Shown here piece after piece: positions 1 through 64,000 of a stretch of DNA of 64,000 nt. Each line of letters begins with the position of its first letter. The stretch's first letter is position 1. This stretch comes from Acidobacteriota bacterium. Its GTDB lineage: Bacteria; Acidobacteriota; Terriglobia; Acidiferrales; UBA7541. The stretch covers positions 1 to 64,000 of the forward strand of contig JAMCWK010000101.1 of assembly GCA_023481105.1 (NCBI GenBank), in the 5' to 3' direction. A model generated the notes under the pieces. It did not search any database and was not told the origin of the DNA. It was given only the letters and a program-made list of their open reading frames with translations. The position numbers were made by a program, and so were the translations under genes.

Positions 1-1185
1 GGATCAGGGAACAGGGAAGCCGTGCTTGATGATTCCGCCGAACTCCTGCTGCGTCCCCGGCAAAAATCCCGGCACGTCCTCGAAGGTGATCAGCGGGATG
101 TTGAACGCGTCGCAAAAGCGCACGAACCGCGCGCCCTTCACCGACGCGTTGATGTCCAGGCATCCCGCCAGCATGGCCGGCTGGTTGGCGACGATGCCCA
201 CCGGCCGCCCGTCGAGCCGCGCGAATCCCACCACAATATTTTTCGCGAAGTGTTCGTGCACCTCGAAAAAGTAATGCTCGTCCACGACGGCGTGGATTAC
301 GTCCTTGATGTCGTACGGCACCATGGGGTCCACGGGCACGATGCTGTTCAAGCTCTGGTCCGCGCGGTCCGCGGGGTCCGTCGTCGCGCGCCGCGGCGGG
401 TCCTCCATGTTGTTCGACGGCACAAAGCTGAGCAGCTCGCGGATCATCCCCAGGCAATCGGCGTCGTCGCGCGCAACGAAGTGCGCCACGCCGCTCGTGG
501 CGTTGTGCGTCATCGCCCCGCCCAGCTCGTGCTTCGTCACTTCTTCGTGCGTCACCGTCTTGATCACGTCCGGCCCGGTGACGAACATGTACGCCGTTTC
601 TTTGGTCATCAAAATAAAATCGGTAATCGCCGGCGAATAGACCGCGCCGCCCGCGCACGGTCCCATCACCGCGCTGATTTGCGGCACCACGCCGCTGGCC
701 AGCGTATTGCGCAGAAAAATATCCGCGTAACCCGCCAGCGACATCACGCCTTCCTGGATGCGCGCCCCGCCGGAATCGTTCAGACCGATCACCGGCGCGC
801 CATTGCGCATGGCTAGGTCCATCACTTTGCAAATTTTCAGCGCGTTCGATTCGGAAAGCGATCCGCCGAACACCGTGAAGTCCTGCGCGAAGACGTACAC
901 CAGCCGCCCGTCGATGCGCCCGTAGCCGGTCACGAACCCGTCGCCCACCGGCTTCTGCTCTTCCATGCCGAAGTCCGTGCAGTGGTGCGTCACGAATTTG
1001 TCCAGCTCCTCGAACGTGCCCTCGTCGAGCAGCATCTCGATGCGCTCCCGCGCCGTCATCTTGCCCTGCTTGTGTTCGCGCTCGCGACGCTCGGGCCCGC
1101 CGCCTTCTTCCGCCTGCGCATCGCGCTTGCGCAGCTCTTCCATTTGGTCGTGCGCCTTCGCCTTCAATTTTTCTTCGGGAGACAT
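1..1185 (-). CDS. pccB: Acyl-CoA carboxylase carboxyltransferase subunit (propionyl-CoA carboxylase beta type), C-terminus cut by window edge
   Basis: Biotin-dependent carboxyltransferase subunit that moves CO2 from carboxybiotin to an acyl-CoA, most likely propionyl-CoA (or acetyl-/methylmalonyl-CoA in related enzymes), in the cytoplasm. The 393 visible residues cover the N-terminal crotonase-like fold and part of the second one. Visible motifs are the oxyanion-type GGA stretches ([22 protein letters not shown]) and, near the cut end, [10 protein letters not shown]. Family members are about 510-520 residues, so roughly 120 are off the window. The ATG at 1185 follows an AGGAAG ribosome site. 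The biotin carboxylase partner is not in view. The family is clear; substrate choice within it is not resolved by sequence reading alone. Confidence 0.93.
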
Positions 1186-1307
1186 GAGGGCTTCCTCTCA
1201 GGACCGCTGCAACTCGCTCGCTAGCGTGCCACACCCCGCCACGACGAGCAAGCTGCTTGGCTGCAAACCCAAATTGTGGAGTTGGTTTGCTGACAACTGA
1301 GAACTGA

Positions 1308-1595
1308 TTACTGACCGCTGGTCGTTGGCCGCGGGTCACTGGTTGCTTCGCTGCGATACAACCGCACTACCAAGTGCGTCGAAAAATACGTCGCCGCGAC
1401 AAGCACCAGCACACCCACGACGAGCGTCACCAGCACTGCTCCCGCGCGCAGCAGCGGCATCTGAATCGCCTCCACGCGCACCGCGACATAATGCAGTGCG
1501 AACGCGGCCACCAGCATGGTGACCGTCCCCGCCAGAATCGATATCACAAGGATGAGTTTTCGGATCACGGGATAATCTAATGCACGCCCGACCAA
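1308..1595 (-). CDS. Small two-helix membrane protein, function unknown
   Basis: Predicted 95-residue inner-membrane protein with two hydrophobic segments (about residues 12-36 and 47-70) and short charged ends. I do not recognise a family. Its start overlaps the end of the upstream gene by 19 bases on the same strand, and that gene in turn overlaps the transaldolase, so all three probably share a transcript. It may be an accessory of its equally unknown membrane-anchored neighbour. It is real rather than a shadow because of its hydrophobic pattern and the tight overlap. Confidence 0.55.
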   Translation of the reverse strand: MVGRALDYPVIRKLILVISILAGTVTMLVAAFALHYVAVRVEAIQMPLLRAGAVLVTLVVGVLVLVAATYFSTHLVVRLYRSEATSDPRPTTSGQ

Positions 1596-2026
1596 TTATC
1601 TGCCACGAGGATGGAATTGCCCGGATTCGCCGGGTCGTACTTCACGCTGACCGGCAGCCCGGTGACGATGCGTCCCACGCACGCGCGTTCTTCGAGCCCG
1701 GTGATGTCCTGCGCCGTCTGGTACGTCACACCGGAAATGGAGTAGCTGTACACCACGACGTTGCGCCGTGTGCCGTTCGTCGCGCCGTTATCCGACGCGC
1801 GGCGTTTCGGCGTCGCGTTCAGTTCGCCGGAGAGCGCCTCGCGGATTTCCAGTACTTCGCCTTCGACGATGCGCCCCACCTGGTTCACATGCGCACGCCT
1901 TCTGCGCTCGATTTCCTGGGGATCTCGCGGGCGCCGCCGCCACCAGAAGGCAAATCCACCCACTGCCAGCAGGACGCCGGCTGCGGCCAGCAACGCTACG
2001 TGCCAATCGATTCCGCTGAAGTTCAA
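1577..2026 (-). CDS. Membrane-anchored DUF3592-like protein
   Basis: Predicted 149-residue protein with one N-terminal transmembrane helix (about residues 8-28), an Arg-rich cytoplasmic stop, and a C-terminal domain reading [13 protein letters not shown]...[14 protein letters not shown]. That pattern is typical of DUF3592-like proteins (a Tyr-rich beta domain followed by a 'V.V.YDP.NP' end). I place the start at a TTG (2024-2026) whose last two bases are the first two of the transaldolase TGA stop (2023-2025), preceded by AGACAGGAAG. A longer ATG reading from 2101 would run back inside the transaldolase gene in another frame and is less likely. No molecular function is known. Confidence 0.6.
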
Positions 2027-2727
2027 CTTCCTGTCTTCCGCGTCCCGCTCTGCGGGATCGCTTCCACAATGTCGCCCAGCGACTCCCGCGCTTTCTCCCA
2101 ATCTTTTAAGAACGCTTCGAGCCCGCGATCCGTAAGCGGATGCTTGAAGAGCTGCTCGAACACCTTGAACGGCATGGTGGCGATGTGCGCGCCCATCTTC
2201 GCCGCCTCCACCACGTGCAGCGGATGCCGCAAGCTCGCCGCCAGCACCTGCGTTTCAAAACCATAGTTCTTGTAAATCGTCAGGATTTCGCGCAGCAGCC
2301 CGAGCCCGTCCTGCGAGATGTCGTCCAGCCGCCCCAGGAACGGGCTCACGAAGTACGCGCCCGCCTTGGCCACCAGCAGCGCCTGCGACGGCGAAAATAC
2401 CAGCGTCATGTTCACGCGAATGCCTTCATGCGACAGCACGTGGCACGCGCGCACGCCCGTCGGCGTGGTCGGCAGCTTCACCACCACGCTGGGGTGCCAG
2501 CTCGCCACCTCGCGCCCTTCGCGCAGCATTCCCTCGTAATCCGTGGACACCACTTCCGCGCTGATAGCCCCGCCCTGCACAATCTCGCAGATTTCCAGAA
2601 TCTGCTGCCGGAAGGGCATCTTCTCTTTCGCCGCCAGCGACGGGTTCGTGGTCACACCGTCGAGCACGCCCATCTCTGCGGCCTGCCGGATTTCATTCCG
2701 GTTCGCGGTATCCAGAAAAATTTTCAT
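2023..2727 (-). CDS. Transaldolase / fructose-6-phosphate aldolase family (short TalC/FSA type)
   Basis: Cytoplasmic class I aldolase of the pentose phosphate pathway, or a fructose-6-phosphate aldolase; the two activities occur in the same short family. The 234 residues start [16 protein letters not shown] and contain the Schiff-base Lys region ([12 protein letters not shown]), [13 protein letters not shown] and [11 protein letters not shown], all hallmarks of the roughly 215-230-residue TalC/MipB/FSA family. The ATG at 2727 has GGAAG upstream and fits the family N-terminus; a reading from 2901 adds an unrelated leader that overlaps the neighbouring hydrolase. Its stop overlaps the TTG start of the next gene (TTGA), which suggests translational coupling. 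Confidence 0.9.
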
Positions 2728-2747
2728 CGGCTCACTTCCTTTCGGCG

Positions 2748-3557
2748 TTATGCATCCGCCGCCACCACCGGATTGCGCAGCGTACCGATTCCGCTCACAA
2801 CCACTTCCACCACGTCGCCCGGCTTCATCGCGCTCACGCCCGCTGGCGTGCCCGTGGCAATCACGTCGCCCGGCTCCAGCGTCATCACGCGTGAAATCCA
2901 CGCCAGTATAGCACCGATGGAAAAAATCATGTCCGTCACCGGCGCGTGCTGCTTGCGCTCACCGTTCACAAACGTTTCCACAGTCGTCGTGGCGAGGTCC
3001 AATTCCGTCTCAATCAGCGGCCCCAGCGGGCAAAACGTGTCGAAACCCTTTCCTCGTGTGAACTGCACGTCCGCTTTTTGCAGGTCGCGCGCGGTTACGT
3101 CGTTCACGCATGTGTAGCCGAGCACATAGCGCGCATACTCCTCCGCCGAAATTCCCTTGCAGCGCCGCCCGATGACTACACCCAGTTCGCCTTCGTGATC
3201 CACACGCAGCGATTCCGGCGGATAGACAATCGGCTCCTCCGGCCCGATCACCGACGAGGGCGGCTTCAGAAAAATCAGCGGCTGGATGGGGACTTCGTTG
3301 CCCAGTTCCGCGGCGTGTTCGCGATAATTTCTCCCGATGCACACGATTTTGCTCGGCGTCACCGGCGGCAGCAGGCGCACGTTGTCGCGCGGCCAGCTTT
3401 GGCTCAGGGGATACCACATGCCGTACAAGTCGCCGGCGATCTGCACCACGCGGTCATCCCGGATGACGCCGTGGCGAGGTTCCGGCCTCTGCGGCGGCGC
3501 CACCCCGATGATGGCGTTCCATTCGATCTCCAATGGTTGAAACCGGCAAAGTTTCAT
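2748..3557 (-). CDS. Fumarylacetoacetate hydrolase (FAH) family protein
   Basis: Metal-dependent hydrolase/isomerase/decarboxylase fold, acting on 2-keto acids or fumarylacetoacetate-like compounds in catabolism. The 269 residues begin MKLCRFQ and show the family core: [44 protein letters not shown] (metal-binding Glu and Asp), [13 protein letters not shown], and ATGTPAGVS near the end. The ATG at 3557 is set by a clean GGAGG (3565-3569) seven bases upstream; an in-frame ATG at 3581 lacks this support. It lies 20 bases upstream of the transaldolase gene, so they are likely co-transcribed. The exact substrate cannot be assigned. Confidence 0.9.
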
Positions 3558-3671
3558 TCCCGCGCCTCCGCAGCGCTGCACCTCAGAGTATCAAAAGTTG
3601 GGATGGGTTGAAGCCTTAAAGAGGACCTTCAGTGTGGTGCGCTGTACCGAATTCGGAGCTCAGGTTTTTTC

Positions 3672-3733
3672 CTAAATCACTCATCTTTTCCATGGGCGGG
3701 TTGCCCATGAATCATAAATCGCTAAATCACTCA
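3672..3733. repeat. Intergenic direct repeat pair with a hairpin between
   Basis: The 176-base gap between two minus-strand genes contains a 12-mer direct repeat, CTAAATCACTCA, at 3672-3683 and 3722-3733. Between the copies is a perfect 7-bp inverted repeat, CATGGGC/GCCCATG (3691-3697 and 3703-3709), with a 5-base loop. No T-run follows on either strand, so it is not a convincing intrinsic terminator. Possible roles are an operator pair or a decayed short repeat element. Confidence 0.5.
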
Positions 3734-3757
3734 ATTTCCTCGAGCCAACCTGCCGAC

Positions 3758-4216
3758 TTACATCCGCCTTCGTGTCGCCGCAATCGGCTGTTCCCGCAGC
3801 GATAGCACCATCCCCGCCACCCAGCTCATCACCGCTGCCACGCCGTACACCAGCGCGCCCAGGATGAACATGTGAAACGGCGTTTTGCCCAGCCGGTCGT
3901 GCAGGTGCACAAAAAACAGTCCCATCAGCGCGTAGTTCACTGTCAGGATCGCCCACCCGCAGATTCCCGCCGCGAACAATTTGATCGGGGCGCGCAAAAA
4001 GCATCCGATCGGAATCAGCAGCACAAATCCAAACGCCGCGTACGCCACGCCATTCCTCACGTCCGCGTACGGCTCGAGGAATCCCACTCGCGTCGCCGCC
4101 AGCACGGAAATCACCATCACCGCGGTCAGATAGAGGCCCGTCAGCACGCCCACGCGCAGCGTGAAGCTCCTCACCCACTGGAACCACCGCGAGCCGGGTA
4201 GCGGCGTTGCGTTCAA
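3758..4216 (-). CDS. Four-helix integral membrane protein, unknown function
   Basis: Predicted 152-residue inner-membrane protein with four hydrophobic stretches (about residues 19-42, 55-75, 79-103 and 113-140) and a basic C-terminus (ATRRRM). I recognise no family signature. The first codons overlap the last 4 bases of the upstream lipoprotein gene, so the two are probably translated in tandem. Membrane topology is the only functional clue. Confidence 0.65.
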   Translation of the reverse strand: MNATPLPGSRWFQWVRSFTLRVGVLTGLYLTAVMVISVLAATRVGFLEPYADVRNGVAYAAFGFVLLIPIGCFLRAPIKLFAAGICGWAILTVNYALMGLFFVHLHDRLGKTPFHMFILGALVYGVAAVMSWVAGMVLSLREQPIAATRRRM

Positions 4217-5409
4217 AGTTTTTCTCTTTCGTTCGCGCCTGCGCTCGGCGCGGATGCGGAAACCGCTGCGCTCGGCGCACTTTCATTTCCCGCACGGTCC
4301 ACCACGGTCACCGTGTAGGAATAGCGCCGTCCTGCTGCCACGGACATATCACGAAACGTCGGGGTGGGCAACAACTCCCGCGTCAGCCGTGTTACCGTTT
4401 TCCCCTCGTCTTCGCTCCGGTACACGTGGTACCCCGCCGCGTCTGCATCCGGGCTGATACTCCACGAGAGCTCCATGTGCGCCGGCGTTTCTCCGGCTGC
4501 GGCCACGTACACCGCCACCACGTTTTGCGGCGCCGCTGGCGCAAACGTATCCTTCAGCGTCAGCACCACCGCCTGCGAATCCGCCGACTCCACCGAGTCC
4601 AGCTCGTACTGCGCCACGCTGCGCACCGTGTAGAGATACGTTTTCTCGAATTCAATCTGCGCGTCGCGATACGCCGCGGTCGGACTCACGCCCAGCAGCT
4701 CCGCCGGCGCTTTCTTCTTCCATTTCGTCGCATCACTTTCCTTCGCGTCAGGCTCCACTTCCGCGCGGTACACACGAAAGCCCGTCAGTGCGGCAATCCG
4801 CTCGCCGCTCGTCGTACGCGCGGGCGGCGTCCACCGCAGCTCCACCGCCGGCTCGGTCACGTTCGCTGTCAGGTCGCCGATCGCCTCCGGCACCGGATAG
4901 ACGCGCACCAGCGCGCGGTTCGAATCCGCCGACGCCGCGCGCTTCGACGCCCGCGTGCGCACCATGTACGCCATCTGCTCGCCGCTGTGCGCCGCAATGT
5001 CCGCTGCCTGCAACGGATCGGCAAACTGCAGCCGGTCATCGAGCAGATAGGTATCCACCACCGCGGAAGGAATCGTATAGACCTGCGCCAGCGCGACGCG
5101 CGCAGTCTGGCCTCCTGCCGGCATGAACGCGCGAAAAATTTCCACGTCCGGCGGCGCTTCCAGCGCTTCGCCCTCCGTCGTCTGCTTCGGCAGCGTGAAC
5201 GTCAGCACCACGCTGTCGCCCACCTGCCGCGTGCTCAAATCTGTCACGGCCGCTGGGATTGGTGGCCGCGGCGGCTGCGGGTCCCCCGGCGTCCCACAAC
5301 TCGACAAAAACAGAAAATAGAAAATAGAAAATAGAAAATAGGAAAACCGCGAAAAACTCCCGCTCCGGCCTGCTCCAAGGAGTGGTGTTCCCTCTTTTCT
5401 ATTTTCCAT
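4213..5409 (-). CDS. Lipoprotein with fibronectin type III-like repeats
   Basis: Predicted 398-residue lipoprotein exported by Sec and lipidated at the Cys of LSSCGTPGD (about residue 38). It then carries a Pro-rich linker and three or four fibronectin III-like modules, visible as repeats of 'Y.YTV.', 'GFRVYRAE', 'GYHVYRSED' and a final 'YSYTVTVVDRAGNES'. Such proteins usually mediate adhesion or envelope interactions. The hydrophobic core of the signal peptide is encoded by a tandem heptanucleotide repeat, described separately. The ATG at 5409 is the only start that keeps the whole signal peptide. It lies downstream of hslU on the same strand, separated by about 43 bases of low-complexity sequence. 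Confidence 0.75.
   Translation of the reverse strand: MENRKEGTPLLGAGRSGSFSRFSYFLFSIFYFLFLSSCGTPGDPQPPRPPIPAAVTDLSTRQVGDSVVLTFTLPKQTTEGEALEAPPDVEIFRAFMPAGGQTARVALAQVYTIPSAVVDTYLLDDRLQFADPLQAADIAAHSGEQMAYMVRTRASKRAASADSNRALVRVYPVPEAIGDLTANVTEPAVELRWTPPARTTSGERIAALTGFRVYRAEVEPDAKESDATKWKKKAPAELLGVSPTAAYRDAQIEFEKTYLYTVRSVAQYELDSVESADSQAVVLTLKDTFAPAAPQNVVAVYVAAAGETPAHMELSWSISPDADAAGYHVYRSEDEGKTVTRLTRELLPTPTFRDMSVAAGRRYSYTVTVVDRAGNESAPSAAVSASAPSAGANEREKL
5313..5340. repeat. Heptanucleotide tandem repeat (GAAAATA)x4 inside the lipoprotein signal sequence
   Basis: Four perfect head-to-tail copies of GAAAATA (plus strand) lie within the coding sequence of the FnIII lipoprotein, where they encode the hydrophobic Phe/Ile/Tyr/Leu core of the signal peptide. 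The repeat length is not a multiple of three, so gain or loss of one unit would shift the reading frame. A related T/C-rich low-complexity tract (TTCTGATT-like units) continues between the lipoprotein start and the end of hslU at about 5400-5457. Confidence 0.85.
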
Positions 5410-5452
5410 TTTCGATTTTCTGTCTTCTGATTTCTGACTTCTGATTTCTGAT

Positions 5453-6886
5453 TTACAGAATGAACCGGCTCAAATCGTGGTCCTTCACAATGTCGGCGAG
5501 CTGTTTCTGCACGTACGCCTCGTCCACCTTCACCGTTTTCTTCTTCAAGTCCGGCGCGTCGAAGGAAATCTCATCCAACAGCTTTTCCAGAATCGTGTGC
5601 AGCCGCCGCGCCCCGATGTTTTCGGTCTGTTCGTTGACGTTCGCCGCAAACCGCGCGATGGCCGCGATGGCCTCGTCGGTGAAGTGCAGTTTCACCGCTT
5701 CCGTGTCCAGCAGCGCGATGTACTGTTTGATCAGCGCGTTCTTCGGCTCCGTCAGGATGCGCACAAAATCGCCTTCCGTCAGCGATTGCAGCTCCACGCG
5801 GATGGGGAAGCGCCCTTGCAGCTCGGGGATCAGGTCCGACGGTTTGGTCACGTGGAACGCCCCCGCCGCGAAAAACAAAATATGGTCCGTGCGCACCATG
5901 CCGTAGCGCGTGTTTACCGTCGTGCCTTCGACAATCGGCAGGATGTCCCGCTGCACGCCCTCGCGCGACACGTCCGGCCCGTGCCCCGACTCCCGCCCGG
6001 CAATCTTGTCCACCTCGTCAATAAAAATAATTCTCATCTGTTCCGCGCGGTCCACCGCCGTCCGCGTCACCTGGTCCATGTCCACCAGCTTGTGTTCTTC
6101 TTCCTGGATCAGGTACTCGAACGCGTCCGCCACGCTCATTTTCCGCTTTTTTTTCTGCTGCCCGAACATCCCCGAGAGCATGTCCTTGACGTTGATGTCC
6201 ATCTCCTCGATACCCTGGTTCGACACGATCTCGAACGCTGGGATCGAGCGCTCGCGCACTTCCACCTCCACCATGCGCGTGTCCAGCTTGCCGTCGCGGA
6301 ACTGCGCACGCAATTTTTCCCGCGTGCGGTTCACCTGCTCCATCCGTTGCGCCTCACTGCCCGGCCCCGTGATTTCCACCGTCGTCGGCATCGCCGGCAG
6401 CAGCAGGTCCAGCAACCGCTCTTCCGCCGCTTTTTCCGCCTGCTCCGCCACTTCGTCCAATTTTTCCTCGCGCACCATGTCAATCGCCGTTTCCACCAGA
6501 TCGCGCACCATGGACTCCACGTCGCGCCCCACGTAGCCCACTTCCGTGTACTTCGACGCTTCCACTTTCACGAACGGGCAGCCCGCCAGCCGCGCCAGCC
6601 TCCGCGCGATTTCCGTTTTCCCCACGCCGGTCGGCCCAATCATCAGAATATTTTTCGGAAGGACTTCCTCGGCCATCTCCGCGGAAAGTTTTTGCCGCCG
6701 CACGCGGTTGCGCAGCGCGATGGACACCGCGCGCTTCGCGGCGTTCTGTCCCACGATGTACTTGTCCAGCTCCGCCACAATCTGCCGCGGCGTTAGCTCG
6801 TCAAACGACGGCAGCACTTCGGCCTGTTCCTCGCCGTTTCCGTTGTTCACCAGCACCATGCGGTCCTTGTCGTTTTTCCCGCTCAT
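5453..6886 (-). CDS. hslU: ATP-dependent protease ATPase subunit HslU
   Basis: AAA+ unfoldase that feeds substrates to the HslV peptidase in the cytoplasm. The 477 residues show the HslU N-domain ([17 protein letters not shown]), Walker A ([15 protein letters not shown]), the pore motif ([15 protein letters not shown]), an I-domain (about 110-250), Walker B ([13 protein letters not shown]), sensor regions ([25 protein letters not shown]) and the C-terminal RFIL tail that docks into HslV. The gene follows hslV with a 15-base gap, the usual hslVU order. Length is normal for the family (about 440-480). Assignment is secure. Confidence 0.98.
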
Positions 6887-6901
6887 GGATTCCTGTCGCC
6901 C

Positions 6902-7474
6902 TTACAACTCTTCAATCGTGAACTGCGCATTCGTATAGATGCACATGTCGCTCGCGATGCGCATGGCCTCTTGCGCGATTTCCCGCGCCGTCAATTTCGT
7001 ATGCCGCGCCAGGGCGCGCGCCGCGGCCAGCGCGTACGGCCCGCCCGACCCGATGGCGCACATCCCGTCGTCCGGCTCGATGACGTCGCCGTTCCCCGAC
7101 AGCATGAACGTGCCCTTCATGTCCGCCACGATGAGCAGCGCTTCCAGATGACGCAGCGCGCGGTCCCGCCGCCAGTCTTTGGCCAGCTCCACCGCCGCCC
7201 GTTGCAGGTTCCCGTGATGCTCTTGCAGCTTGCTGTCGAACCGCTCGAAGAGCGAAAGCGCGTCCGCGGTGCTGCCAGCAAACCCCGCAATCACCTTGTC
7301 ATCCATCAGCCGGCGGATTTTCTTCGCCGTCTGCTTGATCATCGTCTCGCCCAGCGTCACCTGGCCGTCTCCAGCCATCACCACTTTGCCGTCCCGCCGC
7401 ACACACAGCACCGTGGTGCCGCGAAACGTCTTCGCGTTCGTGTTGCGCTCTCCTTGCTGTGTTCGTCGCGTCAT
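6902..7474 (-). CDS. hslV: ATP-dependent protease peptidase subunit HslV
   Basis: Threonine peptidase of the HslUV complex, a double hexameric ring related to proteasome beta subunits. The 190 residues include [23 protein letters not shown], where the first Thr after Gly should be the catalytic N-terminal nucleophile after processing; MMIKQ-type Lys and the SGNGDVIEP and [15 protein letters not shown] motifs follow. The ATG at 7474 gives about 19 residues before the catalytic Thr, longer than the usual one-to-few-residue propeptide. No better start is visible between. A TATAAT box lies only about 13 bases upstream, implying a very short leader. Confidence 0.95.
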
Positions 7475-7486
7475 ATGCGTCCGGCC

Positions 7487-7513
7487 ATTATACAGCGACT
7501 CCCTCAAAAGCAA
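7487..7513 (-). promoter_or_regulatory. Putative promoter for hslVU
   Basis: On the minus strand a perfect TATAAT (7492-7487) lies about 13 bases before the hslV ATG. A weak TTGCTT -35-like element sits at 7513-7508, giving a 15-bp spacer that is shorter than the ideal 17. If used, transcription would begin only a few bases before the start codon. The -10 match is exact; the -35 assignment is uncertain. Confidence 0.45.
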
Positions 7514-7569
7514 GCCTTGCCCTGCTCCGCTGCGTTCTAATGCGCCCCACATGTTAGAATTGCCACTCC

Positions 7570-8424
7570 ATGCGTTCCATCTTCCTGCGCATTTCGCTGG
7601 TTTTCTGTGGCCTGACGGCTCTCACCGTTATCGCTCCGCCGTCCCTCGCCCAGCGAGAGCAGACCGTCTCCAAAGAGCTCCTCGAGCGTGTCGGCGACTG
7701 GGCTGAGTATTACCTGGACCGTTCTCCCAGCTACGCCGCAGAAGAAACTCTGAGCCAGTCCCAGCGCGAGAAACGGGGCAGTGCGGCGCGCAAGATCGTC
7801 TCCGATTATTTCTTTGTGCGCCTTTCGTCCCATCCCCGCGACCGCAGCGAATTCCGCGACGTCCTTTCCGTGGACGGCAAGCAAATCCAATCCTCCGCCA
7901 AGCGTGACGCCAAGTGGCCCAAGCTCGCGGCCGCGCAATCCTTCCAGGAATTTTCCGCGCTCGTCGAGGGCCCTGGCAAATACGAGCTCGCACACGAGCA
8001 GTTTTCCGGTCTCGACCGTCTCGCCGCACGCCTCGCCGTCCGCTACCAGGACCGCATGCGTTACTTCTATGCGCAAGACACTTCCGACCCGCCCTCGCCC
8101 CACGTGCTCATCGGCTACCGCCAGCAGTCCGGCGAAGGTCTCGCCATCGTGGACGGCAAAGCCGTCCCCGTTTCCGGCCAGGCCTGGGTCGAGCCCAACA
8201 CCGGCCGCATCGTGCGCATTGATGAAGAAGTCTCCTCCAAGCAAGCCCGCTACTGGACCTCCGTCGAATTTGCGCTGGCCCCTTCGCTCGACGCCTGGCT
8301 GCCCGCCACCATTACCGTGCGCGTTTTCGAAAAGGGCCACATGGTTCTTGAAAGCGTTTACGCCTACTCTAATTTCCGCTCACTGTCCTCCGACCCCCGC
8401 GCCGCTTCCACCGCGAAACCCTAG
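7570..8424 (+). CDS. Secreted protein of unknown function
   Basis: Predicted 284-residue exported protein with a classical signal peptide (hydrophobic about 5-24, cleavage near SLAQ) and a soluble domain of mixed beta strands ([61 protein letters not shown]). The final part, with 'NTGRIVR' and a closing 'Y.YSNFR', resembles the lipoprotein-sorting-like or VirB9-like beta proteins common in Acidobacteria, but I cannot name a family. It diverges from hslV across about 95 bases and is the last chromosomal gene before the tRNA. Confidence 0.7.
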
Positions 8425-8565
8425 CGCCGCCTTTCTGCATTTTTCTCTGCAATCTGCCACTCTGCAACTCTGTAACCTTCAACGTTTAACTCGCCCCTGT
8501 GGCACAGCCGTCGCTTGCAAACCTTGACCCTTCCGTTCTACCTACCTCACAATGGATATAGCCGT

Positions 8566-8641
8566 GGGCGTGTAGCTCAGCTGGGAGAGCACCTGCTTTG
8601 CAAGCAGGGGGTCGCCGGTTCGATCCCGGTCACGTCCACCA
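8566..8641 (+). tRNA. tRNA-Ala (anticodon TGC), intact; integration target
   Basis: A complete 76-nt cloverleaf. The acceptor stem is GGGCGTG/CACGTCC (one G-T pair), with a D-arm GCTC...GAGC, anticodon stem CCTGC/GCAGG, and loop TTTGCAA with anticodon TGC at 8599-8601. The T-arm carries the invariant TTCGATC loop, and a genomically encoded CCA closes the gene. Its last 49-51 bases recur four times downstream (15858, 22683, 44824, 57454) without the 5' half. This marks it as the attachment target of the islands that follow. Confidence 0.98.
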
Positions 8642-8713
8642 ATTATTTCAACTAGGTACGTCTTCGAATTCTCCGGGCCAGCCAACCGCCTGGTTTTGCA
8701 CCAGGTGACCTAC
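8642..8713. repeat. Left arm of island I (conserved post-tRNA sequence)
   Basis: The first ~72 bases after the tRNA match the sequence after the tRNA fragments at 15907 and 44873 with only scattered differences. Shared blocks include TACGTCTTCGAATTCTCC, GCCAACCGCCTG and CAGGTG. A small inverted repeat (CCTGG...CCAGG) lies at its end. Conservation at three separate boundaries, but not after the last tRNA fragment (57505 onward), indicates it is element-derived (a P'-type arm), not chromosomal. Confidence 0.85.
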
Positions 8714-9356
8714 TCAGCGCGCCGTCACCCACCACTCGGAAAAGTCGAATTTCATTGGAAATCGAGTGACCCCATGAAAAGTGTCTTTGAAAATGAGAGG
8801 AATGTAGAGCTACAAAATTGCCTACGCTCCCTTAACAGGACGATGCAGGCTGTCAAGCAAGACCGACAACTCTTTCACCTAAACTTCTGTGAACCAACCC
8901 GCCCTCGGCATCGCGAGGCGTTATGAATATGGTCCAGAGCTTGTCCAGGGCAGGAAGGGATGCGCCCCGTGAAGCGAATTGGCCCTCTGCCTCAGCGCCT
9001 GTGCCTGCGGACGCGCTCCGCAATCTTTCGACTTATATTAGTTGCGCACTTTCGCAAGTATTGAGCCATTTGCCCCAGTCCGCCCGGCGCGCACAGGGGC
9101 TCATTCTCGCTGTAGCGGATTTCCGCAGCGAAGGGACGGCCGCGGGCAGCTTCAATGCGCTTGTTTTCCTGGCCTTAGCGGAAAACCGTGGGAAAGCACA
9201 CAAAGCCTGCGCAAAATGTCCGGATAGGGGCTCCAGATTTTGACTGGTCTCCAGATTGCCCGCATTGTGGCTGGGAGTCCTGGTCAGACATCTGGATTCA
9301 TCCAACGCTTGTTCATTTGAAATGCCACCCAGGCCTCCCCCCATGGAGGTTTCACA
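8714..9356. other. Island I leader without a convincing gene
   Basis: About 640 bases between the left arm and the first island gene. Short open frames exist (for example 8923-9243) but have no domain, no membrane pattern and no good ribosome site except the one serving the next gene (GGAGG just before 9357). It probably holds the promoter and leader of the island I operon; I cannot point to a specific -35/-10 pair. Confidence 0.5.
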
Positions 9357-11156
9357 ATGAGGAAGTTAATTCCCAGTGTTCTCGTCCTGCTTTTGCTCGC
9401 CGGGCCGGGATGGGCGCAGAGCTCTAATGCCAATATTCCCCCGCAGCAAACACCCACACCCGATGATCCAGCGAAACTTCGGCAGGAAATTGAACAACTC
9501 AAACTAGTGATCCAACAACTGGAAAACCGCGTGGCAGCGCAGGAAAAGACCACGCAGCAGGCCGCCGCTCCGGCAGCGAAAGAAAAGGACAAGACCGAAG
9601 AGCTGACGGTGACGGTGCAAGAGCTAGAGAAGCGCGTTTCGGAGACGGAAAAGCAGGGGGCGCTGGATCGCGTGCGCCTCACCGGCGATTACCGCTTCGA
9701 GGCCCATTCCATCTGGGGCAAAGTGCCTTCGCACTTTGACGGCATGGAACTGCAAAACCTGCTGGTCAAGACGATGTTTGCGATGAACATCCTCGGCGCG
9801 CCGCCGACGAGCATCGCGCAAATCAACAACACCGTTTCCAGCAACTACGCGGGCTACCAGCAATTCACAAACAATCTGACGTTCAGCCAATTGCAGGCGG
9901 CCATGGCGTCGTTTCCTCCGGCCTTGCAGCAGCAACTGTTCGGCATGCTGATGCCCTCCACGTTTGTTCCTTCCTACAAAGACAACAACAAAATCATGTA
10001 CACGAACCGCGTGCGGCTGAACTTCGACGCCAAGGTGGCGGACAACGTCAGCTTCGCCGGGCGGTTGAGCATGTACAAAGTGTTCGGCGATTCTACCGGC
10101 GTGCAAGTGTTTAATGGGCAGCCCAACACGCTCAACATCGACGGAACCACCGGGGGCGTCCCGAACTCCGACCAGGTGCGTGTGGAGCGCGCGTATTTCA
10201 GTTGGAACAACATCGGCGGATCGAAATTGTATCTTTCCATTGGCCGCCGTCCTTCCACCTACGGCCCGCCGATGAATTTCCGCCAGGACGAGTTGCGCGG
10301 CGGCACGCCTTCGGGCGCGCTGATCGATTACCAGTTCGACGGCATCACCGTCGGCTACAAATTCAACGACAACATGGTCTGGCGGCTGTGCTACGGGCTG
10401 GGCTACGAGTCCGGGTTCGGCAACGGCAACCTGCTCAAGATGCCGCAGGACCGGCTGAAGGATGTGCACTTCCTCGGCGCGAACCTCGACTTCTGGACCT
10501 CGGAGAGGACGCTGCTACAAGCAACGTACGCGCACGCCTTCAACGTCACCGACGGCTTTAACGGCCTGGTGGTGATGCCGCGAAATCCGCTGACCGGCGA
10601 TCCCATCACCGGCCCGGCTGTGCTGCGTTTCACGCCTTCCACGAACCTGGGTGAAATCAACTTGTTCGGGGTGAACTTCACGCGGAAACAGGGACCCGTG
10701 GATCTGTACGTCAGCGGGAACTACTCCGGCACGCGGCCCAACGGGAAAACCACGCCGTTCGGCGGGATGATGTCCGATCCGTTCGAGACACCGGTGAACC
10801 GCAACGGCTTCATGGTGCTGGCCGGCTTGCGCTATAACTTCCCGAATGATGAGCGGACCAAGATGGGCTTCGAGTTCAACCACGGCAGCAAGTACTGGTT
10901 CAATTTTGCCCAGGCCGAGGACGACATCATCGCACCGAAGACGAACACGCGCGGGCAGGTGTATGAGACCTACTTCACCCACCGCATCAATGAGCGGTTC
11001 ATCTTCAAAGCTGACTTCATCAAGTATGCCTACACCTACTCCGGTTCGGGGTGGCACCTCGGTGCGCCGAAGAAGCTGGACACGAATCCCATCCTGGGAT
11101 TCCCAACCTACAGCGACGCCTTCAAGCTCTCGATGGGCTTGATTGCAAGGTTCTAA
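9357..11156 (+). CDS. Outer-membrane beta-barrel (DUF3373/porin-like) with N-terminal coiled coil
   Basis: Predicted 599-residue outer-membrane protein. A signal peptide (about 1-20, ending GWAQ) is followed by a coiled-coil stretch with heptads (about 35-100, LRQEIEQLKLVIQQLENRV). A long barrel region then alternates short strands and Gly/Asn turns and ends in ...LIARF; the terminal Phe is the usual assembly signal of outer-membrane barrels. The layout resembles DUF3373-type proteins found beside respiratory molybdoenzymes and cytochromes, and coiled-coil barrels of the OprP/SLH type are an alternative. GGAGG 8 bases upstream sets the ATG. As first gene of the operon it could pass substrate, or hold a cytochrome, for the downstream oxidoreductase. 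Confidence 0.75.
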   Translation: MRKLIPSVLVLLLLAGPGWAQSSNANIPPQQTPTPDDPAKLRQEIEQLKLVIQQLENRVAAQEKTTQQAAAPAAKEKDKTEELTVTVQELEKRVSETEKQGALDRVRLTGDYRFEAHSIWGKVPSHFDGMELQNLLVKTMFAMNILGAPPTSIAQINNTVSSNYAGYQQFTNNLTFSQLQAAMASFPPALQQQLFGMLMPSTFVPSYKDNNKIMYTNRVRLNFDAKVADNVSFAGRLSMYKVFGDSTGVQVFNGQPNTLNIDGTTGGVPNSDQVRVERAYFSWNNIGGSKLYLSIGRRPSTYGPPMNFRQDELRGGTPSGALIDYQFDGITVGYKFNDNMVWRLCYGLGYESGFGNGNLLKMPQDRLKDVHFLGANLDFWTSERTLLQATYAHAFNVTDGFNGLVVMPRNPLTGDPITGPAVLRFTPSTNLGEINLFGVNFTRKQGPVDLYVSGNYSGTRPNGKTTPFGGMMSDPFETPVNRNGFMVLAGLRYNFPNDERTKMGFEFNHGSKYWFNFAQAEDDIIAPKTNTRGQVYETYFTHRINERFIFKADFIKYAYTYSGSGWHLGAPKKLDTNPILGFPTYSDAFKLSMGLIARF

Positions 11157-11220
11157 AGAACCTGTGACCGGGGCCGCGCAACGCCGGCCCCGGTTACACA
11201 ACAGACAATCGGAGGTTGTC

Positions 11221-11571
11221 ATGAACAAAAAAAGGACTTTGAAAGACACCATTAAACTTCTCGCAGTGACCATCATCCTGGCGCTGAGCGTGACGGTCGC
11301 GTGGAGCAAGCCGAAAGGTAACGAGACGAAGGGACGCTTCTACTTCAAGCAGACCTGCAAGAGCTGCCATGCGAAAGGCGCATCAGGAGGGGAAATCACT
11401 CCCATGAGCAAGACGCAGGCACAGTGGGAGCGGTACTTCACGGCTGGGAAACACAATAAAGGTACGGAGCTTCTCTCCAAGCACCTTAAAGCGGAGCAAC
11501 TGAATGACGCGTGGGTCTATCTGGTTAACCACGCCGTGGATTCACCACAGCCGGAAACCTGCGGGAAGTGA
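11221..11571 (+). CDS. Exported monohaem cytochrome c
   Basis: Predicted 116-residue periplasmic c-type cytochrome. A signal peptide (hydrophobic about 12-28, ending VAWS) precedes one haem motif CKSCH; the Met of ITPMSK is a plausible sixth ligand. A C-terminal helix of the type 'WVYLVNHAVD' follows. GGAGG lies just before the ATG at 11221. Position between the barrel protein and the molybdenum subunit suggests it carries electrons between the periplasmic enzyme and another partner. A longer reading from 11143 would start inside the previous gene and lacks a signal peptide at its N-terminus. Confidence 0.88.
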   Translation: MNKKRTLKDTIKLLAVTIILALSVTVAWSKPKGNETKGRFYFKQTCKSCHAKGASGGEITPMSKTQAQWERYFTAGKHNKGTELLSKHLKAEQLNDAWVYLVNHAVDSPQPETCGK

Positions 11572-11609
11572 CCGGACGAAATTCGTTCGCGAGAGACCGC
11601 GAGGAGCAT

Positions 11610-13784
11610 ATGGATCGGCGGAAATTCTTGAAAGTGGCAGCAGGAGGCGCGGCCGGGGCCGGCGTGGCCACGACTGGCTTCCTGCTCACCACGGCGGGAG
11701 AAAAGCCGGCTTCAGTCGTGGCGCGGCGCGAGGTGCCCACCACCTGCGAGATGTGCGTGAACAAGTGTTCCATGATCGCGGTGGTGGAAGATGGCGTCAT
11801 CAAGAAGCTGAATCCCAACCCGGAAAACCCGAAGTCACGCGGCATGCTTTGCGCCCGCGGAAACGCTGGAATTCAGCAGGTGTACGACCCCTCGAGGCTG
11901 AAGCGGCCGTTGATCCGTGTGGGAGCGCGCGGCGAAGGAAAATGGCGTCCGGCGAGCTGGGAAGAAGCGTTTGATTTCGCGGCGCAAAAACTGGCCGCTG
12001 TGAAAGAAAAATACGGCCCGCAGGGATCCCTGTGGTCCTCGACGGAGAGTTTTCAGGAGAGCTTTTTCAAGAGCCTGGGGTTGGCCTTTGGGTCGCCCAA
12101 CGTGGAGCGGCATCCGACGCTGTGCCTCGCATCCGTCAACCTGGCGTACTCGCTCACGTACGGCACGATGCCGTCGTTCGATCTGCAAAACGCGAAGTAC
12201 ATCATCATTTCCGGCGCGAACCGCTTGGAATCATTCATCACCCCGGACACCATGGACCTGATCCAGTCGGCCACAGATCGCAAGGCCCGGCTGATTTATC
12301 TCGACCCGCGCTTCACGGTCACGGCTGCGAAAGCAGACGAATGGTATCCCATCAAACCGGGCACCGACTTGGCCTTTATTCTGGCCATGCTGCGCGTCAT
12401 CGTTGAAGAAGACCGCTTCGACAAGGAATTTGTCTCCACTTACTGCGTGGGATTCGAACAGCTCGCCGAGCATGTGAAGCCGTTCACCCCGGAATGGGCG
12501 GCGTTCGAAACAGAAATTCCCGCGAAAGAAATCGTTCGCATTGCGCGCGAATTCTCGGATGCGGCGCCGCGCGCCGTGTATTACGCCGGGCGCCGTTCTT
12601 CCTGGTACCGCGACGATTTTTCCATGCGCCGCGCGCAGGCCATTCTGAATGCCATTGTCGGAAGCTGGGATCGCCAGGGCGGGATGGTGCCCAATGGCAA
12701 GGTGGAGCTGGGAGAATTGCTCTTCCTGCCGTGGGACGATCCCGTGGCGCCGCGCGCGGACGAAATGGACAAAAACTTTCCCCTCGCCGCCAAGGGCGAC
12801 GGCGCTTATTTGACACTCCGCGAAAACGTTCTCGCCGGCACTCCCTATCCTGTAAAAGCCTGGATGGTCCACAAGCAGGATCCCATGAACATGCTGCCGG
12901 ACCAGGCGAAAACCATCCGCATGATCGAGCAGATGGATTTCATCGGCGTCATTGACATTCAGATGAGCGACACCGCCTGGTACGCCGACGTGATCTTCCC
13001 GGAGTCCACCTTTCTGGAGCGGCAGGACCCGGTGGAAATCCTTCCCGGCATCTGGCCCGTCGTGGTTATGCGCCAGCCGGTGATCCCACCGCTTCACGAC
13101 ACGAAACCTACGCTGGAAATTGTCCAGGGTTTGGCGAAACGGTTGAACCTGTCTCAGTATTTCGACTACACCATCGAGCAGTGGGTCCATGAACAGGTGA
13201 AAGATCTTCCCGTGAACTTACCGCTCGAGCATTTGAAACAGCACGGGGTGTACGTGCCTCCGGGCTTCCCGAAATACGGAACCACGCTGAAGCCGGAGCA
13301 TCGCTTCGTCACCAAGTCCGGCAAGATCGAACTTTTTTCCGAGCGGCTCAAGGAAGCGGGTTACGATCCGCTGCCGGTTTATCAGTCGCCTCAGCAACCG
13401 CCGGCGGGCAAGCTCCGCCTGATCCTGGGACGCCGAGCGTACATCACGCAGGCCAACAGCACCAACAACCCCTGGCTAAGTTCTTTCCAGCCGGAAAATG
13501 ATCTCTGGCTGCACCCGACGGTCGCGGAAAACATGGGCATTCAAGATGGAGACAAGGTCGAGGTCTCCAGCAGCGTGGGCACGGTGCGCCTGAAAAGCCG
13601 GGTCACGCAGGAAATCCGTCCAGACTGTGTATTCATGCTCCACGGATACGGCAAGCGTTCCAAGTGGCAAAGGCTGGTGTACGGCGTGGGTGCGGCCGAT
13701 GCACAAATTCTGGAGACGGCGTGGGACAAAGTATCCGGCGGCGCTGCGTTCCACGAAACGTTCGTGAAAGTAAGAAAGGTATAG
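11610..13784 (+). CDS. Tat-exported molybdopterin oxidoreductase catalytic subunit (PsrA/PhsA-like)
   Basis: Predicted 724-residue periplasmic catalytic subunit of a DMSO-reductase-family enzyme. It begins MDRRKFLKVAAGG, a Tat signal (RRKFLK). The [4Fe-4S] site reads C-x2-C-x3-C-x27-C (CEMCVNKC ... MLCARG). The conserved HPTLCLASVN supplies a probable Cys ligand to Mo, as in polysulfide/thiosulfate reductases. A molybdopterin-dinucleotide-binding C-terminal domain (RLILGRRAYITQANSTNNPW) completes it. Length fits PsrA/PhsA (about 750) better than TtrA or ArrA. The ATG at 11610 (GAGGAG upstream) gives the Tat signal at the N-terminus; a GTG at 11568 overlapping the previous stop would bury it. 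Polysulfide, thiosulfate, arsenate or a reverse (oxidase) reaction all remain possible. Confidence 0.88.
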   Translation: MDRRKFLKVAAGGAAGAGVATTGFLLTTAGEKPASVVARREVPTTCEMCVNKCSMIAVVEDGVIKKLNPNPENPKSRGMLCARGNAGIQQVYDPSRLKRPLIRVGARGEGKWRPASWEEAFDFAAQKLAAVKEKYGPQGSLWSSTESFQESFFKSLGLAFGSPNVERHPTLCLASVNLAYSLTYGTMPSFDLQNAKYIIISGANRLESFITPDTMDLIQSATDRKARLIYLDPRFTVTAAKADEWYPIKPGTDLAFILAMLRVIVEEDRFDKEFVSTYCVGFEQLAEHVKPFTPEWAAFETEIPAKEIVRIAREFSDAAPRAVYYAGRRSSWYRDDFSMRRAQAILNAIVGSWDRQGGMVPNGKVELGELLFLPWDDPVAPRADEMDKNFPLAAKGDGAYLTLRENVLAGTPYPVKAWMVHKQDPMNMLPDQAKTIRMIEQMDFIGVIDIQMSDTAWYADVIFPESTFLERQDPVEILPGIWPVVVMRQPVIPPLHDTKPTLEIVQGLAKRLNLSQYFDYTIEQWVHEQVKDLPVNLPLEHLKQHGVYVPPGFPKYGTTLKPEHRFVTKSGKIELFSERLKEAGYDPLPVYQSPQQPPAGKLRLILGRRAYITQANSTNNPWLSSFQPENDLWLHPTVAENMGIQDGDKVEVSSSVGTVRLKSRVTQEIRPDCVFMLHGYGKRSKWQRLVYGVGAADAQILETAWDKVSGGAAFHETFVKVRKV

Positions 13785-13794
13785 GGAAGCGGCC

Positions 13795-14346
13795 ATGGCA
13801 GCTCGCGCGAAACGCTACGCACTGGTGATTGACGCGCGAAAGTGCATCAACTGCAAAGCGTGTGTCGTGGCTTGCCGCGCGGAAAACGGCGTGCCGCTCG
13901 GGAAAAGCCGCAACTGGATCAATGAAGAAATCCGCGGAGAATATCCGCGCTTGTTGGCCACTTTCGAACCGGAGCAGTGCCATCACTGCCAGGATCCCGC
14001 TTGCGTGCGCGTGTGTCCCACCGGCGCGTCCCGGCAGCGCCCGGATGGTGTCGTAGTGATCAATCAGAGCGATTGCGTCGGCTGCCGCTACTGCATGATC
14101 GCGTGTCCTTACGATGCGCGGTTTTTCCGCGAGGATAGCGGCGTGGTGGAGAAGTGCGATCTGTGCGCCAGCCGCCTGGACCGGGGTGAGCTCCCGGCAT
14201 GCGTGGAAACTTGTCCCTCCAAGCTGCGCGTCTTCGGCGACATGAACGATCCCAGCAGTGACATCGCCAAGTTGCTGGCGACCCGGCAGTATCGCGTCAA
14301 GAAGGAAGAAGCGGGCACGAACCCGCGCATCTTTTACCTGTTGTAA
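13795..14346 (+). CDS. Four-cluster ferredoxin subunit (PsrB/NrfC/DmsB-like)
   Basis: Predicted 183-residue electron-transfer subunit with four [4Fe-4S] sets: CINCKACVVAC, CHHCQDPACVRVCP, CVGCRYCMIACP and the split CDLC...CVETCP. It passes electrons between the molybdopterin subunit and the membrane NrfD subunit. It has no signal peptide of its own, as usual for subunits carried out by a Tat partner. It lies 10 bases after the catalytic gene and 13 bases before the NrfD gene. Length and cluster layout are typical for the family. Confidence 0.93.
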   Translation: MAARAKRYALVIDARKCINCKACVVACRAENGVPLGKSRNWINEEIRGEYPRLLATFEPEQCHHCQDPACVRVCPTGASRQRPDGVVVINQSDCVGCRYCMIACPYDARFFREDSGVVEKCDLCASRLDRGELPACVETCPSKLRVFGDMNDPSSDIAKLLATRQYRVKKEEAGTNPRIFYLL

Positions 14347-14359
14347 GAGGCCGCCTGCG

Positions 14360-15319
14360 ATGAAGACAATTGAGTGGGGATTTCTGATCGTCAGCTACCT
14401 GTTCCTCGGGGGGCTTTCCGCGGGCCTTTTTTTTGCCTCGGGGCTTGCTGCTCTCCTTCAAAAAAACGAGCAGTCCGGAACGGATCGGATTGCGCGTTTC
14501 GGCGCATTGCTCGCGCCGTTGCCGGTGGCCGTCGGATGCCTGCTGCTGGTCTTCGATCTTGGAAAGTGGTATCGCTTCTACAAGCTGTTCCTTCATTTCG
14601 AATGGACCAGTCCCATGTCCATCGGCGCGTGGCTGCTGCTGGCTTTTTCTGTGGTTTCACTTTTGTGCGCCTATGCCTGGGTACCACAGGAGTGGCGCGA
14701 GCGCTTCTTTGCTGCGCTGCCGCCACGCCTGGCATTTCTTCGTCGTGTGAATCGCGATTTTTCCGCGTGGCGAAAACCGCTGGCACTGATTGGCTTGCCG
14801 ATGGCTGTGGGTGTGGGCATCTATACGGGAGTTTTGCTGGGCGCCGTGCAATCGCGGCCGTTTTGGAATACGAACCTGGTCGCGCAGATGTTCCTGTTTT
14901 CCGCACTGTCCAGCGGTTGTGCCGCGTTGATTCTCACGATCATCTTCAGCAAGGGCTCGCCGGAAGTTGCGGAGCTTCGCTTGCTCTACATGCTGGATAT
15001 TTGCTTTCTGGCTCTGGAGTTCTTCATTGTCGTTCCGTACATGATCCACGGGCAGTTGTCGGTGCAGGCGGTGCGCGAATCTCTCCATCTTATTCTGGGC
15101 GGGCCATTCACGGTGGTCTTTTGGGTTTTCTTTCTGGGGTTGGGGTTGCTTCTTCCCTTGGGCATTGAAATCCGCGAGACGATGCCCGCACTGTTGCGGA
15201 ACGGCAGGTTCCACTACAATAAGCACCTGACCGCAGTTACGGCTGTGCTGGTGCTTTCGGGCGGTTTTCTACTGCGGTACGTATTTGTGTTCGCCGGGCA
15301 GATGAGTGCGTTCAAGTGA
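14360..15319 (+). CDS. NrfD/PsrC-type quinone-interacting membrane subunit
   Basis: Predicted 319-residue integral membrane protein with eight or nine hydrophobic helices, starting MKTIEWGFLIVSYLFLGGLSAG, which matches the first helix of NrfD/PsrC proteins ('...FLGGLSAG...'). It should exchange electrons between the quinone pool and the FeS subunit. The ATG at 14360 opens directly into helix 1. A longer frame from 14258 overlaps the ferredoxin gene in another frame and is not supported. This completes a three-subunit Psr-like enzyme (A, B, C in order). Confidence 0.92.
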   Translation: MKTIEWGFLIVSYLFLGGLSAGLFFASGLAALLQKNEQSGTDRIARFGALLAPLPVAVGCLLLVFDLGKWYRFYKLFLHFEWTSPMSIGAWLLLAFSVVSLLCAYAWVPQEWRERFFAALPPRLAFLRRVNRDFSAWRKPLALIGLPMAVGVGIYTGVLLGAVQSRPFWNTNLVAQMFLFSALSSGCAALILTIIFSKGSPEVAELRLLYMLDICFLALEFFIVVPYMIHGQLSVQAVRESLHLILGGPFTVVFWVFFLGLGLLLPLGIEIRETMPALLRNGRFHYNKHLTAVTAVLVLSGGFLLRYVFVFAGQMSAFK

Positions 15320-15364
15320 AACCATCGGCGCTCTGGAGGTTGTCAAATCGCCGCGAGGGCAGCA

Positions 15365-15700
15365 ATGAAAAAGACAGTCAGCAAGGACATTGATGAAGAG
15401 ATTTACGAGCGGCAAGTGCGAATCTGTAAAGCATTTGCCAACCCCATCCGTCTGCGAATACTAGACTTGCTTTCCAATGGTGCGCAGAGTGGCGCGGCTT
15501 TGCAGGGCGCGCTGGGAATCTCGACCCCAAACCTTTCGCAGCACCTCGCTGTGCTCAAGGCGGCAGGTGTCGTCACCACGCATCGCAAAGGCAAACAAAT
15601 CCATTGCTCCTTGACCATGCCGGAAGTGAAGCAGGCCTGCCAGCTCATCCGGGATGTGTTGCGCGCCCAAATTCGGAACGGCCAAAAGCTCCGCGTGTAA
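15365..15700 (+). CDS. ArsR/SmtB-family transcriptional regulator
   Basis: Predicted 111-residue winged-helix repressor. It contains FANPIRLRILDLLSNG (first helix and turn), the recognition helix STPNLSQHLAVLKAAG, and the wing VVTTHRKGKQIHCSLT. It carries three Cys (residues 21, 81, 92), of which 21 and 92 flank the DNA-binding core. Such pairs sense metalloids or persulfide in some relatives. There is no classical ELCVCDL metal box. It has its own ribosome site (GAGGGCAGCA) and lies 45 bases after the NrfD gene, so it may be the last gene of the operon and its autoregulator. The ligand is unknown. Confidence 0.9.
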   Translation: MKKTVSKDIDEEIYERQVRICKAFANPIRLRILDLLSNGAQSGAALQGALGISTPNLSQHLAVLKAAGVVTTHRKGKQIHCSLTMPEVKQACQLIRDVLRAQIRNGQKLRV

Positions 15701-15721
15701 GGCATTTCCAGCCAATCCCTA

Positions 15722-15906
15722 CTGTAGGCAAAATTGTAGCTGTCGCTGCACCCTGAAACACCACGAAACAACACAAGACAACAAGTACTAGGCAAACGAA
15801 ACAGCACCAAACACTTCGAAACAACACCTGACAACACGCCACAACAAGCGCTAGAATCTGCTTTGCAAGCAGGGGGTCGCCGGTTCGATCCCGGTCACGT
15901 CCACCA
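15722..15906. repeat. Att copy 1: conserved arm plus tRNA-Ala 3' fragment (right end of island I)
   Basis: The arm (15722-15857) starts CTGTAGGCAAAATTG and contains direct decamers of the form GAAACANCAC at 15755, 15765, 15798 and 15818, plus GACAACA variants. It ends in GCGCTAGAAT. The tRNA fragment (15858-15906) is identical to the last 49 bases of the intact tRNA-Ala, including CCA. The 5' half of the tRNA is missing. The arm recurs at 22554, 44688 and 57320. Repeated decamers beside a crossover core are what tyrosine-integrase arm sites look like. Confidence 0.9.
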
Positions 15907-15980
15907 ATTATTTTCAATTAGATACGTCTTCGAATTCTCCGGGCAAGCCAACCGCCTGCTTTCGACCCAGGTGGCCTACA
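15907..15980. repeat. Left arm of island II
   Basis: A ~74-base sequence after the tRNA fragment that aligns with 8642-8713 and 44873-44940: shared ATACGTCTTCGAATTCTCC, CAAGCCAACCGCCTG and CCCAGGTGG. The following ~210 bases up to 16190 hold no gene I can support and probably contain the operon promoter. Confidence 0.82.
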
Positions 15981-16190
15981 CCGCAGTTTCAAACAACGTC
16001 TCGCAAGATCTTGTTTCCATTAGGCGTGCGGGCGAACCGCGCCCACAACTCAGGAAAGAAGAGGATTCTTGATTCACAAATTTATCTACACTTGGCGATG
16101 GCCAGCTGTCATCAATCTCAGCCTGGGCAGGCTGTAGAACACTTTAGATGCTTGACGCCGTGCAGACTTGTCGCCGACAATGATTTGACC

Positions 16191-16598
16191 ATGCGTCGCG
16201 CTTGGGCGGCTCAGACAATTCTAACGGTACTTCTGGCGTTCGTCGGAGCGCCGTTTCTCCATTTTCATTTGGCGGACAACCATGGCTCCGATGGCCAGCT
16301 CACGCGCGGGCATGAAACTATTGTCCATGCGCATCTTCCCGAGGGTGACGTTGCTCCAGATGCGACCGGCGAACATGACGCTGAACTCTCTCGCGCCAGC
16401 CACGATGCGAAGTCTCTGGAAGTTTTCGCTGCCGTTCCGAATAATGCCTCAGTTCTTTTATTGCCGTTTTTGGCTGCCTCGCGGATTGAGTTAGCCCCTG
16501 CCCCGATTTCGGTTGAGCGTTTGGCTCTGCAATCTGTCACGCCGACGCACGATCCACCGCTTCTTGATTCCACGGGCTCAAGAGCCCCTCCTGCATAA
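16191..16598 (+). CDS. Small exported His-rich protein upstream of the efflux operon
   Basis: Predicted 135-residue protein with an N-terminal hydrophobic signal or anchor (about 5-24) and a His/Asp/Glu-rich stretch (FHLADNHGSD, HETIVHAHLPEG, EHDAELSRASHD) that could bind metal. A second hydrophobic patch (VLLLPFLAAS) follows. Similar small proteins often precede CusCBA-type operons, which supports a periplasmic metal-handling role, but I know no named family. The start is the ATG at 16191. A longer frame from 16011 lacks a signal sequence and runs through the att arm. Confidence 0.55.
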   Translation: MRRAWAAQTILTVLLAFVGAPFLHFHLADNHGSDGQLTRGHETIVHAHLPEGDVAPDATGEHDAELSRASHDAKSLEVFAAVPNNASVLLLPFLAASRIELAPAPISVERLALQSVTPTHDPPLLDSTGSRAPPA

Positions 16599-16669
16599 CC
16601 CTGCCTGACGCCCGCCTCTGGCGGCGCGCGCACGTGTGTCTCAATCCTAAATTGATTGCGAGGTGCAGG

Positions 16670-17905
16670 ATGTCGTTTTGCGGACGGCGATGTGTTTTTC
16701 AATTTGCATTCCTAGTTGCACTGAGCGCTGCTTCGGCTGCCGCCCAGGAGATGACTGAGGCGGACGCCTTGCGAAGATTCGAGCGAGAGAACGCTCAGGT
16801 GCGGGCGCTCGCGGCTCGCGTGCGTGAGGTTCGCGCCGAATTCCGAGCGGCCAGCCTAGCGCCGAATCCCAGCATCACCTACACGCGCGAGGATTCGGCA
16901 GGCACGCAAGACAGTTTTCTTCTCGTTCAGCAGGAGCTGCCGATCACGGGGCGCCTCGGTCTGCTGCGGCGCGCGGGTGATTCCGCGACGAGCGCTGCCC
17001 AGGCCAGCACCAACTATTCGCTGCTTCTGCTGCGAAGCGAATTCCGGCTTGCCTTTTACGCACTCCTGCTGGCGCAGCAGCGCGAAACACATCTCGCCAA
17101 ATCTGTGAATGACTTGGACGGGATCCTCAGCATCCTGCGCGACCGCGAACACGAAGGCGAGGGTTCGAAATTCGACCAGTTGCGGGCCGAGCGCGAACTG
17201 GCGGACGCGCGAGCAAATCACGCTTCGGCTCAAGTGCTGCTGGCGCAAGCCCGTTCGCGGCTCGCGGCGATGCTCGCGCCTGGCACAGAGCCTGCATCGC
17301 TCTCCGCGAAGGGCGAGGTGGCTGGCGGCGCCGCGCTGCCTCCGGTGCAGGACCTAGTGGCACGCGCGCTGGACAAGCGCGGCGACTTCGCGGCCCGGAG
17401 AAATGATCTCCAACGCTTTGAATACGAAGAACGCGCCGCCCAGCGCCTGCGCATTCCGGAGCCGGTTCTTTCCGCAGGTCTGAAGCGGACCACGCTTCCC
17501 GGCGTGAGGGACAGCGGGTACGCCGTTTCTGTGACCGTGCCAATCCCGCTCTTCAACCGTGGCCAGACTGAAGTGGAGCGCACGCGCGCGGCGCAGGAGC
17601 GCACGCAAACTGAAATCGCCGCGCATCGCCAGCAGATCGAAACGGAAGTGAAAGCCACATACGAGGGTCTGCGCTTGCGGCGTCAGATTGCCGAGCAGTA
17701 CGCGAAGGAACTCGGTCAAAAAGGTGCGGAGCTTTCCCGAATCGCACAGATCGCGTATCAGGAAGGCGAGCAGGGGATTCTGGAATTACTCGACGCCTAT
17801 CGCACTGCTCTGTTTTCGCGTTTGCAGGCGCTGGAGCTGGCATGGTCAGCCAAGCAGGCGGAAATCGAATTGAACCGGGCAGTCGGTGAGGAGGTTTTGC
17901 CGTGA
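16670..17905 (+). CDS. Outer-membrane efflux channel, TolC family (CusC/CzcC-like)
   Basis: Predicted 411-residue outer-membrane channel of a tripartite metal efflux pump. A signal peptide (to about residue 24, ASAAAQ) is followed by long amphipathic helices with TolC-repeat signatures (SLAPNPSITYTRE, VTVPIPLFNRGQTEVERTRA, YQEGEQGILELLDAYRTALFSRLQALEL). The ATG at 16670 has GAGG upstream and puts the signal peptide first. Its stop TGA overlaps the GTG start of the adaptor gene (GTGA), which indicates coupled translation. Confidence 0.9.
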   Translation: MSFCGRRCVFQFAFLVALSAASAAAQEMTEADALRRFERENAQVRALAARVREVRAEFRAASLAPNPSITYTREDSAGTQDSFLLVQQELPITGRLGLLRRAGDSATSAAQASTNYSLLLLRSEFRLAFYALLLAQQRETHLAKSVNDLDGILSILRDREHEGEGSKFDQLRAERELADARANHASAQVLLAQARSRLAAMLAPGTEPASLSAKGEVAGGAALPPVQDLVARALDKRGDFAARRNDLQRFEYEERAAQRLRIPEPVLSAGLKRTTLPGVRDSGYAVSVTVPIPLFNRGQTEVERTRAAQERTQTEIAAHRQQIETEVKATYEGLRLRRQIAEQYAKELGQKGAELSRIAQIAYQEGEQGILELLDAYRTALFSRLQALELAWSAKQAEIELNRAVGEEVLP

Positions 17906-19431
17906 GGAAATGCATGGTTTTCATTCTGCCGCTGATCTTGCTGGCAGCATGCAGCAAAAGCGCACCACCGGCGAAAACGGCAGAGCAGTCAGTGACTTTG
18001 GCCGTGACGCGGTGGTCGGACAAGACAGAGCTGTTCATGGAGAATCCGCCGCTCGTGGCCAGCGAAAATGCGCGCTTCGCAGTGCATTTCACCGACCTGC
18101 GCAATTTCAATCCTCTTACGCAGGGAAAAGTAACCATCGAACTTCGCTCTGCCGCAGGCAGAAGCGAAATATTTCAAACAGAAGCGCCCTCCAGCCCGGG
18201 CATTTTCGGCGTCACCGTGAAGCCCAGCGCGGCGGGCAACTTTTCAATGACGGTGCGATTGGATTCGCCGACGCTCAAAGACACACACGAACTCGGCGAA
18301 GTCCAGGTGTACGCCGATGCGCGGGCCGCGGCAAAAGCGGAGCAGTCGGAAGAAGGAGAAGTTATCCGATTCCTGAAAGAGCAGCAGTGGACGCTGGACT
18401 TCGCCACCGTGGCGGTTGGCGAGCGCGCGTTGCGCGAAAGTGTGCGTGTGCCCGCGGAGGTGCGTCCGCGAACCGGCGGTGAAGCCGAGATCGTTGCTCC
18501 GGTTGCCGGGCGACTTTCGGCTACGAGCGCAATCCCAGCCGTGGGGACACTCGTGCAAAAGGGTCAAGTCCTCGCCCGGATCATCCCGCGCACGGCAACT
18601 CCTTCGGATCGCGCAACCTTGGACCTGGCCCTGAGCGAAGCGAAGACGGCGTTGAGTCTTGCTAGGCGAGATCGTGAACGCGCAGAGCGCCTCGTAACGG
18701 CCGGTGCCGTACCTGCGAAGCGGTTGGATGAAGCCAAGGCCGCCGAGGCCACGGCACAAGCGCGGCTCGATGCGGCGCAAGCCCGACTCGCACAACACGA
18801 GTCCTCACGCAGCGCCGATGGGGACACACCGGACGGTAGCCAATTCGTACTTCGCGCGCCGATTGCGGGCATCGTTGCCGCCTCGCACGGTATGCCCGGC
18901 GCAAGCGTTGAGGAAGGCGAAAGTCTTTTCCGAATCGTCACCACCGACCCTGTATTCATCGTCGCAAGCGTGCCGGAAGGGGAAGCCGGGCGGTTGCGTC
19001 AGCTTGCAGGAGGAGAACTGGAACTCACCGGGCAACCCAGTCCGATGCCGCTGGGACGCGTGGTGACTGTGGGCCGCGTGGTGGATGCAGCGTCGCGCAC
19101 CCTGCCGGTGATTTTTGAAGTTCGTAATCCAGACGCGCGGCTGGCGGTGGGGCAGAGTGTCTTCGTTCGCTTGTTCACCAGCACAGCAACGAAGGAGCTC
19201 GCTGTGCCGGAGTCTGCAATTGTGGACGACGCCGGACGGCCCGTTGTCTTTGTGCAAGTCGCAGGTGAATCGTTCGCGCGGCGCGCCGTTCGGCTGGGCA
19301 ACCGCGAAGCTAGTTATGTGCAGGTTTTGGATGGCGTAAAGCTGGGAGAGCGCATCGTGACACGCGGCGCATACCAGATTCGTCTCGCGGCCATGTCCTC
19401 GCAAATTCCCGCGCATGGTCATGTTCACTAG
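17902..19431 (+). CDS. Periplasmic adaptor lipoprotein (CusB/CzcB-like) with extra N-terminal domain
   Basis: Predicted 509-residue membrane-fusion protein. A lipobox (LLAACSKS, Cys about residue 16) anchors it. Residues about 30-140 form an extra beta-rich domain (FAVHFTDLRNFNPLTQGKV ... FGVTVKPSAAGNFSM) resembling FixH/YtkA-like modules. The HlyD/CusB core follows: a barrel-sandwich (PVAGRLSATSAIPAVGTLVQKG), an alpha-hairpin (about 240-300) and a membrane-proximal domain. No Met-rich copper stretch is visible. A GTG at 17902 overlaps the upstream stop; an ATG at 17914 is the alternative. It links the outer channel and the RND pump. Confidence 0.88.
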   Translation: MRKCMVFILPLILLAACSKSAPPAKTAEQSVTLAVTRWSDKTELFMENPPLVASENARFAVHFTDLRNFNPLTQGKVTIELRSAAGRSEIFQTEAPSSPGIFGVTVKPSAAGNFSMTVRLDSPTLKDTHELGEVQVYADARAAAKAEQSEEGEVIRFLKEQQWTLDFATVAVGERALRESVRVPAEVRPRTGGEAEIVAPVAGRLSATSAIPAVGTLVQKGQVLARIIPRTATPSDRATLDLALSEAKTALSLARRDRERAERLVTAGAVPAKRLDEAKAAEATAQARLDAAQARLAQHESSRSADGDTPDGSQFVLRAPIAGIVAASHGMPGASVEEGESLFRIVTTDPVFIVASVPEGEAGRLRQLAGGELELTGQPSPMPLGRVVTVGRVVDAASRTLPVIFEVRNPDARLAVGQSVFVRLFTSTATKELAVPESAIVDDAGRPVVFVQVAGESFARRAVRLGNREASYVQVLDGVKLGERIVTRGAYQIRLAAMSSQIPAHGHVH

Positions 19432-19440
19432 GAGACAGCG

Positions 19441-22400
19441 ATGATTGACGGATTGATTCGGTGGTCGCTGCGGAATCGCGGGCTGGTGCTGGTCCTGGCG
19501 GCCGGATTTCTGGCCTGGGGCGGTTACGTGGTTTCAACGATTCCCGTTGACGTGCTGCCGGACTTAACCGCTCCCACGGTGACCGTGCTGGTGGAAGGGC
19601 GCGGCATGGCCCCCACGGAAATGGAATCGCTGGTCACCTTTCCCATCGAAGCATCGCTGAACGGTGCAGCGGGCGTGCGGCGCGTGCGCTCGGCCACGGC
19701 CGTGGGCATCGCGGTAATTTGGGTCGAGTTCCAGTGGGGTGAAGATATTTACCGTGCCCGTCAAACGGTGACCGAGAAACTCAGCGTCGTGGCGGGAAGC
19801 CTTCCGCCGGAGGTCGAGCCGCCCGTGCTGGCACCCATCTCCTCCGTCATGGGTGAGATTCTGTTTATCGCGCTCAATTCGGAAAAGCATTCGCCGCTGG
19901 AGGTTCGCACTGTGGCCGATACAGTGATCCGCCGGCGCCTGCTGGCCGTGCCCGGCGTGTCGCAGGTAACACCGATTGGCGGCGGGGAGAAGCAATATCA
20001 GGTGCTTGTGTCTCCTGCGAAGCTGAAGGCATACAAAGTATCGCTCACCGAAGTGAAAGAGGCGCTTCGCCGTTCAAACCGCAACACTTCGGCGGGTTTC
20101 CTGGTCACCGGCGGACAGGAATTTCTGATTCAAGGAGTGGGGCGCGCCAGCGATCTCGAAAGCATCGGGCAGACGGTAGTTGCCACGCGCGGAACACAGC
20201 CAATTTTGGTGGAGCACATCGCCCAAGTCCAGATCGGCGCTGCGCTGAAGCGCGGGGAAGGCTCTCACAACGGCAAGCCAGCAGTGATTCTTGGAATTCA
20301 GAAGCAGCCCGGCGCAAACACTCTTGAACTGACACGGGCGCTGGATGCAGTGCTCGACGATATTCAGCCGTCCTTGCCCGAAGGGATGACCATCGAAAAG
20401 CATATCTTCCGCCAGGCGGACTTTATCGAAGCCTCCTACCGCAACTTGCTCGGGGCGCTTCGTGATGGCGGCCTGCTGGTTATTGTGGTTGTTTTCGTTT
20501 TTCTGGCGAACTTGCGTGCTTCCTCCATCACAGTTGTGGCGATCCCCCTTTCCCTGATGGCGGCGGTGATCGTGATGAAATTCGCCGGGGCCACCATCAA
20601 CAGCATGACGCTTGGCGGCTTGGCCATCGCCGTGGGCGCCATTGTGGACGACGCGATTATTGACGTGGAAAACGTCTTCCGGCGGCTTCGTGAAAACGCG
20701 CAGAAGCTGCCCGAGGAAAGACAGTCCGCTCTTGATGTGGTGTTCAATGCCAGCAGTGAAATCCGCGGCTCCATTGTTTTCGCCACAATGATTATTATTC
20801 TGGTATTCCTACCGTTGTTCTTTCTGAGCGGGGTGGAGGGGTTGCTGCTGCGCCCGCTTGGACTCGCCTACATTGTAGCGCTCTTCGCTTCGCTCGTGGT
20901 CGCCCTTACAGTAACCCCCGCTCTGTGTTCTTATCTACTGCCCCGAGCGAAGACCGTCCTCGAAGGCCACGAGCCGGCCCTCGTGCGATGGCTGAAGCAT
21001 CGTTACGAGCGCGACCTCCCCTGGGCCCTGGATCACTCCGGACTCGTGCTCGCGGTGTCTGCGCTTCTTCTCGCGGCGGCCGTGGCCTCCTTTTTCTGGA
21101 CAGGCCGTGCGTTCTTGCCCGAGTTTAACGAAGGCACGCTGACAATTAGCGCTGTCACGCTGCCGGGTACCAGCCTAGAAGAGTCCGATAAACTCGGCAG
21201 AACTGTGGAGCAGATTCTTCACAGCATTCCCGAAGTGAGCTCGACCGCGCGGCGCACGGGTCGCGCCGAACTTGACGAGCACGTCCAGGGCGTCGAGTCC
21301 GCCGAGATTGACGTCGGATTGAAGATGCGCGAGCGCCCCAAAGCCGAGATGCTGGCCGAAATGCGCCAACGACTGTCGCTGGTGCCCGGAATGAACGTCA
21401 CCATCGGTCAACCCATTTCACACCGCATTGACCACATGCTCTCCGGAACGCGCGCCAATATCGCCGTCAAGATTTTCGGCGACGATTTGCAATCACTGCG
21501 AGACTTGGCCAAGCAAGTAGAAGCGGCGATGCGTGACGTGCCCGGCGTAGTGGATCTTTCCACTGAACAGCAGACCGACATCCCAACAATTCGCGTTCGT
21601 TTTGACCGAATGGCGCTGGCTCGCTACGGCATGCCGGTCGGTGATGCAGCGAGGGCACTGCAAGCCGCTTTCGTGGGGCTGCAAGTTGGTCAAATCTTCG
21701 AAGGACAGGTGGCCTTCCCGCTCGTAGTGCGGTATCCATTTGATAGCCGCGCAGACATCGGGGCCGTTCGCCAAACGCTGATTGATACGCCGTCCGGCGC
21801 GCGGGTTCCTCTCGGCGCCATTGCGGATATCCGCGAGGATCGCAGCCCGAACTTCGTCAGCCGCGAAAACGTGCAGCGCAAGATCGTGGTGCAATGTAAC
21901 GTCGCGGGGCGCGACCTACACGGCGTTGTCAACGACGTACGGCGGCACGTGCAAGCTTCCGTGAAACTACCGCGCGGCTACCATGTCGATTATGGCGGAC
22001 AGTTCGAAAGCGAGGCCCAAGCCTCGCGCTTGCTGTTGTGGCTGGGCCTGGCCGTCATCCTCGGCATCCTGGTAATTCTCACGGCGGCCTTCCGCTCTTT
22101 CACCGATGCCCTGATCATCATGTTCAATCTGCCGCTGGCGCTGATTGGCGGAGTGGTTGGTGTGCTCCTTACGGGCGGCGTACTGTCCGTTGCTTCCATC
22201 ATTGGGTTCATCACACTGTTCGGCATCGCCACGCGCAACGGCATCATGATGATCTCGCACATTAAGCACCTGGCGGAGGTACAAGGCATCGCAAACTTCC
22301 GCCAGGCAGTCATGCGCGGCGCAATCGAGCGACTTTCTCCGATCCTGATGACCGCGCTTGCGGCGGGACTTGCATTGATCCCACTCGCCCTGGGTGCGGG

Positions 22401-22566
22401 CAAGCCCGGCAGCGAGCTGGAAGCCCCGATGGCCATTGTCATCCTGTTTGGCTTGCTTTCTTCAACGGCGCTGAACATGGTAATCGTTCCAGCTGTGTAC
22501 TGGCGCTTTGGAAGGAAACCGCTACAACCGAACGAAAGCCAAATTCAGGTGCTGGCAAAATTGTAG
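19441..22566 (+). CDS. Heavy-metal efflux RND pump (CzcA/CusA family)
   Basis: Predicted 1041-residue proton-driven RND transporter with 12 membrane helices and two large periplasmic loops. It starts MIDGLIRWSLRNRGLVLV, as HME-RND pumps do. The helix-4 signature reads AIVDDAIIDVENVFRRLREN; its paired acidic residues differ from the best-known Cu/Ag (CusA) and Zn/Co/Cd (CzcA) versions, so the metal is unresolved. Length is normal. The last residues (VLAKL and stop) are encoded by bases identical to the start of the att arm shared by all islands, so the C-terminus was probably altered or completed when the island formed. Confidence 0.92.
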   Translation: MIDGLIRWSLRNRGLVLVLAAGFLAWGGYVVSTIPVDVLPDLTAPTVTVLVEGRGMAPTEMESLVTFPIEASLNGAAGVRRVRSATAVGIAVIWVEFQWGEDIYRARQTVTEKLSVVAGSLPPEVEPPVLAPISSVMGEILFIALNSEKHSPLEVRTVADTVIRRRLLAVPGVSQVTPIGGGEKQYQVLVSPAKLKAYKVSLTEVKEALRRSNRNTSAGFLVTGGQEFLIQGVGRASDLESIGQTVVATRGTQPILVEHIAQVQIGAALKRGEGSHNGKPAVILGIQKQPGANTLELTRALDAVLDDIQPSLPEGMTIEKHIFRQADFIEASYRNLLGALRDGGLLVIVVVFVFLANLRASSITVVAIPLSLMAAVIVMKFAGATINSMTLGGLAIAVGAIVDDAIIDVENVFRRLRENAQKLPEERQSALDVVFNASSEIRGSIVFATMIIILVFLPLFFLSGVEGLLLRPLGLAYIVALFASLVVALTVTPALCSYLLPRAKTVLEGHEPALVRWLKHRYERDLPWALDHSGLVLAVSALLLAAAVASFFWTGRAFLPEFNEGTLTISAVTLPGTSLEESDKLGRTVEQILHSIPEVSSTARRTGRAELDEHVQGVESAEIDVGLKMRERPKAEMLAEMRQRLSLVPGMNVTIGQPISHRIDHMLSGTRANIAVKIFGDDLQSLRDLAKQVEAAMRDVPGVVDLSTEQQTDIPTIRVRFDRMALARYGMPVGDAARALQAAFVGLQVGQIFEGQVAFPLVVRYPFDSRADIGAVRQTLIDTPSGARVPLGAIADIREDRSPNFVSRENVQRKIVVQCNVAGRDLHGVVNDVRRHVQASVKLPRGYHVDYGGQFESEAQASRLLLWLGLAVILGILVILTAAFRSFTDALIIMFNLPLALIGGVVGVLLTGGVLSVASIIGFITLFGIATRNGIMMISHIKHLAEVQGIANFRQAVMRGAIERLSPILMTALAAGLALIPLALGAGKPGSELEAPMAIVILFGLLSSTALNMVIVPAVYWRFGRKPLQPNESQIQVLAKL

Positions 22567-22733
22567 CTGTCGCTGCACCCTGAAACACCATGAAACAACA
22601 CGAAACAGCAAGTACTAGGCAAACCAAACATCACCAAACACTTCCACACACCACCTGACAACACGCTACAACAAGCGCTAGAACCTGCTTTGCAAGCGGG
22701 GGGTCGCCGGTTCGATCCCGGTCACGTCCACCA
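22554..22733. repeat. Att copy 2: conserved arm plus tRNA-Ala 3' fragment (right end of island II)
   Basis: The arm begins GGCAAAATTGTAGCTGTCG inside the last codons of the RND pump and carries the same AAACAACAC-type repeats and CAAGCGCTAGAA end as the other copies. The tRNA fragment (22683-22733) matches the last 51 bases of tRNA-Ala with one A-to-G change at 22698. That substitution breaks the anticodon-stem pairing of a tRNA, as expected for a copy free to drift. Confidence 0.9.
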
Positions 22734-22968
22734 TTTATTTCTATGAATTAAATTGTGTTTCTGGTTTTTCGGGACCAGGAGGTCGGCGGCTTATCCCGAG
22801 GCTTCGGGACCACTCGCCCCCACCAATTAGTTCTCGTCAGCTTTCAAATCGAATTGGCCGCCGGTTTATTCCGAGGTTCTGTTCGGAGATCTCGGGACGA
22901 GACCGCTCGCGCCGAACATTTTTTCTTTTCCTGAATGAAATTTATCTTCCAACCCGGAGGATTTTTTC

Positions 22969-23700
22969 TCAGAGGTTGAGGAATCGGATGGCGAAGCCGC
23001 AGAGGGCGATCGCGGCGCCAGCAAGCGCGTGGGTAAAGCGCTGGAAGCGCTCCATCGGCAGATGCTCGAGGCCGGCGCGGCAGGCCAGCACAGCGAACGA
23101 CATCGTCGCCAGCGTTGCTACGGCGGACACCACCGTGACCAGAAGCACTCCCCAAAAGCTGTGCCGCGCGGCTGGGACAGTCAACAACGGGATTAGCGGC
23201 TTGCACGGGCCGGTAACGAAAATGGTAAACAAAATCCACGCAGTGAGGCGGGCAGGCAGCGAAGCTTGTGAAGCAGCATCGGCCAGATGAACGTGGCTGT
23301 GCTCCCGGTCATGCCGATGGATGTGCACGTGGACTGTACCGTCAGCGTGCCCGTGAACGTGGGAGTGCTCGCGATGGCGGATGGACTGCTGCAAACCCCA
23401 AGCGAAGTAGATCGGGCCAAAGGCAATCAGAAACCAGCCAGCCATTGCCTCGCGAGACGCATCTACATGCGGCGCACCGGCAAAGGCCAGTCCAAGCGCG
23501 GCACCCGCTGCGCCCAGCACGACCGAGCTGAGTATGTGGCCCAACCCGCAGGCCAGGGTGACGCCAATCACCCGCGCGCGGGTCCAACCTTGCGCACGGC
23601 TCATGACCACGAACGGAGCGTAGTGGTCCGGCCCGAGAAGGGTGTGAACTACGCCGAGGGTGCCGGCAGTCCAGAGAAGAAAAATCAACTCGGCATTCAT
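22969..23700 (-). CDS. Nickel/cobalt transporter-like membrane protein (NicO/RcnA-HupE type)
   Basis: Predicted 243-residue inner-membrane protein with six hydrophobic helices. It has GVVHTLLGPDHYAPFVVMSRA near the N-terminus (a Gly-x-x-His-x-x-x-Pro-Asp-His metal motif), a second HxxS-type helix (LACGLGHILSSV), and a central cytoplasmic loop packed with His (HREHSHVHGHADGTVHVHIH). This is the NicO/sulfite-exporter-like layout. Beside a complete [NiFe] hydrogenase set, nickel supply or homeostasis is the natural role; export cannot be excluded. It is transcribed divergently from the operon. The ATG at 23700 is chosen because it opens directly into helix 1. Confidence 0.8.
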   Translation of the reverse strand: MNAELIFLLWTAGTLGVVHTLLGPDHYAPFVVMSRAQGWTRARVIGVTLACGLGHILSSVVLGAAGAALGLAFAGAPHVDASREAMAGWFLIAFGPIYFAWGLQQSIRHREHSHVHGHADGTVHVHIHRHDREHSHVHLADAASQASLPARLTAWILFTIFVTGPCKPLIPLLTVPAARHSFWGVLLVTVVSAVATLATMSFAVLACRAGLEHLPMERFQRFTHALAGAAIALCGFAIRFLNL

Positions 23701-24249
23701 GGATTCTGCGCTCGCGATCCAGCAATCCAAGAGAGGACCGGAGGCCGGGAAGTGAATCTGGAGCGAGCACTCCAGATGGAAGCGGCTTCCGCGCCGGAAA
23801 CTAACAAAACAGAGGCAATATTTAACCAAGTTAAAATTCCACTGGTTTAAAGAACACAGGCGAGTGGGGCAAAAAGCCCGTTGTATGCGCCACGTCCGCG
23901 CCGCGCGGTCCACGCCGACCCGCACTCCTCTTTCATTTTCACTGGCTTGGTGAAGTCACGCGCTGTACGCCGTGTGGACTCCAGAGTGCTCGCTCCAGAG
24001 CAGACTCTGAATCGCAATGGGGGTGTGCGTGAAATCCACGCGCACGATAGAAGAAGTGGCAGGATCGGCCTCCCTGTCCGACCTGCGTTCATTCCCCTCC
24101 GATGCGTTTTTCCAATGCAATGGAAGCCCGGCGCGGCCAGTGACCCACTGGTTGTTGAGTAATTCTACTTGCGGGTTGAAAAATTCCACATCGCGGAGCG
24201 GAGAGCGAAGCGCCGTAAGCATCGGCGCGCACCGAAGGCATGTAGAGCC
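23701..24249. promoter_or_regulatory. Divergent intergenic region of island III with repeated CTCCAGA boxes
   Basis: A 549-base gap between the nickel transporter (leftward) and the hydrogenase operon (rightward). The 7-mer CTCCAGA occurs four times: as a perfect inverted pair with 6-bp spacer at 23757-23776 (TCTGGAG...CTCCAGA) and as a direct pair with 7-bp spacer at 23979-23999. A second palindrome, TTTAACCA...TGGTTTAAA, spans 23821-23851. These are good operator candidates for one of the island's regulators. I found no gene or clear sigma-70 promoter here. Confidence 0.55.
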
Positions 24250-25422
24250 ATGAGCAACGCAACGACATTCGTCGTCCGCAGCGACCCCACACTGCTCGCG
24301 GACGTCCGGCGGTACGGACGATTCGACACGAGTGCGTGCTACCAGTGCGGGAGCTGCACGATTTCCTGCGATCTAGTGACGGATTACGTGAGCTTCCCGC
24401 GAAGGACCATTCGCTACACGCTGCTGGGGCTGCGCGGACCGCTGCTGGGAAGCCTGGAGCCGTGGATCTGCCATGACTGCGGCGACTGCTCCATCATCTG
24501 CCCGCGCCAGGCGGGGCCACGGCTTTCGATGATGACCGTGCGGCGGTTCCTCACTGCGCAGTACGACTGGACGGGTATCTCTTCCAAGCTCCTCCAGTCC
24601 CGGGTTTGGTACATCGGCTCGCTAAGCTTCGTCGCGCTTGTGGTGGTGGCGCTGATCTTCTTTTATCACCTGTCGTACGTAGGGTTGCCATTGGCGGACT
24701 TTGTGGCGATGCCGTTCGGCATGGAGCACATGTTCCCCATCATGACGTATTTCACGCTTACCGTACTGCTGCTCCCGATGTTCCTTCTGGTATCGCGCAT
24801 CTGGCGCATCTGGCGACTCACCATGGGCGGAGAAGGGCGGGTGCCCATCGCGTTCTCTGCGTATGTAGCCGAAGCGTGGACTTATGTGCGCCATTCGGTG
24901 ACGCATTCGCTGATGCGGAAGTGTCCGGAAAGAGGCCGGTGGCTCGGGCATTGGCTGCTGGCCGCAGGCACGGTGCTCATGCTCACCATCAAGCTGTTTG
25001 GTCTGCGGTGGTTTCAAACCGACAGCATCTACGCCTTCTACCATCCGCAGCGATGGCTCGGATACATCGCCACGGCGTTCATTCTCTATGGGATCGGCAG
25101 CATCATCGTGGGCCGCGTGCGGGCGCAGAAGGAGTTTTACAAGGAGACGCAGTTCGAGGACGTAATCTTTCCGATTTTGCTGCTGTTGACCGCGCTCAGC
25201 GGCATCGCCGTGCACATCCTCCGCTATGCCGGCTTTGCGCTCTCGTGTCACTTCGCGTTCGCCTTGCACGTGATTATCGCCACGCCGATGCTCCTCGTGG
25301 AAATGTCGTTCGGAAAGTGGTCCCACATGATTTACCGCCCGCTGGCGCTGTACTTCGAGGCCGTCAAGGAGCGCTCCGGACAGCGGACGCCGGCGAAGGA
25401 GGCTGCTGGTTATGCTCTCTGA
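24250..25422 (+). CDS. QmoC/HdrCE-like membrane electron-transfer subunit
   Basis: Predicted 390-residue membrane protein. The N-terminal part is HdrC-like with two [4Fe-4S] sites (CYQCGSCTISCDL about 28-40; CHDCGDCSIICPRQ about 75-88). The C-terminal part has five or six helices with His residues suited to b-haems, as in QmoC, HdrE and NarI. QmoC proteins (about 380-400 residues) have exactly this fusion and link HdrA-type flavoproteins to the quinone pool. The ATG at 24250 begins the conserved part; a longer frame from 24169 adds an Arg-rich leader with no support. Its end overlaps the next gene by 11 bases. Confidence 0.85.
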   Translation: MSNATTFVVRSDPTLLADVRRYGRFDTSACYQCGSCTISCDLVTDYVSFPRRTIRYTLLGLRGPLLGSLEPWICHDCGDCSIICPRQAGPRLSMMTVRRFLTAQYDWTGISSKLLQSRVWYIGSLSFVALVVVALIFFYHLSYVGLPLADFVAMPFGMEHMFPIMTYFTLTVLLLPMFLLVSRIWRIWRLTMGGEGRVPIAFSAYVAEAWTYVRHSVTHSLMRKCPERGRWLGHWLLAAGTVLMLTIKLFGLRWFQTDSIYAFYHPQRWLGYIATAFILYGIGSIIVGRVRAQKEFYKETQFEDVIFPILLLLTALSGIAVHILRYAGFALSCHFAFALHVIIATPMLLVEMSFGKWSHMIYRPLALYFEAVKERSGQRTPAKEAAGYAL

Positions 25423-26323
25423 GCAATCCCTGAATCCCCGCATCGGCGCAGCCCTGGTGGTCGGCGGGGGAATCGGTGGCATGCAGGCGGCGCTGGACCT
25501 CGCGGCGGGCGGCATCAAGGTTTACCTGGTGGACAGCCGGCCCGCCATCGGCGGGGTCATGGCGCAGCTCGATAAGACTTTCCCGACGAACGACTGCGCC
25601 ATGTGCACCATGGCGCCGCGCCTGGTTGAGATCGGCCGGCATCGCGATATCGAAATCCTCACGCTCAGCGATGTGCAGAGCATCCGTGGCCAGCCGGGAA
25701 ATTTCCACGTCACGGTGAAGAAGCGCCCGCGCTTTGTGAACGAAACGAAATGCACCGGGTGCGGAACCTGCGTGGCCAACTGCCCGGTGCGCAACGACGT
25801 GCAGCCCCTGGACGTTCCGCGCGTGGAACTGGAGCCCGCCTACCGCGACAAGGTGGCGGAGATTGTGCGGCGCCATCGCGAGCGCCACGGGCCGCTGATG
25901 CCCATTCTCCAAGAAGTCAACACGGCGTTTAATTATTTTCCCGCCAGCGTGCTGAGCTACATCGCGCAGGAAACCGGCTATCCCTTCTCGCACGTTTACC
26001 GGATTGCGACGTTCTACAACGCCTTCAGCGTGGTGCCGCGCGGCAAATTCGTCATCAACGTGTGCATGGGAACCACCTGCTACGTGCGCGGCAGCCAGCG
26101 GCTGATGGAACGATTCTCCGATACGCTGAAGATCAAGCCGGAGGAGACGTCACCCGACCTGCTCTTCACGCTGAAGGCCGTGCGGTGCATCGGATGCTGC
26201 GGGCTGGCGCCTGCCGCAATGGTCGGCGACACCGTGTACGGGAAGCTGACGGTCAAGGAAGTCTCCGGAATCGCCAACAAGTACCGGGGAGCAAATGGCC
26301 ATGGCCAAACTCACGCTGGATGA
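25412..26323 (+). CDS. Fusion protein: N-terminal half of HdrA joined to a NuoE-type [2Fe-2S] domain
   Basis: Predicted 303 residues in two parts. Residues 1-126 are the start of the HdrA FAD domain (VVGGGIGGMQAALDLAAGG, QLDKTFPTNDCAMC) and its first ferredoxin set C114-x2-C-x2-C-x3-C124-P. Just after this Cys set HdrA homology stops. Residues about 140-292 are a NuoE/HndA thioredoxin-like domain with its [2Fe-2S] ligands C218, C223, C259 and C263, and the helix motif RIATFYNAFSVVPRGK. The missing rest of the HdrA unit lies in the large protein at 31369. Overlap with both neighbours (11 and 29 bases) shows a tight operon. Confidence 0.88.
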   Translation: MLSEQSLNPRIGAALVVGGGIGGMQAALDLAAGGIKVYLVDSRPAIGGVMAQLDKTFPTNDCAMCTMAPRLVEIGRHRDIEILTLSDVQSIRGQPGNFHVTVKKRPRFVNETKCTGCGTCVANCPVRNDVQPLDVPRVELEPAYRDKVAEIVRRHRERHGPLMPILQEVNTAFNYFPASVLSYIAQETGYPFSHVYRIATFYNAFSVVPRGKFVINVCMGTTCYVRGSQRLMERFSDTLKIKPEETSPDLLFTLKAVRCIGCCGLAPAAMVGDTVYGKLTVKEVSGIANKYRGANGHGQTHAG

Positions 26324-26684
26324 GCTGAGAAAAAAACGAGCGGAGGCCCAGAAGGGCATCTACCTACGGGAGGGCGAGTTCCGCGGCAAGATTATTGTGC
26401 ACATGGGCACCTGCGGCATCGCCGCCGGGGCGCGAGGCATCGTCGCGGCGTTTCTGGAGGAGCTGGAGCGAAGCGGGACGAAGGACATCATGGTCACGAC
26501 CTCCGGGTGCGCTGGACTCTGCTCGAAAGAGCCCATGGCCACAGTGGAAATGCTGAACACGCCCCCGGTGAAGTACGGGGAACTCACACCCGACAAAGCC
26601 AGAAACATTTTCAAAGAACACATCGTCGGCGGGACGGCCGTGGCTGCCTACGCTCTGGGGATGGGCTCGGAGAGGGGAGCATAG
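26295..26684 (+). CDS. Thioredoxin-like [2Fe-2S] ferredoxin (HndB-like)
   Basis: Predicted 129-residue cytoplasmic ferredoxin with the thioredoxin-like cluster pattern HMGTCGIAAGARG ... TSGCAGLCSKEP (four Cys). HndB-type subunits sit between the NuoE- and NuoF-like genes in bifurcating hydrogenase operons, exactly as here. It overlaps the upstream gene by 29 bases and is followed 4 bases later by the NuoF-like gene. Two in-frame ATGs (26295, 26301) are possible; GGGGAG fits the first. Confidence 0.88.
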   Translation: MAMAKLTLDELRKKRAEAQKGIYLREGEFRGKIIVHMGTCGIAAGARGIVAAFLEELERSGTKDIMVTTSGCAGLCSKEPMATVEMLNTPPVKYGELTPDKARNIFKEHIVGGTAVAAYALGMGSERGA

Positions 26685-26688
26685 CCCG

Positions 26689-28578
26689 ATGGCTGCACGA
26701 AGAATTGAACTGATGCTGTGCACGGGCACGGGCTGTGTGGCCGGCGGAGCGTTCCGGATTAAGCAGGCCCTGGAAGAAGAAATCGCGCGGCACGGCCTGC
26801 CCGACGAGGTCTCGCTGGTGGCGACCGGCTGCAACGGCTTCTGCGGTCAAGGACCGCTTCTGGTGGCGCTGCCGGAAAAGATTTTCTACGGCTGGCTGAA
26901 GACGGAGGACATTCCGTTTCTTGTGCAAGAGCATTTCTTGAAGGGCCGGCCCGTCCAGAAACTGATGTTCACTCCCCCGGAAAAGAAAGAGCCGATACCC
27001 TTGCTGGGGGACATCCCGTTCTTCAATAAGCAGATGCTTTTGGTGCTGCGGAACAAGGGACTCATTGACCCGGAAAAAATTGAGGACTACCTCGCGCGGG
27101 ACGGTTACGCCGCGTTGGAAAAAGTGCTGACCTCGATGAGCCCGGAAGACGTGATCGAGGAAATCACCAAGTCGGGGCTGCGTGGCCGCGGCGGCGCCGG
27201 CTTTCCCACCGGGGTGAAATGGAAGGTCTGCCGGAATGAACTCAAGACACCGAAGTACGTGATTTGCAACTGCGATGAAGGCGATCCCGGCGCCTACATG
27301 GACCGCAGCGTGTTTGAATCCGACCCGCATGCCGTGATCGAGGGCCAGACCATCGCCGGCTATGCCATCGGTGCCGCACATGGGTACATCTATGTCCGGT
27401 CGGAATATCCGCTGGCCATCAAGCGGATGCAGATCGCCCTGGATCAAGCGCAAGAGTACGGCCTGCTAGGCGAGAACATTCTTGGCACCGGCTTTTCTTT
27501 TGATCTGGAGATCCGGGAAGGCTCCGGAGCCTTCGTCTGCGGAGAAGAGACCTCGCTCATCCACTCCATTGAAGGAAAGAGTCCGGAACCGCGCCAGCGC
27601 CCGCCGTTTCCCGCGCAGGTAGGAATTTGGGGCTGCCCTACGGTGATCAACAACGTCGAAACCCTGGCCAATGTGCCGATCATCGTGACCCGGGGAGCGG
27701 AATGGTATTCGCAGATTGGAACGGCGACGAGCAAAGGCACGAAGATCTTCTCGCTCGTCGGCAAGATCAACAACACGGGCCTGATTGAAGTTCCCATGGG
27801 CATCACCCTGCGCGAGATTGTTTACGAGATCGGCGGCGGCATTCCCGGCAACAAACAATTCAAGGCCGTGCAGACCGGCGGGCCTTCCGGCGGCTGCATC
27901 CCGAACAGCCTCATCGATCTGCCCATCGACTACGAGAGCCTGAAGGAAGTCGGCTCCATGATGGGCTCGGGCGGCATGATCGTGATGGATGAGGACACCT
28001 GCATGGTGGATGTGTCCAAGTTTTTCATCCAGTTCACCAACGACGAGTCCTGCGGCAAGTGCACGGTGTGCCGTGACGGGAGCGACGCGCTGCTCGAGGT
28101 GCTGACGCGGATTACAGAGGGCCAGGGGATGTCGGGCGACATGGAATTCCTCGAAGAGCTGGGGCTGGCCATCAAAGACGGCTCCATGTGCGGGCTGGGA
28201 CAGACGCTGCCCAATCCGGTGCTCTCCACGCTGAAATATTTCCGGGACGAGTACGAGGCGCACATCACCGAGAAACGCTGCCCGGCCAAAGTGTGCAAGA
28301 ACCTGATCGCCTACTGGATCGATCCGCAGTTGTGCCAGGCCTGCCTCATCTGTCACAGGGAATGTCCTGCGGAATCCATTTATGGCGAAAAGCAGATGGT
28401 CCACGTCATCGACCAGAACAAATGCACAAAATGCGGAACGTGTCTGGACGTGTGCCCGCCGCGCTTCAGCGCCGTGAAAAAACTTTCCGGCGAGCCCGTT
28501 CCCGCTGTCGAGCGTGGAATCAAGGTGGAACGAAAGAAGAAGCCGGCAAGACCGGAGCAGGAAAAAGTGCAAGTGTAA
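26689..28578 (+). CDS. NuoF-type flavoprotein with [2Fe-2S] N-domain and 2[4Fe-4S] C-domain (HndC/HydB-like)
   Basis: Predicted 629-residue diaphorase subunit that oxidises or reduces NAD(P)(H). Order: thioredoxin-like [2Fe-2S] domain (about 1-100; C11, C16 and CNGFC), the NuoF core with the NADH/FMN-binding GLRGRGGAGFPTG and EGSGAFVCGEETSL, the [4Fe-4S] site ESCGKCTVCRDG, and a C-terminal bacterial ferredoxin domain (CQACLICHRECP, CTKCGTCLDVCP). This is the arrangement of HydB/HndC in electron-bifurcating hydrogenases, not of plain complex I NuoF. With the NuoE- and NuoG-like pieces nearby it forms the NAD(P)H module of the island III complex. Confidence 0.92.
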   Translation: MAARRIELMLCTGTGCVAGGAFRIKQALEEEIARHGLPDEVSLVATGCNGFCGQGPLLVALPEKIFYGWLKTEDIPFLVQEHFLKGRPVQKLMFTPPEKKEPIPLLGDIPFFNKQMLLVLRNKGLIDPEKIEDYLARDGYAALEKVLTSMSPEDVIEEITKSGLRGRGGAGFPTGVKWKVCRNELKTPKYVICNCDEGDPGAYMDRSVFESDPHAVIEGQTIAGYAIGAAHGYIYVRSEYPLAIKRMQIALDQAQEYGLLGENILGTGFSFDLEIREGSGAFVCGEETSLIHSIEGKSPEPRQRPPFPAQVGIWGCPTVINNVETLANVPIIVTRGAEWYSQIGTATSKGTKIFSLVGKINNTGLIEVPMGITLREIVYEIGGGIPGNKQFKAVQTGGPSGGCIPNSLIDLPIDYESLKEVGSMMGSGGMIVMDEDTCMVDVSKFFIQFTNDESCGKCTVCRDGSDALLEVLTRITEGQGMSGDMEFLEELGLAIKDGSMCGLGQTLPNPVLSTLKYFRDEYEAHITEKRCPAKVCKNLIAYWIDPQLCQACLICHRECPAESIYGEKQMVHVIDQNKCTKCGTCLDVCPPRFSAVKKLSGEPVPAVERGIKVERKKKPARPEQEKVQV

Positions 28579-28598
28579 GCGGGGCCCGAGGAGCCAGC

Positions 28599-28949
28599 AT
28601 GACGCTTCGAGAAATTATTGAGACGCTGCAGGCAAAGGTCGTTCTCGACAACCACGACGAGCGGATGGTCGTGGAGCGGGCGCGCGCCTCCGACCTGATG
28701 AGCGATGTGCTGACTCGCGTCAACCCCGGCGCGCTGCTGTTGACCGGACTGACCACGCCACAAAGCATTTATACGGCGGAGATGGCCGATGTGACTGTCG
28801 TTTGCTACGTCCGTGGGAAGCGGCCGCAGGAGGAAACGCTGCGACTGGCTGAGGAAAGAGGCCTCGTTCTTCTCAGCACAGACCTGCCTATGTACGAGAG
28901 CTGCGGACGATTGTACAAAAAAGGTCTCAAGGGCGGCACGGAAACATGA
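28599..28949 (+). CDS. DRTGG-domain protein (first of two)
   Basis: Predicted 116-residue small cytoplasmic protein with the alpha/beta DRTGG-type fold (HDERMVVERARASDLMSDVL; GALLLTGLTTPQSIYTAEMAD; EERGLVLLSTDLPMYESCGRLYK). Such domains occur in gene clusters of [FeFe] and bifurcating hydrogenases and next to HPr kinase-like proteins; their ligand is not known to me. The start is the ATG at 28599 behind GAGGAG. Its TGA stop overlaps the next ATG (ATGA). It has a paralogue two genes downstream (29869). Confidence 0.78.
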   Translation: MTLREIIETLQAKVVLDNHDERMVVERARASDLMSDVLTRVNPGALLLTGLTTPQSIYTAEMADVTVVCYVRGKRPQEETLRLAEERGLVLLSTDLPMYESCGRLYKKGLKGGTET

Positions 28950-29872
28950 AGAGCAACGGGGTCAACCGGACGCTTCAGGCAGCACGAACGCAGGAACTGA
29001 TCTATGAGCTGAAGGTACAGCAAGCCATGACCACGAAGGTGATCACCGTGGAGCCTGAGAATACCATGGAGGATCTCCGCCAGATTCTCAAGCTACACCA
29101 ACTTTCCGGAACGCCCGTGATGAACGAAGGAGATCTTGTGGGGATCGTCAGCGTTGAGGATCTCATCCGATCGCTGCTGGAGGGAAATGGCAGCGAGCCC
29201 GTGAAGCAGCGGATGAGCGCGAACTTTGTGACCCTCTATGCGGATGAACCACTGGTTCACGCCGTGCAGAAATTTGAGCGACATGGCTTCGGGCGATTTC
29301 CGGTGATTGACCGCAAGACCAAGGAGCTGGTCGGCATCCTGACAAAAGGGGACATCATCCGCTGCATGCTCCAGCGCCTGGAAATCGACTTTCACGAGCA
29401 GGAGATCCGGCGATACAAACCCAGCGATTGGTTTGCAGAACTTGAGTCCGACCGAACCACCCTGGGGCTGCGGTATCTCATTCAGGGTAGGAACTTCCAG
29501 AGGGCGGGGGAAGCGAGCAGCAAGCTGAAGCAGAATCTGCGCACGCTCGGAATTGCCCCCGAGGCGGTTCGGCGAATCACCATTGCCTCGTACGAAGCCG
29601 AGATGAACCTCGTCATTTTCACGGGTGGCGGTGAACTGAGCGCCTTCGTCGAGCCCGGCAAAGTGACCATCACCGTCGTCGACCACGGTCCCGGAATCCC
29701 CGATATCGAGCGGGCTATGCAGCCAGGCTATTCGACTGCGCCGGACTGGGTGCGGGAGCTCGGCTTCGGGGCCGGTATGGGTCTTCCCAACATCAAGAAT
29801 TGCTCCAATGAATTGAAGCTTGACTCCAAGGTCGGGGAAGGAACCAACCTTCAGTTCACGGTATTCACATGA
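28946..29872 (+). CDS. CBS-pair protein with RsbW-type ATPase domain
   Basis: Predicted 308-residue regulator. Residues about 22-150 form two CBS motifs (VQQAMTTKVITVEPENTMEDL...GIVSVEDLI; MSANFVTLYADEPL...VGILTKGDII), which usually bind adenine nucleotides. Residues about 165-308 are a GHKL ATPase/serine-kinase domain of the anti-sigma type (VDHGPGIPDIERAM, GFGAGMGLPNIKNCSNEL). It could sense energy charge and phosphorylate or sequester a partner. It sits between two DRTGG genes with 4-base overlaps on both sides. The target is unknown. Confidence 0.85.
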   Translation: MKSNGVNRTLQAARTQELIYELKVQQAMTTKVITVEPENTMEDLRQILKLHQLSGTPVMNEGDLVGIVSVEDLIRSLLEGNGSEPVKQRMSANFVTLYADEPLVHAVQKFERHGFGRFPVIDRKTKELVGILTKGDIIRCMLQRLEIDFHEQEIRRYKPSDWFAELESDRTTLGLRYLIQGRNFQRAGEASSKLKQNLRTLGIAPEAVRRITIASYEAEMNLVIFTGGGELSAFVEPGKVTITVVDHGPGIPDIERAMQPGYSTAPDWVRELGFGAGMGLPNIKNCSNELKLDSKVGEGTNLQFTVFT

Positions 29873-30225
29873 CAAAAACGCTGAAAGACATCGCTGCGGC
29901 CCTGCACCTGGATGTGAGAACCGGTGAGCATCTGCTCGCACGCACGGTGACGGGCGGGTATGCGGGGGACTTGCTGAGTGACGTCCTCGCCCATGCCCGA
30001 AAGGGGAGTGTCTGGATTACGTTGCAGACGCATACCAACATCGTGGCGGTGGCCAGCGCCAAGGAGCTCTGCGGAATCATTGTCGTCAATGGAAGAACGC
30101 CGGAAGAAGCAACGCTCCGCAAGGCAGGGGAGGAAGACATTCCCATCATGGTCAGCACGCTCTCCACCTACGACGTAGTTTGTCAGTTGTGCGAGATGGG
30201 AGTCAAAAACGGTGAAGGAGTTTAG
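29869..30225 (+). CDS. DRTGG-domain protein (second of two)
   Basis: Predicted 118 residues with the same fold plan as the gene at 28599: RTVTGGYAGDLLSDVLAHA, HTNIVAVASAKELCGIIVVNG, EEDIPIMVSTLSTYDVVCQL. The pair probably arose by duplication around the CBS-ATPase gene. The ATG overlaps the previous stop (ATGA), and the following PHP gene starts inside its last codons. Function unknown; likely part of the regulatory block. Confidence 0.78.
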   Translation: MTKTLKDIAAALHLDVRTGEHLLARTVTGGYAGDLLSDVLAHARKGSVWITLQTHTNIVAVASAKELCGIIVVNGRTPEEATLRKAGEEDIPIMVSTLSTYDVVCQLCEMGVKNGEGV

Positions 30226-30934
30226 GGCCGATTTACATATTCATACGTGTCTGTCGCCCTGCGCGGACTTGGAGATGTCGCCACGGAATATCGTGAGCGA
30301 GGCGAAACGAAAAGGAGTGCAAGTGATCGGCATTTGCGACCATAACTCGGCCGAGAATGTCCCCGCGGTGGAGAAAAACGCCGCGCGAGAAGGCATTGCC
30401 GTGATCGGCGGGATGGAGGTGACCTCCAAAGAGGAGGTGCACATCCTGGCGTTGTTCGGCAGTGAAGAAAGCCTGTTCACTTTTCAAGAAATCGTCCATG
30501 AGCATCTTCACGGAATCAACGATGAAAAGCTCTACGGAGAGCAAGTGATCGTCAACGAGGAAGACGAAGTCCTCGGCTTCAGCAACAAGCTCCTGATCGG
30601 AGCGACTGACATCACCATTGAGCGGCTTGTCGATTTGATCCATGAGCATGATGGACTGGCCATTGCCGCTCATGTGGATCGGGAAGGATTCGGCATTATC
30701 GGGCAGCTCGGGTTCATTCCCGAGGGATTGCCCCTTGACGCCCTGGAGCTGGCAGATCCATCGAAACGGGATTGTATTTCTCAGGGGAATCGCTTGCCCT
30801 TCATCACATCCTCGGATGCACACAAGCTGGAGGATGTTGGGAGGAGGACGACGACGTTCCTGATGGAGGCTGCGAACACAGTCGAAATCAGGCGGTGCTT
30901 GTCTGGTGTAGAGGGGAGAAGGATGAGGATCTAG
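30212..30934 (+). CDS. PHP-domain phosphoesterase
   Basis: Predicted 240-residue metal-dependent phosphoesterase of the PHP family. Metal-site motifs are visible: ADLHIHTCLSPCADLEM, ICDHNSAENVPAV, GGMEVTSKEEVHI, AAHVDRE and TSSDAHKLEDVG. The substrate is unknown; relatives occur in bifurcating hydrogenase clusters. The GTG at 30212 starts directly at the first metal motif and overlaps the preceding gene by 14 bases. It is followed by an ATPase gene after 2 bases. Confidence 0.88.
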   Translation: MKEFRADLHIHTCLSPCADLEMSPRNIVSEAKRKGVQVIGICDHNSAENVPAVEKNAAREGIAVIGGMEVTSKEEVHILALFGSEESLFTFQEIVHEHLHGINDEKLYGEQVIVNEEDEVLGFSNKLLIGATDITIERLVDLIHEHDGLAIAAHVDREGFGIIGQLGFIPEGLPLDALELADPSKRDCISQGNRLPFITSSDAHKLEDVGRRTTTFLMEAANTVEIRRCLSGVEGRRMRI

Positions 30935-30936
30935 CA

Positions 30937-31356
30937 ATGGAGGATGTCTCCCTGCATATCCTGGATATCGCGGAGAACGCTCTGCGGGCCGGGGCGAAAA
31001 ACGTCATCATCCGACTGGCCCAGCGCAAGCGAGAGGACCGGCTGGTCCTCGAAGTGACCGACGACGGAGAAGGAATGAGCGAAGAAACCATGGAACGATC
31101 TGTGGACCCCTTCTTCACAACGAAGCAAGACAAGCGAGTGGGCCTCGGCTTGCCATTGCTAGCGCAAGCCGCAGAAGAGGCCGGCGGGAAACTGGTAGTC
31201 CAGAGTACGCCGGGCAAGGGCACGAAGGTGATTGCTACCTTCGGGCTGAGTCATATTGATCGAAAACCCCTTGGGAATATAGAGGAGACGCTGCAGTGCC
31301 TGAAAGCGACCCATCCCGAGGTTTGCTTTAGCTTTGAAAGTGTGGAGACAGATTGA
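30937..31356 (+). CDS. Small stand-alone GHKL ATPase (histidine-kinase-like ATP-binding domain)
   Basis: Predicted 139-residue single-domain ATPase: N box (DIAENALRAGAKNV), G1 (EVTDDGEGMS), F box (DPFFTTKQDKRVGLGLPLL), G2 (TPGKGTKV). There is no dimerisation His domain, so it cannot autophosphorylate as a normal sensor kinase. Similar proteins accompany HydABC-type hydrogenase operons. The ATG at 30937 precedes the N box by about 10 residues; longer readings overlap the PHP gene. Confidence 0.85.
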   Translation: MEDVSLHILDIAENALRAGAKNVIIRLAQRKREDRLVLEVTDDGEGMSEETMERSVDPFFTTKQDKRVGLGLPLLAQAAEEAGGKLVVQSTPGKGTKVIATFGLSHIDRKPLGNIEETLQCLKATHPEVCFSFESVETD

Positions 31357-31368
31357 GGTGAGGGAGCA

Positions 31369-34300
31369 ATGATGCATCTCACCATCAACGACACGCGCGT
31401 GGAAGTGCCGGACGGAAGCAAGCTCCTCCAGGCCATCGGAGTGGCCGGCGTCAAGATTCCCACCTTGTGCCACCATAAGGCGCTGACTCCTTATGGCGCC
31501 TGCCGGCTGTGCGTTGTTGAAGTGCATGCTCCGGGCAGGCCACCGTCCATTCAAGCCGCTTGTTCTTATCCTGCTTTGGAAGGAATGAATATCCTCACGC
31601 ATTCCGACCGCGTGACGCGAACGCGGCGCATCGTGGCCGAACTCCTCCTGGCGCGCTGCCCGGATGCCGAGGTCGTGCGGCGCATCGCCGCTGACCTGGG
31701 CGTGCGCGACACGCGAATCCGCAAGAAGCACGATGACTGCATTTACTGCGGGCTGTGCGTACGCGTGTGCGAGGAGCGGATGGGCCGGAGCGCCATCGGT
31801 TTTTCCGGACGAGGACCGCGGAAGAAATTGGAGCCGCCATTCGGAAAGCACAATCCGATCTGCTGGACCTGCGGTGCTTGTAACTTCGTATGCCCAACCG
31901 GGAAGTCGGTCTCCACGCTGGCCACCGCGAATACCCCCATCCCCATCCCGAATCCTTTCAACGTGGGGCTCGACCCGGGGCCCGCGATTTCCATCCTCTA
32001 CCCGCAGGCCGTTCCCAACAAGGCCGTGATCAATCCGGACCAATGCATTCATATGAGCTTTGGCGATTGCGGAATCTGCCGGGAAGTGTGCGAGGCCAAA
32101 GCCATCGATTACGAACAGAAAGAGGAGACGCTGGAGCTGAATGTCGGGGCCGTTGTGCTTTCGCCCGGATACGAAATTTTCGATGCCCGGATCAAAAAAG
32201 AGCTGGGATACGGCCGCTTCCCGAACGTGATTACTGCCCTGGAGTTCGAGCGGATTCTTTCGGCATCCGGGCCGTATTCCGGCCGGGTGCTGCGGCCGTT
32301 CGACAAGCGCGAGCCAAAGCGCATCGCCTTCATCCAGTGCGTGGGTTCGCGGGACGCGGATAGAGATTACTGCTCTTCCGTTTGCTGCATGTACGCCACC
32401 AAGGAAGCCATCATCGCCAAGGAACATCTCGGCGAGGGACTCCAGTGCGACATTTACTTCATGGACTTGCGCGCCTTCGGCAAAGGGTTTGAGCAGTACT
32501 ACCTGCGGGCCAAGGAGCTGGGAGTCCGGTATATCCGCTGCCGCGTGCCGATGATCGAAGAAATTCCCGGGACTCGGACGCTGACGATCAAGTATCTGGC
32601 TGAAAACGATAAAAAGGTTTTGCAGGAATACGACCTGGTCGTGCTCTCTGTAGGCATGCAGCCGCCCAAAGAGGTCAAGGCGATCGCCGAACGATTCGGC
32701 GTGGCGCTCAACCCATTCAGCTTCTGCAGCGCGTCGGTCTTCAAACCCGCGGACTCCTCACGAGAGGGGATCTATGTGGCCGGGCCATTTTCGGAGCCGA
32801 AGGACATCCCGGAAACCGTGGTGCAGGCCTCCGCGGCGGCGGCGCAGGTGCTGTCGCTCTTGAAGGACGCGCGGGGGACGTTGATCACGCCCAAGGTTTA
32901 TCCGCCAGAAAGAGAAGTGGCGGAAGAGGAGCCGCGGATCGGAGTTTTTGTCTGCCACTGCGGGACGAACATCGCCGGCGTGGTCAATGTCCCCGCTGTT
33001 GTTCAGTATGCGCAGACGCTGCCCAACGTTGTGTACGCCGAAAACAATCTCTACACCTGCTCCAACGACACGCAGGAACGCATCAAGGAAAAAATCACCG
33101 AGCACCGGCTGAACCGTGTGGTCGTTGCTTCCTGCACTCCTCGGACCCACGAGCCCCTGTTCCGCAACACGATTCGCGAGGAGGGGCTCAACCCGTACCT
33201 CTTCGAGATGGCGAATATCCGGGACCAGTGTTCCTGGGTGCACATGCACGAACCCGACAAGGCCACCGAAAAGTCCAAGGACTTGCTGAGGATGGCGGTG
33301 GCAAAAGCCCGGCTTCTCGAACCGCTTCGCTCCCGGCCGCTGAAAATCAAAAAGGCCTGTCTGGTAATCGGCGGCGGACTGTCCGGCATGACCGCCGCGC
33401 TGGGGCTGGCTGGTCAGGGTTTCGACGCCTACCTGGTAGAAAAGGACGAGGAACTGGGCGGCCACTTGAGACATGTCCGCTACCTGCTTAACGGAGAGAA
33501 ACCGCAGGACGAATTGAGACGGCTGACAGAGCAAATCAAACAGGATGACAAGATTCATGTCTTCACAGGTGCGACCATCGAGGGGATCGAGGGTAGCATC
33601 GGCGATTTCCGCACAAGAATTTCCGCCCGCGGTGAAACCACCGAGATCACTCATGGCGCGGTGATCGTCGCCACCGGCGCCGCGGAATACCGGCCGAAGG
33701 AATACTTGTACGGGCAGGACCAGGAAGTCATCACCCAACAGGAGCTGGAACAGCGGCTGGCTGCGGATGCTAGTTTCCTGGCGGTGGAAGCAAAGCGTCC
33801 TGCCAAGAGCGTAGTCATGATCCAGTGCGTGGGGTCGCGCGACAGCGAGCGGCCCTACTGTTCGCGGGTGTGCTGCGCCGAGGCCATCAAGAATGCCCTG
33901 AAAATCAAAGCTCTTTCTCCGCAGACACATGTTTGCATTCTCTACCGGGACATCCGAACTTACGGCTTCAAAGAGAGCTATTACACGCAAGCGCGCCAGC
34001 AAGGCGTCGTCTTTGCCCGCTACGACGAGGATCGCAAGCCGGAGGTGTCGCGAAACGGCAATGGGCTGCAGGTGTCCGTCTTTGACCAGACACTGGGAAT
34101 GACCGTGATGATTCCCGCCGACCTGGTGGTGCTGTCGGCCGCGATGGTGGCGAACCCCGGCAACAAGGAACTGGCGCAACTGCTGAAAGTGCCCCTGAAC
34201 GAAGACGGTTTCTTCCTCGAAGCGCATCGCAAGCTGCGTCCGATTGACTTCGCCACCGACGGGGTTTTCCTCTGCGGGGCAGCGCACTCGCCGATGGACT

Positions 34301-34695
34301 TGGGCGAAGCGATCACCCAAGCGGCCGGAACCGCCGCGCATGCGGGCACCATTCTTTCACGCGACGTGATCGACCTCGAGCCCACTATCTCGCACGTGAT
34401 CGAAGAGAAGTGCGACGGCTGCGCGTACTGCGTGGATCCCTGCCCGTTCAAGGCCATCACCCTCGTGGAATACCAATCCAACGGCGAAACCAAGAAACGC
34501 GTGCAGGTGAATGAAGCCATCTGCAAAGGGTGTGGCACGTGCCAGGCGACGTGTCCGAAGGGCGCCATCTTTGTGTGGCAATTCCGGCCGGAACAGCTGG
34601 AAGCCCAGGTGCACGCTGCCCTGTTCCGCTGGCACTTCCAGCCGGAGCAGTTGCAAGCCGGGGTGCAAGCTCCCCAGAACCTGGAGTCTTCCTAA
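31369..34695 (+). CDS. Giant fusion: NuoG-type FeS domain + C-terminal part of HdrA + second complete HdrA
   Basis: Predicted 1108 residues. Residues 1-~180 are NuoG/HydA-like: [2Fe-2S] (C34, C45, C48, C65) and two [4Fe-4S] sets (C124-C134; C165-C175). From ~194 the sequence is the part of HdrA that normally follows the first ferredoxin set (SILYPQAVPNKAVINPDQC, FPNVITALEFERILSASGP, IAFIQCVGSRD), but without the HdrA N-terminus, which is in the protein at 25412. From ~520 comes a full second HdrA (IGVFVCHCGTNIAGVVNV, FAD site VIGGGLSG at ~667), ending in two ferredoxin sets (~1014-1063) and an 18-residue tandem duplication. It is the likely flavin and electron hub contacting MvhD, the next gene. 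Confidence 0.88.
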   Translation: MMHLTINDTRVEVPDGSKLLQAIGVAGVKIPTLCHHKALTPYGACRLCVVEVHAPGRPPSIQAACSYPALEGMNILTHSDRVTRTRRIVAELLLARCPDAEVVRRIAADLGVRDTRIRKKHDDCIYCGLCVRVCEERMGRSAIGFSGRGPRKKLEPPFGKHNPICWTCGACNFVCPTGKSVSTLATANTPIPIPNPFNVGLDPGPAISILYPQAVPNKAVINPDQCIHMSFGDCGICREVCEAKAIDYEQKEETLELNVGAVVLSPGYEIFDARIKKELGYGRFPNVITALEFERILSASGPYSGRVLRPFDKREPKRIAFIQCVGSRDADRDYCSSVCCMYATKEAIIAKEHLGEGLQCDIYFMDLRAFGKGFEQYYLRAKELGVRYIRCRVPMIEEIPGTRTLTIKYLAENDKKVLQEYDLVVLSVGMQPPKEVKAIAERFGVALNPFSFCSASVFKPADSSREGIYVAGPFSEPKDIPETVVQASAAAAQVLSLLKDARGTLITPKVYPPEREVAEEEPRIGVFVCHCGTNIAGVVNVPAVVQYAQTLPNVVYAENNLYTCSNDTQERIKEKITEHRLNRVVVASCTPRTHEPLFRNTIREEGLNPYLFEMANIRDQCSWVHMHEPDKATEKSKDLLRMAVAKARLLEPLRSRPLKIKKACLVIGGGLSGMTAALGLAGQGFDAYLVEKDEELGGHLRHVRYLLNGEKPQDELRRLTEQIKQDDKIHVFTGATIEGIEGSIGDFRTRISARGETTEITHGAVIVATGAAEYRPKEYLYGQDQEVITQQELEQRLAADASFLAVEAKRPAKSVVMIQCVGSRDSERPYCSRVCCAEAIKNALKIKALSPQTHVCILYRDIRTYGFKESYYTQARQQGVVFARYDEDRKPEVSRNGNGLQVSVFDQTLGMTVMIPADLVVLSAAMVANPGNKELAQLLKVPLNEDGFFLEAHRKLRPIDFATDGVFLCGAAHSPMDLGEAITQAAGTAAHAGTILSRDVIDLEPTISHVIEEKCDGCAYCVDPCPFKAITLVEYQSNGETKKRVQVNEAICKGCGTCQATCPKGAIFVWQFRPEQLEAQVHAALFRWHFQPEQLQAGVQAPQNLESS

Positions 34696-34696
34696 G

Positions 34697-35155
34697 ATGG
34701 AAGAACAAACTATCACCGCTGGGGCCGCCGCAACGGCGACGAACGAGCAGTTCGAGCCCCTGATCCTTGCGTTCTGCTGTTATTGGTGCGCCTACGCCGG
34801 CGCCGACCTGGCGGGGACCTCGCGCATCCAGTATCCGACCAACGTCCGCATCATCCGCGTGCAGTGCAGCGGCATGGTCCACCCCAACCTGGTCATCGAA
34901 GCGCTGACCAAAGGCGCCGATGGCGTGCTGATGATCGGCTGTCACCCTGGAGACTGCCACTACCTGGAAGGCAATCTCCGCGCAAAATCCCGCGCGGATG
35001 CCATCAGTCTGATGCTCGAAGATTTCGCCCTAGAGCCCGAGCGCTTCCGCCTGGAATGGGTGTCCGCGGCGGAAGGCCCGCGTTTCGCGCAGGTGATGAC
35101 CGAGATGGTCGAGCAAATCAAGAAGCTTGGGCCCAGTCCATTTCGCGCTGCGTAA
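34697..35155 (+). CDS. mvhD: Methyl-viologen-reducing hydrogenase delta subunit-like (MvhD)
   Basis: Predicted 152-residue [2Fe-2S] protein that connects the hydrogenase to HdrA in Mvh-Hdr complexes. Family motifs: ILAFCCYWCAYAGADLAG, IIRVQCSGMVHP, GADGVLMIGCHPGDCHY. The ATG at 34697 comes one base after the stop of the HdrA fusion; the N-terminus has a short Ala/Thr-rich extension. It is stand-alone here, while in some relatives it is fused to HdrA. Its presence is strong evidence that this hydrogenase works with the HdrA fusion proteins. Confidence 0.92.
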   Translation: MEEQTITAGAAATATNEQFEPLILAFCCYWCAYAGADLAGTSRIQYPTNVRIIRVQCSGMVHPNLVIEALTKGADGVLMIGCHPGDCHYLEGNLRAKSRADAISLMLEDFALEPERFRLEWVSAAEGPRFAQVMTEMVEQIKKLGPSPFRAA

Positions 35156-35160
35156 CTCAA

Positions 35161-35217
35161 ATGCAAGGAGGTGCAGAAGTAAAAGTCCGGGAGAGGTTCA
35201 AATTCATGAGGAGGTGA
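35161..35217 (+). other. 18-codon mini-ORF between mvhD and the small subunit gene
   Basis: ATG at 35161 to TGA at 35217 reads MQGGAEVKVRERFKFMRR. It has GGAGG-like bases inside it, not before it, and its end supplies the GAGGAGG ribosome site of the small subunit gene. It is more likely a spacer, or a relic, than a functional leader peptide. Confidence 0.2.
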
Positions 35218-35220
35218 ATC

Positions 35221-36144
35221 GTGCCTGTACGACTTGCCGAGGAGTGGTTCGCCATCTGCGGTGGCTGTGAAGTCACCATCCTGGATATCGGCGAACCGCT
35301 GCTCGATTTGCTGGAGAAGGTCAACATCGTTCATATGCCCGTCCTGATGGATCACAAGCTGTTTGGTCAAACCGGCGAAGGCACGGAAATGGAAATCCCC
35401 GAGGCGGAAGTGGGCCTCATCGCTGGAGGGATCCGCAGCGAAGAGCACCGCAAGCTGGCGCAGGAGATGCGCAAGAAGTGCAAGACGCTGATTGCGCTCG
35501 GCTCGTGCGCTTGCTACGGCGGCATCCCCGCGCTGGCCAATCTCTACGCCACCGAGGAGATCCTGAACAAGGTCTACCGCGAGAGCGTTACCACCGAAAC
35601 CAACGGAATGCCCAACGTGGATATCCCGGCAATGACCGACCGGGTGTACGCGGTGAGCGAAGTCGTCAAAGTGGACGTCAGCCTGCCCGGCTGCCCCACC
35701 ACGCCGGAAATGGTGGCCGGCGCGCTCACGGCGCTGCTCGAAGGCAAGCCTTTCCCCCTGCCGACGAAGAGCGTCTGCGACGACTGCCCGACCATCCGCG
35801 AGAAGAAGTCTGTTTCCACCTTGAAACGCCGGCTGGAAGCGCCGGAATTCACGCCCGGCCAGCCGCTCAACCAGATGCGTTGCTTGATGGAGCAGGGATT
35901 CCTCTGCCTCGGTCCGGCCACGCGCACCGGCTGCGGCGGCAGCGAAGGCACACCCCGCTGCATCCGCGCCTACATGCCCTGCGAAGGCTGCTTTGGCCCG
36001 CTTTCGGAAAAAGCCAATCCGATGGTGGACATGATGACCGCGCTTTCCACGATCGGGCTCGATCCCAAGCAGATTTCCGATCGCGCGGCAACCTTCAACC
36101 GCTTTTCCGGCGCGGGCCGCTTGCGCCCGGCCCCACGGAGGTGA
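35221..36144 (+). CDS. mvhG: [NiFe] hydrogenase small subunit (MvhG-like)
   Basis: Predicted 307-residue cytoplasmic FeS subunit. The proximal cluster site begins AICGGCEVTILDIGE, with GSCACYGGIP and LPGCPTTPE; further Cys are CDDCP, CLGPATRTGCGG and CIRAYMPCEGCFGP. There is no Tat signal, as expected for group 3 (cytoplasmic) enzymes. The GTG at 35221 is supported by GAGGAGGTG upstream and by the family N-terminus. It is followed 3 bases later by the large subunit gene. Confidence 0.92.
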   Translation: MPVRLAEEWFAICGGCEVTILDIGEPLLDLLEKVNIVHMPVLMDHKLFGQTGEGTEMEIPEAEVGLIAGGIRSEEHRKLAQEMRKKCKTLIALGSCACYGGIPALANLYATEEILNKVYRESVTTETNGMPNVDIPAMTDRVYAVSEVVKVDVSLPGCPTTPEMVAGALTALLEGKPFPLPTKSVCDDCPTIREKKSVSTLKRRLEAPEFTPGQPLNQMRCLMEQGFLCLGPATRTGCGGSEGTPRCIRAYMPCEGCFGPLSEKANPMVDMMTALSTIGLDPKQISDRAATFNRFSGAGRLRPAPRR

Positions 36145-36147
36145 GCG

Positions 36148-37590
36148 ATGGGAAAGAAACTGGTCATCCAACCCGTCACGCGAATCGAAGGCCACGCCAA
36201 AATCACCATTCAACTGGATGATGCCGGCAACGTGGACACGGCGCGCGTCAACGTGATCGAGCTGCGCGGCTTCGAGAAATTCTGCATGGGCCGCCCGGTG
36301 GAAGATCTCCCGCGCATCACGCCGCGCATCTGCGGCGTCTGCCCGTGGTCTCATCACCTCGCCTCCGCGAAGGCCACCGACGCCGTCTTCGGCGTCGAAC
36401 CGCCACCCGCAGGCAAGAAACTCCGCGAGCTGTGCAACAGCGTCGCCTACATGGAAGAACACATCTTGCACTTCTATTTCCTGGCCGGCGCTGATTTCTT
36501 GCTGGGGCCAAGCGCCGATTACTCCGTGCGCAACGTCATCGGAGTTCTCCAGGCGGCGCCGGACGTGGCCAAGCGCGTTGTCCGCGTGCGGCACATGTGC
36601 GCCAAGATGCTGGAAATCCTCGCCGGTAAACCCATCCACCCGCAGGCGGCCGTGCCCGGTGGCTTTTCCAAGCCGCTGCTTGCCGCCGAGCGCGATGAAC
36701 TGCGCAAGATGGCCGGCGAGGCGCTGGAGCTGGCCAAATTCTCCATCGCCTTCGCCAAAGAAAACATCTTTCCGAAGTATCTCGAGGTGGTGAAGTCGCT
36801 GGGGGTCATCACCACGGGCTTCCTCGGGACGGTGAAAGACAATGGCGCGCTGAACCTGTACGACGGAAACCTGCGGCTGATGGATTCCGCCGGCAAGTTC
36901 GTGGACTTCGCGTACGACAAATACACCGAGCACATCTCCGAGCACATCGAGTCGTGGAGCTACCTGAAGTTTCCGTACGCCAAGAACTGGGGCAGCTTCT
37001 CGATGAGCCTGGAGCAGCCCGGCGGGATTTATCGCGCGAACACGCTGGCGCGCATCAACGTGTGCGATCACATTGACACGCCGCTGGCGCAGAAGGAGCT
37101 GGAGGAGTTCCGGCAGAAGTTTGGCCGGCCCGCACAGCTCACCCTGCTCTATCACTGGGCGCGGCTGATCGAACTGCTGTACAACGCGGAGAACGCCATC
37201 CGCCTGCTCGACGACCCGGAAATCACTAGCGTGGAGACGCGCGCGAAGGTAACACCGCGGGCGGCTCGCGGCGTGGGCTGCGTGGAAGCGCCGCGCGGCA
37301 CGCTGCTCCACGACTACACCACCGACGCCGACGGCATGGTGACCAACGTGAACCTCATCGTCGGCACCACGCACAACAACGCCCCGATCAACATGTCCGT
37401 GACCCAGGCGGCCAAGAGCCTGATTCACGATGGCAAGTACGACCAGGGCATTCTGAACACCGTGGAGATGTCCATCCGCGCGTACGACCCGTGCCTTTCC
37501 TGCGCGACCCATCGCCTAGATGGCAAGCTCGGCGTGCGTCTGGACATCTTTGACGCCAACGGGAAGTTGCTGGACACGCTGGCGAATTAG
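36148..37590 (+). CDS. mvhA: [NiFe] hydrogenase large subunit (MvhA-like)
   Basis: Predicted 480-residue subunit that carries the NiFe(CN)2CO centre and activates H2. Both Cys motifs are intact: the N-terminal RICGVCPWSHH (about residues 54-64) and the C-terminal DPCLSCATH (about 447-455). After the final His there is a 25-residue tail (RLDGKL...LLDTLAN) that should be removed by the endoprotease encoded next. Sequence and context indicate group 3 (cytoplasmic, bidirectional), nearest to the Mvh/3c type, with group 3 neighbours as the alternative. Confidence 0.94.
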   Translation: MGKKLVIQPVTRIEGHAKITIQLDDAGNVDTARVNVIELRGFEKFCMGRPVEDLPRITPRICGVCPWSHHLASAKATDAVFGVEPPPAGKKLRELCNSVAYMEEHILHFYFLAGADFLLGPSADYSVRNVIGVLQAAPDVAKRVVRVRHMCAKMLEILAGKPIHPQAAVPGGFSKPLLAAERDELRKMAGEALELAKFSIAFAKENIFPKYLEVVKSLGVITTGFLGTVKDNGALNLYDGNLRLMDSAGKFVDFAYDKYTEHISEHIESWSYLKFPYAKNWGSFSMSLEQPGGIYRANTLARINVCDHIDTPLAQKELEEFRQKFGRPAQLTLLYHWARLIELLYNAENAIRLLDDPEITSVETRAKVTPRAARGVGCVEAPRGTLLHDYTTDADGMVTNVNLIVGTTHNNAPINMSVTQAAKSLIHDGKYDQGILNTVEMSIRAYDPCLSCATHRLDGKLGVRLDIFDANGKLLDTLAN

Positions 37591-37616
37591 TCGCCGGCGA
37601 AACGCCGGGAGGTGCG

Positions 37617-38144
37617 GTGGCAGAGATTGATACGAACGAAGTGCCCGACTTCTGCGGGAAGCCGACGCTCATCCTGGGGTGCGGCAACATCCTGTTCGGC
37701 GACGACGGCTTTGGTTGCGCCGTTGTCGAGTACCTGCAAGAAAACTACCCGGTGCCGGCAGACGCTTGTGTGTTGGATGCCGGCACCGGCGTTCGCAAGC
37801 TGCTCTTCACACTGTGTCTCAGCCCGGTGCGTCCGGGGCGACTGCTCATCGTGGACGCCTTCGATGCAGGGCGGAAGCCGGGTGAGCTGTTCGAAATTGA
37901 TCCGGCGGATATTCCGGCCATCAAGATGGATGACTTTTCCCTGCACCAGCTTCCCACTTCAAACCTGTTACGCGAGCTCCAGGTGATGTGCGGGGTCGAA
38001 GTGCGGGTGCTGGCGTGCCAGACTGCGCGGCTTCCCGATCAGGTAAATCCCGGCCTTTCGGAAGCGGTGCAGCTCGCCGTGCCCCGGGCCGCCGAGCGGA
38101 TCGCCGCCGAGTACTTCGCTGCCGCCGCTGAGGCGAGGCCGTGA
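37617..38144 (+). CDS. Hydrogenase maturation endoprotease (HycI/HoxW family)
   Basis: Predicted 175-residue protease that removes the C-terminal tail of the large subunit once nickel is in place. Motifs: LILGCGNILFGDDGFGCAVVEYL (metal-binding Asp/Glu) and LDAGTGVRKLLF. The GTG at 37617 is preceded by GGGAGG, 27 bases after the large subunit stop. The C-terminal 20 residues are Ala-rich. Its substrate is almost certainly the neighbouring MvhA-like protein. Confidence 0.9.
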   Translation: MAEIDTNEVPDFCGKPTLILGCGNILFGDDGFGCAVVEYLQENYPVPADACVLDAGTGVRKLLFTLCLSPVRPGRLLIVDAFDAGRKPGELFEIDPADIPAIKMDDFSLHQLPTSNLLRELQVMCGVEVRVLACQTARLPDQVNPGLSEAVQLAVPRAAERIAAEYFAAAAEARP

Positions 38145-38195
38145 GGAGGAATTCTTCTTCCACTTGCAACAGCCTTGTCACGAAAGGATGATGCG

Positions 38196-38813
38196 ATGGG
38201 CCGCGCAGTACCGCCCCAATTGGTAAGCGACTTCCTCGGTAGCGCCCAGGTCTTGGCGACCGCAGTGACCGAGGTGGTGGAAGAAAGACTCCTGCGAGAG
38301 ATTGCGGGAGAAGCGCTCACGCTCTCGCAATTCAAGCTGCTCAAGCTGGTGGCCAATACAGACGCGCATTCGGTGGGCGACGTGGCCGCCTTCCTGGGCG
38401 TGAGCAACGCCGCCGCCAGCAAAGCAGTGGACAAGCTGGTGCGGCGCAAGCAGCTTGTCCGTGCGGAAGGCCGCCTGGATCGCAGAGCGGCTGTGCTCTC
38501 GCTCACCGCGCGCAGCCGGCGCCTGCTCGCCGCCTACGATGCCGCGCGGGACCAGAAGCTGACCGAGATTTTCCGCGCCTTTTCCCCGGAAGAATTGGAG
38601 CACACCACGGAAATCCTCGATCGTCTCTCCGCGGGTCTCCTCGACCACGACGCCAAGCCGGAAGAAACCTGCCTGCAGTGCGGCATCTACTTCCGCCAGA
38701 AATGTCTCCTGCGCAAGCTCGTCGGCCGGCAGTGCTTCTACGCCAACCACCGGTCCCGTGGCGAACCCGAAGCGGAGTCCAACGGGGAGAACGGCGCCGA
38801 GCCGCCTCAATAA
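38196..38813 (+). CDS. MarR-family regulator with Cys-rich C-terminal extension
   Basis: Predicted 205-residue winged-helix regulator. Residues about 30-125 form the MarR fold (LTLSQFKLLKLVAN, VGDVAAFLGVSNAAASKAVDKLVRR, LDRRAAVLSLTARS). An unusual tail holds Cys in the order ETCLQCGIYFRQKC...RQCFY (four Cys), suggesting a Zn or FeS site that could sense redox state or oxygen. The ATG at 38196 follows AAAGGATG; a TTG at 38175 is the alternative. It lies between the endoprotease and hypC and may control the hydrogenase operon. Confidence 0.85.
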   Translation: MGRAVPPQLVSDFLGSAQVLATAVTEVVEERLLREIAGEALTLSQFKLLKLVANTDAHSVGDVAAFLGVSNAAASKAVDKLVRRKQLVRAEGRLDRRAAVLSLTARSRRLLAAYDAARDQKLTEIFRAFSPEELEHTTEILDRLSAGLLDHDAKPEETCLQCGIYFRQKCLLRKLVGRQCFYANHRSRGEPEAESNGENGAEPPQ

Positions 38814-38825
38814 AGGAGCGCAGCC

Positions 38826-39101
38826 ATGTGCCTCGCGGTTCCAGGCAAAGTTTTGCAAGCGCAAGAACGAAACGGCAGCCGGATTGCCCACGTGCAATTC
38901 GGCGGCATCGTCCGCGAGGCCTATCTCGATTTTGTTCCCGAGGCGCAAGTGGGCGATTACGTGATGGTGCACGTGGGTTTCGCCATCAGCCGCGTGGATG
39001 CTGAAGAAGCGCAGCGCACTTACGAGTTGCTAGAGACCATGGGGCTGCTCGACGGCGAAGGACTTTCCCCCGCTGCCGAAACGCAAGAACCGGGAACGTA
39101 G
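38826..39101 (+). CDS. hypC: Hydrogenase assembly chaperone HypC
   Basis: Predicted 91-residue chaperone. It begins [10 protein letters not shown]; the Cys right after Met is the residue that holds the Fe(CN)2CO unit with HypD. The core [33 protein letters not shown] is typical. A short Glu/Ala-rich tail is extra. It opens the hypCDEABF gene run. Confidence 0.95.
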
Positions 39102-39108
39102 GTTGGGA

Positions 39109-40206
39109 ATGAAATACATCGACGAATATCGGGACGGACGAATCGCGCGCCTTCTGGTCGCGGACATCGCGCGGCGCGTGACGCGTCCCTGGGTGCTGAT
39201 GGAAATCTGCGGCGGGCAGACGCACACCATCATGCGCTACGGCCTGGACGAGTTGATTCCGCCGGAAATTCAGCTCGTGCACGGCCCCGGATGCCCAGTG
39301 TGTGTCACGCCGCTGGAGATCATCGACGCGGCGATCGAGATCGCCTCGCGGCCGAACGTTACCTTCGTGTCCTACGGAGACATGCTGCGCGTACCGGGTT
39401 CGCGCTCGGATCTTTTTCGCGTCAAAGCCGCGGGCGGAGATATACGCGTGGTGTACTCCCCCGCGGAAGCGGTGAAGATTGCGCGGGCGCTACCCAACCG
39501 GCGAGTGGTTTTCTTTGGCATCGGATTTGAAACCACCGCGCCGGCAAACGCGATGGCCGTCTGGCTGGCGCACCGCGAGGGGCTCAGGAATTTCTCGATG
39601 CTCGTGTCGCATGTGCTTGTGCCCCCTGCCATCCGTCTTCTGTTGAGCTCCCCGCAAAATCGCGTGCAGGGATTCATCGCGCCTGGGCACGTGTGTACGG
39701 TGATGGGCTACCGGGAATACGAAGCGCTGAGCCGCGACTTCCACGTGCCCATCGTGGTGGGCGGCTTTGAGCCGCTGGACCTGCTGGAGGCGATCCGCAT
39801 GCTGGTCGAGCAACTTGAGGCCGGGCGCGCCGAGATTGAAAACCAGTACGTCCGCAGCGTGAGTTACGAGGGCAACCTGCCCGCGCAGCGCATCATGGAA
39901 GAAGTGTATGAGGTGCGCGACCAGAAATGGCGCGGCATCGGAACCATCCCCGGGAGCGGCCTGCGATTGCGCGCGCCCTTTGCCGCATTCGATGCGGAAA
40001 AAGTTTTTGGACTTACCGAAGCGCACGTCGAAGAGCCCGCCGAGTGTATCAGCGCGGAAGTGCTGCAGGGTTTGAAAAAGCCGGTGGATTGTCCGGTATT
40101 CGGGAAGCGCTGCACGCCGGAGAACCCGCTGGGCGCGCCGATGGTTTCCGCCGAAGGGGCCTGTGCGGCGTATTACCACTATCGCCGTCACGCCATCGCT
40201 ACGTAG
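39109..40206 (+). CDS. hypD: Hydrogenase maturation protein HypD
   Basis: Predicted 365-residue FeS scaffold for assembling the Fe(CN)2CO centre. Conserved Cys motifs: [26 protein letters not shown], and [20 protein letters not shown] near the end. The ATG at 39109 gives the standard MKYIDEYRD start; an in-frame TTG at 39103 is less likely. It starts 7 bases after hypC. Confidence 0.96.
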
Positions 40207-40215
40207 GAGAAACAA

Positions 40216-41274
40216 TTGTCTGACGAGCCCAAAGTCGCAGCATTCAGTTGCCCCGTGCCGCTGCCGGCGCGCGACACCGTGCTGCTCGGGCACGGCAGCG
40301 GCGGAAAACTGACCGCGGACCTGATCCGTGAGCTGTTTCTGCCGGCGTTTGTGAATCCCATCCTGGCGCGGATGGACGACCAGGCTATCGTGCAATTAAA
40401 CGGAACGCGCCTGGCATTTACAACGGACTCGTTCGTCGTCAAGCCGCTCTTTTTTCCCGGGGGCGACATCGGCCGCCTGGCCGTGCACGGGACGGTGAAC
40501 GACCTGGCCATGGGTGGGGCGCTACCGCTCTTTCTCAGCGCCGCCTTCATCATCGAAGAAGGACTGCCAATGGAAACGCTGCGTCGCGTGGTGGAATCCC
40601 TGCGCGGAGCGGCCCAAGAAGCCGGCGTGGAAGTGGTGACGGGCGATACAAAAGTCGTCGAGAAAGGCAGCGGTGACGGGTTGTTCATCAACACCTCCGG
40701 CATCGGTGAGGTTCCCGACGGTCTGCACCTTTCCGCCGACGGCGCGCGGCCGGGGGATCGCGTCCTGCTGAGCGGCTCCATCGGCGAACATGGCATCGCC
40801 ATTCTGGCGCAGCGCGAAGGACTGGAGTTCGAGAGCCGGATTGAAAGCGATTCGGCGCCGCTGCATGCATTGGTGCAAGCCATGCTTCAGACTGGCCGCG
40901 AAATCCGCTGCATGCGCGACCCCACGCGCGGCGGTCTTTCCAGCGCGCTGAACGAAATTGCCGGACAATCGCGCGTGGGCATCACGGTGGATGAACGTGC
41001 GATTCCCCTGCGCGAAGAGGTGCAAGGCGCGTGCGAGCTGCTGGGTCTGGACCCGCTGTACGTGGCCAACGAAGGCAAGCTGATCGCCATCGTCGCGCCG
41101 GAAGGCGCGGAGGAAATTCTGGCGGTCATGCGCGCGTGTCCGCTGGGCCGCCAAGCGCATATCATCGGCGAAGTTACGGCGACGAATGCCCCAATGGTAA
41201 CGATGCGCACGACGCTGGGCACCACACGCATTGTGGACATGCTGGCCGGCGACCAACTTCCGCGGATCTGTTGA
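40216..41274 (+). CDS. hypE: Hydrogenase maturation protein HypE
   Basis: Predicted 352-residue enzyme that dehydrates the carbamoyl group on its C-terminal Cys to make the cyanide ligands, using ATP. It shows the PurM/SelD-like core (LLGHGSGGKLTADLI, AFTTDSFVVKPLFFPGGDIGRLAVHGTVND) and ends in the functional PRIC tail. The likely start is a TTG at 40216, preceded by AGGAG at the right distance. Confidence 0.95.
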   Translation: MSDEPKVAAFSCPVPLPARDTVLLGHGSGGKLTADLIRELFLPAFVNPILARMDDQAIVQLNGTRLAFTTDSFVVKPLFFPGGDIGRLAVHGTVNDLAMGGALPLFLSAAFIIEEGLPMETLRRVVESLRGAAQEAGVEVVTGDTKVVEKGSGDGLFINTSGIGEVPDGLHLSADGARPGDRVLLSGSIGEHGIAILAQREGLEFESRIESDSAPLHALVQAMLQTGREIRCMRDPTRGGLSSALNEIAGQSRVGITVDERAIPLREEVQGACELLGLDPLYVANEGKLIAIVAPEGAEEILAVMRACPLGRQAHIIGEVTATNAPMVTMRTTLGTTRIVDMLAGDQLPRIC

Positions 41275-41276
41275 CC

Positions 41277-41624
41277 ATGCACGAACTGGGGATTGCCAAG
41301 TCGGTGCTCGAAGCGGTTTGCAGCGAAGTCGGCAAGCGTGCGGGCGCGCGCGTGGTGAAGGTCGGCCTGCGCATCGGAGAGCTTGCCGGAGTGGATCCCG
41401 ATGCCCTGCAGTTCTCCTTCGAATGCCTGGTCAAGGACACGCCACTCGATCCATTGCCGCTGGAGATTGAATTCTGCCCGCGACAGCAGCGGTGCCCCGC
41501 CTGCGGGCACGCCTTTTGTGTCGCCGACTACGAAACATCTTGTCCGAAGTGCGGCGCGGCGCCCACCGAATGCATTGGCGGCACAGAGCTGGAGTTCAGT
41601 TATTTGGAGCTGGAGGAAACATGA
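41277..41624 (+). CDS. hypA: Hydrogenase nickel chaperone HypA
   Basis: Predicted 115-residue nickel chaperone. N-terminal MHELGIAKSV supplies the Ni-binding His2. The Zn site is CPACGHAF...CPKCGAAP (two CxxC). The stop overlaps the hypB start (ATGA). Confidence 0.95.
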   Translation: MHELGIAKSVLEAVCSEVGKRAGARVVKVGLRIGELAGVDPDALQFSFECLVKDTPLDPLPLEIEFCPRQQRCPACGHAFCVADYETSCPKCGAAPTECIGGTELEFSYLELEET

Positions 41625-42304
41625 CCGACCGCGTGCCCCTGGAACGTAAAGTACTGAATGAAAATGACCGCATCGCGGCGGAATTGCGCGCGCGCTTTCG
41701 CGAGAACGGTATTCTCTGTCTGAATTTGATCAGTTCGCCCGGCGCTGGCAAGACGTCGCTGTTGGAGCGGACGCTTGGCACGATGGCTCCGGGCACGCGT
41801 GTCGCCGTGCTGACCGGAGACATTCAAACCGATAACGACGCCCGGCGACTGGCACGATTTGGATTCCCCGTGAAGCAGATCACCACAGGCGGCACGTGTC
41901 ATCTGGATGCAAGGATGATTGAGCGCGCGCTGGCGGACTGGAAGCTGGCCGACCTCGACCTGTTGCTGATTGAAAATGTCGGCAACCTCGTTTGCCCCTC
42001 CAGCTACGATCTGGGAGAAGCGGCAAAAATCGTGCTGCTCAGCGCAGCGGAGGGCGATGACAAGCCGCTGAAGTATCCTTCGATTTTCTTCCGTGCCGCG
42101 CTGCTCGTCTTGAACAAGATTGATCTGCTCGAACACGTGCCCTTTGACATCGCGCGAGCCCGCGAAAACGCCCGGCGCATTCAACCGAAGATCGAAATCC
42201 TGGAGGTTTCCTGTCTCACTGGCGCCGGGCTGGAAGCGTGGCACGGCTGGCTCGACCACCGCTGCCAGAGGGCGCAGATGGAGGCGGCCTTGCCCGCCGG
42301 TTAG
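41621..42304 (+). CDS. hypB: Hydrogenase nickel-insertion GTPase HypB
   Basis: Predicted 227-residue GTPase: P-loop SSPGAGKTSLLERTL, the metal-linked GTCHLDARMI, LLIENVGNLVCP and the NKID specificity motif. It has no N-terminal CCGCN motif and no His-rich stretch, so nickel storage must be handled elsewhere. The His-rich membrane protein at 22969 is a candidate. The ATG overlaps the hypA stop. Confidence 0.95.
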   Translation: MTDRVPLERKVLNENDRIAAELRARFRENGILCLNLISSPGAGKTSLLERTLGTMAPGTRVAVLTGDIQTDNDARRLARFGFPVKQITTGGTCHLDARMIERALADWKLADLDLLLIENVGNLVCPSSYDLGEAAKIVLLSAAEGDDKPLKYPSIFFRAALLVLNKIDLLEHVPFDIARARENARRIQPKIEILEVSCLTGAGLEAWHGWLDHRCQRAQMEAALPAG

Positions 42305-42307
42305 TCC

Positions 42308-44608
42308 ATGGCCATTTCCAGTGAACCTCCGCAAACGGTCCGCCGGGGAATTGAAGTTTCAGGAATCGTCCAGGGCGTGGGCTTCCGTCCGTACATCTAT
42401 CGCCTGGCCACGGAACGCAAACTGGCGGGCCGCATCAGCAATACCGCCGCGGGAGTGATTGTCGAAGTCGAGGGGCGGGTGGAAGTTGTGGACGACTTCC
42501 TCGCCCGCCTTCCCTTAGAAGCTCCGCCGCTCGCGCGGATTACGGGCATTGCTGTACGAGACCTGCCTTGCGATCACGATTCGGGGTTCCGCATCGTCGC
42601 CAGCGAGGTTGGAGCAGAACGCCGCGTGCTCATCTCGCCCGATGTGGCCATCTGCGACGACTGCCTGCGTGAGTTGATGGAGCCAACCGACCGCCGCTAC
42701 CTCTATCCTTTTATTAACTGTACGAACTGCGGTCCGCGCTTTACGATTGTGCGCGACATCCCGTATGACCGGGCGCGCACTTCGATGAACGTGTTTCCGA
42801 TGTGTGCTGCTTGCCAGGCAGAGTATGACGATCCTTTGAACCGGCGTTTTCACGCGCAGCCCAATGCCTGCTGGGAATGCGGCCCGCAAGTCGAACTGCA
42901 GGACAACGCAGGGCAGAGAATCGAGGCCGCTGACCCCATCGCGGAAGCCGCCGCCTGCCTTCACGACGGGGCTATCGTGGCCGTCAAGGGGCTGGGCGGA
43001 TTTCATTTGGCTTGCGACGCTACGAACTCCGCAGTGGTGGAACGCTTGCGCGAGCGCAAGCGCCGCGTCGAGAAACCATTCGCGGTCATGGTGCCCGACG
43101 TCGCCACCGCCGAACAGTTTTGCGAGCTGGACAGCGATTCGCGCACATTGCTCTTGCGACCCGAGCGTCCCATCGTGCTTCTTCCAAGAAAAATGCCGAA
43201 CGCGATCGCGGAGAGCGTGGCGCCAGGCAATCGCTACCTGGGCTTGTTCCTGCCGTACACGCCGCTTCACCACTTGCTCTTTGCGGCTGGCCGATTTACT
43301 GCGCTGGTGATGACCAGCGGCAACCTGAGCGAAGAGCCCATCGCCATCGACAATCAGGAGGCACTCCAACGGCTGCGTGGACTTTCCGATTACTTCCTGC
43401 TCCACAATCGCGAGATTCTGCTCCGGTCGGATGATTCCGTCGTGCGCATGGTTTCCGGACGCGCGCGCCAGTTGCGACGCTCGCGGGGTTACGTGCCCGT
43501 GCCTGTTTTCCTCCACCGGGAAGTCCCGCCGATTTTGGCCGTCGGAGGCGAGCTGAAGAATGCAATGTGTATCACCAAGGGGAATCACGCCTTTCTCAGC
43601 CAGCACATTGGCGACCTGGAGAATCTCGAAAGCTACCGCTTCTTCGAAGCAGTGGTTGCGCACATGCGGCGCATTCTAGAAATCCAGCCGCGCATCATCG
43701 CCTACGATTTGCATCCCGACTACTTCTCGACGCGCTGGGCGCTGGCGCAGACTGGTGCTGATTTGGTTGGGGTGCAGCATCATCACGCGCACATCGCCTC
43801 CTGCATGGCAGAAAATCACCTGGAAGGCCGTGTGATCGGCTTCGCACTCGATGGCACGGGATATGGCACGGACGGGCACATCTGGGGCGGTGAAGTTCTC
43901 GTCGCCGACTACTGCGATTTCGAGCGCATGGCCCACTTCAATTACGTGCCCATGCCCGGCGGCGCGGCCGCCATTCGCGAGCCGTGGCGCATGGCCGTCA
44001 GCTTTTTGACGCAACACTTTGGCCGCTCATTTCTTCATCTTGATATTCCTTTCATAAGGCAACTCGACGGCCAGCGGACAACAGCGCTGCTGCGCATGGT
44101 GGAACGCGGCGTGAATTCCCCCCTCACATCGAGTTGCGGGAGGCTGTTTGATGCCGTCGCCGCGCTCATTGGCATACGGCAGGAAGTGAACTACGAGGGG
44201 CAGGCCGCCATCGAGTTGGAAATGGCGATGCCGGACGGCGAGGACAACTCCAGCTATCCCCTAGCGCTCGTTTCAGAAGGCGACGGCTCGGCCATTGATT
44301 CGAAATTGTTGTTTGAAGCCATCATCGGCGACTTGCGCGACGGCGTTGCCGTAGGAGTGATCAGCCGGAAATTTCACAACGGTCTGGTAGAAGTCTTCAC
44401 CCAGCTTGCGATGCAGTTGCGCGAGCGCAGCGCTTTGAACCGCGTGTGCCTGAGCGGGGGAACATTCCAGAACGTGTATCTACTCAAGCGCCTGCAATCG
44501 CGCTTGGCTGCGAATGGACTTGAAGTCTTCACCCACTCCGAAGTACCTGCCGGCGATGGCGGCTTGAGTCTCGGCCAGGCGCTCGTCGCAGCCCATCGGT
44601 TGCCTTAG
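42308..44608 (+). CDS. hypF: Carbamoyltransferase HypF
   Basis: Predicted 766-residue enzyme that transfers the carbamoyl group to HypE. Order: acylphosphatase domain (about 15-100, SGIVQGVGFRPYIYRLA), two Zn-finger segments (CDDCLREL...CTNCGPRFT; CAACQAEY...CWECG), a YrdC-like domain (AVKGLGGFHLACDA), and a Kae1-like domain (GVQHHHAHIASCMAENHL, CLSGGTFQN). It ends the maturation run 80 bases before the right-hand att arm of the island. Confidence 0.96.
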   Translation: MAISSEPPQTVRRGIEVSGIVQGVGFRPYIYRLATERKLAGRISNTAAGVIVEVEGRVEVVDDFLARLPLEAPPLARITGIAVRDLPCDHDSGFRIVASEVGAERRVLISPDVAICDDCLRELMEPTDRRYLYPFINCTNCGPRFTIVRDIPYDRARTSMNVFPMCAACQAEYDDPLNRRFHAQPNACWECGPQVELQDNAGQRIEAADPIAEAAACLHDGAIVAVKGLGGFHLACDATNSAVVERLRERKRRVEKPFAVMVPDVATAEQFCELDSDSRTLLLRPERPIVLLPRKMPNAIAESVAPGNRYLGLFLPYTPLHHLLFAAGRFTALVMTSGNLSEEPIAIDNQEALQRLRGLSDYFLLHNREILLRSDDSVVRMVSGRARQLRRSRGYVPVPVFLHREVPPILAVGGELKNAMCITKGNHAFLSQHIGDLENLESYRFFEAVVAHMRRILEIQPRIIAYDLHPDYFSTRWALAQTGADLVGVQHHHAHIASCMAENHLEGRVIGFALDGTGYGTDGHIWGGEVLVADYCDFERMAHFNYVPMPGGAAAIREPWRMAVSFLTQHFGRSFLHLDIPFIRQLDGQRTTALLRMVERGVNSPLTSSCGRLFDAVAALIGIRQEVNYEGQAAIELEMAMPDGEDNSSYPLALVSEGDGSAIDSKLLFEAIIGDLRDGVAVGVISRKFHNGLVEVFTQLAMQLRERSALNRVCLSGGTFQNVYLLKRLQSRLAANGLEVFTHSEVPAGDGGLSLGQALVAAHRLP

Positions 44609-44687
44609 TTGCTGTGGGTTCTGGTTTCCATCCGAACGGGACCGCTGTATTCGAAATGCTGCTCGCGGCGAGCTAAGCTGAAAAGTG

Positions 44688-44872
44688 CTGTAGGCAAAAT
44701 TGTAGCTGTCGCTGCACCCTGAAACAGCACGAAACAACACAAGACAACAAGTACCAGGCAAACGAAACATCACCAAACACTTCCACACACCACCTGACAA
44801 CACGCCACAACAAGCGCTAGAATCTGTTTTGCAAGCAGGGGGTCGCCGGTTCGATCCCGGTCACGTCCACCA
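44688..44872. repeat. Att copy 3: conserved arm plus tRNA-Ala 3' fragment (right end of island III)
   Basis: The arm starts CTGTAGGCAAAATTGTAGC as in copy 1, with the same AAACAACAC-type decamers. The tRNA fragment (44824-44872) matches the last 49 bases of the tRNA with one C-to-T change at 44827, in the anticodon stem. The ~80 bases between the hypF stop and this arm hold a weak GCTCG...CGAGC hairpin. Confidence 0.9.
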
Positions 44873-44940
44873 ATTATTTTCAACGAGATACGTCTTCGAA
44901 TTCTCCCGGCAAGCCAACCGCCTGGTTTTGCCCCAGGTGG
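44873..44940. repeat. Left arm of island IV
   Basis: A ~68-base stretch aligning with 8642-8713 and 15907-15980 (shared ATACGTCTTCGAATTCTCC, GGCAAGCCAACCGCCTGG, CCCAGGTGG). Confidence 0.85.
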
Positions 44941-45473
44941 TCGGGCTGGGCAGTGACCCAGGGAGGCTGTGCCCATCAATTTGCGAGCTACGCACAAGAC
45001 TAACGAGCTGCAACGCAGAACAGGCTCCAAGGGGTCGCTAGCGTAGGTCCGAAATCGGTATAGCGTCTGTAGCCGGGCGAGAATCCGCTCCTACTGCAGG
45101 GGGGGAGCCAGCCCGTGGTTCAGCAGCCTGTCTTATTAGATTTAGGACATAACCGAAGAGGAAATGGACTTGACAGGGGGCTTCTTCCAAGGGGAACATG
45201 AAGATTCCAGCTCGAAGAAAAGTGCGGAACTTATCGGGCTCCATCCTTCCAAGAACGAGAAATTCAGGTCGGGCGCGAGGTGCCGTGCCGGTTATTACTG
45301 CTTCCTTTTCCCACTTCTCAGGCCAAGAGTGTGCGCACCCCGTCGTTCGTGAAGGACGAGAAGTCGATTGCTGACGGATGACCTAAGCATTGAGACGAAG
45401 CCATGGGTTCCGTTTGAACCCAATCTCGGGTCGGTTGCTCGGTCGCAATACGCTGGACCAGGGGCGAAAGGAC
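44941..45473. other. Island IV leader without a convincing gene
   Basis: About 530 bases up to the first cheW gene. Short open frames have no recognisable content. A TTGACA hexamer at 45170-45175 lacks a matching -10 at normal spacing. The last bases (GAAAGGAC) form the ribosome site of cheW. Confidence 0.45.
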
Positions 45474-45956
45474 ATGCAGGAGTTACAGCAGTCAATGGAA
45501 AGCGAAATCCATCGCCTCGTTGTGTTCCTGCTCGACGCACAGCGTTATGCGCTGCGCCTCTCGGCGGTGGAGAGGATTGTTCGCGCGGTTGAAGTGACGC
45601 CACTTCCAAAAGCCCCGGAGATTGTTCTCGGGGTGGTCAACTATCACGGAAGAGTTCTTCCGGTCGTGGACGTTCGCAGACGCTTTCGCCTACCCCCTCG
45701 AGAATTGCGCCTGAGTGATCACCTCGTTCTTGCCCACACGCCAAGGCGTACGGTTGGCCTTCTCGCCAACACTGTCACAGACGTGGTAGAGCTCATGGAC
45801 CGAGAAATCATCGCTGCGGAAAAAATTCTGCCTGCCCTCGAACATATTGAAGGCGTTGCGCGGCTTCCGGACGGCATGATCTTCATTCACGATCTCGATA
45901 CGTTTCTTTCCCTGGACGAGGAGAAAACGCTCGACGCTGCACTAGAGAAGACTTGA
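45474..45956 (+). CDS. cheW: CheW-like coupling protein (first)
   Basis: Predicted 160-residue coupling protein that joins receptors to CheA. CheW fold motifs: HRLVVFLLDAQRYALRLSAVERIVRAVEVTPLPKAP (split strands), GVVNYHGRVLPVVDVRRRF and VGLLANTVTDVVEL. The ATG at 45474 has GAAAGG upstream; longer readings from 45390 are unsupported. Equivalent to WspB in Wsp-type operons. Confidence 0.9.
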   Translation: MQELQQSMESEIHRLVVFLLDAQRYALRLSAVERIVRAVEVTPLPKAPEIVLGVVNYHGRVLPVVDVRRRFRLPPRELRLSDHLVLAHTPRRTVGLLANTVTDVVELMDREIIAAEKILPALEHIEGVARLPDGMIFIHDLDTFLSLDEEKTLDAALEKT

Positions 45957-45966
45957 GAAAAGGAAA

Positions 45967-47478
45967 ATGGCCCGCAGCAACTCAGACGCGCTTTTCTTGC
46001 GATTCAGCGAACTCCTCGCTGAGCAAACGGGCTTGCACTTTCAGAGCGAGAGATGGCCTGAGTTGGGGCGCGCAGTCGGCTTTGCCGCCCGGGAGTTTGG
46101 TTTTGGAGAAATAGAATCCTGCCTCCAGTGGCTCGTTTCCGCTCCGCTGGAAAAAAGACAGATTGAAATTTTGGCAAGTTATCTCACGGTGGGAGAGACC
46201 TATTTCTTTCGCGAGCAGAAGACGTTCGACGTACTCGAAGAACAGGTTCTGCCGGAATTGATCCGTTCCCGCCGGGAGAGGGACCGGCGCTTGAGGGTAT
46301 GGAGCGCCGGCTGCTGCACCGGGGAGGAGCCTTATTCTGTGGCGATCCTTCTCCACCGGATGATCCCAGACTTGCGGGATTGGAACATCAACATCCTGGC
46401 CACTGACATCAACCCGCGTTTCCTTCAAAAGGCCACAGAGGGCATATACAGCGAATGGTCTTTCCGTGGAACTTCGCCAGGGCTCAAAGAGAGATACTTC
46501 AAAAACGTCCGGAATGGCCGTTTCGAGATTCTCCCGCACTTAAAGAATCTGGTTTCCTTCTCCTATCTGAATCTGGCCGAGGATGCTTACCCTTCGCTTC
46601 TCAACCAGACGAACGCGATGGACATTATCTTTTGCCGCAATGTCCTGATGTATTTCCATCCGGACTGTGCCAGGCGAGCTGTCGGAAATCTCCATCGTTC
46701 TCTTGCGGATGGTGGGTGGCTGATTGTGAGTCCGAGTGAGGTTTCGCACATTCTGTTCTCGGACTTTTCCACAGTCTCTTTTCCGGGGACAACTCTGTAC
46801 CGCAAGAACGGGGAGGAATCGGGAAGTGCTGAAGTTTTCCCGGCGACTCTGACGGAAGAGCCGATGGGCGTTCTTGAGCCACTGGGCCCTTGCAATGTTG
46901 AGTCGGGGTGGGAGAACGAACCGGTTCCCTCACTCCCGAGCGCGGCCACGGAAGGGCCGTGGATTCCAGAGCCACAACCGGATCCCTACCAGGAGGGACT
47001 GGCGCTGTACGAGCGCGGGCTCTATGAGAAGGCAGCCGCGAAAATCGAGGTTGTTTTGTCCGGCGATTCCAAGGATGCAATAGCAATGACGCTTTTGGCG
47101 CGTGCCTATGCCAACCAGGGCAAACTTGGGGAGGCGCTCGAGTGGTGTGAGAAAGGCATCGCGGCCGATAAGCTGAATCCGGCCTCCCACTACCTCCGCG
47201 CGACGATCTTGCAGGAATGCGGCCAGGCAGAAGGCGCGGTGCTCTCGCTCAAGCGCGCTCTCTATCTCGATCCAACTTTCGTCCTGGCTCATTTTGCACT
47301 CGGCAATCTGGCGCAGCGGCTGGGAAAACGCGGAGAGGCAAAACAGCACTTTGAGAACGCACTCGTCCTGTTAAGCAGGGCACAGCCGGAGGAGATCCTG
47401 CCCGAATCCGAGGGGATCACCGCCAACCGGCTCACAGAGGTAATTCGGTTCTCGATTTCCCAAAGGACGCCCGAATGA
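45967..47478 (+). CDS. CheR methyltransferase with TPR domain (WspC-like)
   Basis: Predicted 503-residue SAM-dependent receptor methyltransferase. Residues 1-~280 are CheR: LASYLTVGETYFFREQKTF, VWSAGCCTGEEPYSVAILL (SAM site), ILATDINPRFL, IIFCRNVLMYF. A Pro/Glu-rich linker follows (~290-345), then about four TPR units (~345-490; YEKAAAKIEVVLSG, GEALEWCEKGIAADKLNP). CheR-TPR fusions are typical of Wsp and other non-flagellar chemosensory systems. The last codons overlap the next cheW. Confidence 0.93.
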   Translation: MARSNSDALFLRFSELLAEQTGLHFQSERWPELGRAVGFAAREFGFGEIESCLQWLVSAPLEKRQIEILASYLTVGETYFFREQKTFDVLEEQVLPELIRSRRERDRRLRVWSAGCCTGEEPYSVAILLHRMIPDLRDWNINILATDINPRFLQKATEGIYSEWSFRGTSPGLKERYFKNVRNGRFEILPHLKNLVSFSYLNLAEDAYPSLLNQTNAMDIIFCRNVLMYFHPDCARRAVGNLHRSLADGGWLIVSPSEVSHILFSDFSTVSFPGTTLYRKNGEESGSAEVFPATLTEEPMGVLEPLGPCNVESGWENEPVPSLPSAATEGPWIPEPQPDPYQEGLALYERGLYEKAAAKIEVVLSGDSKDAIAMTLLARAYANQGKLGEALEWCEKGIAADKLNPASHYLRATILQECGQAEGAVLSLKRALYLDPTFVLAHFALGNLAQRLGKRGEAKQHFENALVLLSRAQPEEILPESEGITANRLTEVIRFSISQRTPE

Positions 47479-48113
47479 AAGAGAAGAAGACACTCCCAGG
47501 TCAAAAGCCATCCGCCGGCGTTGACTGGACCGCCGTTCGAGAGCGCATCGGCGCCGCGATGGCGAATCTCGAGCGGGCCTCGACAGACTCACCCGAAGAA
47601 CAGAGAAATGCCTTGCGGACCAGGGCCAAAACACTTGCACAACCATTGGAGGAGAAGCAGTGGCGCGAAGAAGGCGTTGAGGTCGTGGAATTCCTCCTGG
47701 CGTATGAGCGGTATGGAATCGAGACTTCGTATGTCCGGGAAGTCTACCCGCTTAAGGAACTCACTGCGCTGCCCGGCCTGCCGCCGTTTGTCCTGGGGAT
47801 CATCAACCTCCGTGGGCAAATTCTCTCCGTGCTGGACATCAAGAAATTCTTCGATCTGCCTGAAAAAGGTCTAACGGACCTCAATAAGGTCCTCGTGGTG
47901 CGCACCGGTCAGATGGAATTGGGCATTCTGGCGGATGCCATCCTGGGCGTGCGGGTGATCTCGCCCCAGGATCTTCAGCCGTCGCTTCCCACGTTAACGG
48001 GAATCCGCGCCGACTACCTGAAAGGGGTGACCAAGGAACGATTGACGGTTCTCGACGCGCTGAAGATCCTTACGGACAAGAAAATTGTCGTGCAGGAACA
48101 GACGGAGTCCTAG
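47475..48113 (+). CDS. cheW: CheW-like coupling protein (second)
   Basis: Predicted 212-residue CheW with a ~70-residue N-terminal extension before the CheW domain (VVEFLLAYERYGIETSYVREVYPLKELTALPGLP; GIINLRGQILSVLDIKKFF). It corresponds to WspD. It overlaps the CheR-TPR stop by 4 bases. Two coupling proteins flanking CheR-TPR is the Wsp order. Confidence 0.92.
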   Translation: MKEKKTLPGQKPSAGVDWTAVRERIGAAMANLERASTDSPEEQRNALRTRAKTLAQPLEEKQWREEGVEVVEFLLAYERYGIETSYVREVYPLKELTALPGLPPFVLGIINLRGQILSVLDIKKFFDLPEKGLTDLNKVLVVRTGQMELGILADAILGVRVISPQDLQPSLPTLTGIRADYLKGVTKERLTVLDALKILTDKKIVVQEQTES

Positions 48114-48143
48114 TCAAAAGCAGCAAGGGGGGAGGAACGAACG

Positions 48144-49796
48144 ATGGCGTGGTTTCTGAACCTTCCGACACGCGGGAAACTCTTTTTCGCATTCGGTTTA
48201 ACGATCGCCTTCCTCCTGGCCGTTGTGGTGACGGCCTACAGAGGCGTCACGGGAATCCAGGAAGCCCAAGAACGAATGTATGACGATGATTTTGCCAGTG
48301 CCGTAGATTGGTTGACTTTCCGCGCCAACCAAGAGGAGATGCGGGCAAGTCTCCTGGCAATGCTTTCGGCTACCCAGCGATCTGAACAGGAAACATACCA
48401 GCAAGAGGTCAGGGACCGGAGTCGAGCGAATGACGAGTTACTGAAGAAGCTTCTGGAACTCGCCCGCAGTGATCCCGGGTCGCTTCGCCGGATCGAAGAG
48501 CTGAATGCCATCCGGAATGCCTTCAAGCAGACGCGTGAGACTCAGATCATCCCGCTGATTTATGCGGGGAAGAGTGAAGCGGCAAGTAAACTAGCGATTG
48601 GCATCCAGGCGGACCGCTTCGCGAAGATGCGATCTATTGCTCAGGAATTGAGAGATGAAGCGGAAGAAAGAGCGCGGGTGACCGTGGTCCAAGCCGAGGA
48701 GACGGCCAAGAAATCCGTACGGTTCTTCGGGGCCGTGGGTTCCCTCGCGCTCGTCGTGGCCGTCGCGATGGCCCTGTTCTTGAACCAAATCATCGCTGTG
48801 CCGCTCAACGGGATCTCCACGGTTGCGGGTCGGGTTGCTGCGGGCGACCTGACCGTGAACGTGCCCTCCGACAATCGAGCGGACGAAGTCGGCCTGCTGG
48901 CGCAGACGTTCCAGCGGATGGTGGAGAACCTTCGCGAGTTGAATCGGCAGATTCGCGATGGCGTAAACGTACTCGCCTCTTCGGCCAGCGAAATCCTGGC
49001 CTCGACGACCCAGGTCGCCTCTGGCGCCGCCGAGACAGCCACCGCGGTGAGCGAGACCACGACCACCGTAGAAGAGGTGAAACAAGCCTCCCAGGTCGCC
49101 AGTCAGAAAGCCAAATATGTCTCCGAGAGCGCCCAGAAGTCAGCGCAGGTCTCCCAGGCCGGCAAGAAGGCGGTGGAGGAAACCGTCGAGGGGATAAGCC
49201 GGATCCGCGAGCAGATGAACTCCATCGCCGAAAGCATCGGGAGACTGAGTGAGCAGAATCAAGCCATCGGGGAGATCATCGCCACCGTAAACGATCTGGC
49301 CGAACAGTCGAACCTGCTGGCAGTCAACGCGGCCATCGAGGCAGCCAAAGCGGGCGAACAAGGCAAAGGGTTTGCCGTGGTGGCCCAAGAGATTAAAAGC
49401 CTGGCAGAACAATCCAAGCAGGCCACCTCGCAGGTGCGCACGATTTTGGGCGACATCCAGAAGGCCACCAGCGCCACGGTGATGGCTGCCGAACAGGGGA
49501 GCAAAGCAGTGGAGGCAGGCGTGAAGCAGTCCACCGAAGCGGGGGATTCGATCCGAGCGCTGGCGGAGAGCATTGCCGAGGCCGCGCAGGCAGGGACTCA
49601 AATTGCGGCTTCCAGCCAGCAGCAGTCGGTCGGGATGGACCAGGTGGCGCTGGCGATGGGGAACATCAAGCAGGCGAGCACGCAAAACGTGGCCAGTTCG
49701 AAACAGGCGGAGACCGCGGCGCAGAACCTGCACGAGTTGGGGCTCAGGCTCAAGAAGATCGTGGAGCAATTCAAAGTACCGCAGGTGGAAGCCTAG
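48144..49796 (+). CDS. Methyl-accepting chemotaxis protein with 4-helix-bundle sensor and HAMP
   Basis: Predicted 550-residue transmembrane receptor: TM1 (~12-32), periplasmic helical sensor (~35-185, 4HB type), TM2 (~192-215), HAMP (~216-266, [19 protein letters not shown]), and a long coiled-coil signalling domain with the conserved tip [20 protein letters not shown]. No C-terminal CheR-binding pentapeptide is present. Its cytoplasmic part is very similar to the next gene's. Confidence 0.93.
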
Positions 49797-49854
49797 GGCA
49801 TAAAGAGCCGGCGTGCTGCGTTCGTCGCCCATTTTAGGGCAAAGGAGGAGTTCC

Positions 49855-51327
49855 ATGACCGTCGGAAAGAGAATCTCTTGGGGTTACGGAGGGGTGATGT
49901 TGCTGCTGGCGACCGTGATGGTCATCGGGATCAACAACCTCCGGGACGTCGTGAAAGCGTATGACCGATTTCTCGATGTGAACTCTGCGCTTGTGCTGGG
50001 CGCCACGCAACTCGAACTCGAGGCGCGGGACCAAACGGCGCAGTATCGCGGGATGCTGCTTAACCCATCAGAGCAAAGGCGTTTTTTGGATGATCTGCGA
50101 GAAAGTCACCGGCAGTTCGACGCGCTGGTGGAACGAATGCGAAACCTTGAACGGTCGGAAGCCACCCGCAGCATCCTCGAGCAAATCGTGCTGATCCAGG
50201 CAAAACATGAAGCAGGGCAGGAGAGGGTCATTGCACTTGCGCAGCAGGGGAAGCGCACCGAAGCTCTGGAGTCAAGCAACAAGGAAGTGCTCCCCCTGGC
50301 AATCCAGTTGCGGGAAAGATGTGAACAATATATTGAGCGACAGCGGGCCTTCCTTGCGGAGGGGCGCGCCGGGGTTTCCACAGCGGTGAGTCGCGCTTCG
50401 ATCTTGATGGTTTCGGTTTCTCTTTTTGCGCTCGTTGTGGGCCTGACCCTCGCGTTTCTAGTCACGAGGGCCATTACGCGGAAGTTACGTGAAGGGGTCG
50501 CCCAAATCTCTTCCGCTACTGCTGAAATTTTGGCCACGACCACCCAGGTCGCCTCCGGCGCCGCCGAAACAGCCACGTCCGTCAACGAAACGACAGCCAC
50601 GGTAGAGGAAGCAAAACAGACGGCGCACGCGTCGGCCCAAAAGGCGAAGTACGTTCTCGACAGTGCGCAAAAGTCGGCGCAAGTGTCGCAGAAAGGGAAA
50701 GCATCGGTCACACAAACCGTGGAGGGAATGAATCGGATCAGGGAGCAAATGGAAGACGTTGCGGAAAGCATTGCGAGGCTGAGCGAACAGAGCCAAGCGA
50801 TCGGGGAAATCATCGGAACCGTCAATGATCTTGCGGATCAATCAAATCTCCTGGCGGTGAATGCTGCCATTGAAGCGGCCAAGGCGGGGGAACACGGAAA
50901 AGGCTTTGCCGTTGTGGCTCAGGAAGTAAAGAGCTTGGCGGAACAGTCAAAACAGGCAACGACCCAGGTACGCGGCATCTTGAGCGACGTGCAGAAGGCA
51001 ACCAACGCGGCGGTGCTGGCGACGGAACAAGGCACGAAAGCGGTCGAGTCCGGCGTGAAGTTATCGGCTGACTCGAGCGAGTCCATCCAGATTCTGGCAG
51101 AAAGCATCGGCGAGTTCTCCCAAGTCGCGACACAGATCGTAGCGTCCGTCCAGCAACAGTTGGCGGGCATGGACCAGATTGCTCTGGCCATGGGAAACAT
51201 CAAGCAGGCAACCGAGCAGAACCTTGGCGGGACGAAGCAGGCAGAGCAGGCGGCTCAGGGCCTCAATTCTCTCGCTGAGCTTCTGCAGTCCATGATCCAA
51301 AGCGACCAGACAAGAGTCCAGAGCTGA
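49855..51327 (+). CDS. Methyl-accepting chemotaxis protein lacking HAMP
   Basis: Predicted 490-residue receptor: TM1 (~10-28), periplasmic helical sensor (~30-175), TM2 (~180-203), then directly the signalling coiled coil ([19 protein letters not shown]...; tip [20 protein letters not shown]). Aligning with the previous receptor shows that the ~55-60 residues of HAMP are missing, while the rest of the signalling domain keeps register. The ATG at 49855 has AGGAGG upstream. Likely a duplicate with altered signal transmission. Confidence 0.9.
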
Positions 51328-51460
51328 CAGCCCAAGCGGAGCAGAAGGCAATGTGATCGAAGGCGGTGAATCCCGGGCGTGGCAAGTCGAGACGCGGCCC
51401 CTTGTTTTGGGTTCGGGGAGCCTCGCTTCCGGCTGTTGAACGGTGGAAGGAGCAGCCAAC

Positions 51461-53797
51461 ATGGAAGAGGAAAAACGCAGCTTCCTGGAAAAGCTGTTGG
51501 CGACATTTAAGGTGGAGGCTGCCGAGCACATCCATGCGATTTCCTCTGGCCTGATTGCCTTGGAGAAGGCTTCTGCTCCTCAAGGGCAGTTGGAAATCGT
51601 CGAGGTGATCTTCCGGGAAGCGCACAGTTTGAAAGGTGCGGCTCGTGCGGTCAATTCGGTCGAGATCGAATCGATCTGCCAATCGCTGGAAAGCGTCTTT
51701 TCGGCACTGAAGAACAAAGGAATTCTCCTTTCGCCGGCGCTGTTTGACCTGCTGCACAGGGCTGTGGACATGCTCGGTCAGCTTCTGCAGACCATCGGCT
51801 CGAAAAGCACCGGCACCGAGAAAGTTCAGTTGGAAGAGCTGGTCCACGGGCTTGAAAACATGTGGAACAAAATTTCGCTTTCCAGTCAACGCAAGGAGCC
51901 GAAAACAACACCTGGGGAAGATTTCCTTGCGACCGAAGCTGAAGGCCCCCCGCTATCGCGGGGGGTGATGGCCCTTCCGAGCCGGTTTGAGGGGAAGCCG
52001 ATCCTGGCAGACACCGTGCGCATCTCGGTGACGAAACTGGACCCGCTTTTCCTTCAGACGGAGGAACTGCTCTCGGCAAAACTAACCGCACGCCAGCGCG
52101 CGACGGACCTGCACGAAATCAACGTGTCGCTGGCGACGAGGGAAACAGAGTGGGCCAGGATCAGCCCGGTTGTGCGAACCATTCAGCACTCCTCGGAAAG
52201 GCCTGACGAAGCGACCGGGCCGGGCAAGAAGAATTCAGCGCTGCCGAAACTCCTCGAGTTCTTGGAGTGGGAAAACACCTTCGTCAAGTCGCTGGAAGGC
52301 AAGCTGGCGGTGCTGGCCAAGATTGCTGAGCGCGACTCCAGGGCGCTCGGGGGAATGGTGGATAGCCTCCTGGAGGACATGAAGCGGGTGTTAATGCTGC
52401 CGTTCTCTACGCTCCTGGAGAACTTCCCAAAGTTCGTTCGCGATCTCTCCCGGGATCGAGGCAAGGAGGTGGATTTGGTGATCCAGGGAAGCGAGATCGA
52501 AGCCGACAAGCGGATCCTGGAGGAGATGAAAGATCCACTCGTTCATCTGGTGAGGAACTGTATCGATCATGGGATCGAGAGTCCCGAAGAGCGGACACGA
52601 AAGAAGAAACCCACGCGCGGCAAGATTACCCTTGCTATCTCGCCGAAGAACAGCAGCAAGGTTGAAGTGCTCATTTCTGATGACGGCGCAGGAATCAACG
52701 TTTCAAAGGTCCGCGCCGCAGCAATCAAGCTCGGCCTCATTTCCGAAGTGGATGCGCAAAAGCTAAATGAGAAAGAAGCGCTGTCACTCATATATCAGTC
52801 GGGGGTCTCCACCAGCCCCCTGATCACGGATATCTCCGGCCGAGGTCTGGGCCTCGCCATTGTGCAGGAGAAGGTGGAAAGGCTGGGTGGGACGATCCAA
52901 CTGGACGCACAGGTTGATGTGGGGACGACGTTTCGAATCGTTCTGCCGCTGACCCTGGCCACGTTCCGGGGAGTTCTGGTGCGGGTCGGCGCGCACTTGT
53001 TCGTTATTCCAGCGAGCAGAGTGGAGCAAATCGCGAGGATTGCGAAAAACGAATTCCAAACGGTAGAAAACAGAGAGACAATTCAGCTCAAAGGCCAGGC
53101 AGTGTCTCTGGTGCGGCTTGCCGATGCGCTGGGACTGCCCCGGGAAGAAACGGCGGAAAAGCCCCTGGACAAAGTGCCTGTAGTCGTCCTGGGGTCAGCG
53201 GAGAGGCGGATTGCGTTTTCGGTGGATGAAGTGCTCAACGAACAGGAAGTGTTAGTCAAGAGTCTGGGCAAACAGCTCTCCCGCGTGCGGAACATCTCCG
53301 GGGCGACGGTGTTAGGTACGGGAAAGCTTGTTCCGATCCTCAACGTGACCGATTTGATGCAATCGGCGGTGCGAGCCAGTGCAGGCGCTCTCCCGCGGGC
53401 GCCGGTCGCCGCCCCAGCGAAAAGGGAAGCGAAGAAAAAATCGGTGCTCGTGGTGGAAGATTCGATCACTTCGCGGACGCTGCTGAAGAATATTCTCGAG
53501 GCGGCTGGATACGAGGTGCGAACCGCTGTGGACGGCGTTGACGGGTACACGCAGCTCCGCACGGAACAGTTCGATCTTGTTGTCTCCGACGTGGATATGC
53601 CGAGAATGAACGGCTTTGACCTCACCGCGAAGATTCGAAGCGACAAGAAGTTTGCCGAGCTGCCTGTGGTGCTGGTGACGGCGCTGGAATCCCGGGAAGA
53701 TCGCGAGCGGGGAATTGACGTTGGTGCAAGCGCCTACATCGTGAAAAGTAGTTTTGACCAGAGCAACCTCTTGGAGGTAGTCCGAAGGCTTGCATAA
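51461..53797 (+). CDS. cheA: Hybrid chemotaxis kinase CheA-REC (WspE-like)
   Basis: Predicted 778-residue kinase: Hpt domain (~1-110; phospho-His in FREAHSLKGAARAVN), a linker, P3/P4 with the GHKL ATPase (HLVRNCIDHGIESPEER; ISDDGAGINVSKV; DISGRGLGLAIV), a CheW-like P5 (~505-640), and a C-terminal receiver (~655-778; VLVVEDSITSRTLL, SDVDMPRMNGFD). The ATG at 51461 with AAGGAG upstream is preferred over a GTG at 51443. A fused receiver replaces a separate CheY, as in WspE and FrzE. Confidence 0.94.
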   Translation: MEEEKRSFLEKLLATFKVEAAEHIHAISSGLIALEKASAPQGQLEIVEVIFREAHSLKGAARAVNSVEIESICQSLESVFSALKNKGILLSPALFDLLHRAVDMLGQLLQTIGSKSTGTEKVQLEELVHGLENMWNKISLSSQRKEPKTTPGEDFLATEAEGPPLSRGVMALPSRFEGKPILADTVRISVTKLDPLFLQTEELLSAKLTARQRATDLHEINVSLATRETEWARISPVVRTIQHSSERPDEATGPGKKNSALPKLLEFLEWENTFVKSLEGKLAVLAKIAERDSRALGGMVDSLLEDMKRVLMLPFSTLLENFPKFVRDLSRDRGKEVDLVIQGSEIEADKRILEEMKDPLVHLVRNCIDHGIESPEERTRKKKPTRGKITLAISPKNSSKVEVLISDDGAGINVSKVRAAAIKLGLISEVDAQKLNEKEALSLIYQSGVSTSPLITDISGRGLGLAIVQEKVERLGGTIQLDAQVDVGTTFRIVLPLTLATFRGVLVRVGAHLFVIPASRVEQIARIAKNEFQTVENRETIQLKGQAVSLVRLADALGLPREETAEKPLDKVPVVVLGSAERRIAFSVDEVLNEQEVLVKSLGKQLSRVRNISGATVLGTGKLVPILNVTDLMQSAVRASAGALPRAPVAAPAKREAKKKSVLVVEDSITSRTLLKNILEAAGYEVRTAVDGVDGYTQLRTEQFDLVVSDVDMPRMNGFDLTAKIRSDKKFAELPVVLVTALESREDRERGIDVGASAYIVKSSFDQSNLLEVVRRLA

Positions 53798-53836
53798 CTT
53801 CTAAGCGGCAGGAGAAAAACGAACCCGGAGTGACTC

Positions 53837-54889
53837 ATGATCAAGGTTCTGATTGTAGAAGACTCGCCCGTAGTGCGAGAGTTCCTCATTCATCTGTTCA
53901 GTTCCGAACCTGGGTTCGAGGCGTCAGGGGCGGCAAGCGACGGACAGGAGGCGCTTGAATTCCTACGGGCGAACCGGCCCGACGTGATTACGATGGACAT
54001 CAACATGCCGAGGATGAACGGCTTTGAAGCCACTCGCAAAATCATGGAGACCTATCCAACGCCCATCGTCATCGTCAGCGGGAGCTGGGACACGCAAGAG
54101 GTCGCCACCACGTTCCGTGCCGTGGAGGCGGGCGCCCTGGCGGTTGTTGCTCGACCGCGAGGCATCGGTCATCCGGAACACGAAGCCACCGTCCGAGAAC
54201 TGATTCAAACTGTAAAGCTGATGGCGGAAGTCAAGGTCGTCCGGCGGTGGCCCCGATCCAAAAAGGAACTAGGGCTTCCTTCCACTCCCCCAGTCGAAGT
54301 TCTGGGTACGCCGGGAGAAATTCAGGTCGTGGCAATTGGCGCTTCGACAGGCGGACCGCTTGTTTTGCGGACGATTCTGTCCTCGCTCGCCGAGGATTTC
54401 CTCGTACCTGTCCTCATCGTTCAACACATGGCCGCGGGATTCATCCAGGGGTTCGTCGAATGGCTCGGTCAGTCAACCCGTTTCCCGATCCAGGTCGCCG
54501 TTGACGGCCAGCCCCTCCTGCCTCGGCATGCTTATATGGCCCCGGATGGATGGCACATGGGCGTGGACAGTCATAAGCGGATCTCGCTTCGCCGAGGTGA
54601 GCCCGAGAATGGTCTGCGCCCTTCAGTGTGCAATCTTTTCCGCTCGGTCGCTCACGTGTTCGGACGGAACGCGGCAGGCGTGCTGCTCACGGGAATGGGA
54701 AAAGACGGCGCGGAAGGATTAAAGCTGATGAGAGAAAGCGGTGCCACCACCTTCGCGCAAGATGAAGAAAGCTCAGTGGTCCACGGCATGCCAGGAGAAG
54801 CGATCAGACTTGGAGCGGCGCAATACGTGTTTTCTCCGGAAGGAATCGCTCAGGCCCTGCGACATTTGGTCATCCGGAGGGATGTGTAG
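53837..54889 (+). CDS. cheB: Chemotaxis methylesterase CheB
   Basis: Predicted 350-residue receiver-methylesterase. Receiver: VLIVEDSPVVREFL, TMDINMPRMNGFE (phospho-Asp about 54). Esterase: AIGASTGGPLVLRTIL (catalytic Ser), VLIVQHMAAGFIQGFVEWL, LLTGMGKDGAEGLKLM. Resets receptor adaptation; matches WspF. It ends 72 bases before the final hybrid kinase. Confidence 0.95.
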   Translation: MIKVLIVEDSPVVREFLIHLFSSEPGFEASGAASDGQEALEFLRANRPDVITMDINMPRMNGFEATRKIMETYPTPIVIVSGSWDTQEVATTFRAVEAGALAVVARPRGIGHPEHEATVRELIQTVKLMAEVKVVRRWPRSKKELGLPSTPPVEVLGTPGEIQVVAIGASTGGPLVLRTILSSLAEDFLVPVLIVQHMAAGFIQGFVEWLGQSTRFPIQVAVDGQPLLPRHAYMAPDGWHMGVDSHKRISLRRGEPENGLRPSVCNLFRSVAHVFGRNAAGVLLTGMGKDGAEGLKLMRESGATTFAQDEESSVVHGMPGEAIRLGAAQYVFSPEGIAQALRHLVIRRDV

Positions 54890-54961
54890 AAGGGACAACA
54901 GCTCAAGGATCGTTTGACCATTCCTCTGGGCGAGACACTGCTGCCGGCAGGAGAGCAAATC

Positions 54962-57124
54962 ATGGGACCTACAGAAAGTTTCAGTAACATTCGAGCCAAA
55001 ATACTCATTGCGGAAGACAGCCCCACGCAGGCCGAGCGACTCCGGCATTTGCTCGAAGGGCGTGGCCATGTGGTCAAGGTCGCAGCCAATGGCAAGGAGG
55101 CCCTCGCCGCATTACACCAGCAACTTTCATCTATCGTCATCACTGACATTGTCATGCCGGAGATGGATGGCTACACACTTTGCCGGGAGATTAAGGCTCA
55201 CGAAGGATTGAAAGACATCCCCGTGATTCTCTTGACCTCGCTCTCCGGTCCGGAAGAGGTGCTGAAGGCTCTGCAATGCGGAGCAGACAATTTCGTTCGG
55301 AAGCCCTACGACGAAGAAAACCTTCTGTCACGCATCGACCATATCCTTACGAACCGGGAACTCCGCAAACGAGAGAAGACAAGGTTAGGCCTGGAAATCG
55401 ACCTGGGCGGCCAGAGGCACTTCATCACCTCGGACCGGCAGCAGATTCTGGACCTGCTGCTTTCGACATATGTGGAGGCGGTCCAGCTCAACCGGGACCT
55501 CGCGGTCAAGCATGCGGAACTCACGCAATTGTCCCAACAACTGGAAAGAAAAGTAGAAGAGAGGACGGCCGCCCTGGTCGCGGAAAACTCCGAGCGCAAG
55601 AAGGCTGAGGAAAAATTTCGCGGGGTCATGGAAGCCGCCCCTGAGGGCATCCTGGGGGTTGACCGTGAAGGGCGGATCCTGCTTCTGAACGAGCAGGCCG
55701 AGAAGATGTTTGGGTACGCCCGGCAGGAGTTGATCGGCCAGCCCATTGAGACCTTGGTGCCCGAACCCTTACGGGAAAGGCACCGGACACATCGCGCCAG
55801 CTACCAATCTGACCCTCGGATGCGGCCCATGGGCCTCGGTTTGGATCTCCATGGCCGGCGTAAGGATGGGAGCGAATTCCCCATGGAGATCAGCCTGAGT
55901 CCCCTCCAAACCGATGAAGGACTGTGCGTCGTCGCCATTATTCGCGACATCACCGAGCGGCAAGCGCTCGAAAAGCGGCTTCGCCAGGCAGAGAAGTTCG
56001 AAGCCATCGGACAACTGGCAGGCGGCATCGCCCATGATTTCAACAACGTGATCGCGGTCATGATGGGTTGGGCGGAAGTCGGCATGGCACAAGTAGATCC
56101 CGAGAACCGCGTTTATCAACAGTTCCAGAAGATTCGAGACCAGGCCGGACGGGCCGCCGGCCTAACCCGGCAACTACTCGCCTTTGCCCGTCGCCAGATC
56201 CTGGAACCGCAGAACCTGAGCGTGAATCAGGTCATCACGCAGGTGCTGAGCTTGCTGGAACAAGTGATCGGCGCGCACATCGAATTGAAAACCGTGCTGG
56301 CGCCAAAACTGGAAGTTATGCGGGCCGATCCTACGCAGCTCGAACAAGTGCTGATCAACCTGTGTGCCAACGCGCGCGATGCCATGCCTCGGGGCGGCCA
56401 GTTAGTGATCGAAACAAAGAACGTAGAATTTGATGAGGACTATTGCCGGCTTCACCCCTATGCCCGACCCGGACGCTATGTCATGCTCTCCGTCTCCGAT
56501 TCAGGAGAGGGGATAGACGCCGCAAAGCTGGAGCACGTCTTCGAACCCTTCTTCACCACCAAAGAGGTCGGCAAGGGAACAGGGTTGGGCTTGGCGACTG
56601 TCTATGGCATCGTGAAGCAGCACAATGGGTTCATCCATGTCTACAGTGAACCGGGCAACGGGACAGCCTTCCGCGCGTATTTTCCGGTTGTTGCAGCAGC
56701 CGCCGAGAAGGTCGAGAAGCACGAGGACCAACCCGTCCGCGGAGGCGCCGAAACGATCCTTTTGGCCGAAGATAATGAAGGCCTCCGTGAACTGGCATGC
56801 GAGGCACTGAAGAGCCTTGGCTACAGGGTGTTCGCAGCCACAGACGGCGAAGAAGCAGTTCAGGTCTTCCTCGCCCAGCGCGACCAGATTGCCTTGGTGT
56901 TGTTGGACGTCGTCATGCCTAAGTGCAACGGACCAGACGCCTACGCCCGGATCCGCGCGGCAAAACCCGATGTGCCAGTGGTATTCACCACTGGGTACAG
57001 CGCGGAATCGGACTTGTTGAATTCGACGCTGAAAAAAGGGGACACGATTTTGCAAAAGCCCTATGGCCTGAGCGCCCTCGGGCGGAAAGTACGCGAAGCC
57101 CTGGATTCCATCCAACGGAAGTGA
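54962..57124 (+). CDS. Hybrid sensor kinase REC-PAS-HisKA-HATPase-REC
   Basis: Predicted 720-residue cytoplasmic kinase: N-terminal receiver (~12-130; ILIAEDSPTQAERL, TDIVMPEMDGY), coiled coil (~190-225), PAS (~228-355; PEGILGVDREGRILLLNEQ), HisKA (GQLAGGIAHDFNNVIAVMMG), ATPase (NLCANARDAMPRGG; GKGTGLGLATVYGIVKQ) and a C-terminal receiver (LLAEDNEGLRELACEAL, LDVVMPKCNGPD). There is no membrane segment. It occupies the place where Wsp operons carry the diguanylate cyclase WspR, so CheA could feed its first receiver. The ATG at 54962 follows GGAGAG. Confidence 0.9.
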   Translation: MGPTESFSNIRAKILIAEDSPTQAERLRHLLEGRGHVVKVAANGKEALAALHQQLSSIVITDIVMPEMDGYTLCREIKAHEGLKDIPVILLTSLSGPEEVLKALQCGADNFVRKPYDEENLLSRIDHILTNRELRKREKTRLGLEIDLGGQRHFITSDRQQILDLLLSTYVEAVQLNRDLAVKHAELTQLSQQLERKVEERTAALVAENSERKKAEEKFRGVMEAAPEGILGVDREGRILLLNEQAEKMFGYARQELIGQPIETLVPEPLRERHRTHRASYQSDPRMRPMGLGLDLHGRRKDGSEFPMEISLSPLQTDEGLCVVAIIRDITERQALEKRLRQAEKFEAIGQLAGGIAHDFNNVIAVMMGWAEVGMAQVDPENRVYQQFQKIRDQAGRAAGLTRQLLAFARRQILEPQNLSVNQVITQVLSLLEQVIGAHIELKTVLAPKLEVMRADPTQLEQVLINLCANARDAMPRGGQLVIETKNVEFDEDYCRLHPYARPGRYVMLSVSDSGEGIDAAKLEHVFEPFFTTKEVGKGTGLGLATVYGIVKQHNGFIHVYSEPGNGTAFRAYFPVVAAAAEKVEKHEDQPVRGGAETILLAEDNEGLRELACEALKSLGYRVFAATDGEEAVQVFLAQRDQIALVLLDVVMPKCNGPDAYARIRAAKPDVPVVFTTGYSAESDLLNSTLKKGDTILQKPYGLSALGRKVREALDSIQRK

Positions 57125-57319
57125 GTTCCTTGTTTTTGATTATCCTTCGCCAAAACTCTGTCCTTGGCTGCAATCAAGGACTAAGGAACGGCAGAATAAT
57201 TGTAACCGGCTTGACTCCAGCATAAGTTTCGTAATGGGACTCCAAAGTGGGCGCGTTGCAGACTGTTCCTCCCCACCCCCCATGCGATATCTGTTTCGGT
57301 GATCTGAGTCATTGCTGTG

Positions 57320-57504
57320 CTGTAGGCAAAATTGTGCCTCACGCTGCACCCTGAAACAGCACGAAACAACACAAGACGACAAGTACTAGGCAAACGAAAC
57401 AGCACCAAACACTTCCACACACCACCTGACAACACACCACGACAAGCGCTAGAACCTGCTTTGCAAGCAGGGGGTCGCCGGTTCGATCCCGGTCACGTCC
57501 ACCA
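57320..57504. repeat. Att copy 4: conserved arm plus tRNA-Ala 3' fragment (distal end of the array)
   Basis: The arm begins CTGTAGGCAAAATTGTG and carries the common decamer repeats, with small differences near the start (GCCTCACGC where others have AGCTGTCGC). The tRNA fragment (57454-57504) matches the last 51 bases of tRNA-Ala exactly. The bases after it (CCCCTTCGAAG...) do not match any other boundary, so this is the ancestral right junction of the tRNA locus. Confidence 0.9.
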
Positions 57505-57756
57505 CCCCTTCGAAGTCCGGCAGCACGCCTTGTTGTGCGTTTTGCGCGCGGCTGCCGCTGTCCTCTTCGAGGTGGTTTTCATGGACGCACCGCAGTCCAC
57601 CCATTGCGCCGCGATTTCTCCCGGTTTTCGGTTTTCGCGTTTCGAGTGTCGAGCATCGCCTTTCGCTTTTCGTTTTCAGAAGTGGTACAACATATTGCGG
57701 CCCAGCCGCACATTTCCTTCAGCCTCGTTGCAGTTTTCAGGGAGGGTCGCCTCCGC

Positions 57757-58185
57757 ATGGATAATCAGCCCGCCGCCGACGAGTGGGACAACACCGAGGA
57801 CGACTCGGCCGAGTCCGCCGAAGATGCGGTTGCTTCGCTGGCGCAGCTTGCCGGCGCTCTGGCCCGCGTCTCCCAGCAGCAATCCCAGGCGGAAGAGCTG
57901 GGCCGCAATCTCGCGCAGATCCGCGACACGCTCACGGAAGCCATCGTCGCGTTCAGTTCCCTGGCCAAATCCACCGTCGAAACCGAAGGCCGCCTGCAAG
58001 CCGCCGCGGAAAAGCTCGAAGCCGCCGTTGAGCGCCTCGCCGTCCGCGAGCAGAACATCCTTCGCGAACTTGACGCTCACGTTCAGCGCTTCACCACCCT
58101 GTTGCTTTGGACCATGATTCTCGCCTCTTTCGCTGCCGCCGCATCCTCCGTCGCCATCCTCTTTTTTCTTTTCAAGTCTCGCTGA
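57757..58185 (+). CDS. Coiled-coil protein with C-terminal membrane anchor
   Basis: Predicted 142-residue protein: acidic N-terminus, long heptad coiled coil (~20-110; ALARVSQQQSQAEELGRNLA), and one C-terminal transmembrane helix (~113-138) ending KSR. No family recognised. The ATG at 57757 has GGGAGGG upstream; readings from 57535 lack support. It is the first chromosomal gene after the island array. The 252 bases between the att end and this gene hold no other feature I can see. Confidence 0.65.
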   Translation: MDNQPAADEWDNTEDDSAESAEDAVASLAQLAGALARVSQQQSQAEELGRNLAQIRDTLTEAIVAFSSLAKSTVETEGRLQAAAEKLEAAVERLAVREQNILRELDAHVQRFTTLLLWTMILASFAAAASSVAILFFLFKSR

Positions 58186-58282
58186 TCAAGACGCTTCGCC
58201 GGTACTCGCTCGGCACATTTCCATGGCAACGTCCTCCACGCCTCCGACTCTGCTGCTACAGTACGCAGAGGAGCCGTCGCCC

Positions 58283-59041
58283 ATGCAATCGCTTTTGTAC
58301 AAACTCATCGCCGCCGTGCTCGTTGTTGTGTCCTTGATTCTGTTTGTGATTTACATGAAGTCCGTTTCGCGCGACATCCGCTCCAAAACGATTGACGACC
58401 TCAGGGACTCCACCTCCAAGGAAGGTATGCGCGAGTTGCCCGACATCGCGCAGCTCCGCGAAGCCGCGCAAAAAAATCCCAACTCCGCGGAAGCCCAGGC
58501 CGCCCTCGGCCACGCGCTCTTCCGCCGGGGGGAATACACCGAAGCGCTGGCAGTGCTCGACGCGGCCATCCGCCTGAATCCCGCCGACGCCAGCCTGTTT
58601 TTCGCCCGCGCAAAAATCCAGGAGAATACCAGCCGCCGCGATGACTCCATCAAAGACTACGAGCAGGGTTTGCTGCTCGATCCCAAGAATGTGCCTGCGA
58701 TGATGCGCGTCGCGGAACTCTTGCGCTTTCGCCGCGATTCCGACCGCGCTATCCATTGGTATCGCCGCGCGCTCGAAGTCGAGCCGGGCAACGCCGAGGC
58801 GCACCACCGTTGGGGCCAGGCGTTGGCGCAAAAGGGTGAACTCTGGTCGGCCATTAACGAATTCGAAGCCGCGATGCGCGCCGACCCCAAGAACGACGCC
58901 GTGCTCTACAAATTGGGAATGGCTTACCGAAGGAACGCCGACCCGCGCAACGCCCGCGATGCCTTTGATCGCGCCTGCCAGGTTAACCCGCGCAATTTTC
59001 GCGCCTGCTCCGAAGCACGCCGCCTCCGCGCTCGCGAATAG
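58283..59041 (+). CDS. Membrane-anchored TPR protein
   Basis: Predicted 252-residue protein with one N-terminal transmembrane helix (~5-25; YKLIAAVLVVVSLILFVIYM) and five or so TPR units (AEAQAALGHALFRRGEYTEAL; DASLFFARAKIQENTSRRDDSI; AEAHHRWGQALAQKGELW). It probably acts as a periplasmic or cytoplasmic assembly scaffold. GAGGAG precedes the ATG at 58283; an upstream ATG at 58223 has no ribosome site. Confidence 0.8.
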   Translation: MQSLLYKLIAAVLVVVSLILFVIYMKSVSRDIRSKTIDDLRDSTSKEGMRELPDIAQLREAAQKNPNSAEAQAALGHALFRRGEYTEALAVLDAAIRLNPADASLFFARAKIQENTSRRDDSIKDYEQGLLLDPKNVPAMMRVAELLRFRRDSDRAIHWYRRALEVEPGNAEAHHRWGQALAQKGELWSAINEFEAAMRADPKNDAVLYKLGMAYRRNADPRNARDAFDRACQVNPRNFRACSEARRLRARE

Positions 59042-59120
59042 TCTTTTTCACTCCCTGACCGGACAGGGTTTCGGACTTTTGTTTTGCACAGGCTCCGGAA
59101 ATTCGATATACAGTGGCGAT

Positions 59121-59708
59121 ATGAAGCTCATCATGCGTGGTTGTATAGCGCTGGTTTTCTCCTCTCTACTCCTCAGCGGTTGCTCGAAGCAAGAACAGCA
59201 ACCTGCGCAACCTCCTCCGGAGCAGGCCCAGCAATCTCCCGCGACACAGCCGCAGCCGGCTCCCGCTCCCGCAACGCCGCCAACCGTTGAGCCGGCGCGC
59301 CCCGTTCCCCTGCCCGCCCCGGCCAAGCCCGTGGAGTCTGCGACTCCGACTCTCCCGCCATCTCCGGCTCAGCAATCGAAACTCTCGCCGAAGGACGTGG
59401 TTATCCTGAAAGCCTCGCTGGGCGGCGTGCGATTCCAGCACAAAGTTCATGTGGTCGAACGCAAGGTCACCTGTGAAATCTGCCACCATCCCAGCAATCC
59501 GCAGAAACCCTCCACGGCGCCGCAGCAGGCGTGCAGCGCGTGTCATACGTCTGTCGCCGCGCCGCCCATGAAGACCAAGCTCCAGGCCGCTTTTCACAAT
59601 CCCACGGCCACGCAGGGCACCTGCATTGATTGTCACAAGGCGCAAAACGCGCAGGGCAAGAAGGCTCCTGTGAAATGCCTGGATTGCCACAAAAAGGAGA
59701 ATTCCTAG
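59121..59708 (+). CDS. Tetrahaem c-type cytochrome lipoprotein (class III-like)
   Basis: Predicted 195-residue envelope lipoprotein. The lipobox LLLSGCSK (Cys about 21) is followed by a ~75-residue Pro/Ala/Gln-rich linker, then a compact haem domain with four CxxCH sites (CEICH, CSACH, CIDCH, CLDCH) and His residues (FQHKVH, AFHN) suited to bis-His ligation, as in c7/c3 cytochromes. The linker could let the haem domain reach across the periplasm. A TATACAGT-like -10 lies just upstream of the ATG. Redox partner unknown. Confidence 0.88.
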   Translation: MKLIMRGCIALVFSSLLLSGCSKQEQQPAQPPPEQAQQSPATQPQPAPAPATPPTVEPARPVPLPAPAKPVESATPTLPPSPAQQSKLSPKDVVILKASLGGVRFQHKVHVVERKVTCEICHHPSNPQKPSTAPQQACSACHTSVAAPPMKTKLQAAFHNPTATQGTCIDCHKAQNAQGKKAPVKCLDCHKKENS

Positions 59709-59781
59709 CCCATTCCTCCGGGCGCGTTGACCTGCTTCCAGTCGTGCCCTACAATGCCTCGGGCCTGATTACCCTACAACT

Positions 59782-61980
59782 ATGATTGGTCAAACGATTT
59801 CGCACTATCGTGTTGTCGAAAAGCTGGGTGGCGGTGGCATGGGCGTTGTTTACCAGGCTGAAGACATTTCCCTCGGCCGCCACGTCGCCCTGAAATTTCT
59901 CCCGCCGGAAATCTCCCGCGACAAACTGGCCATGGAGCGTTTCGTGCGCGAGGCGCGCGCCGCCGCCGCTCTGAATCATCCCAACATTTGCACCATTCAC
60001 GAGATTGGCAGCCACGAGAATCAGCAGTTTCTGGTGATGGAGCTGCTCGAAGGACAGACGCTGAAGCGCCGCATCGAAGGCGCGCCGCTCAAGCTGGACG
60101 AGCTGCTGGATATTGCCCTTGAGATTGCCGATGCCCTGGACGCCGCTCACAGCAAAGGCATCGTGCACCGCGACATCAAGCCCGCCAACATTTTTGTGGT
60201 CAAGCGCGGTCACGCCAAAATTTTGGACTTCGGTTTGGCCAAGCTGGCCACCAAACAAAACCGCGTCGCCGATACCGTGGACGCTGCCGTCACCAGTGCG
60301 GACCTGACCAGCCCGGGCACGGCCCTGGGCACCGTGGCGTACATGTCTCCGGAGCAATCCCGCGGCGAGGAGTTGGACGCGCGCTCCGACCTGTTTTCTT
60401 TGGGCGCTGTGCTCTACGAAATGGCTACCGGGAAGCCCGCCTTTTCGGGAAATACTTCCGCCATCATTTTCGACGCCATCATGCACCGCACGCCGCCCGC
60501 GCCGGTGCGCCTGAATCCGTCCGTGCCCGCGGAGCTCGAGCGCATCATCAACAAGGCACTGGAAAAGGATTGCGCGGCGCGGTATCAGAGCGCTGCGGAT
60601 TTGCGCGCCGACCTCAAGCGCCTCAAGCAGGAAACCGATTCCGGCCGCGTCTCTTCGCAAGGTGCCCGGCCGGCGGCCGCTGAAGACAAGAAATCCGTCG
60701 CCGTCCTCTACTTCCAGAATCTGAGCAGCACCAAGGACGACGAATATTTCCGCGACGGCATCACCGAAGATCTCATCACCGAATTATTGAAGATCAAGGG
60801 ACTGCACGTCTTCACGCGGTCCGCCGTCCTCGCCTTTCGCGACAAGCCCGTCAGCGCCCCTCAAGTCGGTCAGGAGCTGAACGCCGCCTACGTGCTCGAA
60901 GGCAGCCTCCGCCGCGCCGGCGATCGCCTGCGCATCAATGCCCAGCTCCTCGACACGCGCACCGGCCACGGCGTCTGGGCGGAGCGCTACGATCGCGAGC
61001 TGAAGGACATTTTCGCCGTGCAGGACGAAATCACTCGCAGCATCACCCAGGCTCTGCGCGTCACGCTCTCCACGCCGGAAGAAAGGGCCATCGCCCGCAA
61101 GCCCACGGAAAATGTGCGCGCCTATGATTATTTCCTCCGCGGGCGCAGCTACGCGCGACGCATTACCCGCCCCGACCTCGAGCTGGCCATGGAGATGTAC
61201 GACCGCGCCATCGAGCTCGACCCCAATTTCGCGCTGGCACATGCCGGCCTGGGCATTGCCTGCGGCGTGTACCACGAGTGGCACGAGCAGAATGCTCGCT
61301 GGACAGACAAGGGTCTCGCGGCCTGTGCCCGCGCCCTCGCGTTGGATCCCCAGCTTCCCGACGCCCTGGCCGCCCGCGCCCGCATTGCCTACGCGCTGCA
61401 CAATCAGACCGAAGCCATTGACTACGCCCGCCGCGCCATCGAGCTCAAGCCCGATTGCGAAGGCGCCTACTGGGCGTTGGGGCAGGCGTGCTTTGTCTCC
61501 GACCGTTGGGAAGAGGCCGCGGCCGTGGTCGAGCAGGCCGTGCGCGCCGCCGGGGACGACTACAATACCTACATCCCTTTCTACAACATCCTCAAGCGCC
61601 TCGGCCGCGAAGAGCTGGCCGCTCGCGTGCGCGATCAACAACTGCGCGCCCTCGAATTGCACCTCGAGCGTGTGCCCGAAGACGTCCGCGCGCGCATTCT
61701 CGCCTCGGCCATTTACGCCGGCAACGGCAGGGAAGCGGATGCCGTGCGCGCGGTGGAGATGGCCGTCTCCCTGCGCCCCAACGACCCCAATATCCACTAC
61801 AACGCCGCCTGTACCTTTGCACTTCTTCAGAAAAAAACCGAAGCCCTGGCATTGCTCCGGAAAGCTCGCGCATGCGGCTTCAATACCATGGAATGGGCCG
61901 CCCGCGACCCCGACCTCGCTTGCCTCTACGACGACCCTGAATTCAAAAAGGTGATCGGCGAATCCAAAGGCGCGGACTAG
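59782..61980 (+). CDS. Ser/Thr protein kinase with TolB-like and TPR domains
   Basis: Predicted 732 residues. Kinase domain ~1-285: [13 protein letters not shown] (Gly loop), VALKF (catalytic Lys), [10 protein letters not shown] and [20 protein letters not shown]. Residues ~305-440 form a TolB-N/adenylate-cyclase-associated type domain ([47 protein letters not shown]). Residues ~460-730 hold TPR-like repeats. There is no membrane helix, unlike many PknB proteins. This three-part build is characteristic of Acidobacteria. Substrate unknown. Confidence 0.92.
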
Positions 61981-62068
61981 TCTCCTGCTTCCTTTCCTGC
62001 TCGTTGACTCATCTGTGCGCGCAGCGTAGGCTTCCACCGCATTCTCTCAATCGAAGGGAGTTCCTCTC

Positions 62069-62383
62069 GTGATTCGACTCATCGTGCTTTATCCCAACAA
62101 GTCCGGTGCCAGGTTCGACTTCGATTACTACACCGGGACGCATGTCCCGCTTTTCAGGCAGCGCATGGAGCCCTTCGGTCTGCTTCGCGTCGAAATAGAC
62201 AGGGGCGTGCCCGGTCCGGCGCCCGATTCGCCCCCTCCTTTTGTTGCGGTGTTTCTCTGCGTGTTCCAGTCGCCGGAAAATTTCCAGAAGGGATTTGCCA
62301 GCCACGCACAGGAACTCGTGGCGGACATCCCCAACTTCACTAATATCCAGCCGCAAATCCAAATCAGCGAAATCTTGCAATGA
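62069..62383 (+). CDS. EthD-family protein
   Basis: Predicted 104-residue ferredoxin-fold dimeric alpha+beta protein: MIRLIVLYPNKSGARFDFDYY, THVPLFRQRM and a final VADIPNFTNIQPQIQISEIL match the EthD group ('LYP...FD.DYY...H.PL'). EthD relatives assist oxidative degradation or have unknown roles. The GTG at 62069 follows GGGAG. Confidence 0.82.
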   Translation: MIRLIVLYPNKSGARFDFDYYTGTHVPLFRQRMEPFGLLRVEIDRGVPGPAPDSPPPFVAVFLCVFQSPENFQKGFASHAQELVADIPNFTNIQPQIQISEILQ

Positions 62384-62416
62384 TTTCTTTCGGCCTCGGC
62401 AGATCCACTAAATGTA

Positions 62417-62436
62417 GGGGCGAGCTTCAGCTCGCC
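62417..62436. repeat. Short palindromic element (REP-like)
   Basis: GGCGAGCT-tc-AGCTCGCC (62419-62436), a perfect 8-bp stem with a 2-base loop preceded by TGTAG. It is similar in build to two palindromes at 63525 and 63584. It lies in the 205-base gap between the EthD-like gene and msrB. Confidence 0.6.
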
Positions 62437-62588
62437 ATCTCCCGAAAGGATTTGGATAATCTGAAGTTTTAGCCACTAGGACATCCCGAACCGTTCCGCA
62501 AATCCTTCCGATTTCTGCCGAACCCCTCTATACTTGAACTTCATCCAATAGGGCGTGGAGATAATCCATTCTGAGGAGTTCTGACACC

Positions 62589-63209
<621 letters not shown>

Positions 63210-63524
63210 CGATCTCTATTCCGGGAGCCTTTCTCTGTGCTCCTCTGCGTTCTCTGCGTCTCTGTGTTAGGGCTTTTCCTCTCATCTGTGTTCATCTCCG
63301 GTTTCAGGAGCCCGAAAACCGGACTGTGCTTTCTTTCCGTCTTGCACTGGCCGCTGTACACTGGCTTGCCCTGAGTCCGCCGAGGCGGACGAAGGGTCGC
63401 TGGTCGCTGCCGCGTTGACCTGTGGAAATTCCGAACATATTATCCCCTTCATCCGTCCAATACTGTGGACGGTTGCGTCCCGGCATTTGCGGTGGGGTCG
63501 CGCGCCCGCCATCTCTTACTTCGT

Positions 63525-63603
63525 AGGACAGGCTTTCTAGCCTGTCCTAGCTGTTCCGGTTTTCGATCTTGTCCGAAGTGTAGCCCGCCTCTTCAGAGGC
63601 GGG
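63525..63603. repeat. Two further palindromic elements before the tricorn-like gene
   Basis: AGGACAGGCT-ttct-AGCCTGTCCT (63525-63548), a perfect 10-bp stem, and CCCGCCTCT-tc-AGAGGCGGG (63584-63603), a 9-bp stem followed by a T-run at 63611-63616. The second could act as an intrinsic terminator or attenuator. Both look like members of a dispersed REP-like family together with 62417-62436. The 422-base gap 63210-63631 contains no gene I can support. Confidence 0.6.
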
Positions 63604-63631
63604 GACTTTCGTTTTTTCAGGAGGAACCTCC

Positions 63632-64000
63632 GTGTCCTTTCGCATCTCTGTGAAAACGCTTCTCGTTTTTGCTCTCGCGCTGTTTTTCCTCGCGCCTCTC
63701 GTGGGCGCGCAGACCAAGCTCCTGCGCTTCCCCGACGTTTACGGCGACAAAGTCGTCTTCACCTACGCCGGCGATCTCTGGATGGCCTCGGCTTCCGGCG
63801 GCGCCGCGCATCGTCTCACCGCGCATCCCGGCGTCGAGTATTTCGCCAAGTTCTCTCCCGACGGCAAGTGGATCGCCTTCACCGGCCAGTACGACGGTGA
63901 TGAGCAGGTGTACGTCATTCCCGCCGAAGGCGGCGAGCCCAAGCAGCTCACTTTCTATCCCGCCCGCGGCCCGCTTCCCGCCCGCTGGGGATACGACAAT
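63632..64000 (+). CDS. Tricorn-type protease / WD40-like beta-propeller protein, N-terminus only
   Basis: Open to the window edge (123 codons visible). A signal peptide (~1-29, [17 protein letters not shown]) is followed by the start of a beta-propeller: [76 protein letters not shown]. This is the typical opening of exported tricorn protease homologues (about 1000-1100 residues), which degrade peptides. GTG start at 63632 behind AGGAGG. The catalytic part is off the window. Confidence 0.85.

Follow-up and report, generated by a model that had tools for sequence, protein, structure and literature searches.

How do four operon-sized blocks of unrelated genes come to lie one behind another downstream of a single tRNA gene, and what put them there? 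The question is raised by contig C148 of a 3.45-Mb Acidobacteriota genome bin (154 contigs, 85% complete), whose named relatives are Acidobacteria groundwater bins; the 64,000-nt stretch analysed here is called the window. In it, four tandem segments of 7.3, 6.8, 22.1 and 12.6 kb follow an intact tRNA-Ala(TGC), and every segment closes with a right arm of ~135 nt followed by 49 nt that copy the 3' half of this tRNA (Table 1). The reading that we consider likely is that the window holds a tandem array of four non-autonomous cargo elements, integrated site-specifically at the 3' half of tRNA-Ala(TGC).

Organization of the array

The core copies extend from the anticodon stem of tRNA-Ala to its CCA end, and arms and cores are in register at all four boundaries. 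Read along the strand, the components run tRNA - P' - element 1 - P - core - P' - element 2 - P - core, continued by another left arm - element 3 - P - core - P' - element 4 - P - core - chromosome. Such core-P'-cargo-P repeats are expected from successive insertions at a single tRNA gene, as is the absence of a left arm past 57504. Each element would have brought a left arm (P'), operon-sized cargo and a right arm with decamer repeats (P), and each insertion would have rebuilt the tRNA with the 49-nt core that it carried while displacing the older 3' half downstream. The crossover may lie within the anticodon stem-loop, and catalysis would be supplied in trans by a lambda-type tyrosine integrase encoded on a helper element or at another chromosomal locus.

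Table 1. Features of the tRNA-Ala(TGC) array in the window
Feature	Position	Strand	Evidence
Intact tRNA-Ala(TGC), presumed attB/attL	8566..8641	+	ARAGORN; Rfam RF00005, 66 bits
Left arm (P') type I, element 1; inverted repeat CTGGTTTTGCACCAGG at +49	8642..8720	+	
Element 1: DUF3373 protein, cytochrome c, PhsA/PsrA-like molybdopterin oxidoreductase, FeS, NrfD, ArsR-type regulator	8642..15906	+	
Right arm (P), element 1, 10-nt periodic	15722..15856	+	
tRNA-Ala 3'-half copy (core), 49 nt, identical to intact gene	15858..15906	+	
Left arm (P') type I, element 2	15907..15984	+	
Element 2: OEP, HlyD, CusA/CzcA-type RND efflux operon	15907..22733	+	
Right arm (P), element 2	22549..22683	+	
tRNA-Ala 3'-half copy, one mismatch	22685..22733	+	
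Left arm type II, element 3, common with G002 tRNA-Pro element	22734..22768	+	
Decayed tRNA-Pro(CGG) 3' fragment with short insert	22769..22825	+	blastn 95% over 21 nt, 94% over 16 nt
Element 3: Hdr/NuoEF/FlpD-linked [NiFe] hydrogenase, DRTGG/CBS/PHP proteins, Hyp maturation genes	22734..44872	+	
Right arm (P), element 3	44688..44822	+	
tRNA-Ala 3'-half copy, one mismatch	44824..44872	+	
Left arm (P') type I, element 4	44873..44950	+	
Element 4: chemosensory operon (CheW, CheR, MCPs, CheA, CheB, hybrid kinase)	44873..57504	+	
Right arm (P), element 4	57320..57454	+	
tRNA-Ala 3'-half copy, array end; chromosome (B') next, without left arm	57456..57504	+	

Against the array model, neither an empty tRNA-Ala site nor a circular form was seen; a search for the empty site by way of the upstream hslU and the downstream kinase gave none, the synteny of relatives stopping short of spanning the site. 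GC content is uninformative, being nearly equal in the elements (0.575-0.606) and their flanks (0.61). In addition, a ~40-nt repeat at 8440-8486, just 5' of the tRNA-Ala gene, recurs on many contigs here and in related genomes.

The junctions might also be the work of a transposon that targets tRNA genes, such as a casposon or a Tn7-like element. Casposons leave short target duplications and carry terminal inverted repeats, whereas the present junctions have a 49-nt tRNA 3' half as direct repeat and P and P' arms that differ from each other, and the cargo contains no Cas1 or Tns genes. Although tRNA-Pro is mentioned in at least part of the casposon literature, this origin is hardly credible.

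The right arm and its decamers

The initial annotation had described one ~135-nt right arm at all four boundaries, and alignment of the four copies (15722-15853, 22554-22680, 44688-44819 and 57320-57451) bears this out, with 92-95% identity over 127-132 nt. The decamer GAAACANCAC lies exactly where it had been reported in the first copy, at 15755, 15765, 15798 and 15818. It occurs 12 times in the window against 0.56 expected (100 shuffles, largest count 3), with 11 of the 12 sites inside the four arms, and the supposedly constant end GCGCTAGAA is indeed invariant across them. In each of the five arms tested, autocorrelation was strongest at a lag of 10 (z 3.2 to 6.0). In a class-wide arm alignment the unit reads nnTTCAACAr, and the GAAACA form of the window is a local variant. 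Furthermore, G002 and G088, which belong to different genera, have arms that lack exactly one 10-nt unit, and G084d likewise has one unit fewer; since the length differs by exactly one decamer, helical phase seems to be kept. From this repeat structure we infer that the decamers are probably arm-type sites of a lambda-type tyrosine integrase. The divergence of the arms within the array (5-8%) is no sign of recent movement; the elements may still be mobile.

Being repeated, A/C-rich and strand-asymmetric, the arm could also be a repeat that is transcribed, a condition that the initial annotation had set against its own reading, or else a palindromic repetitive element or a retroelement derived from tRNA, in each case merely located by the tRNA copies. 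It has no Rfam match and folds no better than shuffles (z-scores 0.4 and 1.5), only six copies exist in 3.45 Mb, all by tRNA 3' fragments, and a separate left arm co-occurs with it, all of which makes such an origin very improbable.

Two types of left arm

The left arm reported as common to the boundaries at 8642, 15907 and 44873 was recovered with an 81-88% match over 73 nt, and it is absent after copy 4 (57505), again as reported. This type I arm, carried by elements 1, 2 and 4, opens with TTTTCAAnnAGATAC and contains the inverted repeat CTGG-N-CCAGG. Among nine sites compared, the inverted repeat or a degenerate form of it starts 49 or 50 nt past the CCA in seven; it lies at 37 nt in G161 and is lost at the element 2 site. 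A comparable inverted-repeat match is held by ~2% of random 100-nt stretches, and the conserved repeat is present across several genera. P shows clear 10-nt repeats. P' is a conserved arm, though less so than P, with one TTTTCAA unit and the inverted repeat at +50 and without a repeat array, and it exists in two types.

The left boundary at 22734, seemingly unshared, is the second type (II). Its arm matches the left end of a tRNA-Pro element in G002, a genome of the same genus, with a score of 47 vs a shuffle maximum of 29, and it also resembles edges in G210 and G304. At three type II left ends (the L139 edge at ~1060, L073 at 5330-5375 and L141 at ~980) the arm leads into TGTAGnCGATTTTGTnnCGG or a variant, and TGTAGnCGATTTTGTnnCGG is the opening motif of the right arm. 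At 22757-22825 of the window, the type II arm meets the anticodon loop of the tRNA-Pro fragment at CTGGT, and the left end of element 3 looks as if an arm inverted repeat had recombined with a Pro core.

Altogether, left and right arms lie on opposite sides of the tRNA 3'-half core and nowhere else in the genome, and no P' follows the outermost right junction, where none would be expected, which agrees with the proposal that they are the P' and P halves of one attP family.

Distribution of the arms across the class

In its own genome the right arm has six copies, all touching tRNA 3' fragments, four of tRNA-Ala and two of tRNA-Pro(CGG); the latter follow an intact tRNA-Pro(CGG) on contig C95. 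BLASTN found the arm in only three further genomes of the family, while a sequence-only arm model, whose tRNA content is at most two bases of one row, located full-length arms in 15 of 299 class genomes and 13 genera. A tRNA-Pro(CGG) fragment stands in register at 18 of 20 loci checked, the exceptions being G099, the weakest match, which has no core, and G002, where the Pro fragment is split by an insert. With G002 and G088 left out, as both had contributed to the model, the fragment is directly joined to the arm at 17 of 18 loci, all outside the genus of the window. The Pro fragment was not built into the model, so its adjoining the arm is an independent test that the arm belongs to an att site.

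These results overturn one part of the initial annotation, namely the tie of the family to tRNA-Ala: across the class the family sits on tRNA-Pro(CGG), with the Ala array as an exceptional case. That annotation had also held that arms found away from tRNA-Ala would undo its reading. Such arms do occur, but they sit on tRNA-Pro fragments, which strengthens the att interpretation. In the arm tree, built from short sequences and with moderate support, the Ala arms are nested among Pro arms; one Pro arm falls inside the Ala group, its source bin having 9% contamination. Together with the decayed Pro fragment at the left end of element 3, this nesting suggests that the tRNA-Ala array arose by a target switch of a Pro-specific element family. 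The tRNA-Ala genes of G087 and G088 are without arms.

Several minor features accompany the Pro loci. On C95 (L009, 15379-15550), two short tandem tRNA-Pro 3' fragment repeats with a unit of ~85 nt lie between two elements, resembling empty cassettes. At L023 (7780-7963 and 10930-11080) and L143 (after 2580), tRNA-Pro fragments are broken or trailed by GC-rich, REP-like palindromic inserts. A viral contig (L226, 11724-11880) carries a tandem CATTCAACAG decamer array followed by GACACGT-type decamers; the array resembles the class arm unit and scores weakly with the arm model (E 0.008). The other viral-contig matches were discarded as chance, L225 lying inside a coding region and L227-L230 having no arm, and plasmid matches were to the tRNA only.

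Search for the recombinase

The bounded elements, 11 in number from four genera (G000, G002, G084, G161 and G210), contain no tyrosine recombinase, nor does the cargo of the window or the rest of contigs C148 and C95, and none lies near intact arm pairs. A cognate helper was likewise not found in the own genome, the class sample, viral contigs, phages or plasmids. A survey of all PF00589 proteins of G000, G001, G002, G088 and nine class genomes returned two kinds of protein. Some are Xer-like, judged from sequence similarity and from their pairing; the others are integrases, for the most part adjacent to tmRNA or to other tRNA genes (Leu, Ser, Gly, Glu, Phe, Lys, Val, Arg and others). No arm occurs in the ~3 kb flanks of 40 integrase loci. 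An intact integrase on C26, 1.4 kb from a G084 arm, was a promising candidate at first. It is placed past another left end, however, and the protein closest to it (67%) overlaps the tmRNA of G047, so that it is read as a tmRNA-island enzyme. Neither its frameshifted relative in G304 nor a truncated fragment in G084 C2 is a conserved partner. In G002, three consecutive tyrosine recombinases (C42:41209-46227; L061, L072, L063, L065) resemble a recombinase-in-trio and adjoin an integrase that shares 89% identity with L013, the tRNA-Leu integrase of the window genome.

Given this absence from the elements, the enzyme acts in trans, rides a helper that is usually missing, or was lost. The case for trans action is built on absence, as no cognate recombinase was found (in a window bin 85% complete). 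The attribution of the array to one tyrosine recombinase type is plausible but falls short of proof: no recombinase accompanies the elements or the intact arm pairs, and two left-arm types exist.

Two further accounts can be weighed here. The first is that host XerC and XerD integrate the elements, as they do other Xer-exploiting integrative elements. They are the tyrosine recombinases present throughout, and G161, which is 100% complete and has three arms, encodes besides its Xer-like pair only two integrases, one next to tRNA-Ser and one next to tRNA-Gly. Decamer arms are not a feature of Xer sites, which are short dif-like cores, unlike the anticodon stem-loop core flanked by arms on both sides found here, and Xer-mediated integration is thus very unlikely. 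The second is that the elements are degenerate islands, each of which once had an integrase beside the left arm and lost it, leaving a fixed graveyard without present mobility. Integrase loss is a standard route to cis-mobilizable elements (PMC5704250), decayed arms or Pro fragments are present in relatives (G213, G141, G047 and C95:18180), and the arms of the window differ by the 5-8% given above. On the other hand, none of the 11 bounded elements retains a visible integrase remnant between arm and cargo, and both arms are conserved across the class; repeated independent loss without arm decay is less simple than use in trans. Degeneration is a serious possibility that we nevertheless rate below even.

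Non-autonomous elements used in trans lead to a broader proposal, offered only tentatively. There may exist a class-wide system of operon-scale cassettes that never carry a recombinase and are moved in trans by a dedicated one encoded elsewhere; its two-arm att family would normally occupy tRNA-Pro(CGG) and would have been retargeted to tRNA-Ala in the genus of the window, with hybrid att sites recording the switch.

Relation to known systems

Like classical tRNA-integrated elements, the array has an intact tRNA at one end and displaced 3' fragments at the other (four, of 49 nt). Such elements also contain an integrase gene, usually by attL, and because this is absent the array does not qualify as an autonomous one. 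Its nearest known counterpart is the accretion of cis-mobilizable elements (CIMEs), which like the present elements retain attL and attR, have neither integration nor transfer genes and stack in tandem at one tRNA 3' end (Pavlovic 2004; PMC5704250). The CIMEs known so far have been described as decayed relatives of a resident ICE or IME (PMC5704250), whereas here no such relative was found, four elements stand in a row and the same arms occur at two tRNA genes. The ssrA-specific islands of Dehalococcoides are also tandem, carry metabolic cargo and have repeats of an RNA-gene 3' end, in their case that of tmRNA, at their borders; 15 of them lack an integration module, and the recombinase predicted to serve them, a CcrB-like serine recombinase, is encoded on sister islands (PMC3146451). 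The arms of the window, by contrast, are long, decamer-rich and two-sided.

Additive flexible genomic islands of Methylophilaceae, with 20-nt tRNA-Lys repeats, and tycheposons similarly place accessory metabolic genes by tRNA genes with recurring tRNA-end repeats; tycheposons encode a tyrosine recombinase, and conserved P and P' arms are not described for such islands in that account (PMC10872708). Integron cassettes and CALINs share with the array recombinase-less units that are moved in trans and stacked at one site, but they have attC hairpins, whereas the present elements are operons of 1-22 kb with tRNA cores and no hairpin (PMC11389934); arms that fold no better than shuffles are not structured attC sites. 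Island finders that start from an integrase would overlook these elements, while the arm model locates their exact ends. Furthermore, one att family at two tRNA genes of one genome provides a natural, testable example of target switching.

Cargo and element exchange

The bounded elements carry operon-sized cargo. In the window this comprises a PhsA/PsrA-like reductase (element 1), CusA/CzcA-type efflux (element 2), an Hdr-linked NiFe hydrogenase with maturation genes (element 3) and a chemosensory system (element 4); elsewhere it includes mercury and heavy-metal transport, GAF-HD signalling, TonB/YfiR/kinases, RHS, and MtrB-like electron transfer with a molybdoenzyme. At the tRNA-Pro site, G000 and G002 are syntenic on both flanks and have a GAF-HD element in common (83-86% identity). 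The first elements of these two species are unrelated, that of G000 being 3.7 kb with Mer/HMA genes and that of G002 ~11.7 kb with outer-membrane, lactamase-fold and amidase genes. Judged from the compared sequences, this difference is an element exchange at the att boundary. If true, the proposed reading of the array would account for the acquisition of whole operons by uncultured Acidobacteria of soil and groundwater (hydrogenases, anaerobic reductases, extracellular electron transfer, efflux and chemotaxis) without any visible mobile-element gene. Within element 3, genes for an HdrA2-like fusion, FlpD and Vhu-like hydrogenase subunits occupy 31369-37590, with NuoE/F-like genes just upstream, a set that suggests an electron-bifurcating hydrogenase as cargo.
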